Source of the DNA: Actinopolymorpha alba DSM 45243
Lineage (GTDB): Bacteria; Actinomycetota; Actinomycetes; Propionibacteriales; Actinopolymorphaceae
NCBI RefSeq assembly: GCF_000373925.1
Contig: NZ_KB892746.1
Coordinates: 186,001 to 250,000, forward strand
Length of the DNA: 64,000 bases
Direction: 5' to 3'
The notes below the pieces were generated by a model that had not been told where the DNA came from, ran no database searches, and was given only the letters and a program-made list of their open reading frames with translations. The position numbers were made by a program, and so were the translations under genes. Below, piece by piece: positions 1 to 64,000 of the stretch; positions within the stretch are counted from its first letter, which is position 1; every line of letters starts with the position of its first letter.

Positions 1-154
1 CGAGGATGTCGTCGGACACTCGAGGTCGGCCGTCAGGAAAGCGGTCGCCCGACCAGGAATGCGTGAGCTCGATGATGTCGTCAGGGGTGGGTTGGATACG
101 CATGGGCGGGCCCGAGCCTCCACACTTGGTTGGCGCGCCGGTCTCGGTTGACAT
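1..154 (-). CDS. RraA-family protein, N-terminal part (runs off the left edge)
   Basis: Only the first 51 codons are inside the window. The ATG at 154 has a GGAG ribosome site 6 nt upstream on the minus strand. The readable protein contains an Asp-Asp-Ile-Ile-Glu-Leu stretch followed by Trp-Ser-Gly-Asp-Arg-Phe-Pro-Asp-Gly-Arg-Pro and Val-Ser-Asp-Asp-Ile-Leu. This resembles the N-terminus of actinobacterial RraA-like proteins (4-hydroxy-4-methyl-2-oxoglutarate aldolase / oxaloacetate decarboxylase fold). The catalytic Arg and Asp region is not in view, so aldolase activity cannot be judged. It is divergent from a sugar ABC importer, which suggests a shared catabolic regulon. A second in-frame ATG at 103 is a possible later start. 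The family call rests on a remembered motif. Confidence 0.6.
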   Translation of the reverse strand, partial: MSTETGAPTKCGGSGPPMRIQPTPDDIIELTHSWSGDRFPDGRPRVSDDIL

Positions 155-738
155 TGGTTCTCCACACCCTGATGTGCTTCGAACCCACACGAGGGAAGGG
201 AAATCGAAGGTAGTGGCGGCGTGGACGACATGTACACCGAAGCCGTGACGCGTTCACGTGGCATCGTCTCCTGGAGACTACGAGTGCCCGCACCCGAGCG
301 CAACGCGATGCCCGGGCCGGTGGGATGCCCACCGCGAAGCGTTTCCGAGATCGGCCACCGCGACCGCACCCGGGCCCCGATCCGCAACGTCAGGAGGTCT
401 GCCACGGCAGGCTTCGGGACTCGGGCGCTGCCATCCACATCGTTTATGCGGCGCATACGCCATGCGTATAAAGCGGGTCTGGATTTCACCGACCTGCCCG
501 AGGAATATGGGAGGGCCAACCTCCTCGGCCGCGACGTCGACCGCAGACCCGATCTCAGTCGGCTCCTGCCCTGAACGCGTCCCACCCCCAGGCACGAATC
601 ACTCCATACAGATCCGTACCACGTCGATCGAGTCAGACGGCGGCACGAGCCGGGGTCCCCCTGGTGCTGCTCCGTCCTGGCGTGTCTGCCGCCTGTGGTC
701 CCTCGACGTGGACGTGTACGTGAGAGGTGGTAGAACGC
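155..738. promoter_or_regulatory. Divergent intergenic region between RraA-like gene and ABC importer
   Basis: About 580 bases with no convincing coding sequence on either strand; the open frames here have unremarkable composition and no recognisable motifs. It must carry both divergent promoters. The only AT-rich patch, around 443-473, holds overlapping palindromes (separate entry). The binding-protein gene has a GAGGTGG ribosome site at about 724-730. Confidence 0.6.
445..469. promoter_or_regulatory. Overlapping palindromic operator
   Basis: Two perfect inverted repeats overlap by three bases: TATGCG-G-CGCATA (445-457) and ATACGC-CAT-GCGTAT (455-469), followed by TATAAA at 467-472. The arrangement suits a dimeric regulator (LacI or GntR type) controlling the divergent RraA-like gene and importer. 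No cognate regulator is in the window. The palindromes are seen directly; the function is inferred. Confidence 0.5.
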
Positions 739-2190
739 ATGAGAAACCCAGCGGGCTTTGATCGACGCCGCTTCCTTGCTGGTACGACCTGGATGGGCGC
801 CGCGCTCGCCGTGCCGGCCCTCGCCTCGTGTGGCGGCAAGTCCGAGCCGGAAACGCCATCACAGCTAGCGTCGGCGAAGGTGCCCGAGAAGCTCCGCGCC
901 GAGGCAGAGGCGTTGACCGACAAATCCGCGTCCATCCTCTCGCAGAAGCAGTACTTCGCGGAGGCCAACAAGGCGATCGACCGCGCTCTGAAGGTGTTCT
1001 CGCAACAGACTGGTACGTCGATCAGGAACGCCGAGGTCAACCCCGACGAAGGCAACTTCGTCGCCAAGCAGGACGCGGCCGTCAAGGCGGGCAACGTACA
1101 AGAGATGGCCTTCGTCACGGCTGGACGCTTCGTCGCCCAGCTCCACGAACTCGGCGACATCGTCGACGTGTCAGATGTCGTTCAGGAACTCCAGGACCAA
1201 TACGGCCCGGCTGGTGGAACGGCCAGCAGGTCGTTGCAGATCGACGGGAAATGGTGGGGAATCCCCTTCTACACCATCGGTGGCGGCTGGTTCGTCCGCA
1301 AGGACTGGCTGGAGGAGAAGGGAATCAAACAGGAGGATCTCAAGACCTTCGAGAACGCGCGCGACATCGCACTCGAGATCTCTGACCCCGCCCAGAACCG
1401 CTATGGCTGGGGCGTGACTGTCAACCGCGGTGGGGACGCCAACGGCTTCATCCAGACAGTGATCAACAGCTACGGCGGAGCCATCACGGCAGACGACGGG
1501 CGCAAGGTTGTCTTTCGATCGCCGGAGGCCCTGGAGGCGATCAACTTCATCGCCGACATGTTCACCAACCCGAAGTACAAGAAGATGTTCCCGCCCGGGA
1601 TCATGAGTTGGACGGACACCGGCAACAACGAGGCGTGGTTGGCGGGCCTCATCGGCATCACGTCCAACCAGTACAGCCTCTACGCGCAGTCCAAGGCGAC
1701 CAAGAACCCCGTCTACGACAAGACCCTGCCACTCGAAGGGTTCCTCGGTCCGGCGACCGACGTGGTCCTCAACACCGCTGACCTGAACGCGTTCGTGATC
1801 TTCAAGGGGGCGAAGAACCCCGACCTGGCGAAGATTCTCGCGAAGTACCTCATCGCCGGTGACGCCTTCCTTGGCCTGGCGAAAGACTCTGGTGGTCTGA
1901 CGTTCCCGGCGTACGAGAAGGTTTGGACCTCCGATCCCTTTTACCTGGAAGGCGATCCGATCTTCAAGGTGGCGCACACGGTGAGCACCAAGAAGCTCCC
2001 GTTGCGCACGCGTACCGGCTACACCTTTCCCCAGGCGGCGAGTGCCGGCCAGAACGCCGTGCTCCAGGCCTACATCCTCACCGACATGATGGGGGAGATC
2101 GTCCAGAAGCGCGTCGGCGTCAAGGAGGCGGTCGACACCGCCAACAAGCGGATCATCCAGACCTTCGAACAGCTGGGGATCAAGCAGTGA
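739..2190 (+). CDS. Sugar ABC transporter substrate-binding lipoprotein (family 1)
   Basis: This 483-residue protein is the extracellular solute-binding component of a carbohydrate ABC importer. The N-terminus carries a twin-arginine motif (Asp-Arg-Arg-Arg-Phe-Leu, residues 8-13), a hydrophobic stretch and a lipobox ending at Cys31. It is therefore predicted to be exported folded by Tat and lipid-anchored. The body has the length and composition of family 1 binding proteins, but the sugar cannot be told. The ATG at 739 is preferred over the GTG at 727 because GAGGTGG lies about 8 nt upstream and the signal then begins normally. Its stop overlaps the permease start (GTGA). No ATPase gene follows, so a shared MsiK-like ATPase encoded elsewhere is likely. 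Confidence 0.85.
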   Translation: MRNPAGFDRRRFLAGTTWMGAALAVPALASCGGKSEPETPSQLASAKVPEKLRAEAEALTDKSASILSQKQYFAEANKAIDRALKVFSQQTGTSIRNAEVNPDEGNFVAKQDAAVKAGNVQEMAFVTAGRFVAQLHELGDIVDVSDVVQELQDQYGPAGGTASRSLQIDGKWWGIPFYTIGGGWFVRKDWLEEKGIKQEDLKTFENARDIALEISDPAQNRYGWGVTVNRGGDANGFIQTVINSYGGAITADDGRKVVFRSPEALEAINFIADMFTNPKYKKMFPPGIMSWTDTGNNEAWLAGLIGITSNQYSLYAQSKATKNPVYDKTLPLEGFLGPATDVVLNTADLNAFVIFKGAKNPDLAKILAKYLIAGDAFLGLAKDSGGLTFPAYEKVWTSDPFYLEGDPIFKVAHTVSTKKLPLRTRTGYTFPQAASAGQNAVLQAYILTDMMGEIVQKRVGVKEAVDTANKRIIQTFEQLGIKQ

Positions 2191-4187
2191 ACACGCTGCC
2201 GGAAACCCCCGCGCGCACGGGATGGTTGCCCAGGGGCTCGCTACTGCTGACCAGGCGGGCCCTCGGACCTGACTGGAGGGCGGGCTTCCTCTTCGTCGCT
2301 CCGATGGTGTTGCTCATCGGTGGCCTGATCGCCATCCCGTTCCTCGACGCGATCCGGCTCAGCCTGACGGCCCGGCACGGCAGCGACAACGTGTTCGTGG
2401 GTTTCTCCAACTACACCGACCTCCTTGGGGACCCCTTCTTTCGTACCTCCGTCTCCAACACCGTCCTCTACACGGCCTATTCGGAGGTCTTCAAGGTCAC
2501 CGCCGGCCTGATGGCGGCGCTGCTCCTCCACAATCTCCGGCGCGGTCGGGCGGTGGTGACCGGCTTGGTCCTTCTCCCGTGGGTGATTCCCACGGTGGTG
2601 ACAGCGGTGAGCTGGCGCTCGATCTTCGATCCGTTGTTCGGCAGCCTGAACTTCGTGCTGACCCAGCTCCATCTCGGACCGTTACTCGCGACAGTGCACC
2701 TGGTCCCGCAGTGGCCGACCACCTGGCTCGCCGATCCGCAGTTGGCGATGTCCTCCGTCATCCTGGTCAACGTCTGGAAGGGCATTCCGTTCTTCACGAT
2801 CAACTTCCTCGCCGGTCTCAAGGCGATCGACGGACAGTTGTACGAAGCCGCGTCCGTGGATGGTGCGAACGCCTGGCGGCGCTTCCTTCACGTCACCCTG
2901 CCGGGTCTCCGGTACGTCATGCTGGTCACCGTCTTGTTGTCGACCATCTGGACGTTCAACAACTTCGACCTGGTGTGGCTCCTCACCCAGGGCGGTCCGG
3001 GAAGTTCGACCGCTCTCTACACGCTCTTCGCCTACCAGAAGGCGATCCAGCAGTTGCAGCTCGGCCTGGGTTCGGCCGCTGCGGTGCTGCTGCTCCCGAT
3101 TTCGGCGATCCTCATCTTCATCCTCGCCCGCCATCTCAGGTCGGGTGAACGCCTCACCACCGGCGCCCGCCGCTGGTCGTCGTCCAGTCCCGCGCGGATC
3201 GCGGTCCGTGTCACGTTCGCCGCTCTCGTCGTCCTGCTCTTCGTCCTTGACCGCGGGCTGTTCTGGCGGTCGGCGGCGGTGTTCGCGGTCCTCGTCGTTC
3301 TCGGTGTGCTGGTGGGGCGGGGCGCCGAACTCCTGTCGGGTCGCAGCAGCGCGGGCCTCGGCGTGAGCCGCGCCGGACGGGTACCCATCTGGATCGGGCT
3401 TGCGGGGTTGCTCTTCTTCATGCTCGCGCCGCTGTACTGGATGGTGGCGACGGCGTTCAAGTCCGATCTCCAGATCACCACCCGCACCAGCCTGCTCTGG
3501 CCCGCGCCCTGGACGATCGAGCAGTTCACCGGACTCCTGGCCGACAACGCCTTCGGGCTGTGGTTTCGCAACACCGCCGTGGTGGCCGCCGTGTCGACGG
3601 TGGTGGCGGTGAGCCTGTCGGCACTGGCGGCGTACGCCCTGGCTCGACTGCGTTTTCGCGGTGCCGCCACCCTGACCGGCGCGGTCCTGCTTACCTACGT
3701 GATGCCGGGTGCTCTGCTGTTCATCCCGCTTTACCAAATTCTGAGCCGGGCACATCTGATCGACAGCCTGTGGGCGTTGTTCGTGGCCTATCCGACGTTC
3801 ACGCTGCCCTTCGCCTGTTGGTTCCTCATGGGCTATTTCCGCGGAATTCCACAGGACCTCGAGGAAGCCGCCATGACCGACGGCGCGACGAGGCTGCAGG
3901 CGTTCCGGCTCATCATCCTTCCGCTGGCGAAGCCGGCACTGCTGGCCGTCGGACTCTTCACGCTGACCAATGCCTGGAACGAGTTCCTTTTCGCTTTCGT
4001 GTTCATCACGGACGAAGGCCTGAAGACACTGCCGCTCGGGCTGCAGTCGATGATCGTCGGCGACGTGGTGCCCTGGGGGCAGCTCTCAGCCGCCTCGATC
4101 CTGATCAGCGTGCCGGTCGTCGCCGCGTACGCCTACGCTCAGCGGTTCCTCGTGGAGGGACTCTCCGTCGGGGCTGTCAAAGGCTAG
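2187..4187 (+). CDS. Fused MalF-MalG-type sugar ABC permease
   Basis: One 666-residue polypeptide contains both permease subunits normally made by two genes. The first half (about residues 30-315) ends with a MalF-type EAA loop, Tyr-Glu-Ala-Ala-Ser-Val-Asp-Gly-Ala, near residue 218. The second half (about 400-666) has a MalG-type EAA loop, Glu-Glu-Ala-Ala-Met-Thr-Asp-Gly-Ala, near residue 558. Between them lie two extra hydrophobic segments (about 337-378). Two extra passes keep the second half in the correct membrane orientation. The GTG start at 2187 overlaps the stop of the binding-protein gene, so translation is coupled. The frame is open through the junction, so this is a real fusion in the sequence given. 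Each EAA loop should dock one copy of an ATPase that is not encoded here. Confidence 0.88.
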   Translation: MNTLPETPARTGWLPRGSLLLTRRALGPDWRAGFLFVAPMVLLIGGLIAIPFLDAIRLSLTARHGSDNVFVGFSNYTDLLGDPFFRTSVSNTVLYTAYSEVFKVTAGLMAALLLHNLRRGRAVVTGLVLLPWVIPTVVTAVSWRSIFDPLFGSLNFVLTQLHLGPLLATVHLVPQWPTTWLADPQLAMSSVILVNVWKGIPFFTINFLAGLKAIDGQLYEAASVDGANAWRRFLHVTLPGLRYVMLVTVLLSTIWTFNNFDLVWLLTQGGPGSSTALYTLFAYQKAIQQLQLGLGSAAAVLLLPISAILIFILARHLRSGERLTTGARRWSSSSPARIAVRVTFAALVVLLFVLDRGLFWRSAAVFAVLVVLGVLVGRGAELLSGRSSAGLGVSRAGRVPIWIGLAGLLFFMLAPLYWMVATAFKSDLQITTRTSLLWPAPWTIEQFTGLLADNAFGLWFRNTAVVAAVSTVVAVSLSALAAYALARLRFRGAATLTGAVLLTYVMPGALLFIPLYQILSRAHLIDSLWALFVAYPTFTLPFACWFLMGYFRGIPQDLEEAAMTDGATRLQAFRLIILPLAKPALLAVGLFTLTNAWNEFLFAFVFITDEGLKTLPLGLQSMIVGDVVPWGQLSAASILISVPVVAAYAYAQRFLVEGLSVGAVKG

Positions 4188-4318
4188 GGGCCTGGGGCCC
4201 TGAAGGGTTGGGGCGCCCGCGCCAGCGCGGCCCCCGGAATACTCTGGAGGCCAGCGGGGCGACCCGCGCAGGTCGCGCGGAGGGGGAGCGGAGCGGTCGC
4301 CCGCAAGGGGAGCGGGAC

Positions 4319-4897
4319 ATGGCAACGACGAGATGGTTCTTCGAGCCCGGCCACACGGCGGCGGAGTTTCAGGCCAGGCACATGATGGTCACGTACGTCC
4401 GCGGGCAGTTCAAGGACGTCCACGGGTTCCTGGAGGTGGATCCGGACCACCCCGAGGACGCCAAGGTCGAGGCGACGATCGACGCGTCGCGGGTCTACAC
4501 CGGCCAGCCCACCCGTGACGCACATCTGCGCAGCGCGGACTTCTTCGACGTCGAGCACCATCCGACCTGGACGTTCAGGGGTACCAGCGTGGAGCAGTTG
4601 AGTGCGTCGGAGTTCGAGGTCATCGGGGAACTCACCGTACGCGGCGTCACCCGGCCGGTGACCCTCAACGTGAGGTATCTGGGCCAATGGGACACGCCCT
4701 GGTGGGAGGACGGCCGCGACCTCGGGCCGCGGCGCCGGGCCGGGTTCGTCGCCACCACCCGGGTCAACCGCCACGACTTCGGTGTGAGCTGGAACGACAC
4801 GGTCGACCGCGGCGGGGTCGTCGTCGCCGACATGGTGGATGTCACGATCGACGTCGAGGCCGTTCTGGCCGAGGAACTCGCCGCCGCGGCCACCTGA
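4319..4897 (+). CDS. YceI-family protein
   Basis: This 192-residue protein matches the YceI family, a lipocalin-like beta-barrel that binds long isoprenoid or polyprenyl-type ligands. Typical features are an early segment with Phe-Gln-Ala-Arg-His-Met-Met-Val, a central Arg-Ser-Ala-Asp-Phe-Phe-Asp-Val-Glu-His-His-Pro block and the late Thr-Val-Arg-Gly-Val-Thr-Arg-Pro-Val strand. No signal peptide is present, so it is probably cytoplasmic, as is common in actinobacterial members. The ATG at 4319 follows AAGGGGAGCGGG. The 131 nt to the preceding importer gene are GC-rich without a clear terminator. Biological role unknown. Confidence 0.85.
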   Translation: MATTRWFFEPGHTAAEFQARHMMVTYVRGQFKDVHGFLEVDPDHPEDAKVEATIDASRVYTGQPTRDAHLRSADFFDVEHHPTWTFRGTSVEQLSASEFEVIGELTVRGVTRPVTLNVRYLGQWDTPWWEDGRDLGPRRRAGFVATTRVNRHDFGVSWNDTVDRGGVVVADMVDVTIDVEAVLAEELAAAAT

Positions 4898-4941
4898 GGG
4901 CGCAGGAGTACGCCACTTCGCTGGCGGTGGTTACACTGCCC

Positions 4942-5060
4942 GCCAGTTGGAGGGGAGTACTCCCTCGCGGTGGTGTCGTCAACACGACGTGCCTGGTGGT
5001 GCGTCCGGCGTCACGGCCCGGGTGCGCTGCGTAGCCCGGGTGGAGGAGACCTCTGGCGGT
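4942..5060 (+). ncRNA. Probable yybP-ykoY manganese riboswitch
   Basis: The leader of the TerC gene has the elements I associate with this riboswitch: GGGGAGTA (4952-4959), a GTCGTCAACACG segment (4975-4986), a GC hairpin built from GCCCGGG copies (5016-5040), and a closing stem pairing GCCAG...AGG (4942-4953) with CCTCTGGC (5050-5057). Manganese-responsive yybP-ykoY leaders commonly precede TerC/Alx-family genes. The aptamer ends about 25 nt before the start codon, close to the GGAGG ribosome site near 5079. Control of translation initiation is therefore plausible. The call is from motif recall, not a covariance search. Confidence 0.65.
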
Positions 5061-5088
5061 CGACGTCTGTCTCTCGCCGGAGGTCATC

Positions 5089-6057
5089 GTGAACGTGCCC
5101 CTGTGGGTCTGGCTCGCCACCGTGCTCGGCATCCTCACGGTGATCGCCGCCGACCTGATCTGGGCGAGCCGGCGCCCGCACGCCGTCGGTATCCGCGAGG
5201 CCGCGCTGTGGGTGCTTGTGTACGTCGGACTGGCCGGGGTGTTCTTCGTCGGTCTCGCCCTCGCCGCGGGGCCCGGCCCAGGTGGCGAGTTCGTCGCGGG
5301 CTACATCACCGAGTACACCCTGAGCATCGACAACCTCTTCGTCTTCGTCCTCCTGCTGTCGCGGTTCGCCGTACCCCCGGTCAACCAGCACAAGGTCCTG
5401 CTCATCGGTATCGCCATCTCGCTCGTCCTGCGCGCGGTGTTCATCGCCCTCGGTACGGCGGTGGTCAGCACCTTCGAGTGGGTCTTCTTCGGCTTCGGCG
5501 CGCTGCTCATCTACACCGCCGTCAAGCTGGCCCTGCCAGGTGACGACCACGAGTCCGACTTCCACGACGGCCGGATCGTGCGGGCGATCCGCCGCATCGT
5601 CCCGACGTCGGAGGCGTACGACGGTTCACGACTGCTGACCACCGTCGACGGGCGGCGGGTGTTCACCCCAATGGTCATCGTCGTGACGGCGATCGGCGCC
5701 GCCAACGTGATCTTCGCCCTCGACTCCATCCCGGCGATCTTCGGCCTGACACAGTCCGGCTACATCATCTTCACCGCCAACGCGTTCGCCCTGATGGGCC
5801 TGCGTCAGCTGTACTTCCTGATCGGTGGGCTGCTCGACCGGCTGCGCTACCTCAACTACGGACTCGCCGTCATCCTCGGGTTCATCGGCGTGAAGCTGAT
5901 CCTCGAGGCGATGGAGGCCGAAGGACTCAGCGACCTCGGTCCGCTGCACCTTCCGCACATCGGTATCGCCGCCTCGCTCGCGTTCATCGCGGTGACGTTG
6001 GCAGTCACCAGCGTCGCCAGCCTGACCCACAGCCCGCGCGCCGCCGAAAGCGACTGA
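5089..6057 (+). CDS. TerC-family integral membrane protein
   Basis: This 322-residue polytopic protein has about eight or nine hydrophobic segments. It carries the TerC signatures Ser-Ile-Asp-Asn-Leu-Phe-Val-Phe (near residue 80) and Phe-Ala-Leu-Asp-Ser-Ile-Pro-Ala-Ile-Phe-Gly (near residue 210), whose acidic residues sit in membrane segments and probably bind metal. Characterised relatives include E. coli Alx and Bacillus TerC-family proteins, which act in manganese efflux or metalation of exported proteins. The GTG start at 5089 is supported by CCGGAGG a few bases upstream. The preceding leader looks like a manganese riboswitch, which supports a manganese-related role over tellurite resistance. 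A charged loop around residues 155-190 separates the two halves. Confidence 0.9.
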   Translation: MNVPLWVWLATVLGILTVIAADLIWASRRPHAVGIREAALWVLVYVGLAGVFFVGLALAAGPGPGGEFVAGYITEYTLSIDNLFVFVLLLSRFAVPPVNQHKVLLIGIAISLVLRAVFIALGTAVVSTFEWVFFGFGALLIYTAVKLALPGDDHESDFHDGRIVRAIRRIVPTSEAYDGSRLLTTVDGRRVFTPMVIVVTAIGAANVIFALDSIPAIFGLTQSGYIIFTANAFALMGLRQLYFLIGGLLDRLRYLNYGLAVILGFIGVKLILEAMEAEGLSDLGPLHLPHIGIAASLAFIAVTLAVTSVASLTHSPRAAESD

Positions 6058-6208
6058 CGCCCGCCACCCTTCCAACCGTAGTACCCGCGTGATCGTGCCT
6101 TTGGGCAGACGGGTCGACGATCATCGTGGGAAGATCTGCAGTCGCGACCTCAGGGGCAGCGGGGGAGCTCCGTCGCAGGAGTCCGCAGCATCATCTCCGG
6201 GAGGAAGC

Positions 6209-8980
6209 ATGCAGGTCCCACCCTCGCGGCCGCGAGTCAGGTCAGCGATGGCCGCCCTGGCCGTCACGCTCACCGGCGGCGTACTCACGGCCGCGCCGTC
6301 GCCCGCCGCCGCGAACCCATCATCAACAGCACCGTCGTCGACATCCGCCGGCAGCCCGATCGACCTCGACGCGCTCTTCATCGGCGCCCATCCCGACGAC
6401 GAAGCCGGCACCCTGTCCACCTTCGGACAGTGGGGTGAGTCGCACGGCGTGCGCACCGGTGTCGTCACCATCACCCGGGGCGAAGGCGGTGGCAACGCCG
6501 TCGGCCCCGAGGAAGGCCCGGCACTCGGCCTCCTGCGCGAGGACGAGGAACGCCGCGCGGTCGGCAAGGCCGGCATCAGCGAGGTCTTCAACCTCGACAA
6601 GGTCGACTTCTTCTACACCGTCTCCGCGCCACTCACCGAAGAGTTGTGGGACCAGCGGGACACGCTTGAGAAGGTCGTACGTCTGGTACGCCAGACCCGG
6701 CCCGAGATCCTGGTGACGATGGATCCCGCACCGTCTCCGGGCAACCACGGCAACCACCAGGAAGCTGGCCGGCTGGCGCTCGCGGCCTATTACGCCGCGG
6801 CGGATCCGGCGGCGTTCCCCGAGCAGATCAGCAAGGAGAAGTTGACGCCGTTCGCACCGGCGAAGGTCCTCCTCAACCGCGCCCGCGGCACCGGCCCGAC
6901 CGGCCCTTCCTGCGTCAACACCTTCTCCCCGACAGACCCGTCCCAGGACATCTACGGCGTCTACTCCGGCGCGATGTCCACCAAGCAGGCTCGCACCTGG
7001 GCGGCGATCGAGCGGGACGCCCAACGGGAGTACGCCTCGCAGGGCTGGGCCGGGTTCCCCGACGTACCCTCTGACCCCGCTCAGCTCGGCTGTGATCGGT
7101 TCACCCTCGTCGACTCTCGTGTGCCGTACCCACAACCTGGTACGCCGGCCGCCGCGGCGTCGACCGCCATCCTCGACGGCGCGCTGACCCGCGCGAAGGG
7201 CACGGTCCCCCTGGGCACCCAGCTCCAGGTGGACAGTCCGTTCGACGTCCGGCCCGGCCTGCCCACCGCGGTCACCGTCCGCGTCAGCGCGCCGAAGGCG
7301 CACAACCTCGGCCAGTCCTCGGTGGCGCTTCGGGTGCCAGACGGATGGCGGGTGGCCGGTAGTGGCACGCTGGGCCAGGTCGCCGCGGGCTCGTCGGCAA
7401 CCGCTCGCTTCACGGTGACGCCAGCACCCGACGCGAACCTCAGCACCCGCGCGCGGATCGGGGCCTTCCTCACCACGCGCGCTGGCAACGGCTACACCGC
7501 CGCCCAGGTCGAGGTTGCCCCGGATGTCCGCACGCAGCAGCGACTGCTCCCGCAGGTGTCGTCTTTCGAGGACTGGGCAGCTGAGCTGGGCGCCGCCCAG
7601 CTGCGTGGATTCGTGGTACCCGTGCTAACCATCCCGTCCGGAGGGTCGCGCTCCATCGACTACACCGTGACGAACCTCAGCTCCGAAGCCCAGTCCGGCA
7701 CCGTCAAGCTCGCCTTGCCGGCAGGGTTCGGGGCCGACGTGGCCAGCCGGAGTTTCAGTGACCTCGCCCCCGGTGCCACCACCACGGTGGCGTTCCCGGT
7801 CACCAACACCGACGCATCGCTGCCGACGTCGAACGCCGGTGGTACGCCTGGTGCCGCGGCCGGCGACTACGCGTACACCGTCACCACGACCACCACCAGC
7901 GGGTCGGTGTCGGTCACCCGTCCGGCGCTGGAACTCGTGCCCACCACCACGATCTCCGCGGTCGCGCAGGCGCCGACACTGGACGGCGTGGTCAGCGCGA
8001 ACGAGTACCCCGGTGGGGCGCTCGACATCTCGCGGCGGTGGGAGGGCAGCGACTGCGAGTCCGCCGCGGACTGTTCTGGCACCGCCCGGCTGGCCCGCCA
8101 CGGCGACACGTTGTACGTCGCGGTGGAGGTTCGCGACGACACGGCCGGCACGCCCCTCGCAACCGCGGACTGCAAGCGGCACTGGCGTACTGACAGCGTG
8201 GAGATCGCTCTCGATCCGCGTGGCCGGAGCGAGAACACCTCGACCACCTTCAAACTGGCCGTTCTGCCGTTCACCGCGGAAGGTCCGGCCTGCGCCCTCC
8301 GCGACGCCGACAACCACCAGGGCCCGATCGAGCAGACCGCGCCCGGCGTCCGTTGGGCGAGCTCCCTGCGCGAGCCCTTCACCGGCTACACCGTGGAGGT
8401 CGCCATCCCGTTGTCGGAACTCCCCGACACCGTCGATCCCGACCGGCTCGGCGTGAACGTCCTCGTCTACGACTCTGACACCCAGGACAAGACCGGCCAG
8501 ACCCGCATCGGCTGGTCCACGTGGGGTGGTGTGCAGGGGGACCCGTACCGCTGGGGGCAAGCACGCCTTGACGGCTATCAGCCGCCACCGGGTGGCCCGG
8601 CTGATGAACCGGTCATCCCGAACACCGCCCTGCGCAGTGTGGAGTCGCCGCAGACCATCGACCAAGCGGTACGCATCCACGTCCCGCTCTCCGGAGGTAC
8701 GCCCGCGTCTGCGAACAGAAGCGGGTGGCTCACCTCGGCCCGCGGAATTTCCGGTGGCGTCAAGGTGGAACTTCGGGCGACCGGCCCGGGGGAGGCGCAC
8801 CTCTTCGTGGTCGACGAGGCGGGTACGCCCGGCAAGATAGTGGTTCCCGTCACCCGCGCGGGCCGGGTCACGGTGACCGTGCCGCTCGAGCGTGCCCTGG
8901 GGGCTGACCCGCGGGTCCTCTCGGGATGGGCCGCGCCTGATGGTGCTGGAACGCTTGCTTCGAAGATTGCTGTGAACTAA
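6209..8980 (+). CDS. Secreted PIG-L (LmbE) family deacetylase with sugar-binding domains
   Basis: This 923-residue exported protein starts with a Sec-type signal (hydrophobic Ala-rich stretch to about residue 36). A PIG-L/LmbE deacetylase domain follows at about 50-240, with the zinc motif Ala-His-Pro-Asp-Asp-Glu (His61, Asp63, Asp64) and a later His-Gly-Asn-His-Gln-Glu-Ala-Gly. Members remove N-acetyl groups from sugars. The middle (about 340-590) looks like NPCBM-associated/NEW3 beta-sandwiches. Residues about 595-785 resemble a CBM9/DOMON-like domain (Trp-Arg-Thr-Asp-Ser-Val-Glu-Ile-Ala-Leu-Asp-Pro), and about 140 residues of beta-rich tail follow. The ATG at 6209 has GGGAGGAAG upstream. 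It likely acts on extracellular acetylated glycans. A terminator hairpin follows. Confidence 0.85.
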   Translation: MQVPPSRPRVRSAMAALAVTLTGGVLTAAPSPAAANPSSTAPSSTSAGSPIDLDALFIGAHPDDEAGTLSTFGQWGESHGVRTGVVTITRGEGGGNAVGPEEGPALGLLREDEERRAVGKAGISEVFNLDKVDFFYTVSAPLTEELWDQRDTLEKVVRLVRQTRPEILVTMDPAPSPGNHGNHQEAGRLALAAYYAAADPAAFPEQISKEKLTPFAPAKVLLNRARGTGPTGPSCVNTFSPTDPSQDIYGVYSGAMSTKQARTWAAIERDAQREYASQGWAGFPDVPSDPAQLGCDRFTLVDSRVPYPQPGTPAAAASTAILDGALTRAKGTVPLGTQLQVDSPFDVRPGLPTAVTVRVSAPKAHNLGQSSVALRVPDGWRVAGSGTLGQVAAGSSATARFTVTPAPDANLSTRARIGAFLTTRAGNGYTAAQVEVAPDVRTQQRLLPQVSSFEDWAAELGAAQLRGFVVPVLTIPSGGSRSIDYTVTNLSSEAQSGTVKLALPAGFGADVASRSFSDLAPGATTTVAFPVTNTDASLPTSNAGGTPGAAAGDYAYTVTTTTTSGSVSVTRPALELVPTTTISAVAQAPTLDGVVSANEYPGGALDISRRWEGSDCESAADCSGTARLARHGDTLYVAVEVRDDTAGTPLATADCKRHWRTDSVEIALDPRGRSENTSTTFKLAVLPFTAEGPACALRDADNHQGPIEQTAPGVRWASSLREPFTGYTVEVAIPLSELPDTVDPDRLGVNVLVYDSDTQDKTGQTRIGWSTWGGVQGDPYRWGQARLDGYQPPPGGPADEPVIPNTALRSVESPQTIDQAVRIHVPLSGGTPASANRSGWLTSARGISGGVKVELRATGPGEAHLFVVDEAGTPGKIVVPVTRAGRVTVTVPLERALGADPRVLSGWAAPDGAGTLASKIAVN

Positions 8981-8990
8981 GGCCGGAGAT

Positions 8991-9019
8991 GGCTGGGCGG
9001 GCATTTCGCCTGCCCAGCC
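8991..9019. terminator. Bidirectional hairpin terminator
   Basis: GGCTGGGCGGGC and GCCTGCCCAGCC pair over 12 positions (one G-T wobble) around an ATTTC loop, 10 nt past the stop of the PIG-L gene. It faces the end of the convergent small gene at 9058. No long T tract follows, as is usual in high-GC actinobacteria. Confidence 0.7.
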
Positions 9020-9057
9020 AACGGCACGTGTGACGCGCGTTGGCCCTGACTAGGTGA

Positions 9058-9312
9058 TTATTCGGGGACCCGACGCAGATAGCGGCGACTGCTGGAAAGC
9101 CATTCCTCGGCCCATCTCATCTCCGGGCAGGGCCAGTCCTGGGCGCACGAGACGCAACACGAGGCCTGCCTCGCCGGCCAGGGGAATATCCCCCACCAGC
9201 GAATCACCACTGGAGACTTGTCGGGCCGGTGCGTGCGATCGACAAGGATCGCGTGGGCGTCAATCTCAGCTTCGGGCCACTCGACGTATCCGACCCTTGG
9301 AATGCCGATCAT
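9058..9312 (-). CDS. Small cysteine-rich hypothetical protein
   Basis: This 84-residue protein starts at an ATG with a near-perfect ribosome site (ACGGAGG, 5 nt spacing). The C-terminal half holds Cys-Cys-Val-Ser-Cys-Ala-Gln-Asp-Trp-Pro-Cys-Pro-Glu, a pattern I recall from small proteins near XRE/DUF397 loci in actinobacteria. The four clustered cysteines could bind a metal. No signal peptide or membrane segment is seen. The upstream 450 nt contain a TGTGANTCACA palindrome also present before the XRE gene, so a common regulator is plausible. The function is not recognised. Confidence 0.6.
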   Translation of the reverse strand: MIGIPRVGYVEWPEAEIDAHAILVDRTHRPDKSPVVIRWWGIFPWPARQASCCVSCAQDWPCPEMRWAEEWLSSSRRYLRRVPE

Positions 9313-9767
9313 GCTGACCTCCGTGAGAGGTAGCCGCGGCCTGGCGTCGACGACCTGCTGCCGTCGACCGGAGACGGCGGGCCTGAGAACTCAAAATGAG
9401 GGCGCCCTCTAAGGAGCGCGGACCAGCCGGGTACCTGTTCGTACCCGCTGCTGAGGAGGGCTTTGGGGTTGTCGCGCCCCGAAAGGCTGGCCAGCGGCCC
9501 ATCACCCTTCGGGCGTACAGCTCGGCTCTCGCTTCCCCGCATACGCACGATCCTCGCTTCACGACTCGGAATCTCGGAATCTGTGAATCACACTTCACGA
9601 AGCGTATGGCACGAATCGGGCTCTTGACAATCACAAGCTGGGAAAGATGTGCGTGATTGGCCGGCTGACGGGGTATGGGCCGCGCTGGAGTACGTGTGTT
9701 CCGGCCTGTACGGTCCGTCGCCGGCCGTTGTAAGGTGACCGCCTGCCCCCTGAGACAGGGCACAGCT
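9313..9767. promoter_or_regulatory. Intergenic region with regulatory palindromes
   Basis: No supported gene. It contains a perfect 12-bp palindrome GAGGGCGCCCTC (9398-9409), repeated GGAATCT units (about 9568-9582), the TGTGAATCACA palindrome (9582-9592) and a consensus TTGACA (9624-9629) with no good -10 element. Relatively AT-rich DNA at 9540-9660 suggests a promoter, probably for the small gene that starts at 9312. Confidence 0.5.
9582..9592. promoter_or_regulatory. TGTGANTCACA operator-like palindrome
   Basis: Perfect odd-centred inverted repeat TGTGA-A-TCACA. The same 11 bases are embedded in the 13-bp palindrome upstream of the XRE regulator (10961-10973). Shared sites at two promoters about 1.4 kb apart suggest one local regulator. 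The binding itself is inferred. Confidence 0.5.
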
Positions 9768-9804
9768 AAAAAGATCCCCCCGGGAGTGCGCCCCGGGGGG
9801 ATCT
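9768..9804 (-). terminator. Strong intrinsic terminator of XRE-DUF397 operon
   Basis: A perfect 13-bp inverted repeat (AGATCCCCCCGGG with CCCGGGGGGATCT, 7-nt loop) lies 23 nt past the DUF397 stop. On the minus strand it is followed by a run of five T, a textbook intrinsic terminator. Confidence 0.9.
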
Positions 9805-9826
9805 GCTGTGTTGAAGGTCGGCCGGA

Positions 9827-10030
9827 TCAGATGTCGTAACGGCCGACCTTCACGTCGGCGAGGAATGCGGAGAAGGCGCCTCGGTCAACGACGTGGGCAC
9901 CGCGGTCTGGGTGCACGCTGTCGCGCACTGCGGTGACGTCGGAAAAGTTGGCTGCGACTTCCACGCAGCCGCCGTTGTTCTGGCCACTACGGCTGGCCTT
10001 GCGCCACTGAGCCTGAGACAGGTCGATCAT
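9827..10030 (-). CDS. DUF397 domain protein
   Basis: This 67-residue protein is a complete DUF397 domain: Gln-Trp-Arg-Lys-Ala-Ser-Arg-Ser near the start, Gly-Gly-Cys-Val-Glu-Val-Ala, then Val-Arg-Asp-Ser and a closing Phe-Ser-Ala-Phe-Leu-Ala-Asp-Val-Lys. DUF397 proteins are small soluble partners of XRE/DUF5753 regulators in actinomycetes, as in the WhiJ/BldB-type loci of Streptomyces development. Its ATG lies 2 nt after the stop of the XRE gene, so the two are co-translated. A strong terminator follows. A role as modulator of the neighbouring XRE protein is family knowledge, not visible in the sequence. Confidence 0.9.
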   Translation of the reverse strand: MIDLSQAQWRKASRSGQNNGGCVEVAANFSDVTAVRDSVHPDRGAHVVDRGAFSAFLADVKVGRYDI

Positions 10031-10032
10031 GC

Positions 10033-10887
10033 TTACTCCAGTGTTTCGGCGAGTTGTTTTAGATGTGCCGTGGTCGCAGGTGGTTCCAATGCCGCGGCAC
10101 GGGCTTGCGTGAAGATCTCGGTGTAGGAGTCCACCTCAGCTGCCTTGACCACCTCCTGGAGTGCGAAGTCGGTCTCGACGTAAACCATCTTTGGCTCGTC
10201 GCCGGGGAAGTCAAAGGTGTTGATGGGACCACACATGCCTGGGTGTGGTCCGTCCGCGAAGCGCAGTAGGCGCAGCTCGATGTTGGGCCGGCGGCCCATC
10301 TCGACCAGGTGAGCGATCTGCGCGCGGCGGTCGGCCGGCGCGCCCCAGCGGTACATCAGAGATGCCTCGGTGAAGACGGCGACGAGTTCGGGTGCGGTGC
10401 CGTCGTCCTTGCGGTCGAAGATCTCCTGGCGCCGCAGTCGCGCTCCGACGGCGCGGTTACGCCACGCCGAGGACCGTGAGCCCACCCGCATGTGCGCTTC
10501 CATGTACGCGGGCGTCTGGAGAAGCCCCGGCAACACAAGCGGCGTATAGACACTGACGCGTACGGCGTCTGACTCGTAGCCGGGGAACTCGTTGTCGAAG
10601 ATTTCGTTGTAGTCGCGCCACCATGCCCGGGTGCGGGCCAGTGCCGCGAGGTCCTCGAGTTCCTTGCTCGTCTCCTCGTCGGCGCCGTAGATACGGAGCA
10701 GGTCCCGGATGTCGCTCATCTCTGGGCGCACCCAGATGTTGGCTTCGAAACGCCCAACCTTGCCGCGGCCCCAGTTCAGTCGGTCACAGACCTGGTTGGC
10801 GGTGTAGCCCGCCTCGACTCGGAGTTCGGAAAGCCGGCGAGCAAGTCGACGCTTGGCGACAGTCGCGCCGTACGCCTTGTCGCTCAC
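10033..10887 (-). CDS. XRE-family transcriptional regulator with DUF5753 domain
   Basis: This 284-residue regulator has an N-terminal helix-turn-helix (about residues 10-70: Arg-Arg-Leu-Ser-Glu-Leu-Arg then Ala-Asn-Gln-Val-Cys-Asp-Arg-Leu-Asn-Trp-Gly-Arg-Gly-Lys-Val-Gly-Arg-Phe-Glu). The C-terminal DUF5753 region runs from about 90 to 275, including Thr-Pro-Leu-Val-Leu-Pro-Gly-Leu-Leu-Gln-Thr-Pro-Ala-Tyr. The GTG start at 10887 has GAGGAGG 5-6 nt upstream. Together with the following DUF397 gene it forms the pair typical of actinomycete genomes. Such proteins often autoregulate. Palindromes at 10961-11002 lie about 75 nt upstream, overlapping the likely -35 region. Targets are unknown. Confidence 0.92.
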   Translation of the reverse strand: MSDKAYGATVAKRRLARRLSELRVEAGYTANQVCDRLNWGRGKVGRFEANIWVRPEMSDIRDLLRIYGADEETSKELEDLAALARTRAWWRDYNEIFDNEFPGYESDAVRVSVYTPLVLPGLLQTPAYMEAHMRVGSRSSAWRNRAVGARLRRQEIFDRKDDGTAPELVAVFTEASLMYRWGAPADRRAQIAHLVEMGRRPNIELRLLRFADGPHPGMCGPINTFDFPGDEPKMVYVETDFALQEVVKAAEVDSYTEIFTQARAAALEPPATTAHLKQLAETLE

Positions 10888-10960
10888 ACTGCCCCTCCTC
10901 GGTCGCCGCGCTCCCGCCCCTCTTGACAGGGCGTCTCAGGCACCATAGTGCTCCCTTAAA

Positions 10961-11002
10961 TTGTGAATCACAAGTGCGATCCCTCGGGATCGCGAATCAC
11001 GA
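10961..11002. promoter_or_regulatory. Operator cluster upstream of XRE regulator
   Basis: Three symmetric elements abut: TTGTGANTCACAA (10961-10973, perfect), the near-perfect 18-bp palindrome GCGATCCCTCGGGATCGC (10976-10993) and the imperfect TCGCGAATCACGA (10990-11002). They sit in the 414-nt divergent region between the XRE gene and the plus-strand DUF397 paralogue. No gene is supported in the rest of that region, which also has a small CGTACA/TGTACG inverted repeat at 11140-11156. Confidence 0.55.
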
Positions 11003-11301
11003 CGCTCGCTCGTCTCCTGTAGCGTGTTCCGGATCCATCCTCCCCAAGGCTGCTCTCCATGATCATGGCTACCCGGACTTGCTGCGTCGTATCTACCACG
11101 CCGTACCCGCAGTTCAGGTTCAGGCCGTCGCGAGGAGACCGTACAAACGCTGTACGCCCACCCATTCGCCTCGGACCGCGGAGTAGGTCCCAGGCGGTGT
11201 GCCCGAGCCCGCTCACCAGGGCGGACTGGCGGAGGCGTAACGTCGGAACGTCGTGATCGGTGACGGCCGTCGGCCGAATGCATACCGAAATGAGGAGCAT
11301 C

Positions 11302-11535
11302 GTGGCCGGAAACGGCAAGCCCACGGTCGAGGAACTCAACCTCGACCTCGACACACTGACGTGGCAGAGCTCGAGCGACGGCCCCGGCGCGATCGAGGTG
11401 GCCTTCGCGGGTGAGTGGGTGTTGATGCGGGTCTCCGATGATCTGGCTGGCCGGGTGCTGGTGTATGACCACCATGAATGGGAGTGCTTCCTCGACGGCG
11501 CCCGGAAGGGTGAATTCGACGACGCGGCAGAGTGA
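11302..11535 (+). CDS. Divergent DUF397-like protein
   Basis: This 77-residue protein keeps the DUF397 pattern in diverged form: Leu-Thr-Trp-Gln-Ser-Ser-Ser, Ala-Ile-Glu-Val-Ala-Phe, Val-Leu-Met-Arg-Val-Ser-Asp-Asp, and the C-terminal Glu-Trp-Glu-Cys-Phe-Leu-Asp-Gly-Ala-Arg-Lys-Gly-Glu-Phe-Asp. The GTG at 11302 is chosen because TGAGGAG lies 5 nt upstream; an in-frame GTG at 11260 lacks such a site. It is divergent from the XRE-DUF397 operon and lacks the usual Gly-Gly-Cys element, so it may have a distinct partner. Functional guess only. Confidence 0.7.
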   Translation: MAGNGKPTVEELNLDLDTLTWQSSSDGPGAIEVAFAGEWVLMRVSDDLAGRVLVYDHHEWECFLDGARKGEFDDAAE

Positions 11536-11664
11536 GACGCTTCCCGGCCCTGAGCTTCGGACGTCCCGTGGGTCTGGCAAGTCCACCCGACAGGGATGAA
11601 GCGCCCGGCCTTCGTACGTGATGCGGTTGGCCCAAACCTCAACCACGTATGAAGAGGGCGGGTC

Positions 11665-13503
11665 ATGGCGCAGGTAAAGGGAATCGGGCGAGTGCTCCCG
11701 ATGGCCGCGGTCGCATTGGTCGTACTCTCCGGGTGTACGACGGGCAGCCATCCGGGTCCGCCGACGCCATCCCTTGGCGGTCCGGCCGGAATGCCGCCGC
11801 CACCCTCCAGTACACCGAAGAAGGTTCAGGCGAAGGCGGCGCCGGAGGAGGCAGCGGCATTCGCCCGACCGGTGACCGGAGACATCGCCCGCTTTCCGGC
11901 ACAACAGCAGTGCCTCGCCCAGGAACAGAACGCGCCGTGGTTCCGGAGCATGGTCGCCGCGGAGCAGCACGACTCCCAGCGCACCCACCTCTTTACCTGT
12001 GCGGATTTCCTGGGCAGCTTCAACGGCCGGAACGAAGTCTTTGAGTACGCCTCCAGCGACAATTACGCCGCGCCGTACAACCTGGTGACCAAGGGGGCCG
12101 ACGAGCTCTACCTCTATGGCGGCGGGAACGCTCCCGGGACCTCCGCGCCCTATGTCGCGCGGATCGACCCGTCCACCCTGAAGCAGGTCTGGCGTACTCC
12201 GCTCAACAAGATGCCTGGGCAGTGGACCGGGCCGGCGTCCGTGGTGATTCCGGCCAACGGTGACGTCATCGCGACGTACGGACGCCAGGCGGTACGGATC
12301 GCGGCGGCGACGGGTCAGGTCGTGGCGGAGGCGTCCCTTCCGACCGGGCCCGGGGATCCGCTGAACACCTACTTCGACACGACCGTGGGTGGCCCCGACG
12401 GGACGCTCTTCTCGGTGTCACAGACCCGGCCTGCCGGATGCCGGGAACAGGGAATGGACGTGACGCTCAGGTGTAAGGGCAAGCGGCCGAACTCGGTGAT
12501 CGTCGCGTACAACCCCGACACGCTCCAGGCGCTGCACGCGATCGCGACGGCGCCGACCGCGGCCCGCGGTCTGGCCCTGTCGGTCATCGGCGGTAAGACG
12601 TACCTCTATGTGAATGGGGGGAGCAAGACCGTCCGCTACCTCTGGGACCCGGTAAAGAAGAAACTCGCTGTTGACACGGGGTGGGCTCCCGCGAGCTACC
12701 TCAGGCCGGGACAGACGATCGCGTCGGCGCCCGCCGTCATGAACGACTGGGTGGTGTTCCAGACGAACGCCGTCCCAACCAAGACGCCAATGAGCGTGGT
12801 CGCGATCGCGCAGTCGGACGCGAAGAAGGTCGTACGGATCGACCCGATACCGCTTCGACCCGGGCAGGAGAGTTACGCGTCCGCCGCGCCAGCGGTGGAT
12901 CCCCAGACCAACATGGTCTACGCGGCGGACGCCGGGACCGGCACGCTCACCGGCATCTCGCTCCAGAAGGACGCGATGCGGAAGGTGTGGGGCGCCAGCC
13001 AGCGGACCATGGCTGGAATCGCCCTGGTCGGACCTAAGGATCGGCGGGTCCTCGTGGGGACCGCCGTACGCCCCAACGCCAACGCACAACAGTTGAGGAA
13101 CCTCACATACACCGAGCAGGTGGTGTGGAGGGCCGCCGGCAACGGCAAGGAACTGGCCCGATCGGATCTCCTCGACCCGACGGGACAGCGGGTCGTGACC
13201 CCGGGCTGGGGCGGCGTGATGTACGGGCTCGGCGCCAAGGGCCGGATCTACGCGCTGCAGGTGGCCGGCCCGCCATCAGCGTCGTTGGTCGTACCGACTC
13301 CGCCCGCCTCGGCGGTTCCGCGTCCGGCAGGCTCGGCGGCGCCGGTTCCTGACGGATCGGCGAAGCCAGATCCGGAGGCCACGTCGGCGTCGGATTCCGA
13401 AGGCCCGTCGACGCCCGAGCCTGGCGCATCAGCGGTCGTGACTCCGGCGGCGACCGAAGCCCCGAGCCCGGCCGAGTCGCCGGAGGAGGACGACGCTCAG
13501 TAG
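11665..13503 (+). CDS. Beta-propeller-like secreted lipoprotein
   Basis: This 612-residue protein has a lipoprotein signal with lipobox Val-Leu-Ser-Gly-Cys (Cys24) and a Pro-rich tether. A region with PQQ-type repeat flavour runs from about residues 130 to 530: repeated Val-Val-Ala-Tyr / Tyr-Val-Asn-Gly-Gly / Val-Tyr-Ala-Ala-Asp-Ala-Gly segments ending blades. The C-terminal 80 residues are a Pro/Ala/Ser/Glu-rich low-complexity tail. The ATG at 11665 has GAAGAGGG upstream. There are no catalytic signatures, so the role is unknown; cell-surface binding or scaffolding is the safest reading. It stands alone between the DUF397-like gene and a diguanylate cyclase. Confidence 0.7.
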   Translation: MAQVKGIGRVLPMAAVALVVLSGCTTGSHPGPPTPSLGGPAGMPPPPSSTPKKVQAKAAPEEAAAFARPVTGDIARFPAQQQCLAQEQNAPWFRSMVAAEQHDSQRTHLFTCADFLGSFNGRNEVFEYASSDNYAAPYNLVTKGADELYLYGGGNAPGTSAPYVARIDPSTLKQVWRTPLNKMPGQWTGPASVVIPANGDVIATYGRQAVRIAAATGQVVAEASLPTGPGDPLNTYFDTTVGGPDGTLFSVSQTRPAGCREQGMDVTLRCKGKRPNSVIVAYNPDTLQALHAIATAPTAARGLALSVIGGKTYLYVNGGSKTVRYLWDPVKKKLAVDTGWAPASYLRPGQTIASAPAVMNDWVVFQTNAVPTKTPMSVVAIAQSDAKKVVRIDPIPLRPGQESYASAAPAVDPQTNMVYAADAGTGTLTGISLQKDAMRKVWGASQRTMAGIALVGPKDRRVLVGTAVRPNANAQQLRNLTYTEQVVWRAAGNGKELARSDLLDPTGQRVVTPGWGGVMYGLGAKGRIYALQVAGPPSASLVVPTPPASAVPRPAGSAAPVPDGSAKPDPEATSASDSEGPSTPEPGASAVVTPAATEAPSPAESPEEDDAQ

Positions 13504-13577
13504 CAAGCCCACAGTGAGAAGCCGTTCACCGTGCGCAGGCTAGGCTCATCGACGCAGGATCTCGGTGGGCGGCCGGC

Positions 13578-15098
13578 ATGGGGGCGCGGGTGGGCGAAGA
13601 TCAGGGTCTGCGGCGACATCTCGAGGCGTTGCGCATGCTGCATCGCGTCAGCCGCGAACTCAACGCGGCCCGCGATCTGACGGCAACCCTCCAGCGGCTG
13701 GTCGACAGCGTGGTGTCGAGCCTGGGGTTCCAGGTCGCGGCGATCAACGTCGTACACGATGACGTCCTCCAGGTCGCCGCTGTGGCGGGTCCGGCCGATG
13801 TCAGGAAGGCCCTCGAGGGGGAGTCCGGACCGCGCGCGGCCTGGGATGATCTGCTGGCTGCCGCTGAGCACTGGGGTGCGTTGCGGTACCTCCCTCACGG
13901 CACGGCGAGCCTCCCCGACGAGGTCCCGGTCTGGACGCCAGGACAGAGCCCGTCCGAGGATCCCGACGCGTGGCACCCCGAGGACATCCTGGTCGCTCCG
14001 TTGTACTCGCCGGTCGGTGAGTTGGTCGGCGTTCTGAGCGTGGATCTGCCGATCGACGGTCGGGTGCCGGGCCCTTTGCAGCGGGAGCTACTCGAGATGT
14101 TCGCGGCGCAGGCGGCGATCGCGCTGGACAACGCCCGCCTCCACGCGGAGGTCCTGACGACGATGGACCGTCTCGAACGGGAGCACCAGGCTCTGCGGGC
14201 CAGCGAAGAGAGCTTCCGGCAGGCGTTCGAGTACGCGCCGAGTGGGATGGCGGTGGCGAGCCTGCGCGCGCAGGACGACCGGCGCCTGCTCCGGGTCAAC
14301 GCCGCGTTGTGTCACATGCTTGGGTACTCCGGCGAGGAGCTACGACGCGTGGGGCTCGCGACGGTCGTGCATCCCGACGACCGGCCGCTCCTGACGGCCG
14401 GTGGCATCGCCTACCAGGGCGACCTACGCCTGCGGCACCGGGATGGACACCTCGTCTGGGTCTCGATGAACAGCTCGGTGGTCCTGGACTCCGCGGGCGC
14501 ACCGGACTACCAGCTCATCCATATCCAGGACATCAGCGAACGCCGGGACCGGGAGGAGCAGCTCGCCCACCTGGCGGCGCACGACCCGTTGACCGGGTTG
14601 CCCAACCGCTCGGAGCTGCGGGCCCGACTGGGGCAGCTGCTCGCGGACCGGGAGGAGGTGGTCGTGTTGTTCTGTGACCTGGACGGCTTCAAGCACATCA
14701 ACGACAGGTACGGTCACGACGCGGGGGACCTGGTCCTGGTCGAGGTGGCTCGCCGGCTCCGCTCGCAGGTCCGCGACCATGACGTCGTGGCGCGGGTGGG
14801 CGGTGATGAGTTCGTGCTCGTACTCCGCGACACCGACAAGGAGGCCGCGGCGCTCGCGCTGCGCCTCGCCCGCGAGGTACGGCGTCCGCTGCGACTCGGC
14901 CCGCGGGAGGTCGCGGTGACTGTCAGCATCGGCGTCGGCTCCTCCGGCCTGGCGTCGGACGTCGACGGGGTGCTGCGGGCCGCGGATCAGGCGATGTACC
15001 GCGTGAAGCTCGCCCGGGACTATCGCGGCGACTACCACGATGACTACCGCGATGAGTACGGCGGCGGGGCGTCGGCTGGCGGGCCGAGTGTGGCCTAG
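13578..15098 (+). CDS. Diguanylate cyclase with GAF and PAS sensor domains
   Basis: This 506-residue soluble protein is arranged as GAF (about 20-195), PAS (about 208-325) and GGDEF (about 335-490). The active-site loop is intact Gly-Gly-Asp-Glu-Phe at 408-412. A canonical inhibitory I-site, Arg-Asp-His-Asp (399-402), lies exactly five residues before it, so product feedback by c-di-GMP is expected. No EAL or membrane segment is present. Within PAS, Phe-Glu-Tyr-Ala-Pro-Ser-Gly-Met-Ala and Asp-Ile-Ser-Glu-Arg-Arg-Asp mark the domain ends. The C-terminal tail is Tyr/Asp-rich (Tyr-Arg-Gly-Asp-Tyr-His-Asp-Asp-Tyr), which is odd and of unknown use. The ATG at 13578 lacks a strong ribosome site. 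A hairpin terminator follows. Confidence 0.92.
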   Translation: MGARVGEDQGLRRHLEALRMLHRVSRELNAARDLTATLQRLVDSVVSSLGFQVAAINVVHDDVLQVAAVAGPADVRKALEGESGPRAAWDDLLAAAEHWGALRYLPHGTASLPDEVPVWTPGQSPSEDPDAWHPEDILVAPLYSPVGELVGVLSVDLPIDGRVPGPLQRELLEMFAAQAAIALDNARLHAEVLTTMDRLEREHQALRASEESFRQAFEYAPSGMAVASLRAQDDRRLLRVNAALCHMLGYSGEELRRVGLATVVHPDDRPLLTAGGIAYQGDLRLRHRDGHLVWVSMNSSVVLDSAGAPDYQLIHIQDISERRDREEQLAHLAAHDPLTGLPNRSELRARLGQLLADREEVVVLFCDLDGFKHINDRYGHDAGDLVLVEVARRLRSQVRDHDVVARVGGDEFVLVLRDTDKEAAALALRLAREVRRPLRLGPREVAVTVSIGVGSSGLASDVDGVLRAADQAMYRVKLARDYRGDYHDDYRDEYGGGASAGGPSVA

Positions 15099-15121
15099 CG
15101 GCCATGCGAGAAGACGACAGT

Positions 15122-15156
15122 CCGCGGCCCGTTACCTGCTGAGGAACGGGCCGCGG
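15122..15156. terminator. Bidirectional hairpin terminator
   Basis: Perfect 12-bp inverted repeat CCGCGGCCCGTT / AACGGGCCGCGG with an 11-nt loop. It lies between the convergent diguanylate cyclase and cold-shock genes and probably serves both. Confidence 0.8.
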
Positions 15157-15197
15157 CTCTCGTTTCGGCCGGCCGCGGCTGAGCGGCCGGAATGGAC

Positions 15198-15410
15198 TCA
15201 GATCGGGCGAACCTGGCTGGCCTGCGGGCCCTTCGCGCCCTGGGTCACCTCGAACTCCACGCGCTGGTTCTCCTCGAGCGTGCGGAATCCGCCACGTTCG
15301 GATTGGACGATCTCGGAGAAGTGGACGAAGACGTCCTTGGCGCCGTCGTCTGGCGTGATGAAGCCGTAGCCTTTGTCAGTGTTGAACCATTTGACGGTTC
15401 CCTGTGTCAT
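15198..15410 (-). CDS. Cold-shock protein (CspA family)
   Basis: This 70-residue single-domain nucleic-acid-binding protein has RNP1 (Lys-Gly-Tyr-Gly-Phe-Ile) and RNP2 (Val-Phe-Val-His-Phe-Ser). It begins [10 protein letters not shown], the family start. The ATG at 15410 has GGAGGAAG a few bases upstream; the frame is open further upstream but has no family similarity there. The 210-nt leader up to the GH28 pseudogene carries an 8-bp hairpin (ACGCCCGC 15505-15512 / GCGGGCGT 15523-15530), compatible with the structured 5' leaders of cold-shock mRNAs. RNA chaperone function is family knowledge. Confidence 0.95.
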
Positions 15411-15620
15411 TTCTTCCTCCGGACAGGATGGTGGAAAGGCGCAGACCGCTCCGGGTCTACTGGTCACGATCGAGCGGCGGAGCCCCACCATTTCTGGGAG
15501 GGTGACGCCCGCATCGACTTCCGCGGGCGTGCAACAACAAGGTCAATCACGTACACAGAAATGCCGCAACCGCCACCAGTATTACCCACGTTCGGGGCGT
15601 AAACACATCGACCTCGCCGG

Positions 15621-16813
15621 TCAGGTGGCAGGTTCTCCGGCGATGGTGACCCGGCGCAGGACGAGGTCCCGGGTGTTCTGGACAAGTGGGGGGTTGTCGG
15701 CACGCGCGAAGGCCAGATTGGTGAGCTCGACCTGACCGGCCGGCGCCGCGACGGCCGCCCGGATGCGGTACGGAATGCCGCAGGGGTCGACCCGCCAGCC
15801 CCGCGCGAAGAGCCCGTCCACCTCGGCGAAGAGATCGCCGCCGGTGCCTCCGGAGTACTGATAGGTGACGTCGAAGGGATACTGCACCCAGGCCGGGGAG
15901 TCGACATTCCGGATATGGACGTCGCGTACGTAGCCACCGCGGGATGTCGCGCGAGGGAACGCCGACCCGCCGGCCATCGGCGTCGCGGCCGGACTTGATC
16001 GCGATGCAGTCGTCGTGGGTCGCGAAGGTCACCCGCCGGATCACCACGTCCTGGCTGGAGTCGGGGTTGCCGCCGTCGCCGTTCGGCCCGACGCACTCGA
16101 TCCGAACATCCTGAACGGTCACGGATCGGCAGTACACCGGATGGATGTTCCACATCGGTGAGCGGCGCAGGGCGATCCCTTCGATGAGGACGTTCTCACA
16201 CGCGTAGGGCTGAACGAAGCTCGGCCGTGGGTGGTGGCCGGCGCCGAACACGCGCTCCTCGACGGGCGTGCCCGCCGCGCCGGACTGCTCCAGCGCCGTC
16301 CAGTCCGCTCGCTGGTTGGGCATGCCGGGCTGCCAGCCGTACTGCCCCGATCCGATCCAGAACCACCAGTGGGCGTTGTCGGACTGGGCGTCGAGCACTC
16401 CGCGACCCGTCACCGCGATGTCGCGCTGGTTGTAGGCATAGATCGGCGGTGAGCGCACAGCGGCCGGCCGGGACCAGCACATGTCCGCCGCCCGCGGCAT
16501 GGCAAGCCTGGATCGCACCGGCGATGGCCGCGGTGCAGTCGGTGCTGCCGTCGCCGACCGCGCCGTGGTCGGTCACCGGGAACCACCGATCAGGGAACGA
16601 CGGTGGGCGTACCCGCGCGATGATCTGGGCCGCGCGATCCCACGCGCGCGCTTCGCGGGCATCGGGATCTGGCACCGACGCGGCGGCAGGCTCGCCGAGC
16701 ACCCACGCGTCCGTGCCGGGACCACCCTGTTGCCCGAGACTGATGGAGCCGCTGAGACCACCCACGGCGAGGGCGCCCATCCTGAGGAACTGGCGGCGGG
16801 CAGGTGTTGCCAT
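15621..16813 (-). pseudogene. Degraded GH28 (polygalacturonase-like) gene
   Basis: Reading starts normally: ATG at 16813 behind AGGAGAG, a Tat-like signal (Arg-Arg-Gln-Phe-Leu) and the early GH28 strand Asp-His-Gly-Ala-Val-Gly-Asp-Gly-Ser-Thr-Asp. Near 16450-16475 the frame shifts, jumping from Val-Pro-Ala-Gly-Arg straight to Pro-Pro-Ile-Tyr-Ala-Tyr-Asn-Gln, so about 50 codons expected in GH28 are absent. The middle keeps Asn-Pro-Asp-Ser and Asp-Asp-Cys-Ile-Ala-Ile-Lys-Ser-Gly. Near 15938-15955 a second shift joins Arg-Val-Gly-Val-Pro-Ser to Arg-Gly-Gly-Tyr-Val-Arg-Asp-Val. This removes the segment that should carry the catalytic Gly-His-Gly and Arg-x-Lys motifs. The product cannot be an active GH28 enzyme. 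Assembly error at two places is the alternative. Confidence 0.8.
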
Positions 16814-16832
16814 CGGGCTTCTCTCCTCTTTG

Positions 16833-16865
16833 GGCGGGCCTCCCGGTTGACCCGGGAGACCCGCC
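16833..16865 (-). terminator. Hairpin terminator after beta-helix gene
   Basis: GGCGGG-C-CTCCCGG pairs with CCGGGAG-A-CCCGCC (13 pairs, one C/A mismatch) around a 5-nt loop. It lies between the beta-helix gene and the GH28 pseudogene start, so the two are probably separate transcripts. Confidence 0.65.
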
Positions 16866-16912
16866 GCCACCGTCGGAACGTAGGGAACTGACCGCGTGCC
16901 GTATCCCCGTAC

Positions 16913-18795
16913 CTATTCAGGAACGGGGTAAGGGAAACTGGGCGTGACGCCGATCTTGTCGTACTCCATCTTGGACGGATCGAAGCCCGGGTCCCAGCTG
17001 TTGTTGGCGAGGGTGTTGCAGCTCCGGCTGCCCTTGAACTTGTTTCCCTGGACGTTGGTCACCGAGATATTGGAGAAATGGAATCCGCAGCCGCCGAAGT
17101 CCATGTGCACACCGTGCGTCGCCGGAGACGGCACTGACGGGTCGGGATTGATGTCATCGATCGTGATCTGGTCCCAGACGCCGCTGGTGCCGTGCGGCTC
17201 GAAGTTGCTGACGCCATAGGCGTAGAGCGCACCCATGTCGTTGCTGTCCTTGCCGACATGGGCGATCCGGAGATATTGCAGGAGGTTGTTGCGCGCGTAG
17301 TTGTCGGCGTTGGTGACCTCGGGACGGCTCTCCAGGCTGATGGCGTACCTCGAGCTGTGTTCGATGACGCTGTGGGTGATCTTGTTGTTGCCGCTGTTCA
17401 TGATCTCGACGCCGGCCGCGTCACCGGGTACGAGTTCGCCGACATGATGGATGTAGTTGTTGGTGAAGACGTTGTCGTGGGCGACGTCGCCCTCGCCCGG
17501 ATAGGGGCCCTCGACCTTGATGCCGTCACCGCCGATGTGTTCGATGAGGCTGTCTGACACGGTGATGTTCTCGTTGGCGAACAACATGTAGACCGCGGTG
17601 AAGCCGGTGTTGGAGATGTGCATCCGGCGCAGGTCGATGTCACGTGCGTTGGTCAGGGTGATGGTGCCGAACCTGTTACGGGGTAGCTCGATCTGCCGGT
17701 CGTACTGCGGATACTTGTGCACCTCGCCGGAGTCGCCGTCCTGGTTCCAGCCGTTGCGGTACCACGGCACGAAGTCGGAGTACTCGACCGCGAGACCGTC
17801 CAGGGTCACGTCGTGGGTGCGGCTCTCGGGTGACTTGCCGGCGAAGGAAAAGACCGTCTTGACGGTCGGCGCATAGATCCGGGTGTTGTCGATCGACCCG
17901 CTCCGTGGCCAGTAGTAGAGCAGGCCCTCGTCCCAGTCGAGATAGTATTCGCCCGGCTGGTCGAGGAAATGCAGGGAGTTCTGGATGAAGTAGCGGGAGC
18001 CGCCCTCGTCGCTGGTGACCGGATATCTCGTGGCGTACTTCAAGGTCGCGAGGTTTTGTTCCACGACATGTTCTGGATCGGCACCGTGTCGGTGAACCAC
18101 ACCCAGTCATGACCCGACCATACGACCACCTGGGCATCCGCGAGGTCGCCCCACGTCGGCTCCCATGCCGGATCCCAGTCGCCTTCCTTGAAGCTCAGCC
18201 ATTTCGGGGTGTTCCAGCGAGCGGGATCCTCGTTGGTGGAAACGAGATACGGCGCGAACGTCTCCTCGTTGTTGCGGTTGGGTGTGCGTGCCGTCGTGGC
18301 CCGTTGGCGTCCTTCGAACAACGTGTAGAAGAGTTTATTCTTGTCGACCTGGGTGCGATAGATGTTGCCCTTGTAGGGCTCCCATCCGGTGACCTCCTTG
18401 GCGCCGAGAAAGCGGGCCTTGCCCGGACCATCAGCGCTTCGATAGATCACCTGGTGGCCGTTGCTGCCGGAGTCGCCGTCCTTGAAATCGATGGTTTTGT
18501 TGACCGGATAGTCGCCGGCCTGGAGATTGACCACGATGTCGCACCGCATCGAGGTCGCGGAGTTCAGGCCGTTCTTGCGGATGTGGTCACGGGCGTGCTC
18601 GAGCGTCTTCCAGGGGGCCGTCTTCGTGCCCCTGGCCCGGTCACTGCCCTGAGGCGATACGAAGAACTGCTTCGGTGTACACGCGTTGTCTGCCCGTGGG
18701 TCCGCCACGGCGTTCGCGGACAAGGTCGCGCCGATGAGCGCGATCACCGAGCCGGTGGCTATGCCGAGGAAGGTGCGAGGAGACCTTCCGAACAT
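16913..18795 (-). pseudogene. Secreted right-handed beta-helix protein, single frameshift
   Basis: An N-terminal part (ATG at 18795 behind GGAGGAGG, signal peptide ending near Ala-Val-Ala-Asp) and a C-terminal part are in different frames. They join at about 18045-18056, where an AAAA run is one base short: adding one A gives the continuous Trp-Asn-Lys-Asn-Leu-Ala-Thr-Leu-Lys-Tyr. Restored, the protein would be about 627 residues. It would be a Sec-exported parallel beta-helix of the pectate-lyase/polysaccharide-lyase-like type, with repeated Asn-Asn-x-Ile-x-x-Val and Ser-Asp-Ser-Leu-Ile-Glu-His coils. The rest of both frames is clean, so this is either a very recent mutation or a homopolymer sequencing error. 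A tandem operator lies upstream. Confidence 0.75.
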
Positions 18796-19119
18796 GTGCC
18801 CTCCTCCTGCCGATGAACTGGGGATGCGGAAACGTCAGGAGCTGATTCGCGAGGCAGGGTCGCGCCGTCGGTGCGGCGCGGGGTGTGCCGGCGCGTCGTT
18901 CGGCCGTTCGATGCTTGGGCACAGTAATCACAATGCCGAGCCCGGGCAATAGGTTCATCCGATGAAGGTCACTCTTCATCGGATGAAGCTTGCACAGCGG
19001 CGGCCTGGCGCCACGTGAAGGATGGCCGGCGACCGGCATCGAGGTCCTCCCGGGCCGGCCGGTCGCGACCCGGACCCGAAGCTGGTCTGGGGGTGGCGAA
19101 TGAGATCGTTCCGCCCGTG
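18796..19119. promoter_or_regulatory. Divergent intergenic region, beta-helix gene / YdjM-like gene
   Basis: 324 nt with no supported gene. It holds the tandem palindromes at 18954-18987 (separate entry). On the minus strand a candidate promoter lies just downstream of them: TTGCCC near 18952-18947 and TACTGT near 18929-18924, spaced 17 bp. Confidence 0.45.
18954..18987. promoter_or_regulatory. Tandem TTCATCNGATGAA operator
   Basis: Two perfect 13-bp palindromes, TTCATC-C-GATGAA (18954-18966) and TTCATC-G-GATGAA (18975-18987), are spaced 21 bp centre to centre, two helical turns. They lie immediately upstream of the likely -35 of the beta-helix gene. TCATC-N-GATGA is the kind of site reported for FadR/FCD-type GntR regulators such as LutR. 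The regulator is not in the window. Confidence 0.7.
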
Positions 19120-19851
19120 ATGGGACATACGCATGCCGTGTCAGGGATAGCTGTTGGAGCCGCACTTCTGCCTGTGCTGCCGGTGGACCGGTTGGCAGGG
19201 CAGGTGGCGTGGGTCGCCTGCTGTGGAGGTATGGCGCTCCTGCCCGACCTCGACCACGAGTCGTCAACCGCGGCGAGGATGTGGGGGCCGCTCTCGCGGC
19301 TGCTCGCGGGGTTGGTCGTCAGGATCGGGCAGGGGCATCGGGGCGCGACGCACGACGTGGTGGTGGCCCCCGTCGTCCTGGGAGGAGCGGCGTACCTCGC
19401 GAGCTTTCACCGCTGGGCCGCGATGGTCGTCCTGGCCCTCGCGATCGGACTGGCTCTGCGCGCCTGTCATTTCGTGATTCCGGGTGAGTACGAGAAGTCC
19501 TGGCCGATCAACCTGCTCGCTTCGGCTGCGGGTGCCTGGTGGCTGGTCGACAATGGCGCCGCGACTCATGCGCAGTGGCTGCCATACGCGGTGGCGGTCG
19601 GGGTCCTCGTCCATATCGTGGGCGATTCTCTGACCGAAGGCTCGGTCCCCATACCCTTCAGCTGGTTGGACGGCAAACCCAATCGCATGGGCAAGGGGCC
19701 GTTGACAACGGGGCGGTGGTACGAACACCTGATCGCCTCTGGCCTCCTGATCGCCTCGGCGTTCCTGCTCTATCTCCACATCCCGCAGATCAAGGAGATC
19801 GTCGACACCTCGGCGGAGGCGATAGTGACGACTCTCGCCGGCCTGGGCTGA
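19120..19851 (+). CDS. YdjM-type membrane-bound metal-dependent hydrolase
   Basis: This 243-residue membrane protein is of the YdjM/DUF457 family. It begins Met-Gly-His-Thr-His-Ala-Val-Ser-Gly and carries the family metal motifs Leu-Pro-Asp-Leu-Asp-His, His-Arg-Gly-Ala-Thr-His-Asp and His-Ile-Val-Gly-Asp-Ser-Leu-Thr-Glu-Gly. About five hydrophobic segments separate them. The ATG at 19120 is chosen because it gives the conserved family N-terminus; its ribosome site is weak, and a GTG at 19093 is possible. E. coli YdjM is an SOS-regulated inner-membrane protein of unclear substrate, so the hydrolase label is by homology only. No SOS box was noticed here. Confidence 0.85.
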   Translation: MGHTHAVSGIAVGAALLPVLPVDRLAGQVAWVACCGGMALLPDLDHESSTAARMWGPLSRLLAGLVVRIGQGHRGATHDVVVAPVVLGGAAYLASFHRWAAMVVLALAIGLALRACHFVIPGEYEKSWPINLLASAAGAWWLVDNGAATHAQWLPYAVAVGVLVHIVGDSLTEGSVPIPFSWLDGKPNRMGKGPLTTGRWYEHLIASGLLIASAFLLYLHIPQIKEIVDTSAEAIVTTLAGLG

Positions 19852-20043
19852 TCAGCGGACGCCTCCCGCGGCCGGAAGGGGAGAGAACAGAGGCGTTTGC
19901 CGACTCCTATTTGGGTACGTCCCATTGCGATCGGTCGCTTGAAGTTCGCCCGCTGTGGGCGATGTGAAGGCAATCGAGGTGGGGTGACACTCAGGCGAAC
20001 GCCCCGGGTCTGGTCCCGCGGGAAATCGCGAAAGAGGTGAAGC

Positions 20044-20193
20044 ATGCCATCCATCACCCGCCGGTCGAAGTCGCGGCAGATGGGGTCCACGCAGCGTCCT
20101 CGCCGGGCAGTCAAGGCCATGGGCGCCATGATCGCCATCGCTGGTGCGACGGCGGCGGCAGTCGCCCTGTTGGCACGACGGTCCCGGCACTGA
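20044..20193 (+). CDS. Small basic membrane-anchored protein (49 aa)
   Basis: An ATG at 20044 with AAAGAGGTGA 4 nt upstream opens a 49-codon frame. The first 26 residues are very basic (Arg-Arg-Ser-Lys-Ser-Arg, Arg-Pro-Arg-Arg). A single hydrophobic helix follows (Met-Gly-Ala-Met-Ile-Ala-Ile-Ala-Gly-Ala-Thr-Ala-Ala-Ala-Val-Ala-Leu-Leu), ending Arg-Arg-Ser-Arg-His. The layout suits a small inner-membrane protein. Nothing else supported lies in the rest of the 19852-20335 gap apart from a weak CGCCC/GGGCG hairpin near 19950. No family is recognised. Confidence 0.45.
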   Translation: MPSITRRSKSRQMGSTQRPRRAVKAMGAMIAIAGATAAAVALLARRSRH

Positions 20194-20335
20194 CGCGACG
20201 GTTTCCAACATCGCTCAGATTTCGGCGACATCCGCCCGCCCGGCCGCTCTCGTCCAGCGGCCGGCGGGGCCGGGCCATGACGGGAGGGCTGCGAGCGCGG
20301 CCCGCGGTTTTGAGGCACTCGCGGGAGGGGGTTGA

Positions 20336-21865
20336 GTGAGGCGGGTCCTGGTGGCGATCCTCGTTCTGCTCGTTGCCACCGGCTGTACGGGATCCGGCCC
20401 TCCGGAAGGCAAGGCGACCAGTGGTGCCCCGACCCCAGGCGCCCGGTCGGGTGGCGACCCGAACCGTCCCACCCCCACCCCCAACCCCGTGGTGGTGGAG
20501 AACTCCCGTCCCGGCACGACGGCGTGGAAGCGTTCCCGGACCGGCCCGAGCCAGCTGATCGAGGGGTACGCCGACAAGATCGCGGTCCGGCCGGGAGATT
20601 CGTTCCGGCTCTTCGTCTCCACGACAGCGCCGGGATTCAGCGCGACCGCGTTCCGGGTCGGGTGGTACGGCGGGACGGGCGGGCGCGAGGTGTGGACCTC
20701 TCCGCGTATCCGGGGCATCCGCCAGGTCAAGCCCGTCGTCGAACGTCCCCTCAACACGGTCGTCGCGCGGTGGAAGCCGTCCGCCACCGTCTCGACGAAG
20801 GGTTGGCCGGAGGGCAACTACCTGATCAAGCTCCGGTCCGAGGCCGGCTACGAAAACTACGTCCCGATCACCGTGCGCTCCACCAGCACGAGCGGGAAGG
20901 TCGTGCTGGTCAACGGCGTCACGACCTGGCAGGCGTACAACCTGTGGGGTGGGTACGACCTCTACGAGGGGCCGACCGGCTACTCCGACCGGTCGCGGGC
21001 GGTCAGCTTCGACCGGCCGTACGACGACGCGGGCATGTCGAGGTTCCTGAGCGGTGAGCGGCCGGCGATCGTGCTCGCCGAACGCCTGGGGGTGCCGCTG
21101 GCGTACATCACCGACATCGAACTCGCGACGGATCCGGGACTGCTGGCGGGGGCCCGGGCGCTCATCACACTCGGACACGATGAGTACTGGACGAGCTCGA
21201 TGCGCACCAACACCATCGAGGCACGTGAGGCTGGCACGAACCTCGCCTTCCTCGGGGCGAACGCGATCTTCCGGCACGCGCGGTTGGCGTCCACCGCGCT
21301 CGGGCCCAATCGGTTGGTCATCTGCTACAAGTCGTTCGAGGAGGATCCGATACGGAAGACGAACCCGTCGGAGGCGACGCAGGACTGGCGGTTCCCGCCG
21401 GATCCCCGCCCCGAGAGCGTGCTGACGGGCCTGATGTACGACTGCTTCCCAGCCAACGCCGCCTTCGTTGTCACCAACCCGACGAACTGGCTGTTCGCCG
21501 GGACGGGTGTGCGCAAGGGCACGAAGTTTCCCAATCTGGTGGGGGTCGAGTCGGACCGCCTGGACCTGCGGAAGCCGACGCCACGGCCGATCGAGATCCT
21601 GTCGGACTCGCCGGTGCTGTGTGGGACCGACCGGCGTACCTGGGCCAACTCCGCCTACTACACCGTGGGTTCGGGGGCTGGTGTGTTCAATACCGGCACG
21701 CTGCGGTGGGTGCAGGCGTTGGGTCACTCCAAGCGGTTCAACCCGCGGACCTGGCGGTTCGTCGAGCAGGTGACGGCGAACCTCCTGCGGGGGTTCGCGC
21801 AGGGCCCGGCCGGCCGGAGGCATCCGGCCCGTGACAACGCAGACGACTACACCCACGGGCGTTAG
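20336..21865 (+). CDS. Lipoprotein with N,N-dimethylformamidase large-subunit-like domain
   Basis: This 509-residue protein has a short lipoprotein signal (Ala-Thr-Gly-Cys, Cys17) and a Pro/Thr-rich tether. The globular part resembles the C-terminal domain of the N,N-dimethylformamidase large subunit (DmfA2). Signatures are Phe-Arg-Val-Gly-Trp-Tyr-Gly-Gly near residue 105, Trp-Gln-Ala-Tyr-Asn-Leu-Trp-Gly-Gly near 198, and Ile-Thr-Leu-Gly-His-Asp-Glu-Tyr-Trp-Thr near 280. True dimethylformamidases are cytoplasmic and need a small subunit, which is not present. A surface-anchored, differently specific amidohydrolase or a non-enzymatic relative is therefore more likely. The GTG start at 20336 follows GGGAGGGGG. 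It is convergent with the metallophosphoesterase gene. Confidence 0.75.
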   Translation: MRRVLVAILVLLVATGCTGSGPPEGKATSGAPTPGARSGGDPNRPTPTPNPVVVENSRPGTTAWKRSRTGPSQLIEGYADKIAVRPGDSFRLFVSTTAPGFSATAFRVGWYGGTGGREVWTSPRIRGIRQVKPVVERPLNTVVARWKPSATVSTKGWPEGNYLIKLRSEAGYENYVPITVRSTSTSGKVVLVNGVTTWQAYNLWGGYDLYEGPTGYSDRSRAVSFDRPYDDAGMSRFLSGERPAIVLAERLGVPLAYITDIELATDPGLLAGARALITLGHDEYWTSSMRTNTIEAREAGTNLAFLGANAIFRHARLASTALGPNRLVICYKSFEEDPIRKTNPSEATQDWRFPPDPRPESVLTGLMYDCFPANAAFVVTNPTNWLFAGTGVRKGTKFPNLVGVESDRLDLRKPTPRPIEILSDSPVLCGTDRRTWANSAYYTVGSGAGVFNTGTLRWVQALGHSKRFNPRTWRFVEQVTANLLRGFAQGPAGRRHPARDNADDYTHGR

Positions 21866-21890
21866 AGCCTGCTCAGATAAGCGCCTTCAG

Positions 21891-22970
21891 TCAGCGGGTG
21901 GGGAAGTCGATCTGGTTGAGGGTGAACTCGTTTGCCGGATCCTGTTTGTACGCGGGGCATTCACCGGTCTGCGCGCAGTACGGCGAGTAGGTGCGGACGA
22001 TAACGGTCCCGGCCTGGGGCTGGATCCGCATGATCCGCAGGTAGCCGTTTTCGTTGACGTTCGGGATCGAATAGGTCTGGTAGTCGGCCTGGATGCCGTA
22101 GACCTGGTTGCCGAGGTCGCCGGTTTCCACCCGCAAGCCGGCGTTGACATAGTGGCCGGAGAGGATGAACCGCACGGTGGCGTGCTTGCGTGCGACGGCG
22201 TTCCAGATCCGGTCGCCGATCGGCGTTCTGGTGCTGCCGTTCTGGTATTCGTGAGTGTTGATGATCACCTGGCGGTCGGGGTGCGCCGCCACCACCTGGT
22301 CTGCCCAGGCGAGTTCGTCGTCGGTGGGATTGAACTTGATCGAGAGTACGAGCCAGTCGACGTCCGCGGCTGAGAACGTGAAGAAACTGTTGTCCACCAG
22401 GGCTTCGGGATAGGTTCCGCCGAACGAGCGCCAGCTCGCGAAGAGGCTGCGGGGGAAGTAGGTGTTGAGATAGTCGGCGCTGCGGTCGAGCGCGATCGAT
22501 GCCCACGGATTACAGCTCGCCGCCGGCTCGCACGCCCACGCGTCGAGATCGTGGTTACCCACGGCGAGAGAATAGGGAACCCTCCCGTCGAGGCGGCGGA
22601 GTGCGGCTTTCGCGCGTTCCCAGTCAGACTGGCGCGACGGCCACTCGACAATGTCACCTTCGTGGATGACGAAGCGGATGTCGCGGGCCTTCTGGTTGTC
22701 CAGGATCCATTGCGTCTGGGCGTAGAAGAGTTCGGGTTTGTTCTGTACGGCGAGCTGCGTGTCGGGAATCACGACGAGCGTGAAGCTCTTCCGCTCGTTC
22801 GACCCCGACGTCGCCGGAGCCGCGTCGGCCGGAGTCGAACCTGCCTTGGCCGTGTCGGCGCGGCTCGCCGCTGGGTCGGTGGCCTGGAGCAGGACAGCCG
22901 CAGCGGCGGCGACGGTGAGGGTGAGGAGGGTCCGGCGAAGGGTGGCTACTGGCTTCAGCGACGGCAGCAC
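21891..22970 (-). CDS. Secreted calcineurin-like metallophosphoesterase
   Basis: This 359-residue protein has an N-terminal signal (hydrophobic stretch to about residue 38). The full metallophosphoesterase motif set follows: Ile-Pro-Asp-Thr-Gln, Glu-Gly-Asp-Ile-Val-Glu, Gly-Asn-His-Asp, Asn-Thr-His-Glu-Tyr and Ser-Gly-His-Tyr. These supply the Asp, Asn and His ligands of a dimetal centre. Two short Cys pairs in the C-terminal part suit an exported, disulfide-bonded protein. Its place next to a glycerophosphodiesterase (divergent, about 190 nt away) hints at extracellular phosphate scavenging. No PHO-box search was possible. The ATG start at 22970 is preceded by a GGAGAAAG ribosome site. Confidence 0.88.
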   Translation of the reverse strand: MLPSLKPVATLRRTLLTLTVAAAAAVLLQATDPAASRADTAKAGSTPADAAPATSGSNERKSFTLVVIPDTQLAVQNKPELFYAQTQWILDNQKARDIRFVIHEGDIVEWPSRQSDWERAKAALRRLDGRVPYSLAVGNHDLDAWACEPAASCNPWASIALDRSADYLNTYFPRSLFASWRSFGGTYPEALVDNSFFTFSAADVDWLVLSIKFNPTDDELAWADQVVAAHPDRQVIINTHEYQNGSTRTPIGDRIWNAVARKHATVRFILSGHYVNAGLRVETGDLGNQVYGIQADYQTYSIPNVNENGYLRIMRIQPQAGTVIVRTYSPYCAQTGECPAYKQDPANEFTLNQIDFPTR

Positions 22971-23156
22971 AGCTTTCTCCTCTGAGATCGAGCCGGGCGG
23001 GTCGGTGCCGAGATCCTCAGCATGATCACCGGAACGCCGGCCGGGGAGGTGCGCGGCGCGGCCGATCCCGGCCGGGTCAGCAGGTGGGCATCGTGTGGAC
23101 GCCGCACCGGTCAGTCGGCCAGGCTGTGTGGCCGCGGCAGGGGAGGAGTGTGCTCG

Positions 23157-24314
23157 ATGTCCGGGGAACCAGCCGGCTCAACCAGTCCGTCGCCGAACGG
23201 CCGGCGGGAGGTGATCATCGTCGCCCATCGCGGCGCGTCCGGGATGGCACCCGAGAACACCCTCGCGGCGATCCGGGAGGCGGCGCGGCAGCGCGCACAC
23301 TTCGTCGAACTCGACGTGGTCCTCAGCAGTGACGGCGTACCCGTCCTGATCCACGACACCTCGCTCGCCCGGACGACCAACGCCGTCCAGCTCTTTCCCG
23401 ACCGCGCGCCCTGGCACGTGGGTGACTTCACGCTGGAGGAGCTCCGGAAGCTGGACGCGGGTTCGTGGTTCGACGAGCGGTACGCCGGCGAGCGCATCCC
23501 GACGTTCGCCGAAGCGCTCGACACCCTCCGGGAGGAGGGCCTCGGCCTCTGGCTCGAGCTGAAGAGCCCCGAACGCCACCCGGACCTCGAGCAGGCGGTC
23601 GCCGACGTCCTGCGATCCGCGCCGGGCGACTGGCTCACGTCGCCCGACCGGGCGCGGCGGGTGAAGGTGACGTCGTTCAACCACGAGGCGCTGGCGAAGT
23701 TCGCCGCGGAGATCGACCACGCGGTCCCCCTCGGCGGCCTGTCCGAGACGGTCCCGGACGACGCGACGCTGCGCCACCTGGCCGGCTGGCTGGAGTACTT
23801 CATCCCCGACCATCGGCGGCTGCGGCCGGGCGACGTCGTACGCATGCGGGCGGCCGGGCTCAAGACGGCGTTCTGGATCCCGAACGGCCCGGTCGCCGTC
23901 GCGTCCCTCGTCGCGCTGGGAGCCGACGCCCTCATCCAGAACTACCCCGCGGTCGCGCGCCAGGTGATCGAACGCGGCGAACCGGTGCCAGGTCCGGCGA
24001 GCGTGGTCATCGAGCGGGTCGCGGGATCCGGAGAGACCGAACACGTCGTCCTGCGGAACGTCTCCAGCGGGCCGGTCGATGTCGGCGGGTGGTACGTACG
24101 GGACGATCCCGGCGACCGGCTGTGGATCCCGCCGAGCTACGTGATCCCGGCTGGGGGCACCCTCGAGGTCTACAGCGGGGCGGGTACGGACATGCCGGAC
24201 CGCTGCTACAACGGCCTGTCCGTGGCCACCCTCGGGGACGGCGGGGACAGCGTGGCCCTGCATCGGGCCGATGGGGAGGTGGCCGACGTGGCCGGGAACG
24301 ATCTGACCGCGTAA
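23157..24314 (+). CDS. Glycerophosphodiester phosphodiesterase with C-terminal lamin-tail domain
   Basis: This 385-residue protein hydrolyses glycerophosphodiesters to glycerol-3-phosphate and an alcohol. The GDPD domain (about 18-275) has His24-Arg-Gly, Glu51, Asp53 and the catalytic His66 in Leu-Ile-His-Asp. Residues about 285-385 look like a lamin-tail (LTD) beta-sandwich: Val-Val-Leu-Arg-Asn-Val-Ser, Val-Asp-Val-Gly-Gly-Trp-Tyr-Val-Arg-Asp and Ile-Pro-Ala-Gly-Gly-Thr-Leu-Glu-Val-Tyr. LTD domains are usually extracellular, yet no signal peptide is visible from the ATG at 23157. That start is supported by GGGAGGAG 8 nt upstream. A longer in-frame start at 23022 adds 45 non-hydrophobic residues. 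The GDPD-LTD combination is unusual. Confidence 0.88.
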   Translation: MSGEPAGSTSPSPNGRREVIIVAHRGASGMAPENTLAAIREAARQRAHFVELDVVLSSDGVPVLIHDTSLARTTNAVQLFPDRAPWHVGDFTLEELRKLDAGSWFDERYAGERIPTFAEALDTLREEGLGLWLELKSPERHPDLEQAVADVLRSAPGDWLTSPDRARRVKVTSFNHEALAKFAAEIDHAVPLGGLSETVPDDATLRHLAGWLEYFIPDHRRLRPGDVVRMRAAGLKTAFWIPNGPVAVASLVALGADALIQNYPAVARQVIERGEPVPGPASVVIERVAGSGETEHVVLRNVSSGPVDVGGWYVRDDPGDRLWIPPSYVIPAGGTLEVYSGAGTDMPDRCYNGLSVATLGDGGDSVALHRADGEVADVAGNDLTA

Positions 24315-24450
24315 AGTGTCCGAGGCTGCTGAGACAGGGCCTCGAAGGACCGACGACGTCTCGCCGGTCCTGGATCGCATGTTCGGTGACACCCGCCGGG
24401 TATCCGACTACCGATCCGGTTCGAGGCTCTTGTATCCTCGGTTGTCGCTC

Positions 24451-24523
24451 GCCCCAATAGCTCAGTCGGCAGAGCGTCTCCATGGTAAGGAGAAGGTCTA
24501 CGGTTCGATTCCGTATTGGGGCT
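24451..24523 (+). tRNA. tRNA-Thr (GGT)
   Basis: Cloverleaf seen: acceptor GCCCCAA / TTGGGGC, D-arm TAGCTCAGTCGGCAGAGC, anticodon stem TCTCC / GGAGA with loop ATGGTAA (anticodon GGT), T-arm TACGGTTCGATTCCGTA. CCA is not encoded. A TATCCT at 24433-24438 is a candidate -10. Confidence 0.95.
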
Positions 24524-24564
24524 CTGCGGCCGGAACCGCTCTCAGAGCGGTCACCCGGTCCGGC

Positions 24565-24637
24565 GGCGGTGTAGCTCAGACGGTAGAGCAAGCGGCTCAT
24601 AATCGCTGTGTCGCCGGTTCGAGTCCGGCCACCGCTA
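24565..24637 (+). tRNA. tRNA-Met (CAT), elongator type
   Basis: Acceptor GGCGGTG / CACCGCT (first pair G-T), anticodon stem AGCGG / TCGCT with loop CTCATAA (anticodon CAT), T-arm GCCGGTTCGAGTCCGGC. It lies 41 nt after tRNA-Thr and upstream of rpmG, the usual actinobacterial order. Confidence 0.93.
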
Positions 24638-24693
24638 CGAGGTGGGTTTGTGTGCTTGTTGGCTCTCAGCCAACTGCGCCGGGCCCGCAGTGT

Positions 24694-24723
24694 TAGTTCC
24701 AGGGGTTCGTCCCCCTGGAACTA
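24694..24723 (+). terminator. 12-bp hairpin between tRNA-Met and rpmG
   Basis: Perfect inverted repeat TAGTTCCAGGGG / CCCCTGGAACTA with loop TTCGTC. No T tract follows. CCCCCTGGAAC occurs again at about 24745-24756, able to compete for the upstream arm. It may be a processing or termination signal for the tRNA transcript or an attenuator for rpmG. Confidence 0.5.
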
Positions 24724-24785
24724 CCCGCAAGCCAGGGAGGCGACCCCCTGGAACCCCCGCCCCGACAGATCACAAGAGGCATCCC

Positions 24786-24956
24786 GTGGCTAGCAAGAGC
24801 TCCGACGTTCGCCCGAAGATCACCATGGCGTGCACTGAGTGCAAGGAGCGCAACTACATCACGAAGAAGAACCGCCGTAACGACCCCGACCGGCTCGAAC
24901 TGAAGAAGTTCTGCCCGCGCTGCCGCACGCACCGCGCTCACCGCGAGACCCGCTAG
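24786..24956 (+). CDS. rpmG: 50S ribosomal protein L33
   Basis: This 56-residue L33 has the zinc-binding pattern Cys-Thr-Glu-Cys (16-19) and Cys-Pro-Arg-Cys near the C-terminus, so it is the C+ form. The start is GTG at 24786, giving [10 protein letters not shown]. The ribosome site (AAGAGG) is modest. It sits in the conserved actinobacterial context of tRNA-Thr/Met upstream and hadA-hadB downstream. A GC-rich terminator follows about 100 nt later, so hadAB has its own promoter. Confidence 0.95.
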
Positions 24957-25056
24957 TCGAAGCGGTTCGTTGACGGTCGAGAGGTCGGCGACGCTTCGCG
25001 CCTACTTGTCCGTTACGGATGGTCGATTCGTCCGGGACTGAGCGTTTCGGTTGCCA

Positions 25057-25091
25057 GGGCCGCCCCGTGTGATGCGGGAGCGGCCCCTTTT
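25057..25091 (+). terminator. Intrinsic terminator after rpmG
   Basis: GGGCCGC-CCCG and CGGG-A-GCGGCCC form an 11-bp stem with one bulge and a 7-nt loop, followed by CTTTT. Confidence 0.8.
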
Positions 25092-25168
25092 GCGTGCGTT
25101 CGTTCTTGCCTGACGCGTTACGGGGTGGCCGCTCGTGCCCGGCGGGGCTGCTCGGGTACGGTCGCGAC

Positions 25169-25618
25169 ATGCCCGTCGACGCCCTCGTAGGCCGCGCCTA
25201 CTCCACGCGGACGCCGTACGAAGTCGGCCGCGAAAAGATCCGCGAGTTCGCCGACGCGATCGGTGATCCCAACCCCGTCTACCGCGACCCGGAGGTGGCG
25301 AAGGCATTCGGCCACACCGATGTGGTCGCGCCTCCGACGTTCCCGATCGTGGTGGCGTTCGGCCTCCTCAACCAACTCTTCGATGACCCCGAAGCGGGCG
25401 TGGCCCTGCACCGGGTGGTCCATGCCGACCAGAAGTTCAGCTACACCCGTCCGCTGCACCCGGGCGACCGGCTGGCCGCGACGCTGACGGTGGAGGGAGT
25501 ACGCCAGGTGGCTGGCGCTGACCTGATCCTGACCCGGACGGCGATCACCACGGTCGACGGCGAGCCGGTCTGCACGGCCTCCGCCTCGATCGTCCACCGC
25601 GGGGAGGCGGAAGCATGA
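25169..25618 (+). CDS. hadA: (3R)-hydroxyacyl-ACP dehydratase subunit HadA-like (MaoC N-terminal type)
   Basis: This 149-residue hotdog-fold protein corresponds to the non-catalytic, substrate-holding half of the FAS-II-type dehydratase (FAS1-like dehydratase N-domain). Visible motifs are Tyr-Glu-Val-Gly-Arg-Glu-Lys-Ile-Arg-Glu-Phe-Ala, Ala-Ile-Gly-Asp-Pro-Asn-Pro-Val-Tyr and Val-Val-Ala-Pro-Pro-Thr-Phe-Pro. The start ATG at 25169 lies far past an in-frame upstream start with no similarity. Its stop overlaps the hadB start (ATGA), so the two subunits are made in equal amounts. The order rpmG-hadA-hadB matches mycobacteria, but no hadC follows here. Confidence 0.9.
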   Translation: MPVDALVGRAYSTRTPYEVGREKIREFADAIGDPNPVYRDPEVAKAFGHTDVVAPPTFPIVVAFGLLNQLFDDPEAGVALHRVVHADQKFSYTRPLHPGDRLAATLTVEGVRQVAGADLILTRTAITTVDGEPVCTASASIVHRGEAEA

Positions 25619-26040
25619 GCGCTGTGACTTTTGAGGCGGTGGAGAAGGGGACGGAGCTGCCGTCTCTCACGATCCACCTGCGACGGGCCGACCTGGTGCG
25701 GTACGCCGGTGCTTCGGGTGACTTCAACCCGATCCACTGGAACGCGCGGGTCGCCCAGGAGGTCGGCCTTCCTGACGTGATCTCGCACGGGATGCTCACG
25801 ATGGCGCTGGCGGGCCGCGTACTCACCGACTGGCTCGGCGACCCGGCGCGGGTCGTGGACTACTCCGTGCGGTTCAGCCGTCCGATCGTCGTTCCCGACA
25901 CCGAGGAGGGCGTGGCGGTGACGTTCGGCGGGAAGGTTGCCGAGAGGTTGGAGAACGGCACGGCGCGCGTCGACCTGACCGCCGTCGCCGAAGGCGGCAA
26001 GGTCTTCGGCGCGGCCCGGGCAGTCGTCCGCCTCACCTGA
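25615..26040 (+). CDS. hadB: (3R)-hydroxyacyl-ACP dehydratase subunit HadB-like (MaoC)
   Basis: This 141-residue MaoC-type hotdog protein carries the hydratase-2 catalytic motif: Ala-Ser-Gly-Asp-Phe-Asn-Pro-Ile-His-Trp (Asp and His active pair near residues 36-41), then Gly-Leu-Pro-Asp-Val-Ile-Ser-His-Gly-Met. It is the catalytic partner of the upstream HadA-like subunit and is translationally coupled to it. It likely dehydrates 3-hydroxyacyl chains in fatty-acid elongation. It does not obviously belong with the Pfa-like cluster further right, which has its own dehydratase domain. Confidence 0.92.
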   Translation: MSAVTFEAVEKGTELPSLTIHLRRADLVRYAGASGDFNPIHWNARVAQEVGLPDVISHGMLTMALAGRVLTDWLGDPARVVDYSVRFSRPIVVPDTEEGVAVTFGGKVAERLENGTARVDLTAVAEGGKVFGAARAVVRLT

Positions 26041-26060
26041 CCAGACCGGACGGATCCGCT

Positions 26061-27101
26061 GTGCACGAACGCTTCGACGTACCCTTCTCCGAACTCACCA
26101 CGCTCCGCCTCGGTGGGCCGGCCAAACGACTGGTCGAGGTCTCTGACGTCGACAGCCTCGTCGAGGCGGTCCGGGCCTGCGACGCGGCTGGCGAGCCGCT
26201 GCTGGTCCTTGGCGGGGGCAGCAATCTCGTCGTCGCCGACGAAGGCTTCCCTGGCACCGTCGTCCGTGTCCTGGCGCGCGGTGTGCGGGTCGAGTCGGCG
26301 AGCACCTGTGGTGGTGTGACGGTGCGGGTCGCGGCGGGCGAGGACTGGGACGAGTTCGTCCAGTGCGCGGTCGCGGAGGGCTGGGTCGGTGTCGAGGCGC
26401 TGTCCGGCATCCCTGGTCGGGCCGGGGGAGCGCCGATCCAGAACGTCGGCGCCTACGGCCAGGAGGTGGCCCAGACGATCGCACAGGTCCGGGTCTGGGA
26501 CCGCGGCGAGTCCGCGATTCGTACCCTCCCGCTGGCCGACTGCGACTTCGGCTACCGCATGAGCAGGTTCAAGCGGGCGCCTGGGCGGTACGTCGTCCTC
26601 GAGGTGGTCTTTCAGTTCCGACTCGGGGAGCTCGGCGCGCCGGTGCGGTACGCCGAACTCGCCCGGACCCTCGGCGTGGAGCAGGGGGAGCGGGCGCCGT
26701 TGCCGGACGTGCGCGCCGCCGTGCTCGGCCTGCGGCGGGGCAAGGGCATGGTGCTCGATGCGGGCGACCACGACACCTGGAGCGCCGGGTCGTTCTTCAC
26801 CAACCCGGTCGTGTCCGCGGAGGTGGCCGAGAAGCTGCCGGTCGAGGCGCCGCGCTGGCCGGGCGAGGACGGGCAGGTCAAGACCAGCGCCGCCTGGCTG
26901 ATCGAGCGGGCGGGCTTTGGTAAGGGGTACGGCGACGGGCCGGCCCAGCTGTCGTCCAAACACACCCTCGCGCTGACCAACCGGGGTGCCGCGGCGACGG
27001 CAGACCTGCTGGCGCTGGCCCGGGAGATCCGCGCGGGCGTCCGTGCGGCGTTCGGCATCGAGCTCGTCAACGAACCCGTGCTCGTGGGCTGCGAGCTGTA
27101 A
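26061..27101 (+). CDS. murB: UDP-N-acetylmuramate dehydrogenase
   Basis: This 346-residue flavoenzyme reduces UDP-GlcNAc-enolpyruvate in peptidoglycan synthesis. The FAD-binding Gly-Gly-Gly-Ser-Asn-Leu-Val-Val (near 52-59), Gly-Ile-Pro-Gly-Arg-Ala-Gly-Gly-Ala-Pro-Ile-Gln-Asn-Val-Gly-Ala-Tyr-Gly (near 115-132), Gly-Ser-Phe-Phe-Thr-Asn-Pro with the catalytic Ser (near 242), and Lys-Thr-Ser-Ala-Ala-Trp-Leu-Ile-Glu are all present. It starts at GTG 26061, 20 nt after hadB, in the same operon. A palindromic hairpin lies 25 nt after the stop. It is a complete, ordinary MurB. Confidence 0.96.
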   Translation: MHERFDVPFSELTTLRLGGPAKRLVEVSDVDSLVEAVRACDAAGEPLLVLGGGSNLVVADEGFPGTVVRVLARGVRVESASTCGGVTVRVAAGEDWDEFVQCAVAEGWVGVEALSGIPGRAGGAPIQNVGAYGQEVAQTIAQVRVWDRGESAIRTLPLADCDFGYRMSRFKRAPGRYVVLEVVFQFRLGELGAPVRYAELARTLGVEQGERAPLPDVRAAVLGLRRGKGMVLDAGDHDTWSAGSFFTNPVVSAEVAEKLPVEAPRWPGEDGQVKTSAAWLIERAGFGKGYGDGPAQLSSKHTLALTNRGAAATADLLALAREIRAGVRAAFGIELVNEPVLVGCEL

Positions 27102-27126
27102 GCCGGACCGCTTGGGCAAGGCCCGC

Positions 27127-27150
27127 AATGATCACGTATACGTGATCATT
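27127..27150. terminator. Perfect 24-bp palindrome between convergent genes
   Basis: A perfectly symmetric sequence (arm AATGATCACGTA and its complement) lies between murB and the convergent kinase-like gene. As RNA it folds into a 10-bp stem with a TATA loop followed by TTT on the plus strand. It is strikingly AT-rich for this genome. Bidirectional terminator is the simplest reading; a protein-binding site is the alternative. Confidence 0.6.
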
Positions 27151-27203
27151 TGGCGCCTCACACAGCAGGCGGCGACCAGGAGCCCTGCTCGGGCGGAGCA
27201 CCC

Positions 27204-28136
27204 CTATCGCAGGCTGGCCCGCAGGTCGGGGCGGTTCAGCTGGTCGACGCACCAGGCGAAGTGGCCGTCGGCGCCGGCGGGGTCGTACGCGTGGGCACCC
27301 GCGATCGCGTACGCCGCGCGGTAGAGGTGGAGCCGCGCCCGGGAGTAACCGAACTCCGCACACAGCCAGTCGGTGAGCTGCTCGTCAATGGCACGTGCCC
27401 GTGGCCCGTACATGTCGAAGAAGCCGGCGCCGAGGCTCGCGTCGAACGCCGGGTCGCCAGCCGTCGTGAGGAACCCCCAGTCGAGCACGCTCACCACGCG
27501 AAGGTTGTCGTCCACGAGCAGGTTGGGCGTACACAGGTCGCCGTGCAGGACGGCGCTGTCGGGGGTGGGCAGAGCCTGGAGCGCGGCGACGACCCGCGCG
27601 TACAGCGCCTCGAAGTCCTCGACCGAACGCCGGAAGTGCTCGCCATAGGTGTCCACGCGGCGGGCGAGCAGCCGTGCCAGCGCATCCGGCCACGAGTCGT
27701 CGGGGTCGGCGTAGAACGGCGACGGCTCGTCCAGGACGGACAGCGCCCGGGTCGCCGAGGTCGGCGCGATGCCGCGCAACGCTCCGAGCACGTCGACGAA
27801 CGTGTGAAGGGCACGGTCAGACGGCGCGTCGTCGGAGATGAACTCAGAGAGCGGCCGCCCGGTGAGTCGGCGTTCGATCGTGACGCTCACCCCGTCGACA
27901 ACCATCACCTGATGGATCCGCGGGGTGGCGAAGGGAAGATCGGCGGAGGCGAGATCGGCATAGAACGCCTGCAGGCGGAGCAGGTCCTCGAACCCTTGCC
28001 GGGCCCAGACCTTCGCGACCGTGCCATCGGCCAGGGCGTACACCACGCCTTCCATGCCGGCGCCGAGTTGCTCGGTCACCGACAGGCCGACCTCGCGTAG
28101 CGAGTGCGGCCACGCTGCGGCGGGCGTTCGCGCCAT
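27204..28136 (-). CDS. APH-family phosphotransferase (kinase-like)
   Basis: This 310-residue protein has the aminoglycoside phosphotransferase/choline-kinase fold. A nucleotide-loop region runs Glu-Gln-Leu-Gly-Ala-Gly-Met-Glu-Gly-Val-Val-Tyr with Lys in Val-Ala-Lys-Val-Trp. The catalytic loop is Leu-His-Gly-Asp-Leu-Cys-Thr-Pro-Asn-Leu-Leu-Val and the metal-binding Asp sits in Val-Leu-Asp-Trp-Gly-Phe. The start ATG at 28136 has CCGGAGGAAA upstream. The substrate cannot be told; it may be a sugar, small alcohol or antibiotic. It is divergent from the Pfa-like operon across a 353-nt region, so a link to that pathway or to self-resistance is possible but unproven. Confidence 0.8.
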   Translation of the reverse strand: MARTPAAAWPHSLREVGLSVTEQLGAGMEGVVYALADGTVAKVWARQGFEDLLRLQAFYADLASADLPFATPRIHQVMVVDGVSVTIERRLTGRPLSEFISDDAPSDRALHTFVDVLGALRGIAPTSATRALSVLDEPSPFYADPDDSWPDALARLLARRVDTYGEHFRRSVEDFEALYARVVAALQALPTPDSAVLHGDLCTPNLLVDDNLRVVSVLDWGFLTTAGDPAFDASLGAGFFDMYGPRARAIDEQLTDWLCAEFGYSRARLHLYRAAYAIAGAHAYDPAGADGHFAWCVDQLNRPDLRASLR

Positions 28137-28489
28137 GTGGGTTTCCTCCGGTCCTCGCCGTCCTGCTCGACTCCCTTGCCGAGGGTGCCTCGGCCCGGTC
28201 CAGGCGGCAGGTGGTCGCTCCCGAGCGGGCGGCCCAGCCTACGGCAGCTGAGACCACGCTCTGTCACAGCGCGGTTGTCTCCGCATTTCGCGACGTTCGC
28301 TTTGGGCAGCTAAGATCCGGTGCGCCCGATTTTACCCAGAAGTAATGTTTTTGCCTTGATGGCAGCTCATGGTCATCCCCTATAACTGTGGTTTCGCCGA
28401 GCGGGGGCTCGGAACTACCGGCGGATCCGCGGCCAGCGTTCGATCCCGGCTGCCAACCAACGTCTTGTCCGCATGTGGAAGGAGTACGC
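28137..28489. promoter_or_regulatory. Divergent promoter region of the Pfa-like operon
   Basis: No supported gene. The stretch 28326-28390 is conspicuously AT-rich and holds TATAAC (28381-28386) with a candidate TTGATG at 28356-28361 (19-bp spacing, slightly long). That would give a leader of about 95 nt for the synthase gene, whose ribosome site is GGAAGGAG (28477-28484). Confidence 0.45.
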
Positions 28490-31400
28490 ATGACCGGCCC
28501 CACGGCCAGGCGCGACCTCGTCCTCGGCGTGAGTCCGTGCGGAGAGCCCCAGGCACGCCTCGCCGCCGCGGTGAGCCGAGCTGGCGGGCTTGGTGTGCTG
28601 GACCTCGCGGGCGGTGACCGGCGGGCCCGCCGCGCGCTGGAGCTGACCGCGAGGTGGGCGCCGGGCGCGTTCGGCGTACGCGTGAGACCCGGGTGTGCCC
28701 TCGTCCCCGACGACCTCGAGCAGGCACTGGTGGGTACGTCCGCGCGGGTCGACACGGTGCTGCTTGGCGCGATCGTCGAGGAAAGTTCGCCATGGGACCC
28801 GGCGGCACTCGCCGGTCACTACCGCGTACTCGCCGAGGTGACCAGCAGGGACGAGGCGCTCGCGGCCGCGGCCGCCGGGGCGCACGGGCTGGTCGTCAGG
28901 GGCAACGAGAGCGGCGGCCGGGTCGGCGAACTCAGCTCGTTCGTCCTCCTCCAGCAGGTGCTGGCGCTGGAGCATCTGTCGCTTCCGGTGTGGGTGGCCG
29001 GCGGGATCGGCCTACGGACCGCGGCGGCCAGCGTCGTCGGCGGCGCGGCCGGCGTGGTCCTCGACTCCCAGCTCGCGCTGCTGGCCGAGTCCGAGCTCCC
29101 CGCGGACGTCGCCGCCGCGATCCACACGATGGACGGCTCGGAGACGGTCCTTGTCGACGGCCACCGTCTCCTTCCCAGGCGTGCCGGCGCGCGGACGCCG
29201 CGGTTGGACCCGCTGCCCGTCGGCCAGGACGGATTCCTCGCCGCGCGGTTCGCGGAGCGTTTCGGCGACGTGGGTACGACCGTACGCGCGGTCCGCGACG
29301 CGATCCTGGACGCGGCGCGGGACGCGGGTACGCCGCAGACGGCGCTGCGGCCCGGCTCGTCGTTCGCGACCGCGCACGGCATCGGCCTGCCGGTGGTGCA
29401 GGGGCCGATGACGAGGGTCAGTGACCAGCCCGGGTTCGCGGGTGCGGTGGCGGGTGCCGGCGGGCTGCCGTTCCTCGCCCTGGCACTGTCCGACGAGGCG
29501 TCGACGCGGGCGCTGCTGACCGAAACCCGGGCCGAGCTGGGCGAGCGACCCTGGGGGGTCGGCATCCTCGGCTTCGCTCCCGAGGAGACCAGGACCGCGC
29601 AACTACGCGTGATCGAGGAGGTCAGGCCGACCTGCGCCATCATCGCCGGCGGCCGTCCCGCGCAGGCGAAGGCGCTGGAGGACGCCGGCATCACGACGTA
29701 CCTCCACGTACCCTCACCCGGGCTGCTCGAGCAGTTCGTGCGGAGCGGTGCCCGGAAGTTCGTCTTCGAAGGATCAGAGTGCGGCGGCCACGTCGGGCCC
29801 CGGGCCAGCTTCCCGCTGTGGGAGGCCCAGCTGGGCGTTCTCGACGACTTCCTCGCCGGGGAACCTGACGCGGCGCAGGAGCTCCAGCTGCTGTTCGCGG
29901 GCGGCATTCACGACGCCCGCTCGGCCGCGATGGTCGCCACGATGGCGGCGCCGCTGGCCGCGCGTGGCGTGCGGGTGGGCGTCCTCATGGGCACTGCGTA
30001 CCTCTTCACCGCCGAAGCCGTGCGCTACGGCGCCATCCAGCCGGCGTTCCAGCAGCAGGTCCTCCAGGCCGAACGCACCGACCTGCTCGAGACCGCGCCC
30101 GGTCACGCGACCCGCGGCGTGGCCAGCGCCTTCACCGCGAGCTTCCAGCAACGCAAGGCCGAGTTGACGGCGGAAGGGCTGCCGGACCGGGAGGTCTGGG
30201 AACGACTCGAGCAGCTCAACGTCGGCCGGCTTCGGATCGCCAGCAAGGGCCTGCGCCGCGACGGTGCGACGCTCGTGCCAGTCGATCCGGACGGCCAGGT
30301 CACCGACGGGCTGTTCATGGCGGGCCAGGTGGCCGCCCTTCGTTCCGAGGTAACCGGTGTCAAGGACCTGCACCGCGCGGCCACCACCGGCGCGGCGGAG
30401 TTCCATGCCGCGCGGACGGAGCGGCTCCGCCGCGAGCTGCGGATCGAGGAGCCGGCCGCCGGCATCGAGCCGCCCCCGCCGGTCGACGTCGCGATCGTCG
30501 GCATGGCGTGCGTGTTCCCGCGCTCGCCCGACCTCGCGGACTTCTGGGCGACCGTGCTGAGCGGCGCCGACGCGGTGACGGAGGTCCCAGCGGACCGCTG
30601 GGACGTCGACACCTATTACGGCGAGTCCGGTGACCGCACGCCGTCGAAGTGGGGCGGCTTCCTCCCGCCGGTGCCGTTCGATCCGTTGGCGTACGGCATA
30701 CCTCCGGCGGCCCTGGCCAGCATCGAGCCCACCCAGCTCCTGGCCCTCGAGGTCGCCCGCCGGGCTTTGGCGGACGCGGGGTACGCCGGGCCCGGCCACC
30801 AGCACGACCGCACCTCCGTCGTCTTCGGCGCCGAAGCCGGCAGTGACCTCTCCAACGCCGGGGTGCTGCGTACCCTCCTGCCGGCGTACCTCGGCGAACT
30901 GCCCCCCGCCCTCGACGAGCAACTGCCCCGGCTCACCGAAGACTCGTTCCCCGGCGTCCTGGCCAACGTCATCGCCGGCCGGATCGCCAACCGGCTCGAC
31001 CTCGGCGGCGCCAACTACACCGTCGACGCGGCCTGCGCGTCATCGCTCGCCGCCGTCGACGTGGCCTGCAAGGAGCTGACGAACGGCACCAGTGACCTGG
31101 TGCTGTGCGGCGGCGCGGACCTGCACAACGGCATCAACGACTACCTGATGTTCTCGGCGGTGCATGCGCTGTCGCCGACCGGGCGGTCGCGGACGTTCGA
31201 CAGTACGGCGGACGGCATCGCGCTCGGCGAGGGCGTCGCGTGCGTCGTCCTCAAGCGGCTGGCCGACGCCGAACGCGACGGCGACCGGATCTACGCGGTG
31301 ATCAAGGGAGTCGGCAGCGCCAGCGACGGTAAGGCGCTGGGTCTGACCGCGCCCCGCCCCGACGGGCAGCGCCGGGCGCTGGAACGCGCGTACGCCAACG

Positions 31401-34400
31401 CCCGGATCGCGCCGTCGGAGGTCGGACTGGTCGAGGCGCACGGCACCGGGACCGTGGTCGGTGACCGTACCGAACTGCAGACGCTCACCGCGGTGTTCAC
31501 CGAGGCCGGTGCGGCGCCTGGCCGCTGTGCGCTGGGTTCGGTGAAGTCGCAGATCGGCCACACCAAGTGTGCGGCCGGACTCGCCGGGCTGATCAAGGCC
31601 GCGATGGCGGTGTACGCCGGGGTCAAGCCGCCGACCATCCACCTCGACAACCCCAACCCCGCCTGGGACTCCGACACCAGCCCGTTCGCGTTCCACACCG
31701 AGAGCCGGCCGTGGCCCGCGCCGCCTGCCGAGCGGATCGCGGGGGTGAGTGCGTTCGGCTTCGGGGGGACCAACTTCCACGTCGTCCTGCGCGCGTACGA
31801 CGGCGGGACCGAGCCGCGGCACGGACAGGCGACCTGGCCGGCGGAGCTGTTCTGCTTCCGGGGCGCCGACCGGCGGGCCGCGCATTCCGGTGTCCAGGCG
31901 CTGCTCGACCTCCTTGCCGCCAACGACGCCAGCGGGCGGCCCTGGCGGCTCCGGGATCTCGCGCACACCACCTCCCGACGTTTCGACGCGAGGGACGAGC
32001 GGGTCCAGGTCGCGGTGGTCGTGGATGACCTCGACCACCTGGCTGAGCTGCTGCGGCGGGCGCTGGCGGGCGAGCACGATCCGGTGGCGGGGTTGTTCCA
32101 GCCGCAGCCGCCGTCACCGGAGCACGGAGCCATCGAGGCGGCCGGCGAGGTCGCGTTCCTCTTTCCGGGCCAGGGCAGCCAGCGGCCGGGGATGCTGGCA
32201 GATCTCTTCGTGGCGTTCCCGGAACTCCAGCACTACCTGCGACTTCACCGCCGGGAGTGGGCCGACCTGCTGTATCCGCCGGCGGCGTTCGATCCCGAGC
32301 GGGCACGGGCGCAGGAGGATCGGGTCCGCGACACCCGGGTGGCGCAGCCGGTCCTCGGCATCACCGGGCTCGCCGTCGAGCACCTCCTCGACCGGCTTGG
32401 CGTACGCCCCGACCTGGCGGCCGGACACAGCTACGGCGAGCTGGTCGCGCTCTGCAGCGCCGGCGCCTTTGACCCGCGCACCCTGCTGACGCTGAGCGAG
32501 GAACGGGCCGGGGCCATCCTGGCAGCGGCCGGGGACGACCCGGGCGCGATGGCGGCGGTGTCGGCGACCCTCGACGAGGTGGTCGGCGTACTCCAGACCG
32601 CCGGCCTGTCCGGCGACGTCGTACCCGCCAACCAGAACGCGCCCCGGCAGGTGGTCGTGTCCGGGCCGACGGAGCGGGTCGAGGACGCCGTACGCGCGCT
32701 GCGCGACGCGGGCCTCGCCGCCAAGCGGATCCCGGTCGCGTGCGCGTTCCACAGCCCGGTGGTGGCTGGGGCGACGACGACCTTCGGCGCCGTCCTCGCG
32801 GACCTGCCGCTGCGGGCGCCGGAGATTCCGGTCTGGTCCAACCGCACGGCCGCGCCGTACGGCGCCTCGGTGGCCGACGTCCGGGCCGAACTCGCCGCCC
32901 AGGTCGGTGCGCCGGTGCGGTTCGTCGACCAGATCGAGGCGATGTACGCCAGCGGGGCCCGCGTCTTCGTCGAGGCGGGGCCAGGTCGCGTGCTCAGCCG
33001 GCTGGTGGACGCGATCCTCGGCGACCGGCCGCACGTGACGGTGGCCTTCGACGCTGTGTCGATCCAGCCCGTCACGGGTACCGCCCGTCCGGGCCCGCCC
33101 CCACCTCGCACGACCACGCGGCCGGGTACCGGCCTGCGGAGTTTCCTCGCCGGAGTCGCGCAGCTCGCGGTCGCCGGCGTTCCCCTGCGGACCGGCTGGC
33201 TCTTCGAGGGCCGCGACGCGCGCGACGTCAGCGGCCGGACGCCGCCCGCGCAGCCGGGCTGGACCGTGGACGGCCAGCTGGTGCGTACCCGCGACGGCGC
33301 CTACATCCCGGGTGGCCTGACCCCCGCACGACGTGTTCCGGAGGCGATGTTGACCAGACTCGATCCGATGGGTGCCGCTTCGACTGGTGCCGGTGTGCCG
33401 GGTGCCGGTGTTTCTGGTGCCGGTGTTTCTGGTGACCGGGACGCCCTGCTGGCGGAGTACCTCCGGACCAGCCGGGAGATGGTGGCGGCGCAGCGCGACG
33501 TGCTGCTCGCCTACCTTGGTACGCCGCCGGCCGGGCAGCTGGTCTGGCAACCCGGCCCGGGCACGGCGGCGACTTTGCCGGCGAACGGCGGAGTGGTCGC
33601 CGAAGCCGCGCCGGTCGTGCCGATGCCCACCGCATCGGCGCCAGCCGTACCCACTCCGGCAGCGGACGCGGAGCCGTCGGGTCACGAGACGTCACGTACG
33701 CCGGCATCGCCCGCGGCGGCCGCCGACCTGGCGGCGATGGTGCTCCAGATCATCAGCGAACGCACCGGCTATCCCACCGACATGATCGAGCTGGACCTCG
33801 ATCTGGAGGCGGACCTTTCGATCGACTCGATCAAGCGCACCGAGATCGCGGGCGAGATCGTCCTGCGGTTGGGCGCGGGCAACCAGCTGGCGGGCCAGCT
33901 CGACGACTCCGAGCTGGAGGACCTCGCCAAGGCACGCACGGCGCGAACGATCGCGGACTGGTTGACGAGCAGGTTCGAAACGCCCGAGTCCACCGGCGGA
34001 ACGCCGGAAGGCACGGAAGAGCTGCAGCCGGCTTCCGGCGTACCCCCGAAGCGCCTCGTACCCCAGCGGGTCGCACTCCAGGCGGCCTCGCTGCCGCCCG
34101 AGCAGACGCTGGCCGGCGCCGCCTTCACGGTGGTGGGCGGAGAGACCGCTGCCGCGGGCGAGGTGACCGCACTGCTCCAGTCGTACGGCGCGATCGTGCG
34201 GGGAGGGGACACGGAGCCGGTCGACGGGGTGATCCACCTCGGCGGACTGGTACCCACGGACGAGTGGCTGCTGCCCGAGCTCTTCGGCGACCTCCAGACG
34301 ACGCTGCGGCAGCCGCCGCGCTGGCTGCTCGCGGCGTCCGCCAGCGGGCTGGAGCGCCCGGCCGGGTTGCGCGGGTTGTTCCGCACGATCGCGCGGGAGT

Positions 34401-35476
34401 ACCCCCAGATCACGGCGAAGGCGGTCGAGGTCGACGCGTCGGCGCCGCCGACCGAGGTCGCCCGGATGCTGGTCGACGAGCTGCTCGCCGGCGACCAGGC
34501 GCCGGTGGTGGCCCGCGCGGGCGGCGCGAGGTACGGCTTCGAGCCGGTCGGGGCGGCGCTCGGCGGACTGGCCAGCACCGGAGCCGGCCCGGCCGGTGAC
34601 GGTACGGCGGAGGCCCAGGCGCTCGGCCTGGACCGCGACGCGGTGGTCGTGTTGTTCGGTGGCGCCCGGGGGATCACCGCACAGGTCGCGGCGGCGTTCG
34701 CGACGGCCAGCCGCTGCCGGCTCGAGCTCGTCGGTCGTACGCCACTACCGGCCGACGCCGAAGAACCCGAGCTGGCCGCCGCGACTGACCGGACCGCACT
34801 GCGGGCCGCGCTGATCGCCCGCGGCCTGCGGACACCGGCGGAGATCGAGCGCACCGCCGACCAGATCCTTGCCGGCCGGGAGGTCGCGGCCACCCTCGCC
34901 GAGCTCAGCACGCTAGGGAGCCGGGCGCGCTACCACGCGGTCGACGTCCGCGACAGTGAGGCCGTCCACCAGCTCATCAAGGAGATCCAGACCGAGCACG
35001 GCCGGCTGGACGGTGTCGTCTACGCGGCGGGTGTGATCGAGGATCGCCTGCTGGTGGAGAAGGACGCGGAGTCGTTCCGGCGGGTCTTCGGCACCAAGGT
35101 CGACGGCGCGCGCTCGGTGCTGGCCGCATTGGAGGAGCTGCCGAACCTGCCCGGGTTCGCGGTGCTGTTCGGCAGCATCGCCGGCGTTCTCGGCAACCGC
35201 GGGCAGTCAGACTACGCCGCGGCCAACGACGCGCTGGAGGTGCTGGGCGAGCAGTGGTCCGCACGGACCGGCGCGCGCTGCCTCACCGTGCACTGGGGAC
35301 CCTGGGCGCCGGCGGCCAGGCACAGCGGCATGGTCACGCCCGAGCTGCGGCAGGAGTACGCCCGGCGGGGGATCGAGCTGATCGACCCTGAGGAGGGCAC
35401 GCTGAGCCTGCTCCGCGAGCTGGCCTGGGGTGAGCCGTCCACCTCCGCCGTGGTCTACACCGCGTCGGGGTGGTGA
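28490..35476 (+). CDS. Multidomain lipid/polyketide synthase: NMO-NMO-KS-AT-ACP-KR
   Basis: This 2328-residue synthase resembles PfaA-like secondary-lipid synthases. Two nitronate-monooxygenase/PfaD-like flavin barrels lead. The first (about 1-260) is degenerate (Glu-Ser-Gly-Gly-Arg-Val-Gly). The second (about 298-640) keeps Glu-Cys-Gly-Gly-His-Val-Gly near 427, a likely enoyl reductase. Then comes a KS (about 665-1095) with Cys849, His984 and His1024. An AT (about 1215-1520) has Phe-Pro-Gly-Gln-Gly-Ser-Gln, Ser1314 and His1421. A single ACP has Ser1780 in Leu-Ser-Ile-Asp-Ser-Ile-Lys, the Pfa-type motif. A KR (about 2050-2328) has Gly-Gly-Ala-Arg-Gly-Ile-Thr, Ser2229 and Tyr2242. All domains look functional except the first barrel. 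The start is ATG 28490 behind GGAAGGAG. The next gene begins 3 nt after the stop. Confidence 0.9.
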   Translation: MTGPTARRDLVLGVSPCGEPQARLAAAVSRAGGLGVLDLAGGDRRARRALELTARWAPGAFGVRVRPGCALVPDDLEQALVGTSARVDTVLLGAIVEESSPWDPAALAGHYRVLAEVTSRDEALAAAAAGAHGLVVRGNESGGRVGELSSFVLLQQVLALEHLSLPVWVAGGIGLRTAAASVVGGAAGVVLDSQLALLAESELPADVAAAIHTMDGSETVLVDGHRLLPRRAGARTPRLDPLPVGQDGFLAARFAERFGDVGTTVRAVRDAILDAARDAGTPQTALRPGSSFATAHGIGLPVVQGPMTRVSDQPGFAGAVAGAGGLPFLALALSDEASTRALLTETRAELGERPWGVGILGFAPEETRTAQLRVIEEVRPTCAIIAGGRPAQAKALEDAGITTYLHVPSPGLLEQFVRSGARKFVFEGSECGGHVGPRASFPLWEAQLGVLDDFLAGEPDAAQELQLLFAGGIHDARSAAMVATMAAPLAARGVRVGVLMGTAYLFTAEAVRYGAIQPAFQQQVLQAERTDLLETAPGHATRGVASAFTASFQQRKAELTAEGLPDREVWERLEQLNVGRLRIASKGLRRDGATLVPVDPDGQVTDGLFMAGQVAALRSEVTGVKDLHRAATTGAAEFHAARTERLRRELRIEEPAAGIEPPPPVDVAIVGMACVFPRSPDLADFWATVLSGADAVTEVPADRWDVDTYYGESGDRTPSKWGGFLPPVPFDPLAYGIPPAALASIEPTQLLALEVARRALADAGYAGPGHQHDRTSVVFGAEAGSDLSNAGVLRTLLPAYLGELPPALDEQLPRLTEDSFPGVLANVIAGRIANRLDLGGANYTVDAACASSLAAVDVACKELTNGTSDLVLCGGADLHNGINDYLMFSAVHALSPTGRSRTFDSTADGIALGEGVACVVLKRLADAERDGDRIYAVIKGVGSASDGKALGLTAPRPDGQRRALERAYANARIAPSEVGLVEAHGTGTVVGDRTELQTLTAVFTEAGAAPGRCALGSVKSQIGHTKCAAGLAGLIKAAMAVYAGVKPPTIHLDNPNPAWDSDTSPFAFHTESRPWPAPPAERIAGVSAFGFGGTNFHVVLRAYDGGTEPRHGQATWPAELFCFRGADRRAAHSGVQALLDLLAANDASGRPWRLRDLAHTTSRRFDARDERVQVAVVVDDLDHLAELLRRALAGEHDPVAGLFQPQPPSPEHGAIEAAGEVAFLFPGQGSQRPGMLADLFVAFPELQHYLRLHRREWADLLYPPAAFDPERARAQEDRVRDTRVAQPVLGITGLAVEHLLDRLGVRPDLAAGHSYGELVALCSAGAFDPRTLLTLSEERAGAILAAAGDDPGAMAAVSATLDEVVGVLQTAGLSGDVVPANQNAPRQVVVSGPTERVEDAVRALRDAGLAAKRIPVACAFHSPVVAGATTTFGAVLADLPLRAPEIPVWSNRTAAPYGASVADVRAELAAQVGAPVRFVDQIEAMYASGARVFVEAGPGRVLSRLVDAILGDRPHVTVAFDAVSIQPVTGTARPGPPPPRTTTRPGTGLRSFLAGVAQLAVAGVPLRTGWLFEGRDARDVSGRTPPAQPGWTVDGQLVRTRDGAYIPGGLTPARRVPEAMLTRLDPMGAASTGAGVPGAGVSGAGVSGDRDALLAEYLRTSREMVAAQRDVLLAYLGTPPAGQLVWQPGPGTAATLPANGGVVAEAAPVVPMPTASAPAVPTPAADAEPSGHETSRTPASPAAAADLAAMVLQIISERTGYPTDMIELDLDLEADLSIDSIKRTEIAGEIVLRLGAGNQLAGQLDDSELEDLAKARTARTIADWLTSRFETPESTGGTPEGTEELQPASGVPPKRLVPQRVALQAASLPPEQTLAGAAFTVVGGETAAAGEVTALLQSYGAIVRGGDTEPVDGVIHLGGLVPTDEWLLPELFGDLQTTLRQPPRWLLAASASGLERPAGLRGLFRTIAREYPQITAKAVEVDASAPPTEVARMLVDELLAGDQAPVVARAGGARYGFEPVGAALGGLASTGAGPAGDGTAEAQALGLDRDAVVVLFGGARGITAQVAAAFATASRCRLELVGRTPLPADAEEPELAAATDRTALRAALIARGLRTPAEIERTADQILAGREVAATLAELSTLGSRARYHAVDVRDSEAVHQLIKEIQTEHGRLDGVVYAAGVIEDRLLVEKDAESFRRVFGTKVDGARSVLAALEELPNLPGFAVLFGSIAGVLGNRGQSDYAAANDALEVLGEQWSARTGARCLTVHWGPWAPAARHSGMVTPELRQEYARRGIELIDPEEGTLSLLRELAWGEPSTSAVVYTASGW
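33386..33430 (+). repeat. 15-nt tandem repeat x3 in synthase linker
   Basis: Three copies of GGTGCCGGTGTTTCT (the first varies) encode Gly-Ala-Gly-Val-Pro/Ser in the AT-ACP linker. In-frame copy changes would alter linker length without breaking domains. Confidence 0.85.
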
Positions 35477-35479
35477 GCC

Positions 35480-38400
35480 GTGCGGGAGCAGGTCGCGATC
35501 GTCGGCATGGCGGTGATGCTGCCGGGCGCGGCGGATCTGGACGCGTACTGGCGCAACCTCGTCGACGGTGTGGACGCCATCAGCGAGGTTCCGGCGCACC
35601 GCTGGGACGCCGGCTTCTACGACCCCGAGGCGGGGGAAGGCCGCGCTGACCGGGTGTACTGCCGGCGCGGCGGGTTCATCGACGAGTTCGCCGAGGTGGA
35701 CGCGGCCCGGTTCGGCATCATGCCCACGTCGGTGGCGGGCACCGAGCCGGACCAGCTGATCGCGCTGCGGGTCGCGGCGGCCGCGCTCGCTGACGCGGGC
35801 GGACCCGACCGGCTGCCCGCGCCCGACCGGATCGGCGTGGTCGTCGGCCGGGGCGGCTACCTGACGCCCGGGTTGGTACGCCTCGACCAGCGGGTCCGCA
35901 CCGCCAACCAGCTCGTACGGACACTGCGGGACCTCCTTCCCGACGTGGGCTCGGATCAGCTGGAGCGGGTACGCGAGGCGTTCACCGAGCAGCTCGGACC
36001 GCACCAGCCGGAGTCGGCGATCGGGCTCGTACCCAACCTCGCCGCGTCCCGGATCGCCAACCGGCTGGACCTGCGGGGTCCGGCGTACACCGTCGACGCC
36101 GCCTGCGCGTCCTCGCTGATCGCGGTCGACCACGCGGTCGCGGAGTTGGCCAGTGGCCGCTGCGACGTGGTGCTGGCGGGCGGCGTCCACCACTGCCACG
36201 ACATCACCTTGTGGAGCGTCTTCGCGCAGTTGCGGGCGTTGTCGCGCCGGGAACAGATCCGGCCGTTCGACCGGGCCGCGGACGGCATCCTCATCGGCGA
36301 GGGCACCGGCGTCGTGGTGCTCAAACGGCTCGCGGAGGCGGCCCGCGACGGCGACCGGATCTACGCGGTCATCCGGGGGACCGGGGTGGCGAGTGACGGC
36401 CGCAGCGCGAGCCTGTTCAATCCCGAACCCGCCGGGCAGGCGCGGGCAGTCAGGGCGGCGTGGGCGGCGGCCGGCCTGGATCCGGCTCAGCCCGGCTCGC
36501 TCGGGTTGCTGGAGGCCCACGGCACCGGCACTCCGGCCGGCGACACCGCCGAACTCGCCACGCTGGCCGACGTCTTCGGGCCGGCGAGCGCCGGGGAACG
36601 CGCGGTGATCGGTTCGGTCAAGTCGATGATCGGGCACACGATGCCGGCCGCGGGTGTGGCCGGACTGGTGAAGGCGGCGCTCGCCGTCCACCGAGGCGTC
36701 CTGCTGCCGACCCTGCACTGCGACGATCCCCATCCCGAGCTCAAGCGCACGCGGTTCCGCCCGATCAGCGCCGCGGAGCCCTGGACGACCGAGCATGGGC
36801 CGCGCCGCGCCGGCGTCAACGCGTTCGGCTTCGGCGGCATCAACGCCCACGTCGTGCTGGAGCAGGCGCCGGACGGCGACGGCACGTCCCGGTCGCGCGG
36901 CCGCCCGGTCGAGGTGGCCGAGGTGGTCGAGGTGGCCGAGCCGGAGCAGGTCCTGAGGTTCGCGGCGCCTGATCCGGCTTCGCTGGCCGAGGTTCTTTCG
37001 AAGGATGACGCCGAGGTGCGGGCGGCTGGGCTTCGCCATCCACACCACGCCACGCCCGGTTGCCGGCTCGGCATTGTCGATCCGACACCGAAGCGGCTCG
37101 CGCTGGCTCGGCGGGTGGTCGCCAAGGGGCAGGCGTGGCGGGGACGCAACGACGTGTGGTTCAGCCCGGCGCCGCTGCTCGGCGGCGATGGAGGCGCCCG
37201 GATCGCCTTCGTCTACCCGGGCCTCGAGGCCGACTTCTCCCCGCGGGTGGAGGACGTCGCCGCGATCTTCGGTACGCCGGGACGATCCGGTGACTCCAGC
37301 GACGTCGTGACCCGAGACGGCCGCTATGCCGCGACCAGCGTCGGCCGGCACGGCGTCGGCGTCGTCGAGGTGGGACGGCTGCTGGACCGCGCCCTTCGCG
37401 GCATCGGCATCCGGCCCGACCTGGTGGCCGGACACAGCGTCGGCGAGTGGACGGCGATGATCTGCTCGGGGCTGCAGTCGGGCGCGGCGGTCGATGAGTT
37501 TCTGGCGTCCTTCGACCCGGACTCGCTGCGGGTACCCGGACTGGTCTTCGCCGCCATCGGCGCTGGTGTCGACCGGGTCAGCGCCGCGCTGGCCGACCGG
37601 CCCGGCGTCGTACTCTCCCACGACAACGCGCCCAACCAGTCGATCGTCTGTGGCCCCGAGGCGGAGGTCGAGTCGCTGGTCCGCTGGTTCCGCCGCCAGA
37701 ACGTGCTGTGCCAGGTCCTGCCGTTCCGTAGCGGCTTCCACACGCCGATGCTCGCGCCCTACCTCGGCCCGATCGAGGCGGCGGTCGACGGCTTCGAACT
37801 CCATCGCCCGGAGGTCCCGGTGTGGTCGGCGACCACCACCGCGCCGTACCCCGAGGATCCGGCTGAGGTACGCGCGTTGTTCCTGCGGCATCTGCTGGAG
37901 CCCGTGCGTTTCCGGCCGATGATCGAGGGGATGTACGCCGCCGGCGCCCGGGTCTTCGTCCAGGTGGGCACCGGGCATCTGGCGTCGGTGATCAGTGACG
38001 TTCTGGCCGGACGTGACCATCTCGCCGTCCCGGTCAACGTCCCGCAGCGCACTGGTGTGGCCCAACTCCACCGGGTGGCCACCGCGCTGTGGGTGGAAGG
38101 CGGCGCCCCCGACCTTCGGCCGCTGCGGCCGGCGCCGGATCGGGGGGTCATGTCCTCGGAGAGCCGGACGAGGGCGGTACGCCTGGACCTCGGCGGTGCG
38201 CTGGTCTCGCTGGGCGACGGGGCGTCCGACCTGCTGGCTGGGGATGCGCCTGCAGAGAACGCGCCGGGCGGGAATCTACCTGCCGGTCGTACGCCGATGG
38301 CCCCGGATCGGCTTGCCCCGCTGGACCACCTCGCGGGCCGCCATCCGATCGCCGCCGAACTCGCGAACCTCCTGCGTGAGACGGCCTACAGCGCCGTCGC

Positions 38401-40129
38401 CGTTCTCGGAGCGGGTAGCGCGCGGTCCGCGCCCGTTCCCGCGGCTCCCCGCCGTCCCATGGAGACCGTTCTGACGGTCTCGACCGCGACCATGCCGTAC
38501 CTTCTCGACCATTGCTTCTTCCGCCAGCGTGCGGGGTGGCCCGACCTCACCGACAGGTTCCCGGTGGTACCGGCGACGACGGTGCTCCACCACCTGATGG
38601 CGGCCGCGGAGGAGTACCTCCCGGGTATGCGGGCGGTCGCGATCCACGACGCGCGGTTCCACCGCTGGGTGGTGGCCGAGCCGTCCGTCGACGTCCCGGT
38701 CACGGTCACGCCGGTCCCCACGTCAGGGCCCGAGGCGGCCGGCCCTACGGGTCCCGGACCTTCCGGCGTACGCCGGGTGCGGGCGGCGTTCGGCTCGTAC
38801 GCCCACGCCGTGATCGACCTCGCGCCGAGCCATCCACATGACCTGCCGGCTCCCTGGGCTCCGGATCCCGCGACCGAACGCGCCCCCGAGATCAGTGCCG
38901 CCCAGCTTTACACCGAGCGGTGGATGTTCCACGACCGGAAGTTCCAGGGCGTGGCCGAGATCCAGGTGATCGCCGACACCCACGTGCGCGGCGTCCTCAC
39001 CACGCCGTCAGCACCCGGCGCGCTGCTCGACAACGTGGGCCAGCTGCTCGGCTACTGGATCATGGCGACCCACTCGACCCGCAAGGTCGTGTTCCCGGTA
39101 CGGATGGGACGCATAAGGTTCTTCGGCCCCCACCCACCCGCCGCCACGCGACTCGACTGCGTCATCCGGATCCGGTCGGTCACCGAGACCGAGCTCGTCG
39201 CCGACGCCCAGCTGATCCTCGGCGGCCGGGTGTGGGCGGCGTTCGACGGCTGGGTCGACCGGAGGTTCGACAGCCATCCCGAGACGCTCGGCGTGGAGCG
39301 GTTCCCCGAGCGCACGACGCTGGCCCGTCGCCAGCCGGGGGACTGGTGCGTGGTCTTCGAACGCTGGCCCGACCTGGCCTCCCGCGATCTGTTCACCCGC
39401 AAGCTGCTCAGTGCCGGCGAGCGCGCCGAGCTGGAACGCTGCCCGCCCCGAGGGCGGCGGCAGTGGCTGCTCGGGCGGTTCGCGGTCAAGGACGCCGTCC
39501 GCACCCTGCTGTGGGACGAGGGCGCCGGGCCGATCTTCCCCGCCGAGGTGCGGGTTTCCAACGACGAGACCGGTCGGCCACACGTCGCCGGCCTGCACGG
39601 CCGGGACCTTGGCGACCTCGACGTCTCGCTCGCCCACTGCGCCGAGGTGGGGGTGGCGCTCGTCCGCCGCTGCGAGGACGCGTCCAGCCCTGGTGTCGGC
39701 ATTGACGTCGAGCAGATCGTCGACCGGACGGCGGCGACCCATGCCGTCGCCCTCGGGCCCGCCGAGTCGGCGCTGCTGGCCCAGGTGTGCGCGGACTCGA
39801 CCGAGCCGGAACGCGTGTGGTTCACCAGGTTCTGGGCCGCGAAGGAGGCGGTGTCCAAGGCGGAGGGCACCGGGTTGCGTGGTCGCCCGCGGCGGTTCGC
39901 GGTGGTGTCGGCCACGGAGGACGCGCTTGCGGTCGCGGTGGAACCAGTGGAACCAGTGGAGCCGATGGAGCCGATGGAGCCGGCGAGCGGCCCGGAGCGG
40001 CCCGGGCAACGCCGGATCTACCCGGTCAGGTGTGCCCGGATCGCCAATCCCGATGACCTACCCGAACGGCAGTACGTCGTCGCCTGGACCGAAGGCCCGA
40101 CGACCGAGAAGCACAGCAGGCAGGAGTAA
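35480..40129 (+). CDS. Multidomain lipid/polyketide synthase: KS-AT-DH-PPTase
   Basis: This 1549-residue partner of the upstream synthase begins with a KS (about 1-455) with a complete Cys209-His347-His386 triad, so it is not a chain-length-factor-type KS. An AT (about 560-880) has Gly-His-Ser653-Val-Gly-Glu and His754, but the usual Gly-Gln-Gly start motif is replaced by Pro-Gly-Leu-Glu-Ala. A double-hotdog DH follows at about 990-1270, with His1011 in Leu-Leu-Asp-His-Cys and a later Leu-Leu-Asp-Asn-Val-Gly-Gln. The C-terminus (about 1300-1549) is a 4'-phosphopantetheinyl transferase with Gly-Ile-Asp1409-Val-Glu and Trp-Ala-Ala-Lys1455-Glu-Ala. This fused transferase can activate the ACPs of this pathway. 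The start is GTG 35480. Short Glu-Val/Glu-Pro repeats lie at linkers (about 36907-36945 and 39946-39980). Confidence 0.9.
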   Translation: MREQVAIVGMAVMLPGAADLDAYWRNLVDGVDAISEVPAHRWDAGFYDPEAGEGRADRVYCRRGGFIDEFAEVDAARFGIMPTSVAGTEPDQLIALRVAAAALADAGGPDRLPAPDRIGVVVGRGGYLTPGLVRLDQRVRTANQLVRTLRDLLPDVGSDQLERVREAFTEQLGPHQPESAIGLVPNLAASRIANRLDLRGPAYTVDAACASSLIAVDHAVAELASGRCDVVLAGGVHHCHDITLWSVFAQLRALSRREQIRPFDRAADGILIGEGTGVVVLKRLAEAARDGDRIYAVIRGTGVASDGRSASLFNPEPAGQARAVRAAWAAAGLDPAQPGSLGLLEAHGTGTPAGDTAELATLADVFGPASAGERAVIGSVKSMIGHTMPAAGVAGLVKAALAVHRGVLLPTLHCDDPHPELKRTRFRPISAAEPWTTEHGPRRAGVNAFGFGGINAHVVLEQAPDGDGTSRSRGRPVEVAEVVEVAEPEQVLRFAAPDPASLAEVLSKDDAEVRAAGLRHPHHATPGCRLGIVDPTPKRLALARRVVAKGQAWRGRNDVWFSPAPLLGGDGGARIAFVYPGLEADFSPRVEDVAAIFGTPGRSGDSSDVVTRDGRYAATSVGRHGVGVVEVGRLLDRALRGIGIRPDLVAGHSVGEWTAMICSGLQSGAAVDEFLASFDPDSLRVPGLVFAAIGAGVDRVSAALADRPGVVLSHDNAPNQSIVCGPEAEVESLVRWFRRQNVLCQVLPFRSGFHTPMLAPYLGPIEAAVDGFELHRPEVPVWSATTTAPYPEDPAEVRALFLRHLLEPVRFRPMIEGMYAAGARVFVQVGTGHLASVISDVLAGRDHLAVPVNVPQRTGVAQLHRVATALWVEGGAPDLRPLRPAPDRGVMSSESRTRAVRLDLGGALVSLGDGASDLLAGDAPAENAPGGNLPAGRTPMAPDRLAPLDHLAGRHPIAAELANLLRETAYSAVAVLGAGSARSAPVPAAPRRPMETVLTVSTATMPYLLDHCFFRQRAGWPDLTDRFPVVPATTVLHHLMAAAEEYLPGMRAVAIHDARFHRWVVAEPSVDVPVTVTPVPTSGPEAAGPTGPGPSGVRRVRAAFGSYAHAVIDLAPSHPHDLPAPWAPDPATERAPEISAAQLYTERWMFHDRKFQGVAEIQVIADTHVRGVLTTPSAPGALLDNVGQLLGYWIMATHSTRKVVFPVRMGRIRFFGPHPPAATRLDCVIRIRSVTETELVADAQLILGGRVWAAFDGWVDRRFDSHPETLGVERFPERTTLARRQPGDWCVVFERWPDLASRDLFTRKLLSAGERAELERCPPRGRRQWLLGRFAVKDAVRTLLWDEGAGPIFPAEVRVSNDETGRPHVAGLHGRDLGDLDVSLAHCAEVGVALVRRCEDASSPGVGIDVEQIVDRTAATHAVALGPAESALLAQVCADSTEPERVWFTRFWAAKEAVSKAEGTGLRGRPRRFAVVSATEDALAVAVEPVEPVEPMEPMEPASGPERPGQRRIYPVRCARIANPDDLPERQYVVAWTEGPTTEKHSRQE

Positions 40130-40135
40130 GGACGC

Positions 40136-40459
40136 GTGAACGTCAGCATCGAGGAAGCGACGCCCAAGGTGGTCTTCGAGGAGATCACCCGCATGCTCCG
40201 CAAGGTTCTCGCGGAGTACGACGTGGACGACCTGGAGATCACCCGCACGAGTACGTTCCAGGGTGACCTGGAGATGGAGAGCATCGACCTGGTGACTCTC
40301 GCGGGGGAGTTGGAGCAGCGGTACGGCCGCCGGGTGAACTTCGCGGAGTTCATCGCCGACCTCGACCTCGAGCAGATCATCGCGTTGAACGTCGGCAGCC
40401 TCGTCGACTACGTCGCCGTGTCCCTGAACTCCGGGTCCGACCAGCCAGCGGGGGGCTGA
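40136..40459 (+). CDS. Stand-alone acyl carrier protein
   Basis: This 107-residue acidic protein has an ACP four-helix pattern and the phosphopantetheine site Asp-Leu-Glu-Met-Glu-Ser-Ile-Asp-Leu-Val (Ser about 46). It differs from the in-cis ACP of the big synthase, so it may accept the finished chain or deliver a starter. The GTG start at 40136 follows AGGAGTAAGGA, only 6 nt after the upstream stop, and the hydrolase gene begins 3 nt after its own stop. This spacing places it firmly in the operon. Confidence 0.9.
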   Translation: MNVSIEEATPKVVFEEITRMLRKVLAEYDVDDLEITRTSTFQGDLEMESIDLVTLAGELEQRYGRRVNFAEFIADLDLEQIIALNVGSLVDYVAVSLNSGSDQPAGG

Positions 40460-40462
40460 GCG

Positions 40463-41281
40463 GTGAAGATCCTCGCCAACGGGATCTCCCAGCACGTACA
40501 GACGATGGCGCCACCTGGCCGGACGTTCGGCGAGGCGCCGGCGACGCTGGTCTGCCTGCACGGCATCGGCACCGACAGCCTGGCGAGTTTCTACTTCACC
40601 CTCGCGAAGCCCTTCGCCGACGCCGGGCTCGACGTCGTGATGTACGACCTGCGCGGGCATGGCCGGTCCGACCGCCCGCCAGCCGGCTACCGCCTGGACA
40701 ACTTCGTCGCCGACCTGTCCGGGCTGCTGGACGCCCTCGGAATCGAGGGCCCGGTGCACCTGATCGGGAACTCCTTCGGCGGCACCGTCGCATTCACGTT
40801 CGCGGCCAGGTATCCGGACCGGGTGGCGGGACTGGTGGTCATCGAGTCCGAGCCGCCGGGCGAGACCTGGCCGGTGAAGATGGCCGGCAACCTGCTGCGT
40901 GCCACGGCGCAACTCGGGTCCGACGAGGCGAACACCTGGATCGCCGAGCGCCACGGCGCCCACACCGCCCGGCTCGCGCGGTCGGCGGCGAAGATGCTGC
41001 ACTCCACCACGGTCGCCTGGGAGGTGCCGACCAGCCGGCTCCTCTCGCCGCGGCAGGTCGCTTCGCTCACCTGCCCGGTGCTGGCGTTGTACGGCGAACG
41101 GTCCGACCTGGCCGCCCAGGCGCCCTGGCTTGAGAGCGTGCTGCCCGGCTGTTCGACGGTGGTCATCCCCGACCAGGCGCATTCGGTGCTGGTCGAGGTG
41201 CCCGACACCGTGCTCGACGTCGTACTCCCGTGGATCGGCGACCGGACTCCAGCGCTCGCTGCCGGAGCCGGCGCGAGGTGA
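40463..41281 (+). CDS. Alpha/beta hydrolase (possible chain-release thioesterase)
   Basis: This 272-residue alpha/beta hydrolase has an oxyanion His-Gly motif (Cys-Leu-His-Gly-Ile-Gly), a nucleophile elbow Gly-Asn-Ser-Phe-Gly-Gly (Ser near 102), an acid in Leu-Tyr-Gly-Glu-Arg-Ser-Asp and a final His in Gln-Ala-His-Ser-Val. The gene lies between the ACP and the glycosyltransferase and overlaps the latter by GTGA. It may release the acyl chain from ACP or transfer it. A simple esterase role cannot be excluded. No signal peptide is present, so it is cytoplasmic with the synthases. The start is GTG at 40463. Confidence 0.85.
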   Translation: MKILANGISQHVQTMAPPGRTFGEAPATLVCLHGIGTDSLASFYFTLAKPFADAGLDVVMYDLRGHGRSDRPPAGYRLDNFVADLSGLLDALGIEGPVHLIGNSFGGTVAFTFAARYPDRVAGLVVIESEPPGETWPVKMAGNLLRATAQLGSDEANTWIAERHGAHTARLARSAAKMLHSTTVAWEVPTSRLLSPRQVASLTCPVLALYGERSDLAAQAPWLESVLPGCSTVVIPDQAHSVLVEVPDTVLDVVLPWIGDRTPALAAGAGAR

Positions 41282-42600
41282 GTAGGTTCCTCTTCGTGGT
41301 GCCGCCGCTGGCGGGCCACGTCAACCCCACGGTCGGTGTCGCCGCGCGGCTTGTCGAACTCGGGCACGAGGTCGCCTGGGCCGGAAGTCCTGAGGTCGTA
41401 CGCCAGTTGGTGGGACCCGACGCTCTGGTCTTCGCCTGCGCGCTGCCGCCCCTCGACGGCACCCACGCCGGCCGGCCGCCCGACCTGCGCGGGGTCGCGG
41501 CGCTGCGGTTCCTGTGGGAGCGCTTCCTGATCCCGTTGGGCGACGCGATGGTTCCGGGCGTCCGCGCGGCGGTTGACGCGTTCGCACCGGACGTCCTGGT
41601 CGTGGACCAGCAGGCCCTCGCCGGCGCGGCGGTGGGTGCCGCGCTCGGAATCCCGTGGGCCACCTCCGCGACGACGTCCGCCGAACTCGCCGGCCCGCTT
41701 GCCGACATGCCGAAGGTCGGGTCCTGGTTGGCCGCGCTGCTCGCGGAGTTCGGTGCACGGCACGGCGTTCCGGCCGGACATGATCCGAGGTTCTCCCCGC
41801 ACCTGGTGCTGGCGTTCAGTACGCGTGAGCTGGTCGGGGAGATCCGGCTGGAGGCCTTGGGCGCGGGGCCTTCGCTTCCTGGCGTACTCCGCTTCGTCGG
41901 TCCGTCGATCGCGCCCCGGCCGGAAGCCGACGACGGCGAGTTTCCGTGGTCGTGGCTCGCGTCGCCGTGTGGTTCCGGCCCCGGTCGGGCCTCGCCCGTC
42001 CGGGCCCACCCGCAGTGTGGTTCCGGCCCCGGTCGGGCTTCGCCCTTCCGGGCCCACCCCCACCCGGACCCGGTGATCCTGGTGACCCTCGGGACGGTGA
42101 ACGCGGACGTCGGCGTGAGGTTCCTGGACGCGTGCCTGCGGGCACTGAGGGAGCGGCCGGGACTGCGGGCCGTCGTCGTCGATCCGACCGGCGGAGTCGA
42201 CGGTGCGCCGCCGAACGTGCTTCTTGTGCGGCGGGTTCCGCAACTCGCCCTGCTCCCGCACGTCGAGGCCGTCGTCTGCCACGCGGGCCACAACACGGTC
42301 TGTGAGTCGCTGTTCCACGGCCTGCCGCTGGTGGTCGCGCCGATCCGGGACGACCAGCCGGTGATCGCCCAGCAGGTCGTCGACGCCGGCGCTGGTATCC
42401 GGCTGCGGTTTGGCCGGGCGACGTCCGACCACCTCGGCCGGGCGATCGACGAGGTGCTCGGGCAACCCGGCTACCGCGTGGGCGCGCGACGGGTGCGGGA
42501 GTCGTTCAGGACCGCTGGCGGTGCGTCCGCGGCCGCTGATCACCTGGTGGCGCTCGCCCGCCGGGGCTCCGACAGAAAACCGAACCCGGTTTGTTTTTGA
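41278..42600 (+). CDS. MGT-type GT-B glycosyltransferase
   Basis: This 440-residue UDP-glycosyltransferase of the macrolide/glycolipid (MGT, GT1) type starts Arg-Phe-Leu-Phe-Val-Val-Pro-Pro-Leu-Ala-Gly-His-Val-Asn-Pro. It ends with the donor-binding signature Val-Cys-His-Ala-Gly-His-Asn-Thr-Val-Cys-Glu-Ser-Leu, then Asp-Asp-Gln-Pro-Val-Ile-Ala-Gln. The start GTG at 41278 overlaps the hydrolase stop. The protein likely attaches a sugar to the lipid made by the upstream synthases. Between the two Rossmann domains is a 32-residue in-frame tandem repeat (about 231-262) that is foreign to the family. The two halves look otherwise intact, so the enzyme is probably active. Confidence 0.88.
   Translation: MSRFLFVVPPLAGHVNPTVGVAARLVELGHEVAWAGSPEVVRQLVGPDALVFACALPPLDGTHAGRPPDLRGVAALRFLWERFLIPLGDAMVPGVRAAVDAFAPDVLVVDQQALAGAAVGAALGIPWATSATTSAELAGPLADMPKVGSWLAALLAEFGARHGVPAGHDPRFSPHLVLAFSTRELVGEIRLEALGAGPSLPGVLRFVGPSIAPRPEADDGEFPWSWLASPCGSGPGRASPVRAHPQCGSGPGRASPFRAHPHPDPVILVTLGTVNADVGVRFLDACLRALRERPGLRAVVVDPTGGVDGAPPNVLLVRRVPQLALLPHVEAVVCHAGHNTVCESLFHGLPLVVAPIRDDQPVIAQQVVDAGAGIRLRFGRATSDHLGRAIDEVLGQPGYRVGARRVRESFRTAGGASAAADHLVALARRGSDRKPNPVCF
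41967..42062 (+). repeat. 48-nt tandem repeat inside the glycosyltransferase gene
   Basis: Two 48-nt copies (41967-42014 and 42015-42062) differ at only a few bases. Each encodes 16 residues beginning Cys-Gly-Ser-Gly-Pro-Gly-Arg-Ala-Ser-Pro. Each contains a GC-rich hairpin (GGGCCTCGCCC / GGGCTTCGCCC). It looks like a small palindromic repeat that inserted in frame in an inter-domain linker. Confidence 0.85.
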
Positions 42601-42608
42601 ACCCGGTT
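42582..42608. promoter_or_regulatory. GAACCCGGTT repeat operator for TetR gene
   Basis: GAACCCGGTT occurs at 42582-42591 and 42599-42608 (17-bp spacing). Each is nearly palindromic, and the flanks CCGAACC and GGTTCGG make the whole unit an inverted repeat. It overlaps the glycosyltransferase stop and lies about 18 nt before the TetR GTG start, an ideal place for autoregulation. Confidence 0.6.
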
Positions 42609-42625
42609 CGGCTTATGGTCACCTC

Positions 42626-43243
42626 GTGGCCGGACTCAGAGAGCGCAAGAAGCAGCAGACGCGGCAGGCGATCGCCGAGGCGGCGATGCGCCTCTTCGCC
42701 GAACGCGGCTTCGAGTCCGTGACCGTCAACGAGATCGCCGAGGCGGCAGGGGTCGCCAAAGTCACGCTGTTCACCTACTTCCCGACCAAGGACTCCTTGG
42801 TGCTGCACGCGGTAGCCGACGATGACGTGCCGAAGGTCGTGGCCGAGCGGCAGCCGGGGCAGTCGCCGCTCGACGCGCTGCGTGCGCACTATCGAGCGTT
42901 CGCGGCCGAACCCGGCGATGTCGAACCCGAGGCATTGATCGCGATGATGCAGGTCATCACCGAGAGCCCGACGCTGGTCGCGGGCGTCAACCGGATCCAG
43001 TACGGCGAGCGGCTCGCGCTCGCGCAGGCTCTCACTGGCTCGACCGAGTGCCAGGTGGACGACCTGACCGCCTCCCTGATGGCCGCACAGATCTCGGCCG
43101 CCGTCCTGGCCCTCAAGGAGGCGTTCTTCAACCGCCTGGCCTCGGGCATGCCGCTGCCGGAAGCGGGCCGTCGGCTCGTGGAGGACATCGAGCTCGCCTT
43201 CGACCTACTGGAACGCGGGTTCGGTGACCGGTTCACCCGCTGA
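42626..43243 (+). CDS. TetR-family transcriptional regulator
   Basis: This 205-residue regulator has an N-terminal TetR helix-turn-helix at about 8-55: Gln-Ala-Ile-Ala-Glu-Ala-Ala-Met-Arg-Leu-Phe-Ala-Glu-Arg-Gly-Phe, then Val-Thr-Val-Asn-Glu-Ile-Ala-Glu-Ala-Ala-Gly-Val and Thr-Leu-Phe-Thr-Tyr-Phe-Pro-Thr-Lys. The ligand domain is of the type common in actinomycetes (Val-Pro-Lys-Val-Val-Ala-Glu-Arg). The start GTG at 42626 is close to the end of the glycosyltransferase gene, with symmetric repeats in between. It could control itself, the downstream TIM-barrel gene, or the lipid operon. The sequence supports the first best. Confidence 0.9.
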   Translation: MAGLRERKKQQTRQAIAEAAMRLFAERGFESVTVNEIAEAAGVAKVTLFTYFPTKDSLVLHAVADDDVPKVVAERQPGQSPLDALRAHYRAFAAEPGDVEPEALIAMMQVITESPTLVAGVNRIQYGERLALAQALTGSTECQVDDLTASLMAAQISAAVLALKEAFFNRLASGMPLPEAGRRLVEDIELAFDLLERGFGDRFTR

Positions 43244-43311
43244 GAACGGCCGCTCGCCAACCCACGCCCCCTACCCACGAGCCCTGTCCAGACGACCGCC
43301 AAGGAGTCACG

Positions 43312-44256
43312 ATGCGCGCGAGAGGAATCAACTACGACACCGGCTTCTACCCCGGCGGCAGCAGCTCCCGTGAGGTGTTCGACCCAGAGGTGGTGCGCCG
43401 CGAGTTGCGGGTCATCGCCGATGAACTGCACTGCACCGCCGTACGCGTCTCCGGTGGTGACCCCGACCGGCTCAGCATCGCCGCCGAGCACGCCGCCGCG
43501 GCGGGTCTGGAGGTGTGGTTCGCGCCCTTCCCCTGCGAGCTGACCACCGAGGAGATGCTGCCGTACTTCGCCGAGTGCGCAGAGCGTGCGGAAAACCTCC
43601 GCCGGTCGGGAGCCGAGGTCGTCTACGTCATGGGCTGTGAGGCCAGCGGCTTCGCGAAAGGGTTCCTGCGCGGTGAGACGCTCATGGACCGGATGGACAC
43701 GCTGATGTCCTACGGCGCATCCGGGGACTGGTCGGAGCTCGGGCCGATGCTGGAGCGGCTGAACGCCTTCCTCGCCGAGTCGGCGGCGGGCGCGCGGAAG
43801 CGGTTCGGTGGGCGGATCACCTACGCCTCGGCGCCGTGGGAGTTCCTTGACTGGAGCCCGTTCGACCTCGTAGGCGTGGACGCCTACCGTGCCGACCACA
43901 ACGCCACCCACTTCCGCGAGGAGATCCGCGCGCACACCAAGCACGGCAAGCCGGTCGCGGTCACCGAGTTCGGCACCTGCGCCTACCAGGGGGCGGGGCG
44001 GCGCGGCGGGATGGCCTGGACCGTTCCTGACGGCGCCGTACGCGACGAAGGCGAGCAGGTCCGCTACTTCACCGAACTCCTCGACGTCTTCGAAGAGGAG
44101 GGCATCGACAGCGCGTTCTGGTTCACGTTCGCGGGATACGCGCGGCCGGGCGACCGCGACCTGGGTTCCTACGGCGTGGTCAGGATGCTCGATGACACCA
44201 GGTGGGAGCCGAAGGAGGTCTTCCACACCATGGCGGCGAGGTACGCGCGCGGGTGA
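43312..44256 (+). CDS. TIM-barrel glycosidase-like protein of unknown specificity
   Basis: This 314-residue soluble protein has a clan-A glycosidase-like pattern: an Arg-Gly-Ile-Asn-Tyr-Asp-Thr-Gly start, Val-Met-Gly-Cys-Glu110-Ala-Ser-Gly near the strand-4 position, Phe-Asp-Leu-Val-Gly-Val-Asp-Ala-Tyr and Val-Ala-Val-Thr-Glu219-Phe-Gly near the strand-7 position. Later come Phe-Trp-Phe-Thr-Phe-Ala-Gly-Tyr. Glu110 and Glu219 are candidate catalytic residues. No signal peptide is seen. The ATG at 43312 follows AAGGAG. I recall relatives loosely labelled as abortive-infection proteins, but nothing here supports that. Being next to a TetR gene and a glycosyltransferase, it may act on the cluster's glycolipid. 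Confidence 0.6.
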   Translation: MRARGINYDTGFYPGGSSSREVFDPEVVRRELRVIADELHCTAVRVSGGDPDRLSIAAEHAAAAGLEVWFAPFPCELTTEEMLPYFAECAERAENLRRSGAEVVYVMGCEASGFAKGFLRGETLMDRMDTLMSYGASGDWSELGPMLERLNAFLAESAAGARKRFGGRITYASAPWEFLDWSPFDLVGVDAYRADHNATHFREEIRAHTKHGKPVAVTEFGTCAYQGAGRRGGMAWTVPDGAVRDEGEQVRYFTELLDVFEEEGIDSAFWFTFAGYARPGDRDLGSYGVVRMLDDTRWEPKEVFHTMAARYARG

Positions 44257-44298
44257 AGCCCGGGGCTGTGCAGGTCCTGGCGGGGGTCGACGCCCGGC

Positions 44299-45366
44299 TC
44301 ACCCCGATGCGGCGAGCCAGGCGTCGATCCCCGCCAGCAGCCGGGCCGTCACATCGCTCGGCGCACACGACGCCCGCACCGACATCCGGGCCAGCTCGGC
44401 AAGCTCGGCGTCGGTGAACCCCAGCCGGCGGGCCAGCGAGTACTGCCCCGCCAGGCGTACCCCGAACAGCAGCGGGTCATCGGCACCCAGCGCGATCTGG
44501 ATGCCCGCTTCGTACAGCTTGCGCAGCGGCACGGCGGACGGCTCGGGATAGACACCGAGTGCGACGTTCGACGCCGGGCACACCTCCAGCGGCACGCCCC
44601 GCGCGGCGATCTGGTCCATCAGCGCGGGATCCTCCGCCGACCGGACGCCGTGACCCACCCGGGTGGCGCCCAGCGCGTCGAGGCAGCCCCGCACGCTGTC
44701 GGGTCCGCACAGCTCCCCACCGTGCGGCATGCTCCCGAGGCCGGCTCGCGCGGCGATCGTGAACGCCCGGGCGAACTCCTCCGGTCGCCCGCGGCGTTCG
44801 TCGTTCGACAGCCCGAATCCGACTACGCCGCGACCGGCGTACTGCGCCGCGAGCCGGGCCAGCGTGCGGGCGTCCAGGGGGTGCCGCGTGCGGTTCGCCG
44901 CGATGACGACGGCCACGCCCACACCCGTCCGTTCGGAGGCTTCCCGCGTCGCGTCGAGGACGAGATCGGTGAACGCCGTGATCCCGCCGAACCGCCCGCC
45001 GTATCCGGAGGGGTCGACCTGGATCTCCAGCCAGTCGGACCCCTCGGCCGCCTCGTCCTCGACGGTCTCGCGCACCAGCCGGCGTACGTCCGACTCGCCG
45101 CGCAGGACGGATCGGGCGACGTCGTACAACCGCTGGAAGCGGAACCACCCCTTCTCGTCGGTCGCGAGCAGGTGCGGCGGCCAGTGGTCGCGCAGCGCGT
45201 CGGGCAGGCGTACGCCGTGCAGGTCGGCGAGTTCGACCAGCGTCTCGTGCCGCATCGACCCGGTGAAGTGCAGGTGCAGGTGCGCCTTCGGCAGGGTCTC
45301 GACCGGCCGGATCGGTGACTTCGGGTGCGGCGCCGAGCCGTCCGGGTTCGCGGTCACGGCTCTCAC
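44299..45366 (-). CDS. Adenosine deaminase family protein
   Basis: This 355-residue metal-dependent deaminase of the Add family carries the zinc-binding His-Leu-His-Leu-His-Phe-Thr-Gly-Ser-Met near residue 30. It also has Met-Pro-His-Gly-Gly-Glu-Leu-Cys-Gly (His and catalytic Glu), Arg-Val-Gly-His-Gly-Val and Ala-Asp-Asp-Pro-Leu-Leu-Phe with the final Asp ligand. The set is complete, so it should be active, converting adenosine (or a close purine nucleoside) to inosine. The start is GTG at 45366; the first 20 residues are non-conserved. It lies downstream of, and on the same strand as, the aminotransferase gene, about 180 nt away with a hairpin in between. Confidence 0.9.
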   Translation of the reverse strand: MRAVTANPDGSAPHPKSPIRPVETLPKAHLHLHFTGSMRHETLVELADLHGVRLPDALRDHWPPHLLATDEKGWFRFQRLYDVARSVLRGESDVRRLVRETVEDEAAEGSDWLEIQVDPSGYGGRFGGITAFTDLVLDATREASERTGVGVAVVIAANRTRHPLDARTLARLAAQYAGRGVVGFGLSNDERRGRPEEFARAFTIAARAGLGSMPHGGELCGPDSVRGCLDALGATRVGHGVRSAEDPALMDQIAARGVPLEVCPASNVALGVYPEPSAVPLRKLYEAGIQIALGADDPLLFGVRLAGQYSLARRLGFTDAELAELARMSVRASCAPSDVTARLLAGIDAWLAASG

Positions 45367-45528
45367 GACCGGCTTCCCCGGGCCCGCCCGGAGATGACGC
45401 GGGGTCCCCGGATTCCCCAGAACTTCCTCGGCATCAGCCGACCCTAGAGGTCTCCCAGAACGACGCGTCGCCGGGGTCGGACGCCGTGTGACGGCGGCCC
45501 GGCCCCGGCGAGCGAGCGAACCTTCCTC

Positions 45529-45546
45529 AGAGGTCGCGTGACCTCT
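45529..45546 (-). terminator. Short hairpin at aminotransferase stop
   Basis: AGAGGTC / GACCTCT with a GCGT loop abuts the stop codon of the aminotransferase gene. There is no T tract, so termination is uncertain. Confidence 0.45.
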
Positions 45547-46820
45547 CAGCTCTGCGCCTCCGAGAGCAGCTTCTGGATCCGGGTGATCCCCTCGACCAGG
45601 TCGTCGTCGCCCAGCGCGTAGGAGAACCGCAGGTAGCCCGGAGTCCCGAACGCCTCGCCCGGAACGGCGGCGACCTCGGCCTCCTCGAGGATCAACTCGG
45701 CCAGCTCGGCGGAGGTCGCCGGCCGGCGGCCACGGATGAGCCGGCCGAGCGCGCCCTTCACCGAGGGGTAGGCGTAGAAGGCGCCCTGAGGCGTGGGGCA
45801 GGTGAACCCCGGCACGTCGGAGAGGAGCCGCACGATGGTCTTGCGCCGCCGGTCGAACGCCTCCCGCATCGTGGCCGCCGCCGACAGGTCACCCGACACC
45901 GCGGCGATCGCGGCCCGCTGGGCGACATTGCTGACGTTGCCGGTCGCGTGCGACTGCAGGTTGGCGCCGGCCTTCACGACGTCGGCGGGGCCGATCAGCC
46001 AGCCGACCCGCCAGCCGGTCATGGCGTAGGTCTTGGCGACGCCGTTGACGACGATGCACCGGTCGGCGATCTCGGGCACCTCGACGGGGATCGACGCGGA
46101 CTTCACGCCGTCGTAGGTGAGGTGCTCGTAGATCTCGTCGGTGATGATCCACAGGCCGTTGTCGTACGCCCAGCGGCCGATCTCGCGGAGCCGCTCGGCG
46201 GGGTAGACCGAGCCGGTCGGGTTGGACGGCGAGCACATCAGGAGCACCTTGGTCCGCGGCGTCCGCGCGGCCTCGAGCTGCTCGATGGTCACCAGGTAGT
46301 TCTGTGCCTCGTCGGTGACCACCGGCACCGACACGCCGCCGGCGAGGGCGATCGACTCGGGGTAGGTCGTCCAGTACGGCGCGGGAAGCAGCACCTCGTC
46401 GCCTGGGTCGAGCAGCACCGCGAAGGCTTCGTAGACCGCCTGCTTGCCGCCGTTGGTGACGAGGACCTGGCTCGCCTTCACGGCGTACCCGGAGTCGCGC
46501 GCGGTCTTGGCGGCGATCGCCTCCCGCAGCTCGGGCAGGCCGCCCGCGGGGGTGTAGCGGTGGTTGCGCGGGTCGCGGCAGGCTTCGACCGCGGCCTCGA
46601 CGATGTAGTCGGGGGTCGGGAAGTCGGGCTCACCCGCGCCGAAGCCGATGACCGGGCGCCCGGCGGCCTTCAGCGCCTTCGCCTTCGCATCGACCGCGAG
46701 CGTCGCGGATTCGGCAATCGCGCCGATCCGGGCGGAGATGCGAGCCCGGTCGACCTGGGTGGGAGCGTCGGGGGAGGCGTCTGCGGCCGGCTGGAGGGGG
46801 CCGCCGTCGGTGCTGGTCAT
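45546..46820 (-). CDS. aspC: Aspartate-type aminotransferase (class I, PLP)
   Basis: This 424-residue class I aminotransferase shows [10 protein letters not shown], [11 protein letters not shown], and Cys-Ser-Pro-Ser-Asn-Pro-Thr-Gly. It also shows Ile-Thr-Asp-Glu-Ile-Tyr, the PLP-binding Lys in [12 protein letters not shown], and Leu-Arg-Phe-Ser-Tyr with the carboxylate-binding Arg. The residue before the PLP Lys is Ala where Ser is usual. The ATG at 46820 is chosen over a longer frame with no similarity. Aminotransferase genes next to tRNA-Trp/secE are common in actinobacteria, so this belongs to the housekeeping side of the junction with the accessory block. Confidence 0.92.
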
Positions 46821-47017
46821 GACGCTTATCGTGGCACTTGTCTGGCCTTCGGGGCCGCGCGCCCCCCGCACTCCAGCGCGCCCACGAGGTTGGGGCGGTT
46901 CGACCACCTTGCCTATGACCCCGTACACTCATGCTTCTGGTGGTCGTAGGACCTCTCCGAGGTGTGCCCGGCGTGCGTTCCACGCGGGGGATATGGGAGG
47001 GTTTCTCGGGCCTCCGG

Positions 47018-47090
47018 AGGGCAGTGGCTCAATTGGTAGAGCACCGGTCTCCAAAACCGGCGGTTGGGGGTTCGAGTCCCTCCTGCCCTG
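47018..47090 (+). tRNA. tRNA-Trp (CCA)
   Basis: Acceptor AGGGCAG / CTGCCCT, D-arm TGGCTCAATTGGTAGAGCA, anticodon stem CCGGT / ACCGG with loop CTCCAAA (anticodon CCA), T-arm with GGGGGTTCGAGTCCCTC. It lies just upstream of secE, the conserved actinobacterial arrangement. Confidence 0.96.
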
Positions 47091-47248
47091 CTGATTTCGG
47101 CCTGACGGTCGGAGTCGCGTGCGTCGCCCGAGGCGGGCGATGTGCGAGAAGCCGCACTGACGGGGACGCTCGTTCGTTCTTCCTTCAGGTGCGACCTCTC
47201 AGCCCGGCGGAGTGTCCGGCCGGGTCCGAAGACCGGTGAGGACGAACA

Positions 47249-47506
47249 GTGACGGAGACGCGCGGATCGACCGCGACCCCGGAGCGTGCTCGCCCGGCGA
47301 GGAAGGGTGAAGCCGGCGGGCCACTTGCGCGTGCCAGCCTCTTCTATCGCCAGGTCGTCGCCGAGCTGCGCAAGGTCATCTGGCCGACCCGCGAGCAGCT
47401 CACGACGTACTGGCTTGTCGTGCTCGTCTTCGTGCTGGTAGTGATCGCGATCGTCTCCCTTCTCGACCTGGGGATCGGCTGGGCGATGTTCAAGGTCTTC
47501 GGCTGA
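47249..47506 (+). CDS. secE: Preprotein translocase subunit SecE
   Basis: This 85-residue protein has a single C-terminal transmembrane helix after Val-Ala-Glu-Leu-Arg-Lys-Val-Ile-Trp-Pro-Thr-Arg-Glu-Gln-Leu, the SecE signature amphipathic segment. The first 30 residues are a basic/Pro-rich extension typical of actinobacteria. The GTG start at 47249 has GAGGA upstream. It holds the SecYEG channel together in the membrane. It is followed by nusG. Confidence 0.96.
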   Translation: MTETRGSTATPERARPARKGEAGGPLARASLFYRQVVAELRKVIWPTREQLTTYWLVVLVFVLVVIAIVSLLDLGIGWAMFKVFG

Positions 47507-47628
47507 CACCCGACCCGGCTTGATCGGACCCGATACCGACGGGGCGCCGCCAGAGGTCAGTGCCGTACGACCACAATGGATGTACGACCACATAGAACTG
47601 CTGCGAGAGAGAAGACGGAGTGCCAATA

Positions 47629-48465
47629 GTGTCCGACCTCGACGACGAGATCCGCGGCTCGCACGGCGCGGAGTCGGAGCAGGCGGCTGACGTGCCTGCC
47701 CACGAGGCCTCCGCTGACGATGCCGGTGACGTCGAGGAGGCCGGCGCGGAATCCGCCGCGCCAGGGGACCTCGACGACACCGAAGGTGCCGCCGACACCA
47801 CGACCGCCGATGCCGACGAGACCGCCGGCGAGCCTGACGAAGAGTCGGCCGGCGAGCCTGACGAAGAGTCGGCCGAGGGTGACGACATCCTCGCCGAGTT
47901 CCGCGCCACGCTGCGGTCCAAGCCTGGCGACTGGTACGTCATCCACACCTACTCAGGTATGGAAAACCGGGTCAAAGCCAACCTCGAGAACCGCATCCAG
48001 TCCCTCAACATGGAGGACTACATCTTCGAGGTGGTCGTCCCTCAGGAAGAGGTCGCGGAGATCAAGAACGGCCAGCGCCGGATGGTCCGGCGTACCGTCC
48101 TGCCCGGTTATGTACTCGTCCGGATGGATCTCACCGACGAGTCCTGGGCCGCCGTACGCCACACGCCGTCGGTGACCGGATTCGTCGGCCACGCCCACCA
48201 GCCGGTCCCGCTCAGCCTCGACGAGGTCGAGAAGATGTTGGCGCCTGTGGTCGTCGAGGCCAAGGAGCCCGACAAGAAGAAGAAGGCCGAGGTCGTCGAC
48301 TTCGAGGTGGGCGACTCGGTCATGGTGGTCGACGGACCGTTCGCGACGTTGCACGCCACGATCACCGAGCTCAACCCCGACGCTCAGAGGGTCAAGGCCC
48401 TCGTCGAGATCTTCGGCCGGGAGACCCCCGTGGAGCTGTCGTTCACGCAGATCCAGAAGGTCTGA
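47629..48465 (+). CDS. nusG: Transcription termination/antitermination protein NusG
   Basis: This 278-residue NusG has its NGN domain starting near residue 100 ([12 protein letters not shown]) with the [11 protein letters not shown] segment. A C-terminal KOW domain follows ([12 protein letters not shown]). About 95 N-terminal residues are a highly acidic Asp/Glu/Ala extension, as in Streptomyces, which includes a perfect 24-nt duplication. The GTG at 47629 is chosen because GGAG at 47617-47620 is 8 nt away; the GTG at 47620 overlaps that site. NusG links RNA polymerase with Rho and the ribosome. Confidence 0.95.
47824..47871 (+). repeat. 24-nt tandem duplication in nusG acidic extension
   Basis: Two identical 24-nt units (47824-47847, 47848-47871) encode Ala-Gly-Glu-Pro-Asp-Glu-Glu-Ser twice. 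Perfect identity suggests a recent or maintained duplication. Confidence 0.9.
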
Positions 48466-48510
48466 TCGGCCCGCCGACTCACCTTTCCACCCGCCCAGAG
48501 GACCCGAAGA

Positions 48511-48942
48511 ATGCCTCCTAAGAAGAAGATCGCCTCCGTTCTCAAGCTCCAGCTGCAGGCTGGTGCCGCGACGCCCGCCCCGCCCGTGGGTACGGTGCTC
48601 GGCCCGACCGGCATCAACATCATGGAGTTCACGAAGGCCTACAACGCCGCGACCGAGTCGATGCGGGGCAACGTCATTCCCGCTGAGATCACGATCTACG
48701 AAGACCGGTCGTTCAGCTTCGTCACCAAGACGCCGCCGGCGGTCGAGCTGATCAAGAAGGCCGCTGGCCTCAGCAAGGGCTCGCCGACGCCGCACTCGGC
48801 CAAGGTCGCCTCGATTTCCCGTGACCAGGTGCGCGAGATCGCCCATGTCAAGATGCCCGACCTCAACGCCAACGACGTCGATGCCGCGATGAAGATCGTC
48901 GAGGGCACCGCGCGTTCGATGGGCGTCACCGTCAACGACTAG
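48511..48942 (+). CDS. rplK: 50S ribosomal protein L11
   Basis: This 143-residue L11 is intact. It has [16 protein letters not shown], with the Pro-rich site of the GTPase centre, and the RNA-binding C-terminal domain with Ala-Arg-Ser-Met-Gly-Val-Thr-Val. The spacing to nusG is 45 nt and a GAGGACC ribosome site precedes the ATG. It forms the stalk base and is needed for RelA-type stringent signalling. It is cotranscribed with rplA. Confidence 0.97.
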
Positions 48943-49032
48943 TACGTCAGGCCTGGTGCGCAGCCGCGCACCAGCCGTGGAAGGGCCACGCGCTGGCCCG
49001 CACCACAACTCCCATCCACACCGAGGAGAACC

Positions 49033-49743
49033 ATGAAGCGCAGCAAGTCCTACCGCGCGGCAGCGGAAAAGATCGACCAGGCGAGCGTCTACGCTCCGCT
49101 CGAGGCGATCCAGATGGCGAAGCAGAGCGCCAGCAAGAAGTTCGACGAGACCGTCGACGTCGCCATCCGGCTCGGAGTCGACCCCCGCAAGGCTGACCAG
49201 ATGGTCCGCGGCACCGTCAACCTCCCACACGGCACCGGCAAGACCGCACGGGTCCTGGTCTTCGCCACCGGCCAGAAGGCTGACGATGCTCGCGCCGCCG
49301 GCGCCGACTTCGTGGGGTCAGACGACCTGATCGAACGCATCAACGGCGGCTGGCTCGACTTCGACGCCGTAGTCGCGACGCCCGACCTGATGGGTAAGGT
49401 CGGCCGGCTCGGCCGGGTCCTGGGCCCGCGCGGCCTCATGCCGAACCCCAAGACCGGCACCGTCACCCCTGACGTCACCAAGGCCGTGACCGACATCAAG
49501 GGCGGCAAGATCGAGTTCCGTGTCGACCGGCACGCGAACCTCCACTTCATCATCGGCAAGGCGTCGTTCAGCGAGCAGCAGCTGACCGAAAACTACGGCG
49601 CGGCGCTCGACGAGGTGCTCCGGCTCAAGCCGTCGTCCTCGAAGGGGCGCTACGTTCGCCGCGTGACGGTCTCGACCACGATGGGCCCCGGCATTCCGGT
49701 CGACCCCAACAAGGTGGTCGTGACCGCCGACGCCGCGAGCTGA
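49033..49743 (+). CDS. rplA: 50S ribosomal protein L1
   Basis: This 236-residue L1 has the typical Lys-Arg-Ser-Lys-Ser-Tyr-Arg start and the signature [17 protein letters not shown]. It binds 23S rRNA at the L1 stalk and often represses its own operon mRNA. The 90-nt gap to rplK contains no clear hairpin, and GAGGAGA precedes the ATG. A strong terminator ends the operon. Confidence 0.97.
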
Positions 49744-49769
49744 TCGGGCAACCCCAGCCAGGCTCACAA

Positions 49770-49820
49770 CCGAACGCCCCCGACGCACACAGCGCTCGGG
49801 GGCGTTCGGCATTTGTTTGT
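49770..49820 (+). terminator. Strong terminator after rplA
   Basis: Perfect 14-bp stem CCGAACGCCCCCGA / TCGGGGGCGTTCGG with a 12-nt loop, followed by CATTTGTTTGT. Confidence 0.92.
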
Positions 49821-49969
49821 CCGGACGTTCGTACGAAGCAACCGTGGCCGTCGGTGTGGCGTCCTAAGCTACGAGATCGGCGCTTTCGGGTGTCGGTCAC
49901 GTTCTGTTAGCGTAGGCCAGCTTTGTCTCTGGGGCGGAGACATGCGATCGCCATTGGGGGTTCGAGGTC

Positions 49970-50572
49970 GTGCGGGTAACGGTGGGGCGCGCCGTGGCGG
50001 CAGCCGTGGCACTGGGATTGGCATTGTCAGCGTGTGGGACCGGCTCGCCCGAGCCGACCTCGCTTCAGACGTCATCCGAAAGCGCGACCGCCACCCCCTC
50101 GCCGACACCAACTCCCACCCCGACCGCTTCCGCCAGCACCACCAAACCCGGTCGGGTCGAAATCACCAAGGGGCCAGGACCCACCGGGCCGGACGTCGAG
50201 GCGGTCAAGGCGTTCGTGGCTGGCTATTTCAGTGGAATCAACAAGGCCATCGAGACCGGTAAGGTCGGCGGCGTCCGTTCGATGTACACCAGCGGATGCC
50301 TCGACTGCGTACAACTTGTCTCGAGTATTCGATCCACTTACGGCAGCGGCGGCAAGTTTGTCGGCGGGCTCTACACGCAGAACCAGATCGACGTCGTTGC
50401 GCTATCTGGGAAGACCTACATCGTGCACGTCACGTCGCTCGCGACCGCCTGGAAGCAGTACAACCGGGCCGGAAGTGTCGTCAACCAGGGCCCAGCCGAG
50501 AGGGTTACCTATTCCTACGGCGTTCAGAAGATCAACAACCGCTGGCAGTTGACAGCCGGAGGGAAGCGATGA
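49970..50572 (+). CDS. DUF6318-like lipoprotein
   Basis: This 200-residue lipoprotein has a signal with lipobox Leu-Ser-Ala-Cys (Cys22) and a Thr/Pro/Ser tether to about residue 60. The compact domain has Phe-Val-Ala-Gly-Tyr-Phe-Ser-Gly-Ile-Asn-Lys-Ala, Tyr-Thr-Ser-Gly-Cys-Leu-Asp-Cys and a Trp-Gln-Leu ending. This matches my recollection of the actinobacterial DUF6318 family (a small SnoaL/NTF2-like fold with a Cys-x-x-Cys). The GTG start at 49970 lies 160 nt after the rplA terminator. Its stop overlaps the next gene (ATGA), so the two probably work together. Function unknown. Confidence 0.75.
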   Translation: MRVTVGRAVAAAVALGLALSACGTGSPEPTSLQTSSESATATPSPTPTPTPTASASTTKPGRVEITKGPGPTGPDVEAVKAFVAGYFSGINKAIETGKVGGVRSMYTSGCLDCVQLVSSIRSTYGSGGKFVGGLYTQNQIDVVALSGKTYIVHVTSLATAWKQYNRAGSVVNQGPAERVTYSYGVQKINNRWQLTAGGKR

Positions 50573-51444
50573 GACGCGTCGTTGGTGTCGCTGTGAGTGG
50601 GCTCGTGCTCGCGGGCTTCGGCCTGTTGGCGCCGATCGCGCGAGCGGAAGTCCCACGCGGCAGCGTGGGCTGGCAGTACAGCGAATCGGGGAGGGGTTAT
50701 TACCAGCCTCCGCAGGGCGAACCAGCTCCGTCGCAGCCGCCTGGTCCGAATGACTGGGTCGAGCAGGTGCTCATCAACCAGCCAGAGTGGGATTGCCAAG
50801 GTGCTGGGATTGGTAACTGCGACCCCCTTTCCATCTGGTGCAACCCAGACCTGACGCCCGACGTCCGCCAACCGATCTATGTGCGATCCGTGCTCCGCTA
50901 TCAGTGGAAGGATCGCGACGACCGCGCGAAGTGGCAGGGGACCGCGGACTGCTACCCGACCCCTGAATGGGTGCCCATCGAGCAGATCAGCTACGACTTC
51001 AAGTACGAGATCCAGCGAGAGCTCCCCGCGCCGACAATTGAGCTTCGCCCTAACCCAAAGACGTTCGTCAACCTGCCGACCATTGTGTCGGCGCCTGATC
51101 CAGGGCCTCAGGATTTCGAGATTGTCGTGCCACCATCGCAAGGCCGGACCTTCCCGTTGCGTGGGCAGATCCACGCCGAACCCGACTACACCTGGACCTT
51201 CGAGGGCGGTAAGACTGTGAAGGGCCCAGGCAGGCCGTTCGACGGCACGCTTCCAGAGGATCGGCCCGGCTACTACGTGACGAACACGTTCAGCACGACT
51301 GGCCAAAAGAATGTTCATCTGCGAGTTCGGTGGACCGGTACGGTAACCGTGGACACTCTCCCACCCGAGCCAATCCTGCCGGTCGAATTCGAGGCCAACA
51401 CGACGATCGACGTCGTTGAAGCCAAGTCGGTGCTGGAGCGCTAG
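50569..51444 (+). CDS. Secreted protein of unknown function, coupled to DUF6318-like gene
   Basis: This 291-residue exported protein has a Sec signal ending around Ala-Arg-Ala (residue 26). The mature part has paired cysteines (Trp-Asp-Cys ... Gly-Asn-Cys-Asp ... Trp-Cys, and Asp-Cys-Tyr), many prolines and tryptophans. Its beta-rich C-terminus includes Tyr-Thr-Trp-Thr-Phe-Glu-Gly-Gly-Lys and Asn-Thr-Phe-Ser-Thr-Thr-Gly, reminiscent of a PKD-like fold. The ATG overlaps the stop of the lipoprotein gene, and GGAGGGAAG lies just upstream. I do not recognise the family; such lipoprotein/secreted pairs recur near rplA-rplJ in related actinobacteria only as an impression. Confidence 0.7.
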   Translation: MRRVVGVAVSGLVLAGFGLLAPIARAEVPRGSVGWQYSESGRGYYQPPQGEPAPSQPPGPNDWVEQVLINQPEWDCQGAGIGNCDPLSIWCNPDLTPDVRQPIYVRSVLRYQWKDRDDRAKWQGTADCYPTPEWVPIEQISYDFKYEIQRELPAPTIELRPNPKTFVNLPTIVSAPDPGPQDFEIVVPPSQGRTFPLRGQIHAEPDYTWTFEGGKTVKGPGRPFDGTLPEDRPGYYVTNTFSTTGQKNVHLRVRWTGTVTVDTLPPEPILPVEFEANTTIDVVEAKSVLER

Positions 51445-51741
51445 GTCCCACTGAACGTACGCGAAAGCACTTACGCCTGGACGGCGCCCTGTTTCTCTAC
51501 GCGCGCAGGTCTTTGGTCACGGACGGTGGCCTGTCACGAACCCTCGGTGGGGTGCCGGCTGCCGTCGTACCGGCCGCTAGGATGCGCGGACGTGCCATGG
51601 CGGCCGGTCATCCCCGTAGCCCACTGAACGCCACGGCATCGGTGTAGCTCAGCTGGGAGGGGACGACGCGGTAACGCTCGTCCAGGGCTGATTCCTTGTG
51701 TTGTCCATCGGGGGCTAGCACGACAATCGGAGGTTTCTCGA
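51445..51741. other. Intergenic region with a tRNA-like 5' fragment
   Basis: No gene is supported. Bases 51641-51660 read GGTGTAGCTCAGCTGGGAGG, the acceptor end/D-arm start of a tRNA gene, but no anticodon arm or T-arm follows. It looks like a truncated tRNA remnant about 80 nt before the next lipoprotein gene. Confidence 0.5.
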
Positions 51742-52632
51742 ATGGATCTGCGGCGCTTTGCCGTAAGCGCGGGCGCGCTTTCCCTGGCGTTCACCATGGC
51801 GGCCTGCGGTGGGGGTGACTCCACTGAGGGCACCGCCACCACGAAGCCCGACACGAGCGCGGCGGCCAGCGCGAGCCCGACGAAGTCCCCGGCGGACGAC
51901 TCGACGCAGGGTAATGGCTCCGACAACGCGGCGAGCCCAGCCAAGGGTACGAAGGTTGATGCCACTGCCCTCACCACCACGATGCTGGCCGCCGCTGAGG
52001 CGAAGAAGACCGCCAAGATCAAGTCGGGTTCGGCGGGTACGCCGATGGGCGACCTCACTGGCGAGGTGCGCATGGGCGGGGCCTCGAACGTCGCGGCAAA
52101 GCTGGAGATGGGCTCCGGAGCCACCAAGACTGGCATGATCATCCTGCCGGACGCGCTTTACATGAAGACTCCGGGAATGACCACGGATCCCCAGAAGCCG
52201 TGGGTCAACCTCGAGGCCGCCGGCGACAGCCCAAGCGCGAAGATGCTCGCGACCTCGATGGCCCAGATGCGCCAGAACATGGACCCGACCTCGCAGTTCG
52301 AGGTCATCAAGTACGCGACCATCACCTCGGAAGGCCCTGACCAGGTGGAGGGATCGGCCGCCACGAAGTACGCCGTGTCGGTGAACGTCAGCGACGTCGC
52401 GAAAGCGCAGCCTGACCTCAAGGAGGCCTACCAACTCCTGGAGTCGCAGGGCATCAAGGAAATCAAGTACAGCCTCTGGCTCGACGACGAATCGCTGCCG
52501 GTGCGGGTGAGCATGCAGCTCCCGGGCGCTGCCGGCGGCATGGACCTCGTCTACTACGACTGGGGAAAGCCGGTCGACATCTCGGCACCGCCGGCCAGCC
52601 AGGTCGGGAAGCTCAAGGACACCAATCAGTGA
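51742..52632 (+). CDS. LppX/LprG-like lipoprotein
   Basis: This 296-residue lipoprotein has a signal Met-Asp-Leu-Arg-Arg-Phe with lipobox Met-Ala-Ala-Cys (Cys22) and a Thr/Ser/Ala-rich tether to about residue 70. The domain resembles the mycobacterial LppX/LprAFG family, which shuttles lipids across the envelope: repeated amphipathic strands, Ala-Leu-Tyr-Met-Lys, Ala-Thr-Lys-Tyr-Ala-Val-Ser-Val and Tyr-Ser-Leu-Trp-Leu-Asp-Asp. A start GGAGG lies 12 nt upstream of the ATG. A lipid-handling role would fit the nearby mce operon, but the two are separate transcripts. A strong terminator follows. Confidence 0.75.
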   Translation: MDLRRFAVSAGALSLAFTMAACGGGDSTEGTATTKPDTSAAASASPTKSPADDSTQGNGSDNAASPAKGTKVDATALTTTMLAAAEAKKTAKIKSGSAGTPMGDLTGEVRMGGASNVAAKLEMGSGATKTGMIILPDALYMKTPGMTTDPQKPWVNLEAAGDSPSAKMLATSMAQMRQNMDPTSQFEVIKYATITSEGPDQVEGSAATKYAVSVNVSDVAKAQPDLKEAYQLLESQGIKEIKYSLWLDDESLPVRVSMQLPGAAGGMDLVYYDWGKPVDISAPPASQVGKLKDTNQ

Positions 52633-52650
52633 CGCTGACGGCCTAACTTG

Positions 52651-52690
52651 AAAGGGCCCTGGACCAGCCACTGGTCCAGGGCCCTTTGGT
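52651..52690 (+). terminator. 17-bp perfect hairpin terminator
   Basis: AAAGGGCCCTGGACCAG pairs perfectly with CTGGTCCAGGGCCCTTT around a CCA loop, 19 nt past the lipoprotein stop and ending in TTT. Confidence 0.93.
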
Positions 52691-52975
52691 TCGACGCAGT
52701 GGTCTGCCGGTCTGCCCGCGATATGAGAAGGGCGCGTCCCTGGCGATGCTCGCCGCGGTCCCCAACCCGTCCGGTTCGCGAGGCAAGCTGGCCACCGCGG
52801 GAACCCCGGCGCGGAGCGATGGCGTTGTGAGCATGCCGCATGGGGAAATGCTCCACTGCCTTGCCCGACCGGGGCAGTCGTCGCGACACTCACCCGCCAG
52901 CTCCACACGACTCCGGCGTGCCACCCCTCGCGCCGAGGTGCCGGTTTGGCTGGGGCGTACGCCATCCCGTATGCT
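52691..52975 (+). promoter_or_regulatory. rplJ-rplL promoter region
   Basis: From 52691 to about 52940 nothing is recognised; the open frames present lack motifs. A good promoter lies at its end: TTGGCT (52946-52951) and TATGCT (52970-52975) with 18-bp spacing. Transcription should begin near 52982, right at the L10-type leader. Confidence 0.65.
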
Positions 52976-52979
52976 GGCC

Positions 52980-53118
52980 GCTGCCGAAGACCGCTGGTCG
53001 CTACCTCTCGGGGTGGTCGAAGGTCCCACAGTGTGGGCGGCCCGCGCAGGCGTGACGAGGTAGCTCTACCGGTGACCTTGGGCGTACACCCCAGGAATGT
53101 CCGGATTCGGAGTGGTTC
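52980..53118 (+). ncRNA. Ribosomal protein L10 leader
   Basis: The segment contains GCCGAAGACCGCTGGTCG (52983-53000) and downstream GAAGGTCC and GCGCAGG elements with GACGAGGT. This is the pattern I recall for actinobacterial L10 leaders, where L10(L12)4 binds the mRNA to repress its own operon. It precedes rplJ by about 225 nt and ends just before an attenuator hairpin. Confidence 0.65.
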
Positions 53119-53144
53119 GCCCCGTGCGTCTGCACGGGGCTTTT
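53119..53144 (+). terminator. Attenuator hairpin in rplJ leader
   Basis: GCCCCGTGC / GCACGGGGC (9 bp, GTCT loop) followed by TTTT, 61 nt before rplJ and with no gene in between. It is well placed to be an intrinsic terminator that L10 binding favours. Confidence 0.75.
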
Positions 53145-53205
53145 CGCATGTGGGGTCCCTTTCAGGCCGGTACGGTCCCAGGCCTTTCAGAGTGGAAGGA
53201 GACCC

Positions 53206-53829
53206 ATGGCGAGGCCGGACAAGGCAACCGCCGTCGCAGAGCTCACGGACCAGTTCCGCGACTCGACCGGCGCGGTCCTGACCGAGTACCGCGGGCTCAC
53301 CGTGAAGCAGATGCGCGAACTGCGCCGCTCGCTCGGTGAGAACGCCAGCTACGCCGTGGTGAAGAACACGCTGACCAAGATCGCGGCGAAGGACGCGGGT
53401 GTCGATCTGCCTGACGACATGTTCGTCGGCCCTTCGGCCATCGCGTTCATCAGCGGCGACCCGGTCGAGGTCGCCAAGGGTCTGCGTGACTTCGCCAAGG
53501 CCAACCCGAATCTCGTCATCAAGGGCGGCGTGCTCGAGGGCAAGTCCCTCGCCGTCGACGAGATCACCAAGCTCGCTGACCTCGAGTCGCGTGAGGTTCT
53601 CCTCGCCAAGCTCGCCGGGGCGATGCAGGCATCCCTCGCGAACGCCGCGTCGCTGTTCCAGGCGCCGCTTTCGCAGGCTGCCCGGCTCGCCGAGGCGCTG
53701 CGCAAGAAGGTCGAGGAGGAGGGCCCGGCGGCCGCAACCGCCGAAGCCACCTCCGACGCCGGCGCGGAGGCAGCGGCCGAGGAATCGAACGCCGACGCGT
53801 CGAACGCCGACGAGTCCAGCGAGTCCTGA
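53206..53829 (+). CDS. rplJ: 50S ribosomal protein L10
   Basis: This 207-residue L10 has [16 protein letters not shown] and Val-Val-Lys-Asn-Thr-Leu in its rRNA-binding domain. The helical C-terminus that carries L7/L12 dimers follows. It ends in an acidic Ala/Glu/Ser tail about 40 residues long, common in actinobacteria. AAGGAGA precedes the ATG. The gene forms an operon with rplL, 51 nt away, and is controlled by the leader upstream. Confidence 0.97.
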
Positions 53830-53880
53830 CGTAGGACAACCGGTCACCACAGCATCACACACGGAAGGTAAGTGCCACTC

Positions 53881-54273
53881 ATGGCGAAGCTCAGCACTGA
53901 CGAGCTGCTCGACGCGTTCAAGGAGATGACGCTTCTCGAGCTCAGCGAGTTCGTCAAGCAGTTCGAGGACACCTTCGGCGTGACCGCGGCCGCTCCGGTC
54001 GCCGTTGCCGCTGCTCCCGCGGTCGGCGGTGCCGGCGCCGCGGCCGAGGCCGAGGAGGAGAAGGACGAGTTCGACGTCATCCTCGAGTCCGCTGGCGACA
54101 AGAAGATCCAGGTCATCAAGGAGGTTCGCGCCCTCACCAGCCTCGGCCTCAAGGAGGCCAAGGACCTCGTCGAGGGCGCCCCGAAGCCGGTCCTCGAGAA
54201 GGTCAACAAGGAGGCCGCCGAGAAGGCCAAGGAAGCCCTCGAGGGCGTCGGCGCCAAGGTCACCCTCAAGTAA
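53881..54273 (+). CDS. rplL: 50S ribosomal protein L7/L12
   Basis: This 130-residue stalk protein has the N-terminal dimerisation domain (Leu-Ser-Glu-Phe-Val-Lys-Gln-Phe-Glu), an Ala/Val-rich hinge near 40-58 and the factor-binding domain with [10 protein letters not shown] and Gly-Leu-Lys-Glu-Ala-Lys-Asp-Leu-Val. The ATG at 53881 gives the family start Met-Ala-Lys-Leu-Ser. The GTG at 53872 is closer to the GGAAGG site but would add three residues. rpoB usually follows rplL in actinobacteria such as Streptomyces; here an mce operon does. Confidence 0.97.
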
Positions 54274-54324
54274 GTAAGTACGACGGCGAACGCGACGAGA
54301 GTCGCGAGAACGCCCGTACTGCCC

Positions 54325-54358
54325 AAGGGCGGTCACCCCAGACGGGGTGGCCGCCCTT
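54325..54358 (+). terminator. Hairpin terminator after rplL
   Basis: AAGGGCGG-T-CACCCC pairs with GGGGTG-G-CCGCCCTT (15 positions, one T-G) around an AGAC loop, about 50 nt past the rplL stop. Confidence 0.8.
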
Positions 54359-54540
54359 CAGCGTTCGAGGGCTCGCAAAGGAGCGGGCCCTTAACTCCCA
54401 CGTAACCTCGCGCCACGCTGATCGTTGGGTGTGGTCGGGGGAGTGCTGGCAGCGGTCGACAGGGAAAACGCCCAGGCGGTCGTCGCGCGCCTCCCTGAAT
54501 TCGAGGCCGTGCGACCAGCATTCCGTGGGAGTGGAGTCAT

Positions 54541-55527
54541 ATGGGCGTCGAGATCCGGGTGGAGGGGCTCACCAAATCCTTTGGTGGGCAGGTGATCTGG
54601 CGCGACGTCACGCTCACCCTTCCCTCCGGCGAGATCAACGTCATGCTCGGCCCCTCCGGCACCGGCAAGTCTGTCTTTCTCAAATGCCTGGTTGGCCTAC
54701 TCAAGCCTGACCGCGGTCATATTTATATCGAGAGTCACGATCTTGCGACGTGCGGTGAGCGGGAGCTGTACGAGGTTCGCAAGTTGTTCGGGGTGCTTTT
54801 CCAGGATGGTGCGCTCTTCGGGTCGATGAACCTCTACGACAATGTGGCGTTCCCGCTCCGCGAGCACACCCGCCGGTCCGAAAGCGAGATCCGCTCCATT
54901 GTCATGGAGAAGATCGAGCTGGTCGGTCTCCTTGGCGCCGAACGCAAGCTGCCCGGTGAGATCTCCGGTGGCATGCGCAAGCGTGCCGGTCTGGCCCGTG
55001 CCCTCGTCCTCGACCCGCAGATCATGCTCTTCGACGAGCCCGACTCCGGCCTGGATCCGGTGCGTACGGCGTACCTCAACCAACTCATCGTCGACCTCAA
55101 CCAACAGACCGGCGCGACGTTCCTCATCGTCACCCACGACATCAACACCGCGCGGACCGTCCCCGACAACATCGGGTTGCTCTATCACCGCCATCTTGCG
55201 ATGTTCGGTCCGCGCGAGATGTGCCTGTGTTCGGAGGAACCCGTCGTCAGGCAGTTCCTGAACGCCCAGCGCATCGGCCCGATCGGGATGGCCGAGGAGA
55301 AGGACGCCGACGAACTCGCGGCCGAGGCCGCGTCGGGTGCCGCTCTGCCGCCGCTCCCGCCGATTCCGTTGCAGTTGGAGCCCTCGAACGGTCTACCGAG
55401 GTACACCCAGCGCCCAGCGGGCCAGTGGTGCCTCGCGCATGGTGTGAAGCCGCCGCCCGGATCGTTCCAGCCCAACGTCTCCACCGCGCCGGGCGCGGCA
55501 TTCGCGGCGGAGCGAGGACGCGCATGA
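54541..55527 (+). CDS. mkl: ABC transporter ATPase of the Mce/MlaF type (Mkl)
   Basis: This 328-residue ATPase powers the Mce lipid importer. Walker A Gly-Pro-Ser-Gly-Thr-Gly-Lys-Ser is at 37-44, the signature Ile-Ser-Gly-Gly-Met-Arg-Lys-Arg is near 141, Walker B Ile-Met-Leu-Phe-Asp-Glu-Pro-Asp is near 161 and the switch His is in Val-Thr-His-Asp. After residue about 240 it has a Pro-rich extension of about 85 residues, including Gly-Gln-Trp-Cys-Leu-Ala-His-Gly. In M. tuberculosis mkl is near rplJ-rplL but away from the mce operons. Here it heads a full operon. Its stop overlaps the start of a 27-codon micro-ORF (ATGA). Confidence 0.94.
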   Translation: MGVEIRVEGLTKSFGGQVIWRDVTLTLPSGEINVMLGPSGTGKSVFLKCLVGLLKPDRGHIYIESHDLATCGERELYEVRKLFGVLFQDGALFGSMNLYDNVAFPLREHTRRSESEIRSIVMEKIELVGLLGAERKLPGEISGGMRKRAGLARALVLDPQIMLFDEPDSGLDPVRTAYLNQLIVDLNQQTGATFLIVTHDINTARTVPDNIGLLYHRHLAMFGPREMCLCSEEPVVRQFLNAQRIGPIGMAEEKDADELAAEAASGAALPPLPPIPLQLEPSNGLPRYTQRPAGQWCLAHGVKPPPGSFQPNVSTAPGAAFAAERGRA

Positions 55528-55618
55528 GCGAGCGCAGCGAGCGAGTCATTCAACACAGCGCTTTGGGTGCCTCATGCGTGTCCGCGGCGGAGCGAGGATG
55601 CGCATGAGCGAGCGGAGC
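55503..55618 (+). repeat. 36-nt direct repeat flanking the mkl-yrbE junction
   Basis: The 36 bases at 55503-55538 recur at 55583-55618 with two mismatches. Each copy carries a ribosome site GGAGCGAGG, a start ATGAGCGAGCG and the stop TGA of the frame before. A tandem duplication of the gene junction explains it. Confidence 0.9.
55524..55607 (+). CDS. 27-aa coupled micro-ORF between mkl and yrbE
   Basis: The ATG at 55524 overlaps the mkl stop, and the TGA at 55605-55607 overlaps the yrbE ATG at 55604. The frame therefore links the two genes by ATGA overlaps at both ends. The 27 codons encode a Ser/Glu/Arg start, two Cys and no recognisable motif. The N-terminus copies that of the yrbE protein (Met-Ser-Glu-Arg-Ser). 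It arises from the 80-nt tandem duplication. Its likely role, if any, is translational coupling, not a functional peptide. Confidence 0.4.
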   Translation: MSERSERVIQHSALGASCVSAAERGCA

Positions 55619-56389
55619 AGCTGGCAGCCGACCGCGCCGCTGCGGGCGACCGGAAACCTTTTCGGGTTCGCGCTCGACGTGTTCCGGGCGCTGCCCCGCC
55701 GTCCTTTCCAGTGGCGGGAGTTCCTCCAGCAGGCGTGGTTCCTCGCCAGCGTGACGATCGTGCCGACCGCGTTGGTGGCGATTCCGTTCGGTGCGGTGAT
55801 CGCGCTGCAGGTCGGTGGCCTGATCAAGCAGTTCGGGGCGCAGTCGTTCGCGGGCGCGGCGATGGTCCTCGCGGTGGTGCGGGAGGCGGCGCCGATCGCG
55901 ACCGCTCTCCTGATCGCCGGCGCGGGCGGATCCGCGATCTGCGCCGACCTCGGCTCGCGCAAGATCCGCGAGGAGCTGGACGCCATGCGGGTGCTCGGCA
56001 TCGACCCGCTGCATCGGCTGGTGGTCCCGCGGGTGCTGGGCGCGATGTTCGTCGCGTTCTTCCTCAACGGCCTGGTCAGTGTCGTCGGGGTGATCGGCGG
56101 CTACATCTTCAACGTCATCCTGCAGGGCGGCACCCCCGGCGCTTACCTCGCGTCGTTCACCGCACTCGCGCAGTTGCCGGACCTGTGGGCAGGTGAGATC
56201 AAGGCGCTGGTCTTCGGCCTGATCGCGGGGATTGTCGCGTCGTACAAGGGGATGAACGCCGGTGGTGGACCCAAGGGTGTCGGCGATGCCGTCAACCAGT
56301 CCGTGGTCATCACGTTCATGCTGCTGTTCTTCGCCAACTTCGTCATGCAGGCGATCTACTTCCAGGTCGTCCCGCCGAAGGGGGCTTGA
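55604..56389 (+). CDS. MlaE/YrbE-type permease, first of two
   Basis: This 261-residue integral membrane permease of the MlaE family has five or six hydrophobic segments and the conserved Ala-Asp-Leu-Gly-Ser-Arg-Lys-Ile-Arg-Glu-Glu-Leu-Asp-Ala-Met coupling helix near residue 115. That helix contacts the ATPase. The Gly-Gly-Gly-Pro-Lys-Gly-Val-Gly-Asp-Ala-Val-Asn motif lies near 222. With the next protein it forms the heterodimeric channel of the Mce importer. The ATG at 55604 is preferred over 55598 because GAGG lies 6 nt upstream and it overlaps the micro-ORF stop. Confidence 0.92.
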   Translation: MSERSSWQPTAPLRATGNLFGFALDVFRALPRRPFQWREFLQQAWFLASVTIVPTALVAIPFGAVIALQVGGLIKQFGAQSFAGAAMVLAVVREAAPIATALLIAGAGGSAICADLGSRKIREELDAMRVLGIDPLHRLVVPRVLGAMFVAFFLNGLVSVVGVIGGYIFNVILQGGTPGAYLASFTALAQLPDLWAGEIKALVFGLIAGIVASYKGMNAGGGPKGVGDAVNQSVVITFMLLFFANFVMQAIYFQVVPPKGA

Positions 56390-56394
56390 CCGGG

Positions 56395-57246
56395 ATGGCA
56401 CAGGTCGACGGCACCCGAGCCGGCGTGGTGATGCGGACCGCCGGGCGTCCGCTCCGGGCGCTTGACGCTCTGGGTGGTCAACTCGCCTTCTACCTAAGGG
56501 CGATCGCCTGGACGCCGCGCACCATCCGGAGATACCGCCGGGAAGTTCTCCGCCTGCTCGCCGAGGTCAGCTTTGGCACGGGCGCGCTGGCCGTTGTCGG
56601 CGGCACCGTCGGTGTCATCGCGTTCCTGGCGTTCTTCACGGGTACGGAAGTGGGCCTGCAGGGGTACGCCGCACTCAACCAGCTGGGCACCTCTGCCTAC
56701 ACCGGCTTCGTTTCTGCGTACTTCAACACCAGGGAAATCGCGCCCCTTATCGCGGGTATCGCCCTCGCGGCCACGGTGGGATGTGGCTTCACCGCACAGT
56801 TGGGCGCGATGCGGATCAGCGAGGAGGTCGACGCGCTGGAAGTCATGGCGGTGCCGTCGTTGCCGTTCCTCGTGACCTCGCGCATCATCGCTGGCCTGAT
56901 CGCAGTTACCCCGCTCTATGTGATCGGCCTGTTCTCGTCCTATTTCGCGACCCGGCTGATCGCGACCGGCTATTACGGCCAGAGTGCCGGCACCTACGAC
57001 CACTATTTCCAGCTGTTCCTGCCACCGCACGACGTGCTCTGGTCGTTCGGGAAGGTGCTGGTCTTCGCGGTCGTGATCATCCTGATCCACTGCTATTACG
57101 GCTACCACGCGTCGGGCGGACCGGCGGGTGTGGGCGTGGCGGTAGGCCGGGCCGTGCGGACGTCGATCGTCGCGGTCAACGTGGTCGACCTGCTGCTGTC
57201 GATGGCGGTGTGGGGTGCCACCACCACGGTGCGGTTGGCGGGGTAG
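56395..57246 (+). CDS. MlaE/YrbE-type permease, second of two
   Basis: This 283-residue partner permease has the coupling segment Gly-Ala-Met-Arg-Ile-Ser-Glu-Glu-Val-Asp-Ala-Leu-Glu-Val-Met near residue 140. The later Ala-Ser-Gly-Gly-Pro-Ala-Gly-Val-Gly-Val-Ala-Val-Gly motif is near 240. The ATG at 56395 is taken as start; a TTG at 56386 overlapping the upstream stop is possible. It pairs with the preceding permease in the inner membrane and is followed 6 nt later by mceA. Confidence 0.92.
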   Translation: MAQVDGTRAGVVMRTAGRPLRALDALGGQLAFYLRAIAWTPRTIRRYRREVLRLLAEVSFGTGALAVVGGTVGVIAFLAFFTGTEVGLQGYAALNQLGTSAYTGFVSAYFNTREIAPLIAGIALAATVGCGFTAQLGAMRISEEVDALEVMAVPSLPFLVTSRIIAGLIAVTPLYVIGLFSSYFATRLIATGYYGQSAGTYDHYFQLFLPPHDVLWSFGKVLVFAVVIILIHCYYGYHASGGPAGVGVAVGRAVRTSIVAVNVVDLLLSMAVWGATTTVRLAG

Positions 57247-57252
57247 CGGGCG

Positions 57253-58599
57253 ATGGCTGGACGTCCTTCGGTCAGGAGAGCCGCCGGTGTGGCCGGGCGG
57301 CGGACGCTCGGCGTCGTATTCCTCGTCACACTGGTCTTCTTCGGCTGGTTGACGTACGCCTTCTTTTCCAAGGCGTTCATCCGCACCGCCGATGTGACGC
57401 TCGAAACCTCACACGTCGGCCTGCAGCTCAGCAAACAGGCAGACGTCAAGCTGCGCGGCCTGATCGTCGGTGAGGTACGCGGTGTGACGTCCGACGGCAC
57501 CACCGCCCGGGTCGAGCTCGCACTCAAACCAGACGCGATCGGGTCGATACCCGCCAACGTCACGGCCCGGATCCTGCCCAAGACGTTGTTCGGTGAGAAG
57601 TACGTCGACCTCGTGGTGCCGCCCAGGCCGTCGCCCCGTCCACTCGCCGCGGGCGACGTCATCAGCCGGGACCGGTCCAGCGTCGGGATCGAACTCGAAG
57701 CCGTGCTGGACGACGTGTATCCGTTGCTCCGCACCCTGAAGCCGGCCGACCTCAACACGACCCTGTCCGCGCTCTCGACCGCACTCGAAGGGCGCGGCGA
57801 GGAGATCGGTGCCAACCTCGAACGCCTGAACGCCTATCTCGCCGAGCTCAACCCCCACCTGCCGGCTCTGACACACGACGTGTCCGCTCTGGCGGACGTC
57901 GCCGACACTTACGACGACGTGACACCCGACCTTGCCCGGCTGCTGGCCAACGCCACCCGGACCGGTGACACCGTGGTGCTCAAGCAGCAGGTCCTCGAGG
58001 ATTTCCTCACCGACCTCGCTGGGACGAGCGCGACCGCCCGGGAGTTTCTTGATGACAACGAGGCCGCCCTCATCCAGGTGGGGGAGGTGAGCCGGCCCAC
58101 GCTCGACCTGCTCGCGACGTACTCGCCCGAATACTCCTGTCTCCTCGAAGGAATGGCGAAGTGGGTGCCGCGGTTCTCCGATGCCTTCGGTGGCGGCCAG
58201 CACGTCCGGGGCAGCGCCCCGGCTCTGCACCTCACGCTGGAAATCGTCAACCAGAACCGCGGCTACACCAGGGACGACCGGCCGGCGTTCCTCGACGATC
58301 GTGGTCCGGGTTGCCGGACGCTGCCGAACCCGCCGTACTCACAGGAGAATCCCGCGCCGGCCAGCAAGGTCCGCGACGGTGTGGGCAACCAGCCGGGGCC
58401 GGGTTCGCGGGTGCCGTCGGCCACCGAGCGGCGGCCGGTGTTCGACGTCACGAGTGGGTACGCCGGCACGGCCGCTGAGCAAGAGGTGGTTGACGCGCTC
58501 GTCGGTCCGGTCATGAAGACGTCCCCGCGCGACGTTCCGGATATCGCCACCCTGCTGTTCGGGCCGCTCGCCCGCGGAACTGAGGTGAGCGTGAAATGA
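57253..58599 (+). CDS. Mce-family protein A
   Basis: This 448-residue Mce protein has one N-terminal transmembrane anchor (about 18-42), the MlaD/MCE beta domain (about 45-122: Gly-Leu-Gln-Leu-Ser-Lys ... Val-Lys-Leu-Arg-Gly-Leu-Ile-Val-Gly-Glu-Val) and a long helical region. The latter has the Thr-Tyr-Ser-Pro-Glu-Tyr-Ser-Cys-Leu-Leu-Glu-Gly motif typical of the Mce1A/cholesterol-uptake region. The last 100 residues are Pro/Gly-rich. Six such proteins form a hexameric tube across the envelope that carries lipids to the YrbE permease. It is the first of the six mce genes in order. Confidence 0.93.
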   Translation: MAGRPSVRRAAGVAGRRTLGVVFLVTLVFFGWLTYAFFSKAFIRTADVTLETSHVGLQLSKQADVKLRGLIVGEVRGVTSDGTTARVELALKPDAIGSIPANVTARILPKTLFGEKYVDLVVPPRPSPRPLAAGDVISRDRSSVGIELEAVLDDVYPLLRTLKPADLNTTLSALSTALEGRGEEIGANLERLNAYLAELNPHLPALTHDVSALADVADTYDDVTPDLARLLANATRTGDTVVLKQQVLEDFLTDLAGTSATAREFLDDNEAALIQVGEVSRPTLDLLATYSPEYSCLLEGMAKWVPRFSDAFGGGQHVRGSAPALHLTLEIVNQNRGYTRDDRPAFLDDRGPGCRTLPNPPYSQENPAPASKVRDGVGNQPGPGSRVPSATERRPVFDVTSGYAGTAAEQEVVDALVGPVMKTSPRDVPDIATLLFGPLARGTEVSVK

Positions 58600-58624
58600 C
58601 CGGCGCGGAGAAGGTGGGTGCGCG

Positions 58625-59704
58625 ATGAGTCCGCGTTCGCTCGACCGGCCCACCATCGCGGCCGGCTTCAAGCTGACGGTCTTCGTCGCCGTGACGACGG
58701 TGGCGACAACCTTGCTCGCGCTCACGATCGCCAATGTCGGGCTCGGCCGGACCCAGGAATACCACGCCATCTTCACCGACGTCACCGGCGTCGAGAAGGG
58801 CGACGACGTGCGGATCGCCGGTGTGCGGGTGGGTGAGGTACGCCGGATCCGGGTCGTCGAAGGACCTGGCGGCGGCTCCGCCCGCGGCGAAGGCGAAGGC
58901 ACGCTGCTCGCCGAACTGACGTTCACCGTCGATGCCGACCAGACGCTCGCGCGGAGCACGCATGCCGCGATCCGCTTCCGCAACCTGGTCGGCCAGCGCT
59001 ACCTCGCCCTCACCGAGGCCCCTGGTGCCCCCGAATCCCTTCCCGCCGGTGGCACCATTCCAGTCACGCAGACCCAACCCGCACTGGATCTCACGGTGTT
59101 GTTCAACGGGTTCAAGCCGTTGTTCGCCGCGCTGTCGCCGCAGGACGTCAACAAACTGGCGTACGAAATCATTCAGGTACTCCAGGGCGAGGCCGGCACT
59201 GTCGAAAGCCTCCTCGCCCGCACGGCTTCGCTCACCAACACCCTGGCTGACAAGGACAAGGTGATCGGTGACCTGATCGACAACCTCACGACGGTGTTGA
59301 CCACAGTCGCCCAGCGCGACCGGCGCCTGTCGGAGCTCGTGGTGGAGCTGCAGCGGTTCATCTCCGGGCTCTCGGCGGACCGCAAGGCGATCGGTGACTC
59401 GCTCGGCTCCATCGTCGCGCTCAACCAGCAGACCGCCGACCTCCTCGAGGATGGCCGCGGTGATCTCAAAACCGACATCGCCGAGCTCGGTAAGGTCGCC
59501 GGCACGCTGGACGACAACGCCTCGATCGTCGAACGCACGCTGCGCACCATGCCGCCCAAGCTCACGACGCTCACCCGCACGGCGTCGTACGGCTCGTGGT
59601 TCAACTTCTACCTCTGCGACTTCGACGGCCGGATCGTTCTGCCCACCGGACAGGAGCTGCCGCGGGCCGCGCTCCATGTGACCGACGCGAGGTGCCAGCG
59701 ATGA
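58625..59704 (+). CDS. Mce-family protein B
   Basis: This 359-residue Mce protein has an N-terminal membrane anchor (about 15-38), an MCE domain (about 40-135) with Glu-Lys-Gly-Asp-Asp-Val-Arg-Ile-Ala-Gly-Val-Arg-Val-Gly-Glu-Val, and an extended coiled-coil (about 160-310). A short Gly/Glu-rich insertion (Gly-Gly-Gly-Ser-Ala-Arg-Gly-Glu-Gly-Glu-Gly) sits in the MCE domain. A C-terminal Cys-Asp-Phe-Asp-Gly and final Cys may form disulfides. It starts 25 nt after mceA with a GGAG site. Confidence 0.93.
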   Translation: MSPRSLDRPTIAAGFKLTVFVAVTTVATTLLALTIANVGLGRTQEYHAIFTDVTGVEKGDDVRIAGVRVGEVRRIRVVEGPGGGSARGEGEGTLLAELTFTVDADQTLARSTHAAIRFRNLVGQRYLALTEAPGAPESLPAGGTIPVTQTQPALDLTVLFNGFKPLFAALSPQDVNKLAYEIIQVLQGEAGTVESLLARTASLTNTLADKDKVIGDLIDNLTTVLTTVAQRDRRLSELVVELQRFISGLSADRKAIGDSLGSIVALNQQTADLLEDGRGDLKTDIAELGKVAGTLDDNASIVERTLRTMPPKLTTLTRTASYGSWFNFYLCDFDGRIVLPTGQELPRAALHVTDARCQR

Positions 59705-59726
59705 GGCGCCAGAGCTGGAGGCGGGC

Positions 59727-60740
59727 ATGAGCCGCCGCCGCGAACGCAATCCCGTCACCGTCGGCGCGGTCGGGCTGATCCTGCTCGCCGGTCTCCTGTA
59801 CGCCGCCTTCAACGCCTCCGACCTGCCGCTGATCGGCGGTGGCACGACCTACGCCGCGCGGTTCAGCGAGGCCGGCGGCCTCCGGGTCGCCGACGAAGTA
59901 CGCGTCGCCGGGGTCAAGGTCGGCGAGGTACGCGCGGTGGAGCTGGCCGGCGACCACGTCCGCGTGGAGTTCCGGGTCGACGGCGACGGGCCACGGTTGG
60001 GCGAACGCACCGGCGCGGCGATCCGGATCAGGACCCTGCTCGGCCGCAAGTACCTCTCGCTCGAACCAGCCGGACCGGGCCGACTCGATCCCGCGACCGA
60101 GATCCCGCTGTCCCGCACGGTCGCGCCGTACGACGTGGTCGAGGCGTTCAGCGACCTCACCACCACCACCGAACGGATCGACACGGCCCAGCTGGCCAAG
60201 GCCCTCGACACCCTGAGCGCGACGTTCGCCAACACCCCGGAGGAGGTCCGCGGCTCCCTGGAGGGCCTGTCCCGGCTGTCGCGCACGATCGCATCCCGCG
60301 ACGCGCAGCTCCGCACCCTGCTCGCCCGGGCCAACACCGTCTCGAAGGTGCTCTCTGACCGCGACCAGGAGCTGGTCAAGCTGCTCCGCGACGGCGACCT
60401 TCTGCTCAAGGAGATCCGGGCCCGGCGCGAGCTGATCCACCAGCTGCTCGTCACGACACAGGAACTGTCCACCCAGGTGTCCGCGTTGGTCGCCGACAAC
60501 CGCGCCCAGCTCGAACCCGCGCTCAAGCGGCTGGCGTCGGTGGTCGCGCTACTCCGCGACAACCAGGAGAGCCTCGACAAGAGCATCGAGCTGCTGGCGC
60601 CATTCGTGCGGGTTTTCGCCAACACCCTCGGCACCGGCCCGTGGTTCGACACCTACATCCCCAACCTGGTGCCCCTGCCGGCGACACCGCGACTGCCCGC
60701 GTCGCCCGACTCCTCGCGCCAGACCGGTGGTGGCCGATGA
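59727..60740 (+). CDS. Mce-family protein C
   Basis: This 337-residue Mce protein has an N-terminal anchor (about 10-30), an MCE domain (about 35-120) with Ala-Gly-Gly-Leu-Arg-Val-Ala-Asp-Glu-Val-Arg-Val-Ala-Gly-Val-Lys-Val-Gly-Glu-Val and a long helical needle segment. The ending is Gly-Pro-Trp-Phe-Asp-Thr-Tyr and a Pro-rich tail. GGAGG lies just upstream of the ATG. Its stop overlaps the next gene by ATGA. Confidence 0.93.
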   Translation: MSRRRERNPVTVGAVGLILLAGLLYAAFNASDLPLIGGGTTYAARFSEAGGLRVADEVRVAGVKVGEVRAVELAGDHVRVEFRVDGDGPRLGERTGAAIRIRTLLGRKYLSLEPAGPGRLDPATEIPLSRTVAPYDVVEAFSDLTTTTERIDTAQLAKALDTLSATFANTPEEVRGSLEGLSRLSRTIASRDAQLRTLLARANTVSKVLSDRDQELVKLLRDGDLLLKEIRARRELIHQLLVTTQELSTQVSALVADNRAQLEPALKRLASVVALLRDNQESLDKSIELLAPFVRVFANTLGTGPWFDTYIPNLVPLPATPRLPASPDSSRQTGGGR

Positions 60741-61900
60741 CGCCGCACCTCACCCTCACGTCCGGCTCAGCGGTGCTCGCCCGGGTCGCGCGCGGCACCC
60801 GCGTCCTCGCCCTGCTCGTGGCGCTGTCGGTGATCGCGACCACGACGTACGCCCTGTGGCCCGACCCGCCGCGCAAGACCCTTGTCGCGTCGTTCCCGCG
60901 CACGATCGGCCTTTACGTGGGGTCCGACGTCCGCGTCCTCGGCGTACCCATCGGGCGGGTCGACCGCATCACCCCGCAGGGCACGTCGGTGCGGGTCGAG
61001 ATGTCGTACGACGCCGAGCAGAAGGTGCCTGCTGGTGCCAAGGCGGTGGTGGCGGCGCCGTCCATCGTCGCCGACCGGTACGTCCAGCTCACGCCCGTCT
61101 ACACGAGCGGTCCGGTGCTCGCGGACGGCGCCGAACTCACCCTCGAGCGGACGGCGGTGCCAGTGGAGCTCGACCGCATCTACGAAAGCCTCGACGACCT
61201 CGCGGTCGCGCTCGGCCCGCACGGCGCCAACCAGGACGGCGCGCTGTCCCGGCTGCTCAGGACCGGCGCGGACAACCTCGACGGGCAGGGCGGGCGGCTG
61301 CACGACACCGTCGGCGAGCTGGCCGACGCCTCGGAGACGCTCGCCGGTGGGCGTGAGGACCTCTTCGCGACGGTACGCCAGCTGCAGGCGTTCACCAGCA
61401 CGCTCGCGGCCAGCGACGCGCAGGTCCGGGAGTTCAACACCGACCTCGCGAGCGTCGCCGACCAGCTGGCGGGGGAGCGGGCCGACCTGCAGAAGGCGCT
61501 CGACAACCTGGCGGTGGCCCTGACGGACATCTCGTCGTTCGTACGCGACAACCGCGAAGAGGTGCGGGCCAACGTCGACGGGCTCACCGAGCTCTCCAAG
61601 ACGCTCGTGAAGCAGCAGGACGCCCTGCGCGAGGTGCTCGACACCGCCCCGGTCGCACTCGCGAACCTCGACCGCACCTACAACCCTCGGACCGGCACCC
61701 TCGACACCCGCGACAACTTCGCCCAACTTGACGACCCGGGTCTCTACCTCTGCTCGCTCCTCCTGCAGGCCGGCCAGCCGCAGTCGGTGTGCGACGAGCT
61801 GCGGCAGGTGCTCGACGACCTGCCGCTCCCGCAGCTTCCTGGTGGTCCTGCCGGCGCGTCACCGAGCCGCGACCTCACTCTGGGCGGGATCCTGCGATGA
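60737..61900 (+). CDS. Mce-family protein D
   Basis: This 387-residue Mce protein has an anchor at about 22-45, an MCE domain (about 50-135) with Tyr-Val-Gly-Ser-Asp-Val-Arg-Val-Leu-Gly-Val-Pro-Ile-Gly-Arg-Val, and a long coiled-coil with heptad-like Leu/Ala (about 160-320). The C-terminal region has Tyr-Leu-Cys-Ser-Leu-Leu and Ser-Val-Cys-Asp-Glu-Leu cysteines and a Pro-rich end. It is coupled by ATGA overlaps to both mceC and mceE. Confidence 0.93.
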   Translation: MTPHLTLTSGSAVLARVARGTRVLALLVALSVIATTTYALWPDPPRKTLVASFPRTIGLYVGSDVRVLGVPIGRVDRITPQGTSVRVEMSYDAEQKVPAGAKAVVAAPSIVADRYVQLTPVYTSGPVLADGAELTLERTAVPVELDRIYESLDDLAVALGPHGANQDGALSRLLRTGADNLDGQGGRLHDTVGELADASETLAGGREDLFATVRQLQAFTSTLAASDAQVREFNTDLASVADQLAGERADLQKALDNLAVALTDISSFVRDNREEVRANVDGLTELSKTLVKQQDALREVLDTAPVALANLDRTYNPRTGTLDTRDNFAQLDDPGLYLCSLLLQAGQPQSVCDELRQVLDDLPLPQLPGGPAGASPSRDLTLGGILR

Positions 61901-63213
61901 GGAACCCTGGTCACGTCGTACGCCTCGTACGCCTCGTACGCCTGATCGCCGCCGTCGCGGCGGTGGCGAGCGTCCTCGCCGGCTGCGGCTTCTCCGTGTA
62001 CGCCCTGCCCCTGCCCGGTGGTGCGGGTGCGGGCGCGGACAACTACCGCGTCATCGCGGAGTTCCGTGACGTCCTCGACCTGGTGCCGCGCTCGTCGGTC
62101 AAGGTCAACGACGTGAACGTCGGCGAGGTCGAGAAGGTCTGGCTGGACGGCTTCACCGCGAAGGTCCGCCTTCGGCTCGACCGGTCAGTCAGGCTCCCCG
62201 ACAACGCGACGGCACAGATCCGCCAGACCAGCCTGCTCGGCGAGAAGTTCGTCTCCCTCGCCGCCCCGGGTGGCGGTCAGCGCGGCTACGGTCGCCTCTC
62301 CGACGGCGACGTGATCCCGCTCATTCGCACGGGCCGCAGCGTCGAGGTCGAGGAGGTCCTCTCCGCGCTCTCGCTGCTCCTGAACGGCGGCGGCGTGGCC
62401 CAGCTCAAGACGATCAACGTCGAGCTCACCAAGGCCCTGGACGGGCGCGAGACCGACGTCCGCGAACTCCTCGGCCGGCTCGAGACCTTCGTCGGGGAGC
62501 TGGACCAGCACAAGCGCGAGATCACCCGCGCGATCGAGAGCCTCGACCGGCTCTCGGCGTCCCTGGTGAAGCAGAAGCAGACGATCGCGACCACGGTCGA
62601 GCGACTCCCGGCGGCCCTGGCCGTGCTGGCGGACCAGCGGGAGAACCTCACAAAGATGCTGGTGGAGCTGTCCAAGCTCGGGAAGGTCGGCGCCGAGGTC
62701 ATCGAGGCGACGAAGGCGGACCTGCTGGCCAACCTGCGGACGCTCGCACCGATCCTCACCGAGCTCGCAAAGGCCGGTGACAACCTGCCCAAGTCGCTCG
62801 AGGTGCTCTTCACCTATCCGTTCGCCGACTCGGCGGCGAACGCGGTCCGCGGCGACTACACCAACCTGCAGCTCACGCTCGATCTCGACCTGCGGGGCCT
62901 GTTGGACGGGCAGACTCCACCGCCCCTTCCGCTGCCCACGCTCCCGCCGCTCCCGACCTCGCTGCCGACGCTGCCCACGGCGCTCCCGACTGTGCGGCTA
63001 CCGACCGCCCTGCCGTCCGTGCCGCTGCCGACTCTGCCGCCGCTTCCACTGCCGACGGGTGGCTCGTCGCCCGGCCTCCCGACGCTCTGCCTGCCCCCGC
63101 TGACCTGCGCGGATAGTGCATCGGGGGCGCAGAGCGGGTCGCCGGCGCGGAGTCCTGGGCGGGTCGCATACGACCCGGACCTCGCCGTCCTCCTGATGGG
63201 AGGCCTTCGATGA
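61897..63213 (+). CDS. Mce-family lipoprotein E
   Basis: This 438-residue lipoprotein of the MceE (LprK-like) type has a basic signal, a lipobox Val-Leu-Ala-Gly-Cys near residue 30 and an MCE domain (about 48-135) with Val-Pro-Arg-Ser-Ser-Val-Lys-Val-Asn-Asp-Val-Asn-Val-Gly-Glu-Val. A long helical region precedes a C-terminal stretch of about 70 residues of Leu-Pro-Thr-Leu-Pro-type repeats. Three CGTACGCCT units (61917-61943) in the signal encode Val-Arg-Leu repeats. As the only lipid-anchored Mce subunit it probably sits at the outer side of the tube. ATGA overlaps join it to mceD and mceF. Confidence 0.93.
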   Translation: MRNPGHVVRLVRLVRLIAAVAAVASVLAGCGFSVYALPLPGGAGAGADNYRVIAEFRDVLDLVPRSSVKVNDVNVGEVEKVWLDGFTAKVRLRLDRSVRLPDNATAQIRQTSLLGEKFVSLAAPGGGQRGYGRLSDGDVIPLIRTGRSVEVEEVLSALSLLLNGGGVAQLKTINVELTKALDGRETDVRELLGRLETFVGELDQHKREITRAIESLDRLSASLVKQKQTIATTVERLPAALAVLADQRENLTKMLVELSKLGKVGAEVIEATKADLLANLRTLAPILTELAKAGDNLPKSLEVLFTYPFADSAANAVRGDYTNLQLTLDLDLRGLLDGQTPPPLPLPTLPPLPTSLPTLPTALPTVRLPTALPSVPLPTLPPLPLPTGGSSPGLPTLCLPPLTCADSASGAQSGSPARSPGRVAYDPDLAVLLMGGLR

Positions 63214-64000
63214 TCACGCGTACGATCCGCGTCCAGCTGGTGATCTTCGTGGCGCTGACGCTGGTGGGGGTGACGGTCGCGGGCGTGCGGTACGCCGGCC
63301 TCGGACGGCTGCTGTTCGGTGACGGCTACACGGTCCGGGCCAACTTCGCCGATGCCGGCGGGATCTTCGAGGGGGCCGAGGTCACCTATCGCGGGGTGGC
63401 TGCCGGCCGGGTCGAGCGGCTGACGCCGACCAAGGACGGTGTCGAGGTCCGGCTGGCTCTCGAGGAGGACACGCGCATCCCCGCCGACACCCTCGCCGTG
63501 GTCGCCAACCGTTCGGCCATCGGGGAGCAGTACGTCGACCTCCAGCCACGCCGTTCCACCGGCCCATACCTTCGGGACGGCTCCACCATCGCCCGCGCCC
63601 ACACCCGCACCCCGCTGCCGACGACAACGCTGCTCCTCGACCTTGACCGGCTCGTCGACTCCGTACCCCAGCAGGACCTGGTGACCGTGCTCGACGAGTT
63701 GGGTACGGCGTTCCGGGGGTCGGGCCGCGACCTGTCCCGCCTCATCGACTCCGGGAACGTCCTGATCGAGAGCGCCGACGCCAACCTGCGGCAGACGATC
63801 GACCTCATCGAGGATGGCCGGACGGTCCTCGACACCCAACGCGCCTCCGGTGGTGCGATCCGGAGCTTCGCGTCTGATCTTGCGGACCTCTCCGACACGC
63901 TCGTCGCGGCTGACCCTGACCTGCGGACCGTCCTCGACTCCGGGGTCGTGACCGCCGAGCAGCTGCGGGGCCTGATCGACGAGAACGCCGGCGACGTCCC
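63210..64000 (+). CDS. Mce-family protein F, N-terminal part (runs off the right edge)
   Basis: The first 263 codons of the sixth Mce protein. It has an N-terminal membrane anchor (about 8-30), an MCE domain (about 35-118) with Gly-Ile-Phe-Glu-Gly-Ala-Glu-Val-Thr-Tyr-Arg-Gly-Val-Ala-Ala-Gly-Arg-Val, and the beginning of the coiled-coil. The start ATG overlaps the mceE stop (TGA). The frame is open at the window end, so length and C-terminus are unknown. It completes the A-F set. Confidence 0.93.
   Translation, partial: MITRTIRVQLVIFVALTLVGVTVAGVRYAGLGRLLFGDGYTVRANFADAGGIFEGAEVTYRGVAAGRVERLTPTKDGVEVRLALEEDTRIPADTLAVVANRSAIGEQYVDLQPRRSTGPYLRDGSTIARAHTRTPLPTTTLLLDLDRLVDSVPQQDLVTVLDELGTAFRGSGRDLSRLIDSGNVLIESADANLRQTIDLIEDGRTVLDTQRASGGAIRSFASDLADLSDTLVAADPDLRTVLDSGVVTAEQLRGLIDENAGDV

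Follow-up and report, generated by a model that had tools for sequence, protein, structure and literature searches.

Positions 28490-42600 of the window, by which we mean the whole 64,000-nucleotide stretch of DNA analysed here, hold five open reading frames on the (+) strand, encoding two multidomain synthase proteins (A and B), a free acyl carrier protein (ACP), a hydrolase and a glycosyltransferase (GT). The sequence-only reading had described this operon as tightly packed, and the frames indeed lie where it placed them, with successive spacings of +3, +6, +3 and -4 nt. Gene A (28490..35476, 2328 aa) starts at ATG 28490, with AAGGAG upstream as the ribosome-binding site; Pfam/NCBIfam matches, motifs and model matches to FabK/NMO proteins divide its product into NMO1 (a pseudo-enoyl reductase), NMO2 (the enoyl reductase, ER), KS1, AT1, ACP and KR. 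Gene B (35480..40129, 1549 aa) encodes KS2, AT2, a double-hotdog dehydratase (DH) and a C-terminal phosphopantetheinyl transferase (PPTase), assigned from Pfam, motifs and model matches to polyketide synthase (PKS) DH domains. The free ACP (40136..40459, 107 aa) was recognized by Pfam and by an ESID motif with the conserved Ser, and the alpha/beta hydrolase (40463..41281, 272 aa), predicted to act as a stand-alone thioesterase or as a lactonising release enzyme, by Pfam, a GNSFGG motif and a conserved His. The GT1/MGT-type GT gene (41278..42600, 440 aa) begins with GTG 41278 and shares its first 4 nt with the hydrolase gene. A terminator-like hairpin with a T-tract in its last codons (42577..42592, + strand) may mark the operon end, although this is weak evidence, as five such sites occur in the region against 3.6 expected.

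The operon was inserted at this site. In five genomes of the same genus and two of the same family, the hadA-hadB-murB-(APH)-adenosine deaminase-aminotransferase neighbours occur with no operon, and in these seven relatives little or nothing separates the host genes on either side. In the window, a block of approximately 16 kb separates the APH and deaminase genes and includes, besides the operon, a gene for a TetR-family regulator (42650..43243, start approximate, + strand; Pfam), missing at this site in the related genomes, and one for a 314-aa protein without a Pfam match (43312..44256, + strand). G+C content is 73.0% in the operon and 67.7% elsewhere in the window. No synthase was found in the same-family genomes examined, and no integrase was seen with the inserted block. 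Together with the plasmid-borne copies described below, the empty site in relatives, the G+C difference and the absence from the same-family genomes examined point to horizontal acquisition.

Pfam identified KS, AT, ACP and KR domains and two NMO stretches in A, the PP-binding match of the ACP falling slightly under the cut-off with its DSIK motif present, and KS, AT and an ACPS-type PPTase in B. The DH region of B gave no Pfam match; motifs DHCFF...PVVP and LLDNVGQ are present there, and a structure model of residues 869-1549 (mean pLDDT 78.2) found its best structural matches among PKS dehydratases, with that of a MAS-like PKS first. Motifs and model together identify a predicted DH in B. 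In alignments of homologues, from which rows L037, L038 and L045 of B were ignored as garbled by frame problems, KS1 and KS2 both retain Cys-His-His, AT1 and AT2 both retain Ser and His, the ACP of A retains DSIK and the free ACP ESID or a close form. The hydrolase His and Ser (Cys in L036) are likewise retained, and the KR, PPTase and GT motifs largely so. The two KS domains form separate, parallel clades in the KS tree. In the window itself, motifs are complete for KS1, KS2, AT1, AT2, both ACPs, KR, DH, NMO2, PPTase, hydrolase and GT, save one DH sub-motif, which reads FHDRKFQG in place of FHGPxFQG; judging from these residues, the DH may be weaker in this window. The GT gene of the window carries a duplicated 48-bp stretch, and both this duplication and the altered DH motif could affect function in this strain. 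Both ATs carry an xxFH motif, which suggests that they are specific for malonyl-type units, not methylmalonyl-type ones.

The sequence-only reading had also proposed an NMO-NMO arrangement at the N-terminus of A. Two NMO stretches are indeed there, and a structure model of the region (mean pLDDT 77.5) matches FabK/NMO folds, but only NMO2 retains the catalytic His. The ER domains of thraustochytrid synthases bear an APMxG-like motif I with an FMN-contacting Met and a motif III, xEAGGH, with the catalytic His (PMC13311796). Every homologue covering NMO2 has QGPM and ECGGH (ESGGH in two), whereas every homologue covering NMO1 lacks the motif I Met and carries Arg, Pro, Ser, Val or Trp at the position of the catalytic His. 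Two working ER domains in A are thereby ruled out, and the tandem consists of one enoyl reductase and a conserved pseudo-domain, a structural oddity in which NMO1 possibly acts as the intramolecular partner of NMO2.

The five-gene order is widely conserved. A tblastn search with the five proteins found it in 16 loci, the contig beginning within A or B in a few, from Streptomyces, Kitasatospora, Amycolatopsis kentuckyensis, Actinokineospora spheciospongiae, one Myxococcales MAG and genomes of the same order. The five genes also occur, together with a SAM methyltransferase gene, on two plasmids of Streptomyces (NZ_CP108492.1 and NZ_CP108735.1), surrounded by unrelated genes and IS elements. A scan of 148 genomes at the class level added 25 neighbourhoods, 23 of which have ACP, hydrolase and GT after B; of the other two, L124 is without GT and L126 ends at a contig edge, with the missing part on another contig. 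Genomes G280, G233 and G291 all have the complete order, and their loci group with the others in the KS1 and KS2 clades. Counting the window, the cluster-level homology search that had been called for thus yielded 42 loci (window + 16 + 2 + 23); such counts are samples rather than censuses, and the scan of contigs, with single-protein patterns, was non-exhaustive. Recurrence on this scale means that the gene order is not due to chance. In addition, the five proteins diverge in step, with correlations of 0.86-0.96 between their pairwise distances across 11 loci. The cassette is a unit that travels among many soil actinobacteria. Four divergent synthases (L051, L052, L054 and L055) are without GT, and in L051 and L052 an ACP-like stretch, a hydrolase and an ABC transporter stand in its place; in L043, the contig ends too soon to tell.

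We then considered whether the GT follows the synthase, searching it alone and taking matches at E<=1e-30 as close relatives. At the order level, GT relatives occur in 7 of 197 genomes, all 7 within the cassette and among the 11 genomes bearing a synthase. At the class level they occur in 20 of 148, every one among the 24 with a synthase match, and 19 of these 20 have the GT within the cassette. The four class-level genomes with the synthase only harbour distant versions of it (36-43% identity). In G286, the cassette is without an adjacent GT, and the matching GT, of 39-46% identity, is encoded elsewhere in the genome beside an ABC transporter. Fisher's test gives p ~4e-21 for the 148 class genomes and ~2e-10 for the 197 order genomes, values uncorrected for shared ancestry. 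Conservation of the GT with other partners is rejected at both levels, except for the one diverged copy in G286. Neither pattern that the sequence-only reading had named as fatal to a glycolipid product, homologues consistently without ACP, hydrolase and GT neighbours or a GT kept with other partners, was found: the order is kept in the 42 loci, and all 20 GT-bearing class-level genomes have the synthase. As the GT travels with the synthase, the glycolipid idea survives.

Many relatives have, after the cassette, one to four PF13489 methyltransferase genes whose products carry an N-terminal zinc-ribbon-like stretch: there is a single copy in the Streptomyces/Kitasatospora relatives and the plasmids, and a tandem array of three or four in L116, L118, L120 and L127. 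An ABC exporter is added in L114 and L117. The window cassette has neither methyltransferase nor exporter. Such additions in relatives would suit a product that is decorated and then exported. No sugar-nucleotide pathway genes were seen beside the cassettes, including the plasmid copies with their unrelated flanks, which makes a housekeeping sugar donor likely.

Taken together, these data make it likely that the operon encodes a complete, mobile pathway whose product is a glycolipid, either secreted or placed in the envelope, built on a long-chain beta-hydroxyacyl chain. Domains, motifs and GT-synthase co-occurrence support the earlier proposal of a self-contained Pfa-like iterative synthase coupled to release and glycosylation; the product would probably be a sugar-bearing long-chain lipid, be it a glycoside, a glycosyl ester or a macrolactone. 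In our model of substrate and step order, A and B would act as an iterative synthase in which AT1 and AT2 load acyl and extender units and KS1 and KS2 condense them, while KR would reduce, DH dehydrate and NMO2 reduce the enoyl group, with NMO1 as structural partner. The PPTase of B would activate both the ACP of A and the free ACP. The last cycle would leave the chain as a hydroxyacyl group. For the steps after chain assembly, which we infer from gene content and co-occurrence, the chain would be handed to the free ACP, the GT would add a sugar from the housekeeping nucleotide-sugar pool to a hydroxyl, and the hydrolase would free the product by hydrolysis or lactone formation. Counting against this model, DH or ER might be skipped, which would give a polyhydroxylated, polyene or saturated chain.

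The GT meets the Pfam cut-offs for PF06722 and PF00201, and its family and donor-site motif (HAGHNT) are of the GT1 type; against TIGR01426 it scores 161 bits, below the cut-off of 260. Its closest solved relatives in the PDB have antibiotics and comparable small molecules as acceptors rather than lipids, which counts against a glycolipid. GT1 enzymes are established lipid glycosyltransferases, for example the RhlB homologues of rhamnolipid-type pathways (PMC8171317). We also weighed a glycosylated polyketide or polyene antibiotic, made by a synthase that terminates early or keeps some double bonds unreduced, with the sugar attached by the MGT as in macrolide or polyene pathways. The hydrolase as well as the GT resembles antibiotic-pathway or small-molecule enzymes, the KS and AT domains are PKS-like and the DH models onto PKS dehydratases. 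Yet the intact FabK-type ER, for which a polyene maker would have no need, is invariant, PfaA is the best-scoring model for both synthases, though below its cut-off, and no deoxysugar, regulatory or resistance genes were conserved with the cassette in the neighbourhoods compared; we regard an antibiotic as unlikely. Still less probable is that the GT is a self-protection enzyme inactivating the product, as OleI/Mgt do with macrolides, so that the real product would be an unglycosylated lipid or polyketide. The MGT-family match does extend to the OleI/Mgt self-immunity models, but none of these reaches its cut-off, no partner glycosidase was seen, the GT gene overlaps the hydrolase gene here and recurs in 41 other cassettes, and in many of them tandem methyltransferases follow it. 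A conventional synthase of PUFA or secondary fatty acids serving membrane phospholipids, with ACP, hydrolase and GT as incidental neighbours, would accord with the PfaA-family similarity and with the discussion of Type L and M clusters as fatty acid makers in PMC3098273, but is scarcely credible given the co-occurrence and conserved order of these three genes and the correlated divergence of the five proteins.

Within the glycolipid model, we tentatively raise a more specific idea, which we hold to be possible rather than probable: that this cassette family makes the macro-oligolactone glycolipids of actinomycetes (glucolipsin, fattiviracin, cycloviracin and related compounds) and so is their missing locus. 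These glycolipids consist of long-chain hydroxy acids that carry glucose and are cyclised through ester bonds to the sugar; their producers are Streptomyces, Nocardia and Pseudonocardiaceae including Kibdelosporangium (now Allokutzneria) (PMC4365757), and the parts list of the cassette fits such ester-closed glucosides. No genes or gene cluster for glucolipsin, fattiviracin or cycloviracin were found in the literature searched. The synthase would supply the hydroxy acid, the GT would place glucose on its hydroxyl, and the hydrolase would dimerise the units and close the ring. Cycloviracin sugars are O-methylated, and the extra methyltransferases of some relatives would O-methylate the sugars in the same way. 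Glucolipsin A (C50H92O14) was dereplicated by formula when Actinokineospora spheciospongiae EG49 was grown together with a Rhodococcus, and was unrecorded in the axenic culture of each (PMC7918646). The cassette is present in EG49 (L045). This is a weak hint, as matching a formula does not identify a compound and either partner could be the producer. Glucolipsin has a 2-methyl branch, whose formation would call for an additional methylation step or for a methylmalonyl unit, to which the AT motifs do not point. If true, the idea would assign genes to glycolipids with antiviral and glucokinase-activating properties.

More generally, a Pfa-like synthase family, possibly one catalogued since 2011 without a product, comes with a fixed release-and-glycosylation kit. 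It is widespread in actinobacteria (24 of 148 sampled class genomes, 20 with GT) and also plasmid-borne, and the fixed kit yields a concrete product prediction, a glycolipid, and offers one expressible five-gene unit.

Among known systems, A and B both score best against PfaA (TIGR02813), at 894.8 and 481.5 bits with a cut-off of 1010.1. A has one ACP rather than the tandem array of PfaA, the only other being free, and B has a single KS with full Cys-His-His and no CLF, instead of the KS-CLF pair of PfaC. With TIGR02813 scores under cut-off, no CLF and one ACP in the synthase, identity with a PUFA synthase is rejected. Two FabK-like TIM-barrel ER domains per system also occur in thraustochytrid PUFA synthases (ERb/ERc; PMC13311796), where both keep the catalytic His and lie in different proteins, in contrast to the tandem seen here, whose first copy has lost it. 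Shulse and Allen (2011) sorted Pfa-like synthases into Types A-T (PMC3098273), and the comparisons that follow rest on the type descriptions in the available text of that paper. Type F, the heterocyst glycolipid synthase Hgl, is likewise a Pfa-related iterative synthase feeding a glycolipid, but it has KS-CLF-AT in HglC and no DH/I, whereas this operon lacks CLF and has a DH. The sequence-only reading had related the locus to Streptomyces coelicolor SCO0124-0129, a Pfa-like ('EPA') cluster with an unproven product. That cluster belongs to Type L, with a separate 5' pfaD and a KS-CLF-DH2-AT protein (PMC3098273); here the ER is fused to A, CLF is absent, DH is single and the PPTase is fused to B, so that the published Type L architecture does not fit and the analogy was abandoned. 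Type M comprises uncharacterised secondary lipid synthases of Frankia, Actinosynnema, Renibacterium and S. avermitilis (PMC3098273). A link to the Frankia vesicle envelope was also considered, and the cassette genes were not found in the Frankia papers searched. The Type M description, in the text available, names no ACP, hydrolase, GT or methyltransferase, of which all but the methyltransferase are present here. Compared by description, Type M, likewise an actinobacterial Pfa-like synthase catalogued without a product, appears to fit the operon better than Type L.

The glycosyltransferase (GT) encoded in the window exceeds its relatives in length by about 50 aa because a 48-bp tandem duplication within the gene (41963-42059; copies 93% match) inserts a repeated low-complexity stretch, CGSGPGRASPxRAHP, which is located between the two GT-B halves. 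In the window's synthase protein B, the motif of the double-hotdog dehydratase reads FHDRKFQG (residues about 1150-1157, near 38927-38950), whereas close relatives keep the form FHGPxFQG. The inserted block that holds the operon also encodes a TetR-family regulator and a protein of 314 aa that matches no Pfam family (42650-44256), both of which are missing from the corresponding site in relatives.

Among the homologous synthase loci of other genomes, L116 (1297-4564), L118 (14219-18562), L120 (307-4605) and L127 (3-2697), all from one actinobacterial family, have a tandem array of three or four methyltransferase genes after the GT; this arrangement suggests that a single product is methylated multiple times in the family. 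Downstream of the GT in L132, L130, L128 and L123, a methyltransferase is preceded in the same protein by about 300 N-terminal residues that begin with a hydrophobic stretch and lack a Pfam match.

The nucleophile motif of the alpha/beta hydrolase carries a Ser-to-Cys replacement in L036 (GNCFGG versus GNSFGG; 15406-16272), and the cassette of a Myxococcales MAG (L044, 11645-13181) contains two hydrolase genes in tandem. Divergent relatives have an ABC transporter in place of the GT, positioned after an ACP-like stretch and the hydrolase (L051, 12385-15394; L052, 3851-5975), with hydrolase and ABC fused in one reading frame in L052.
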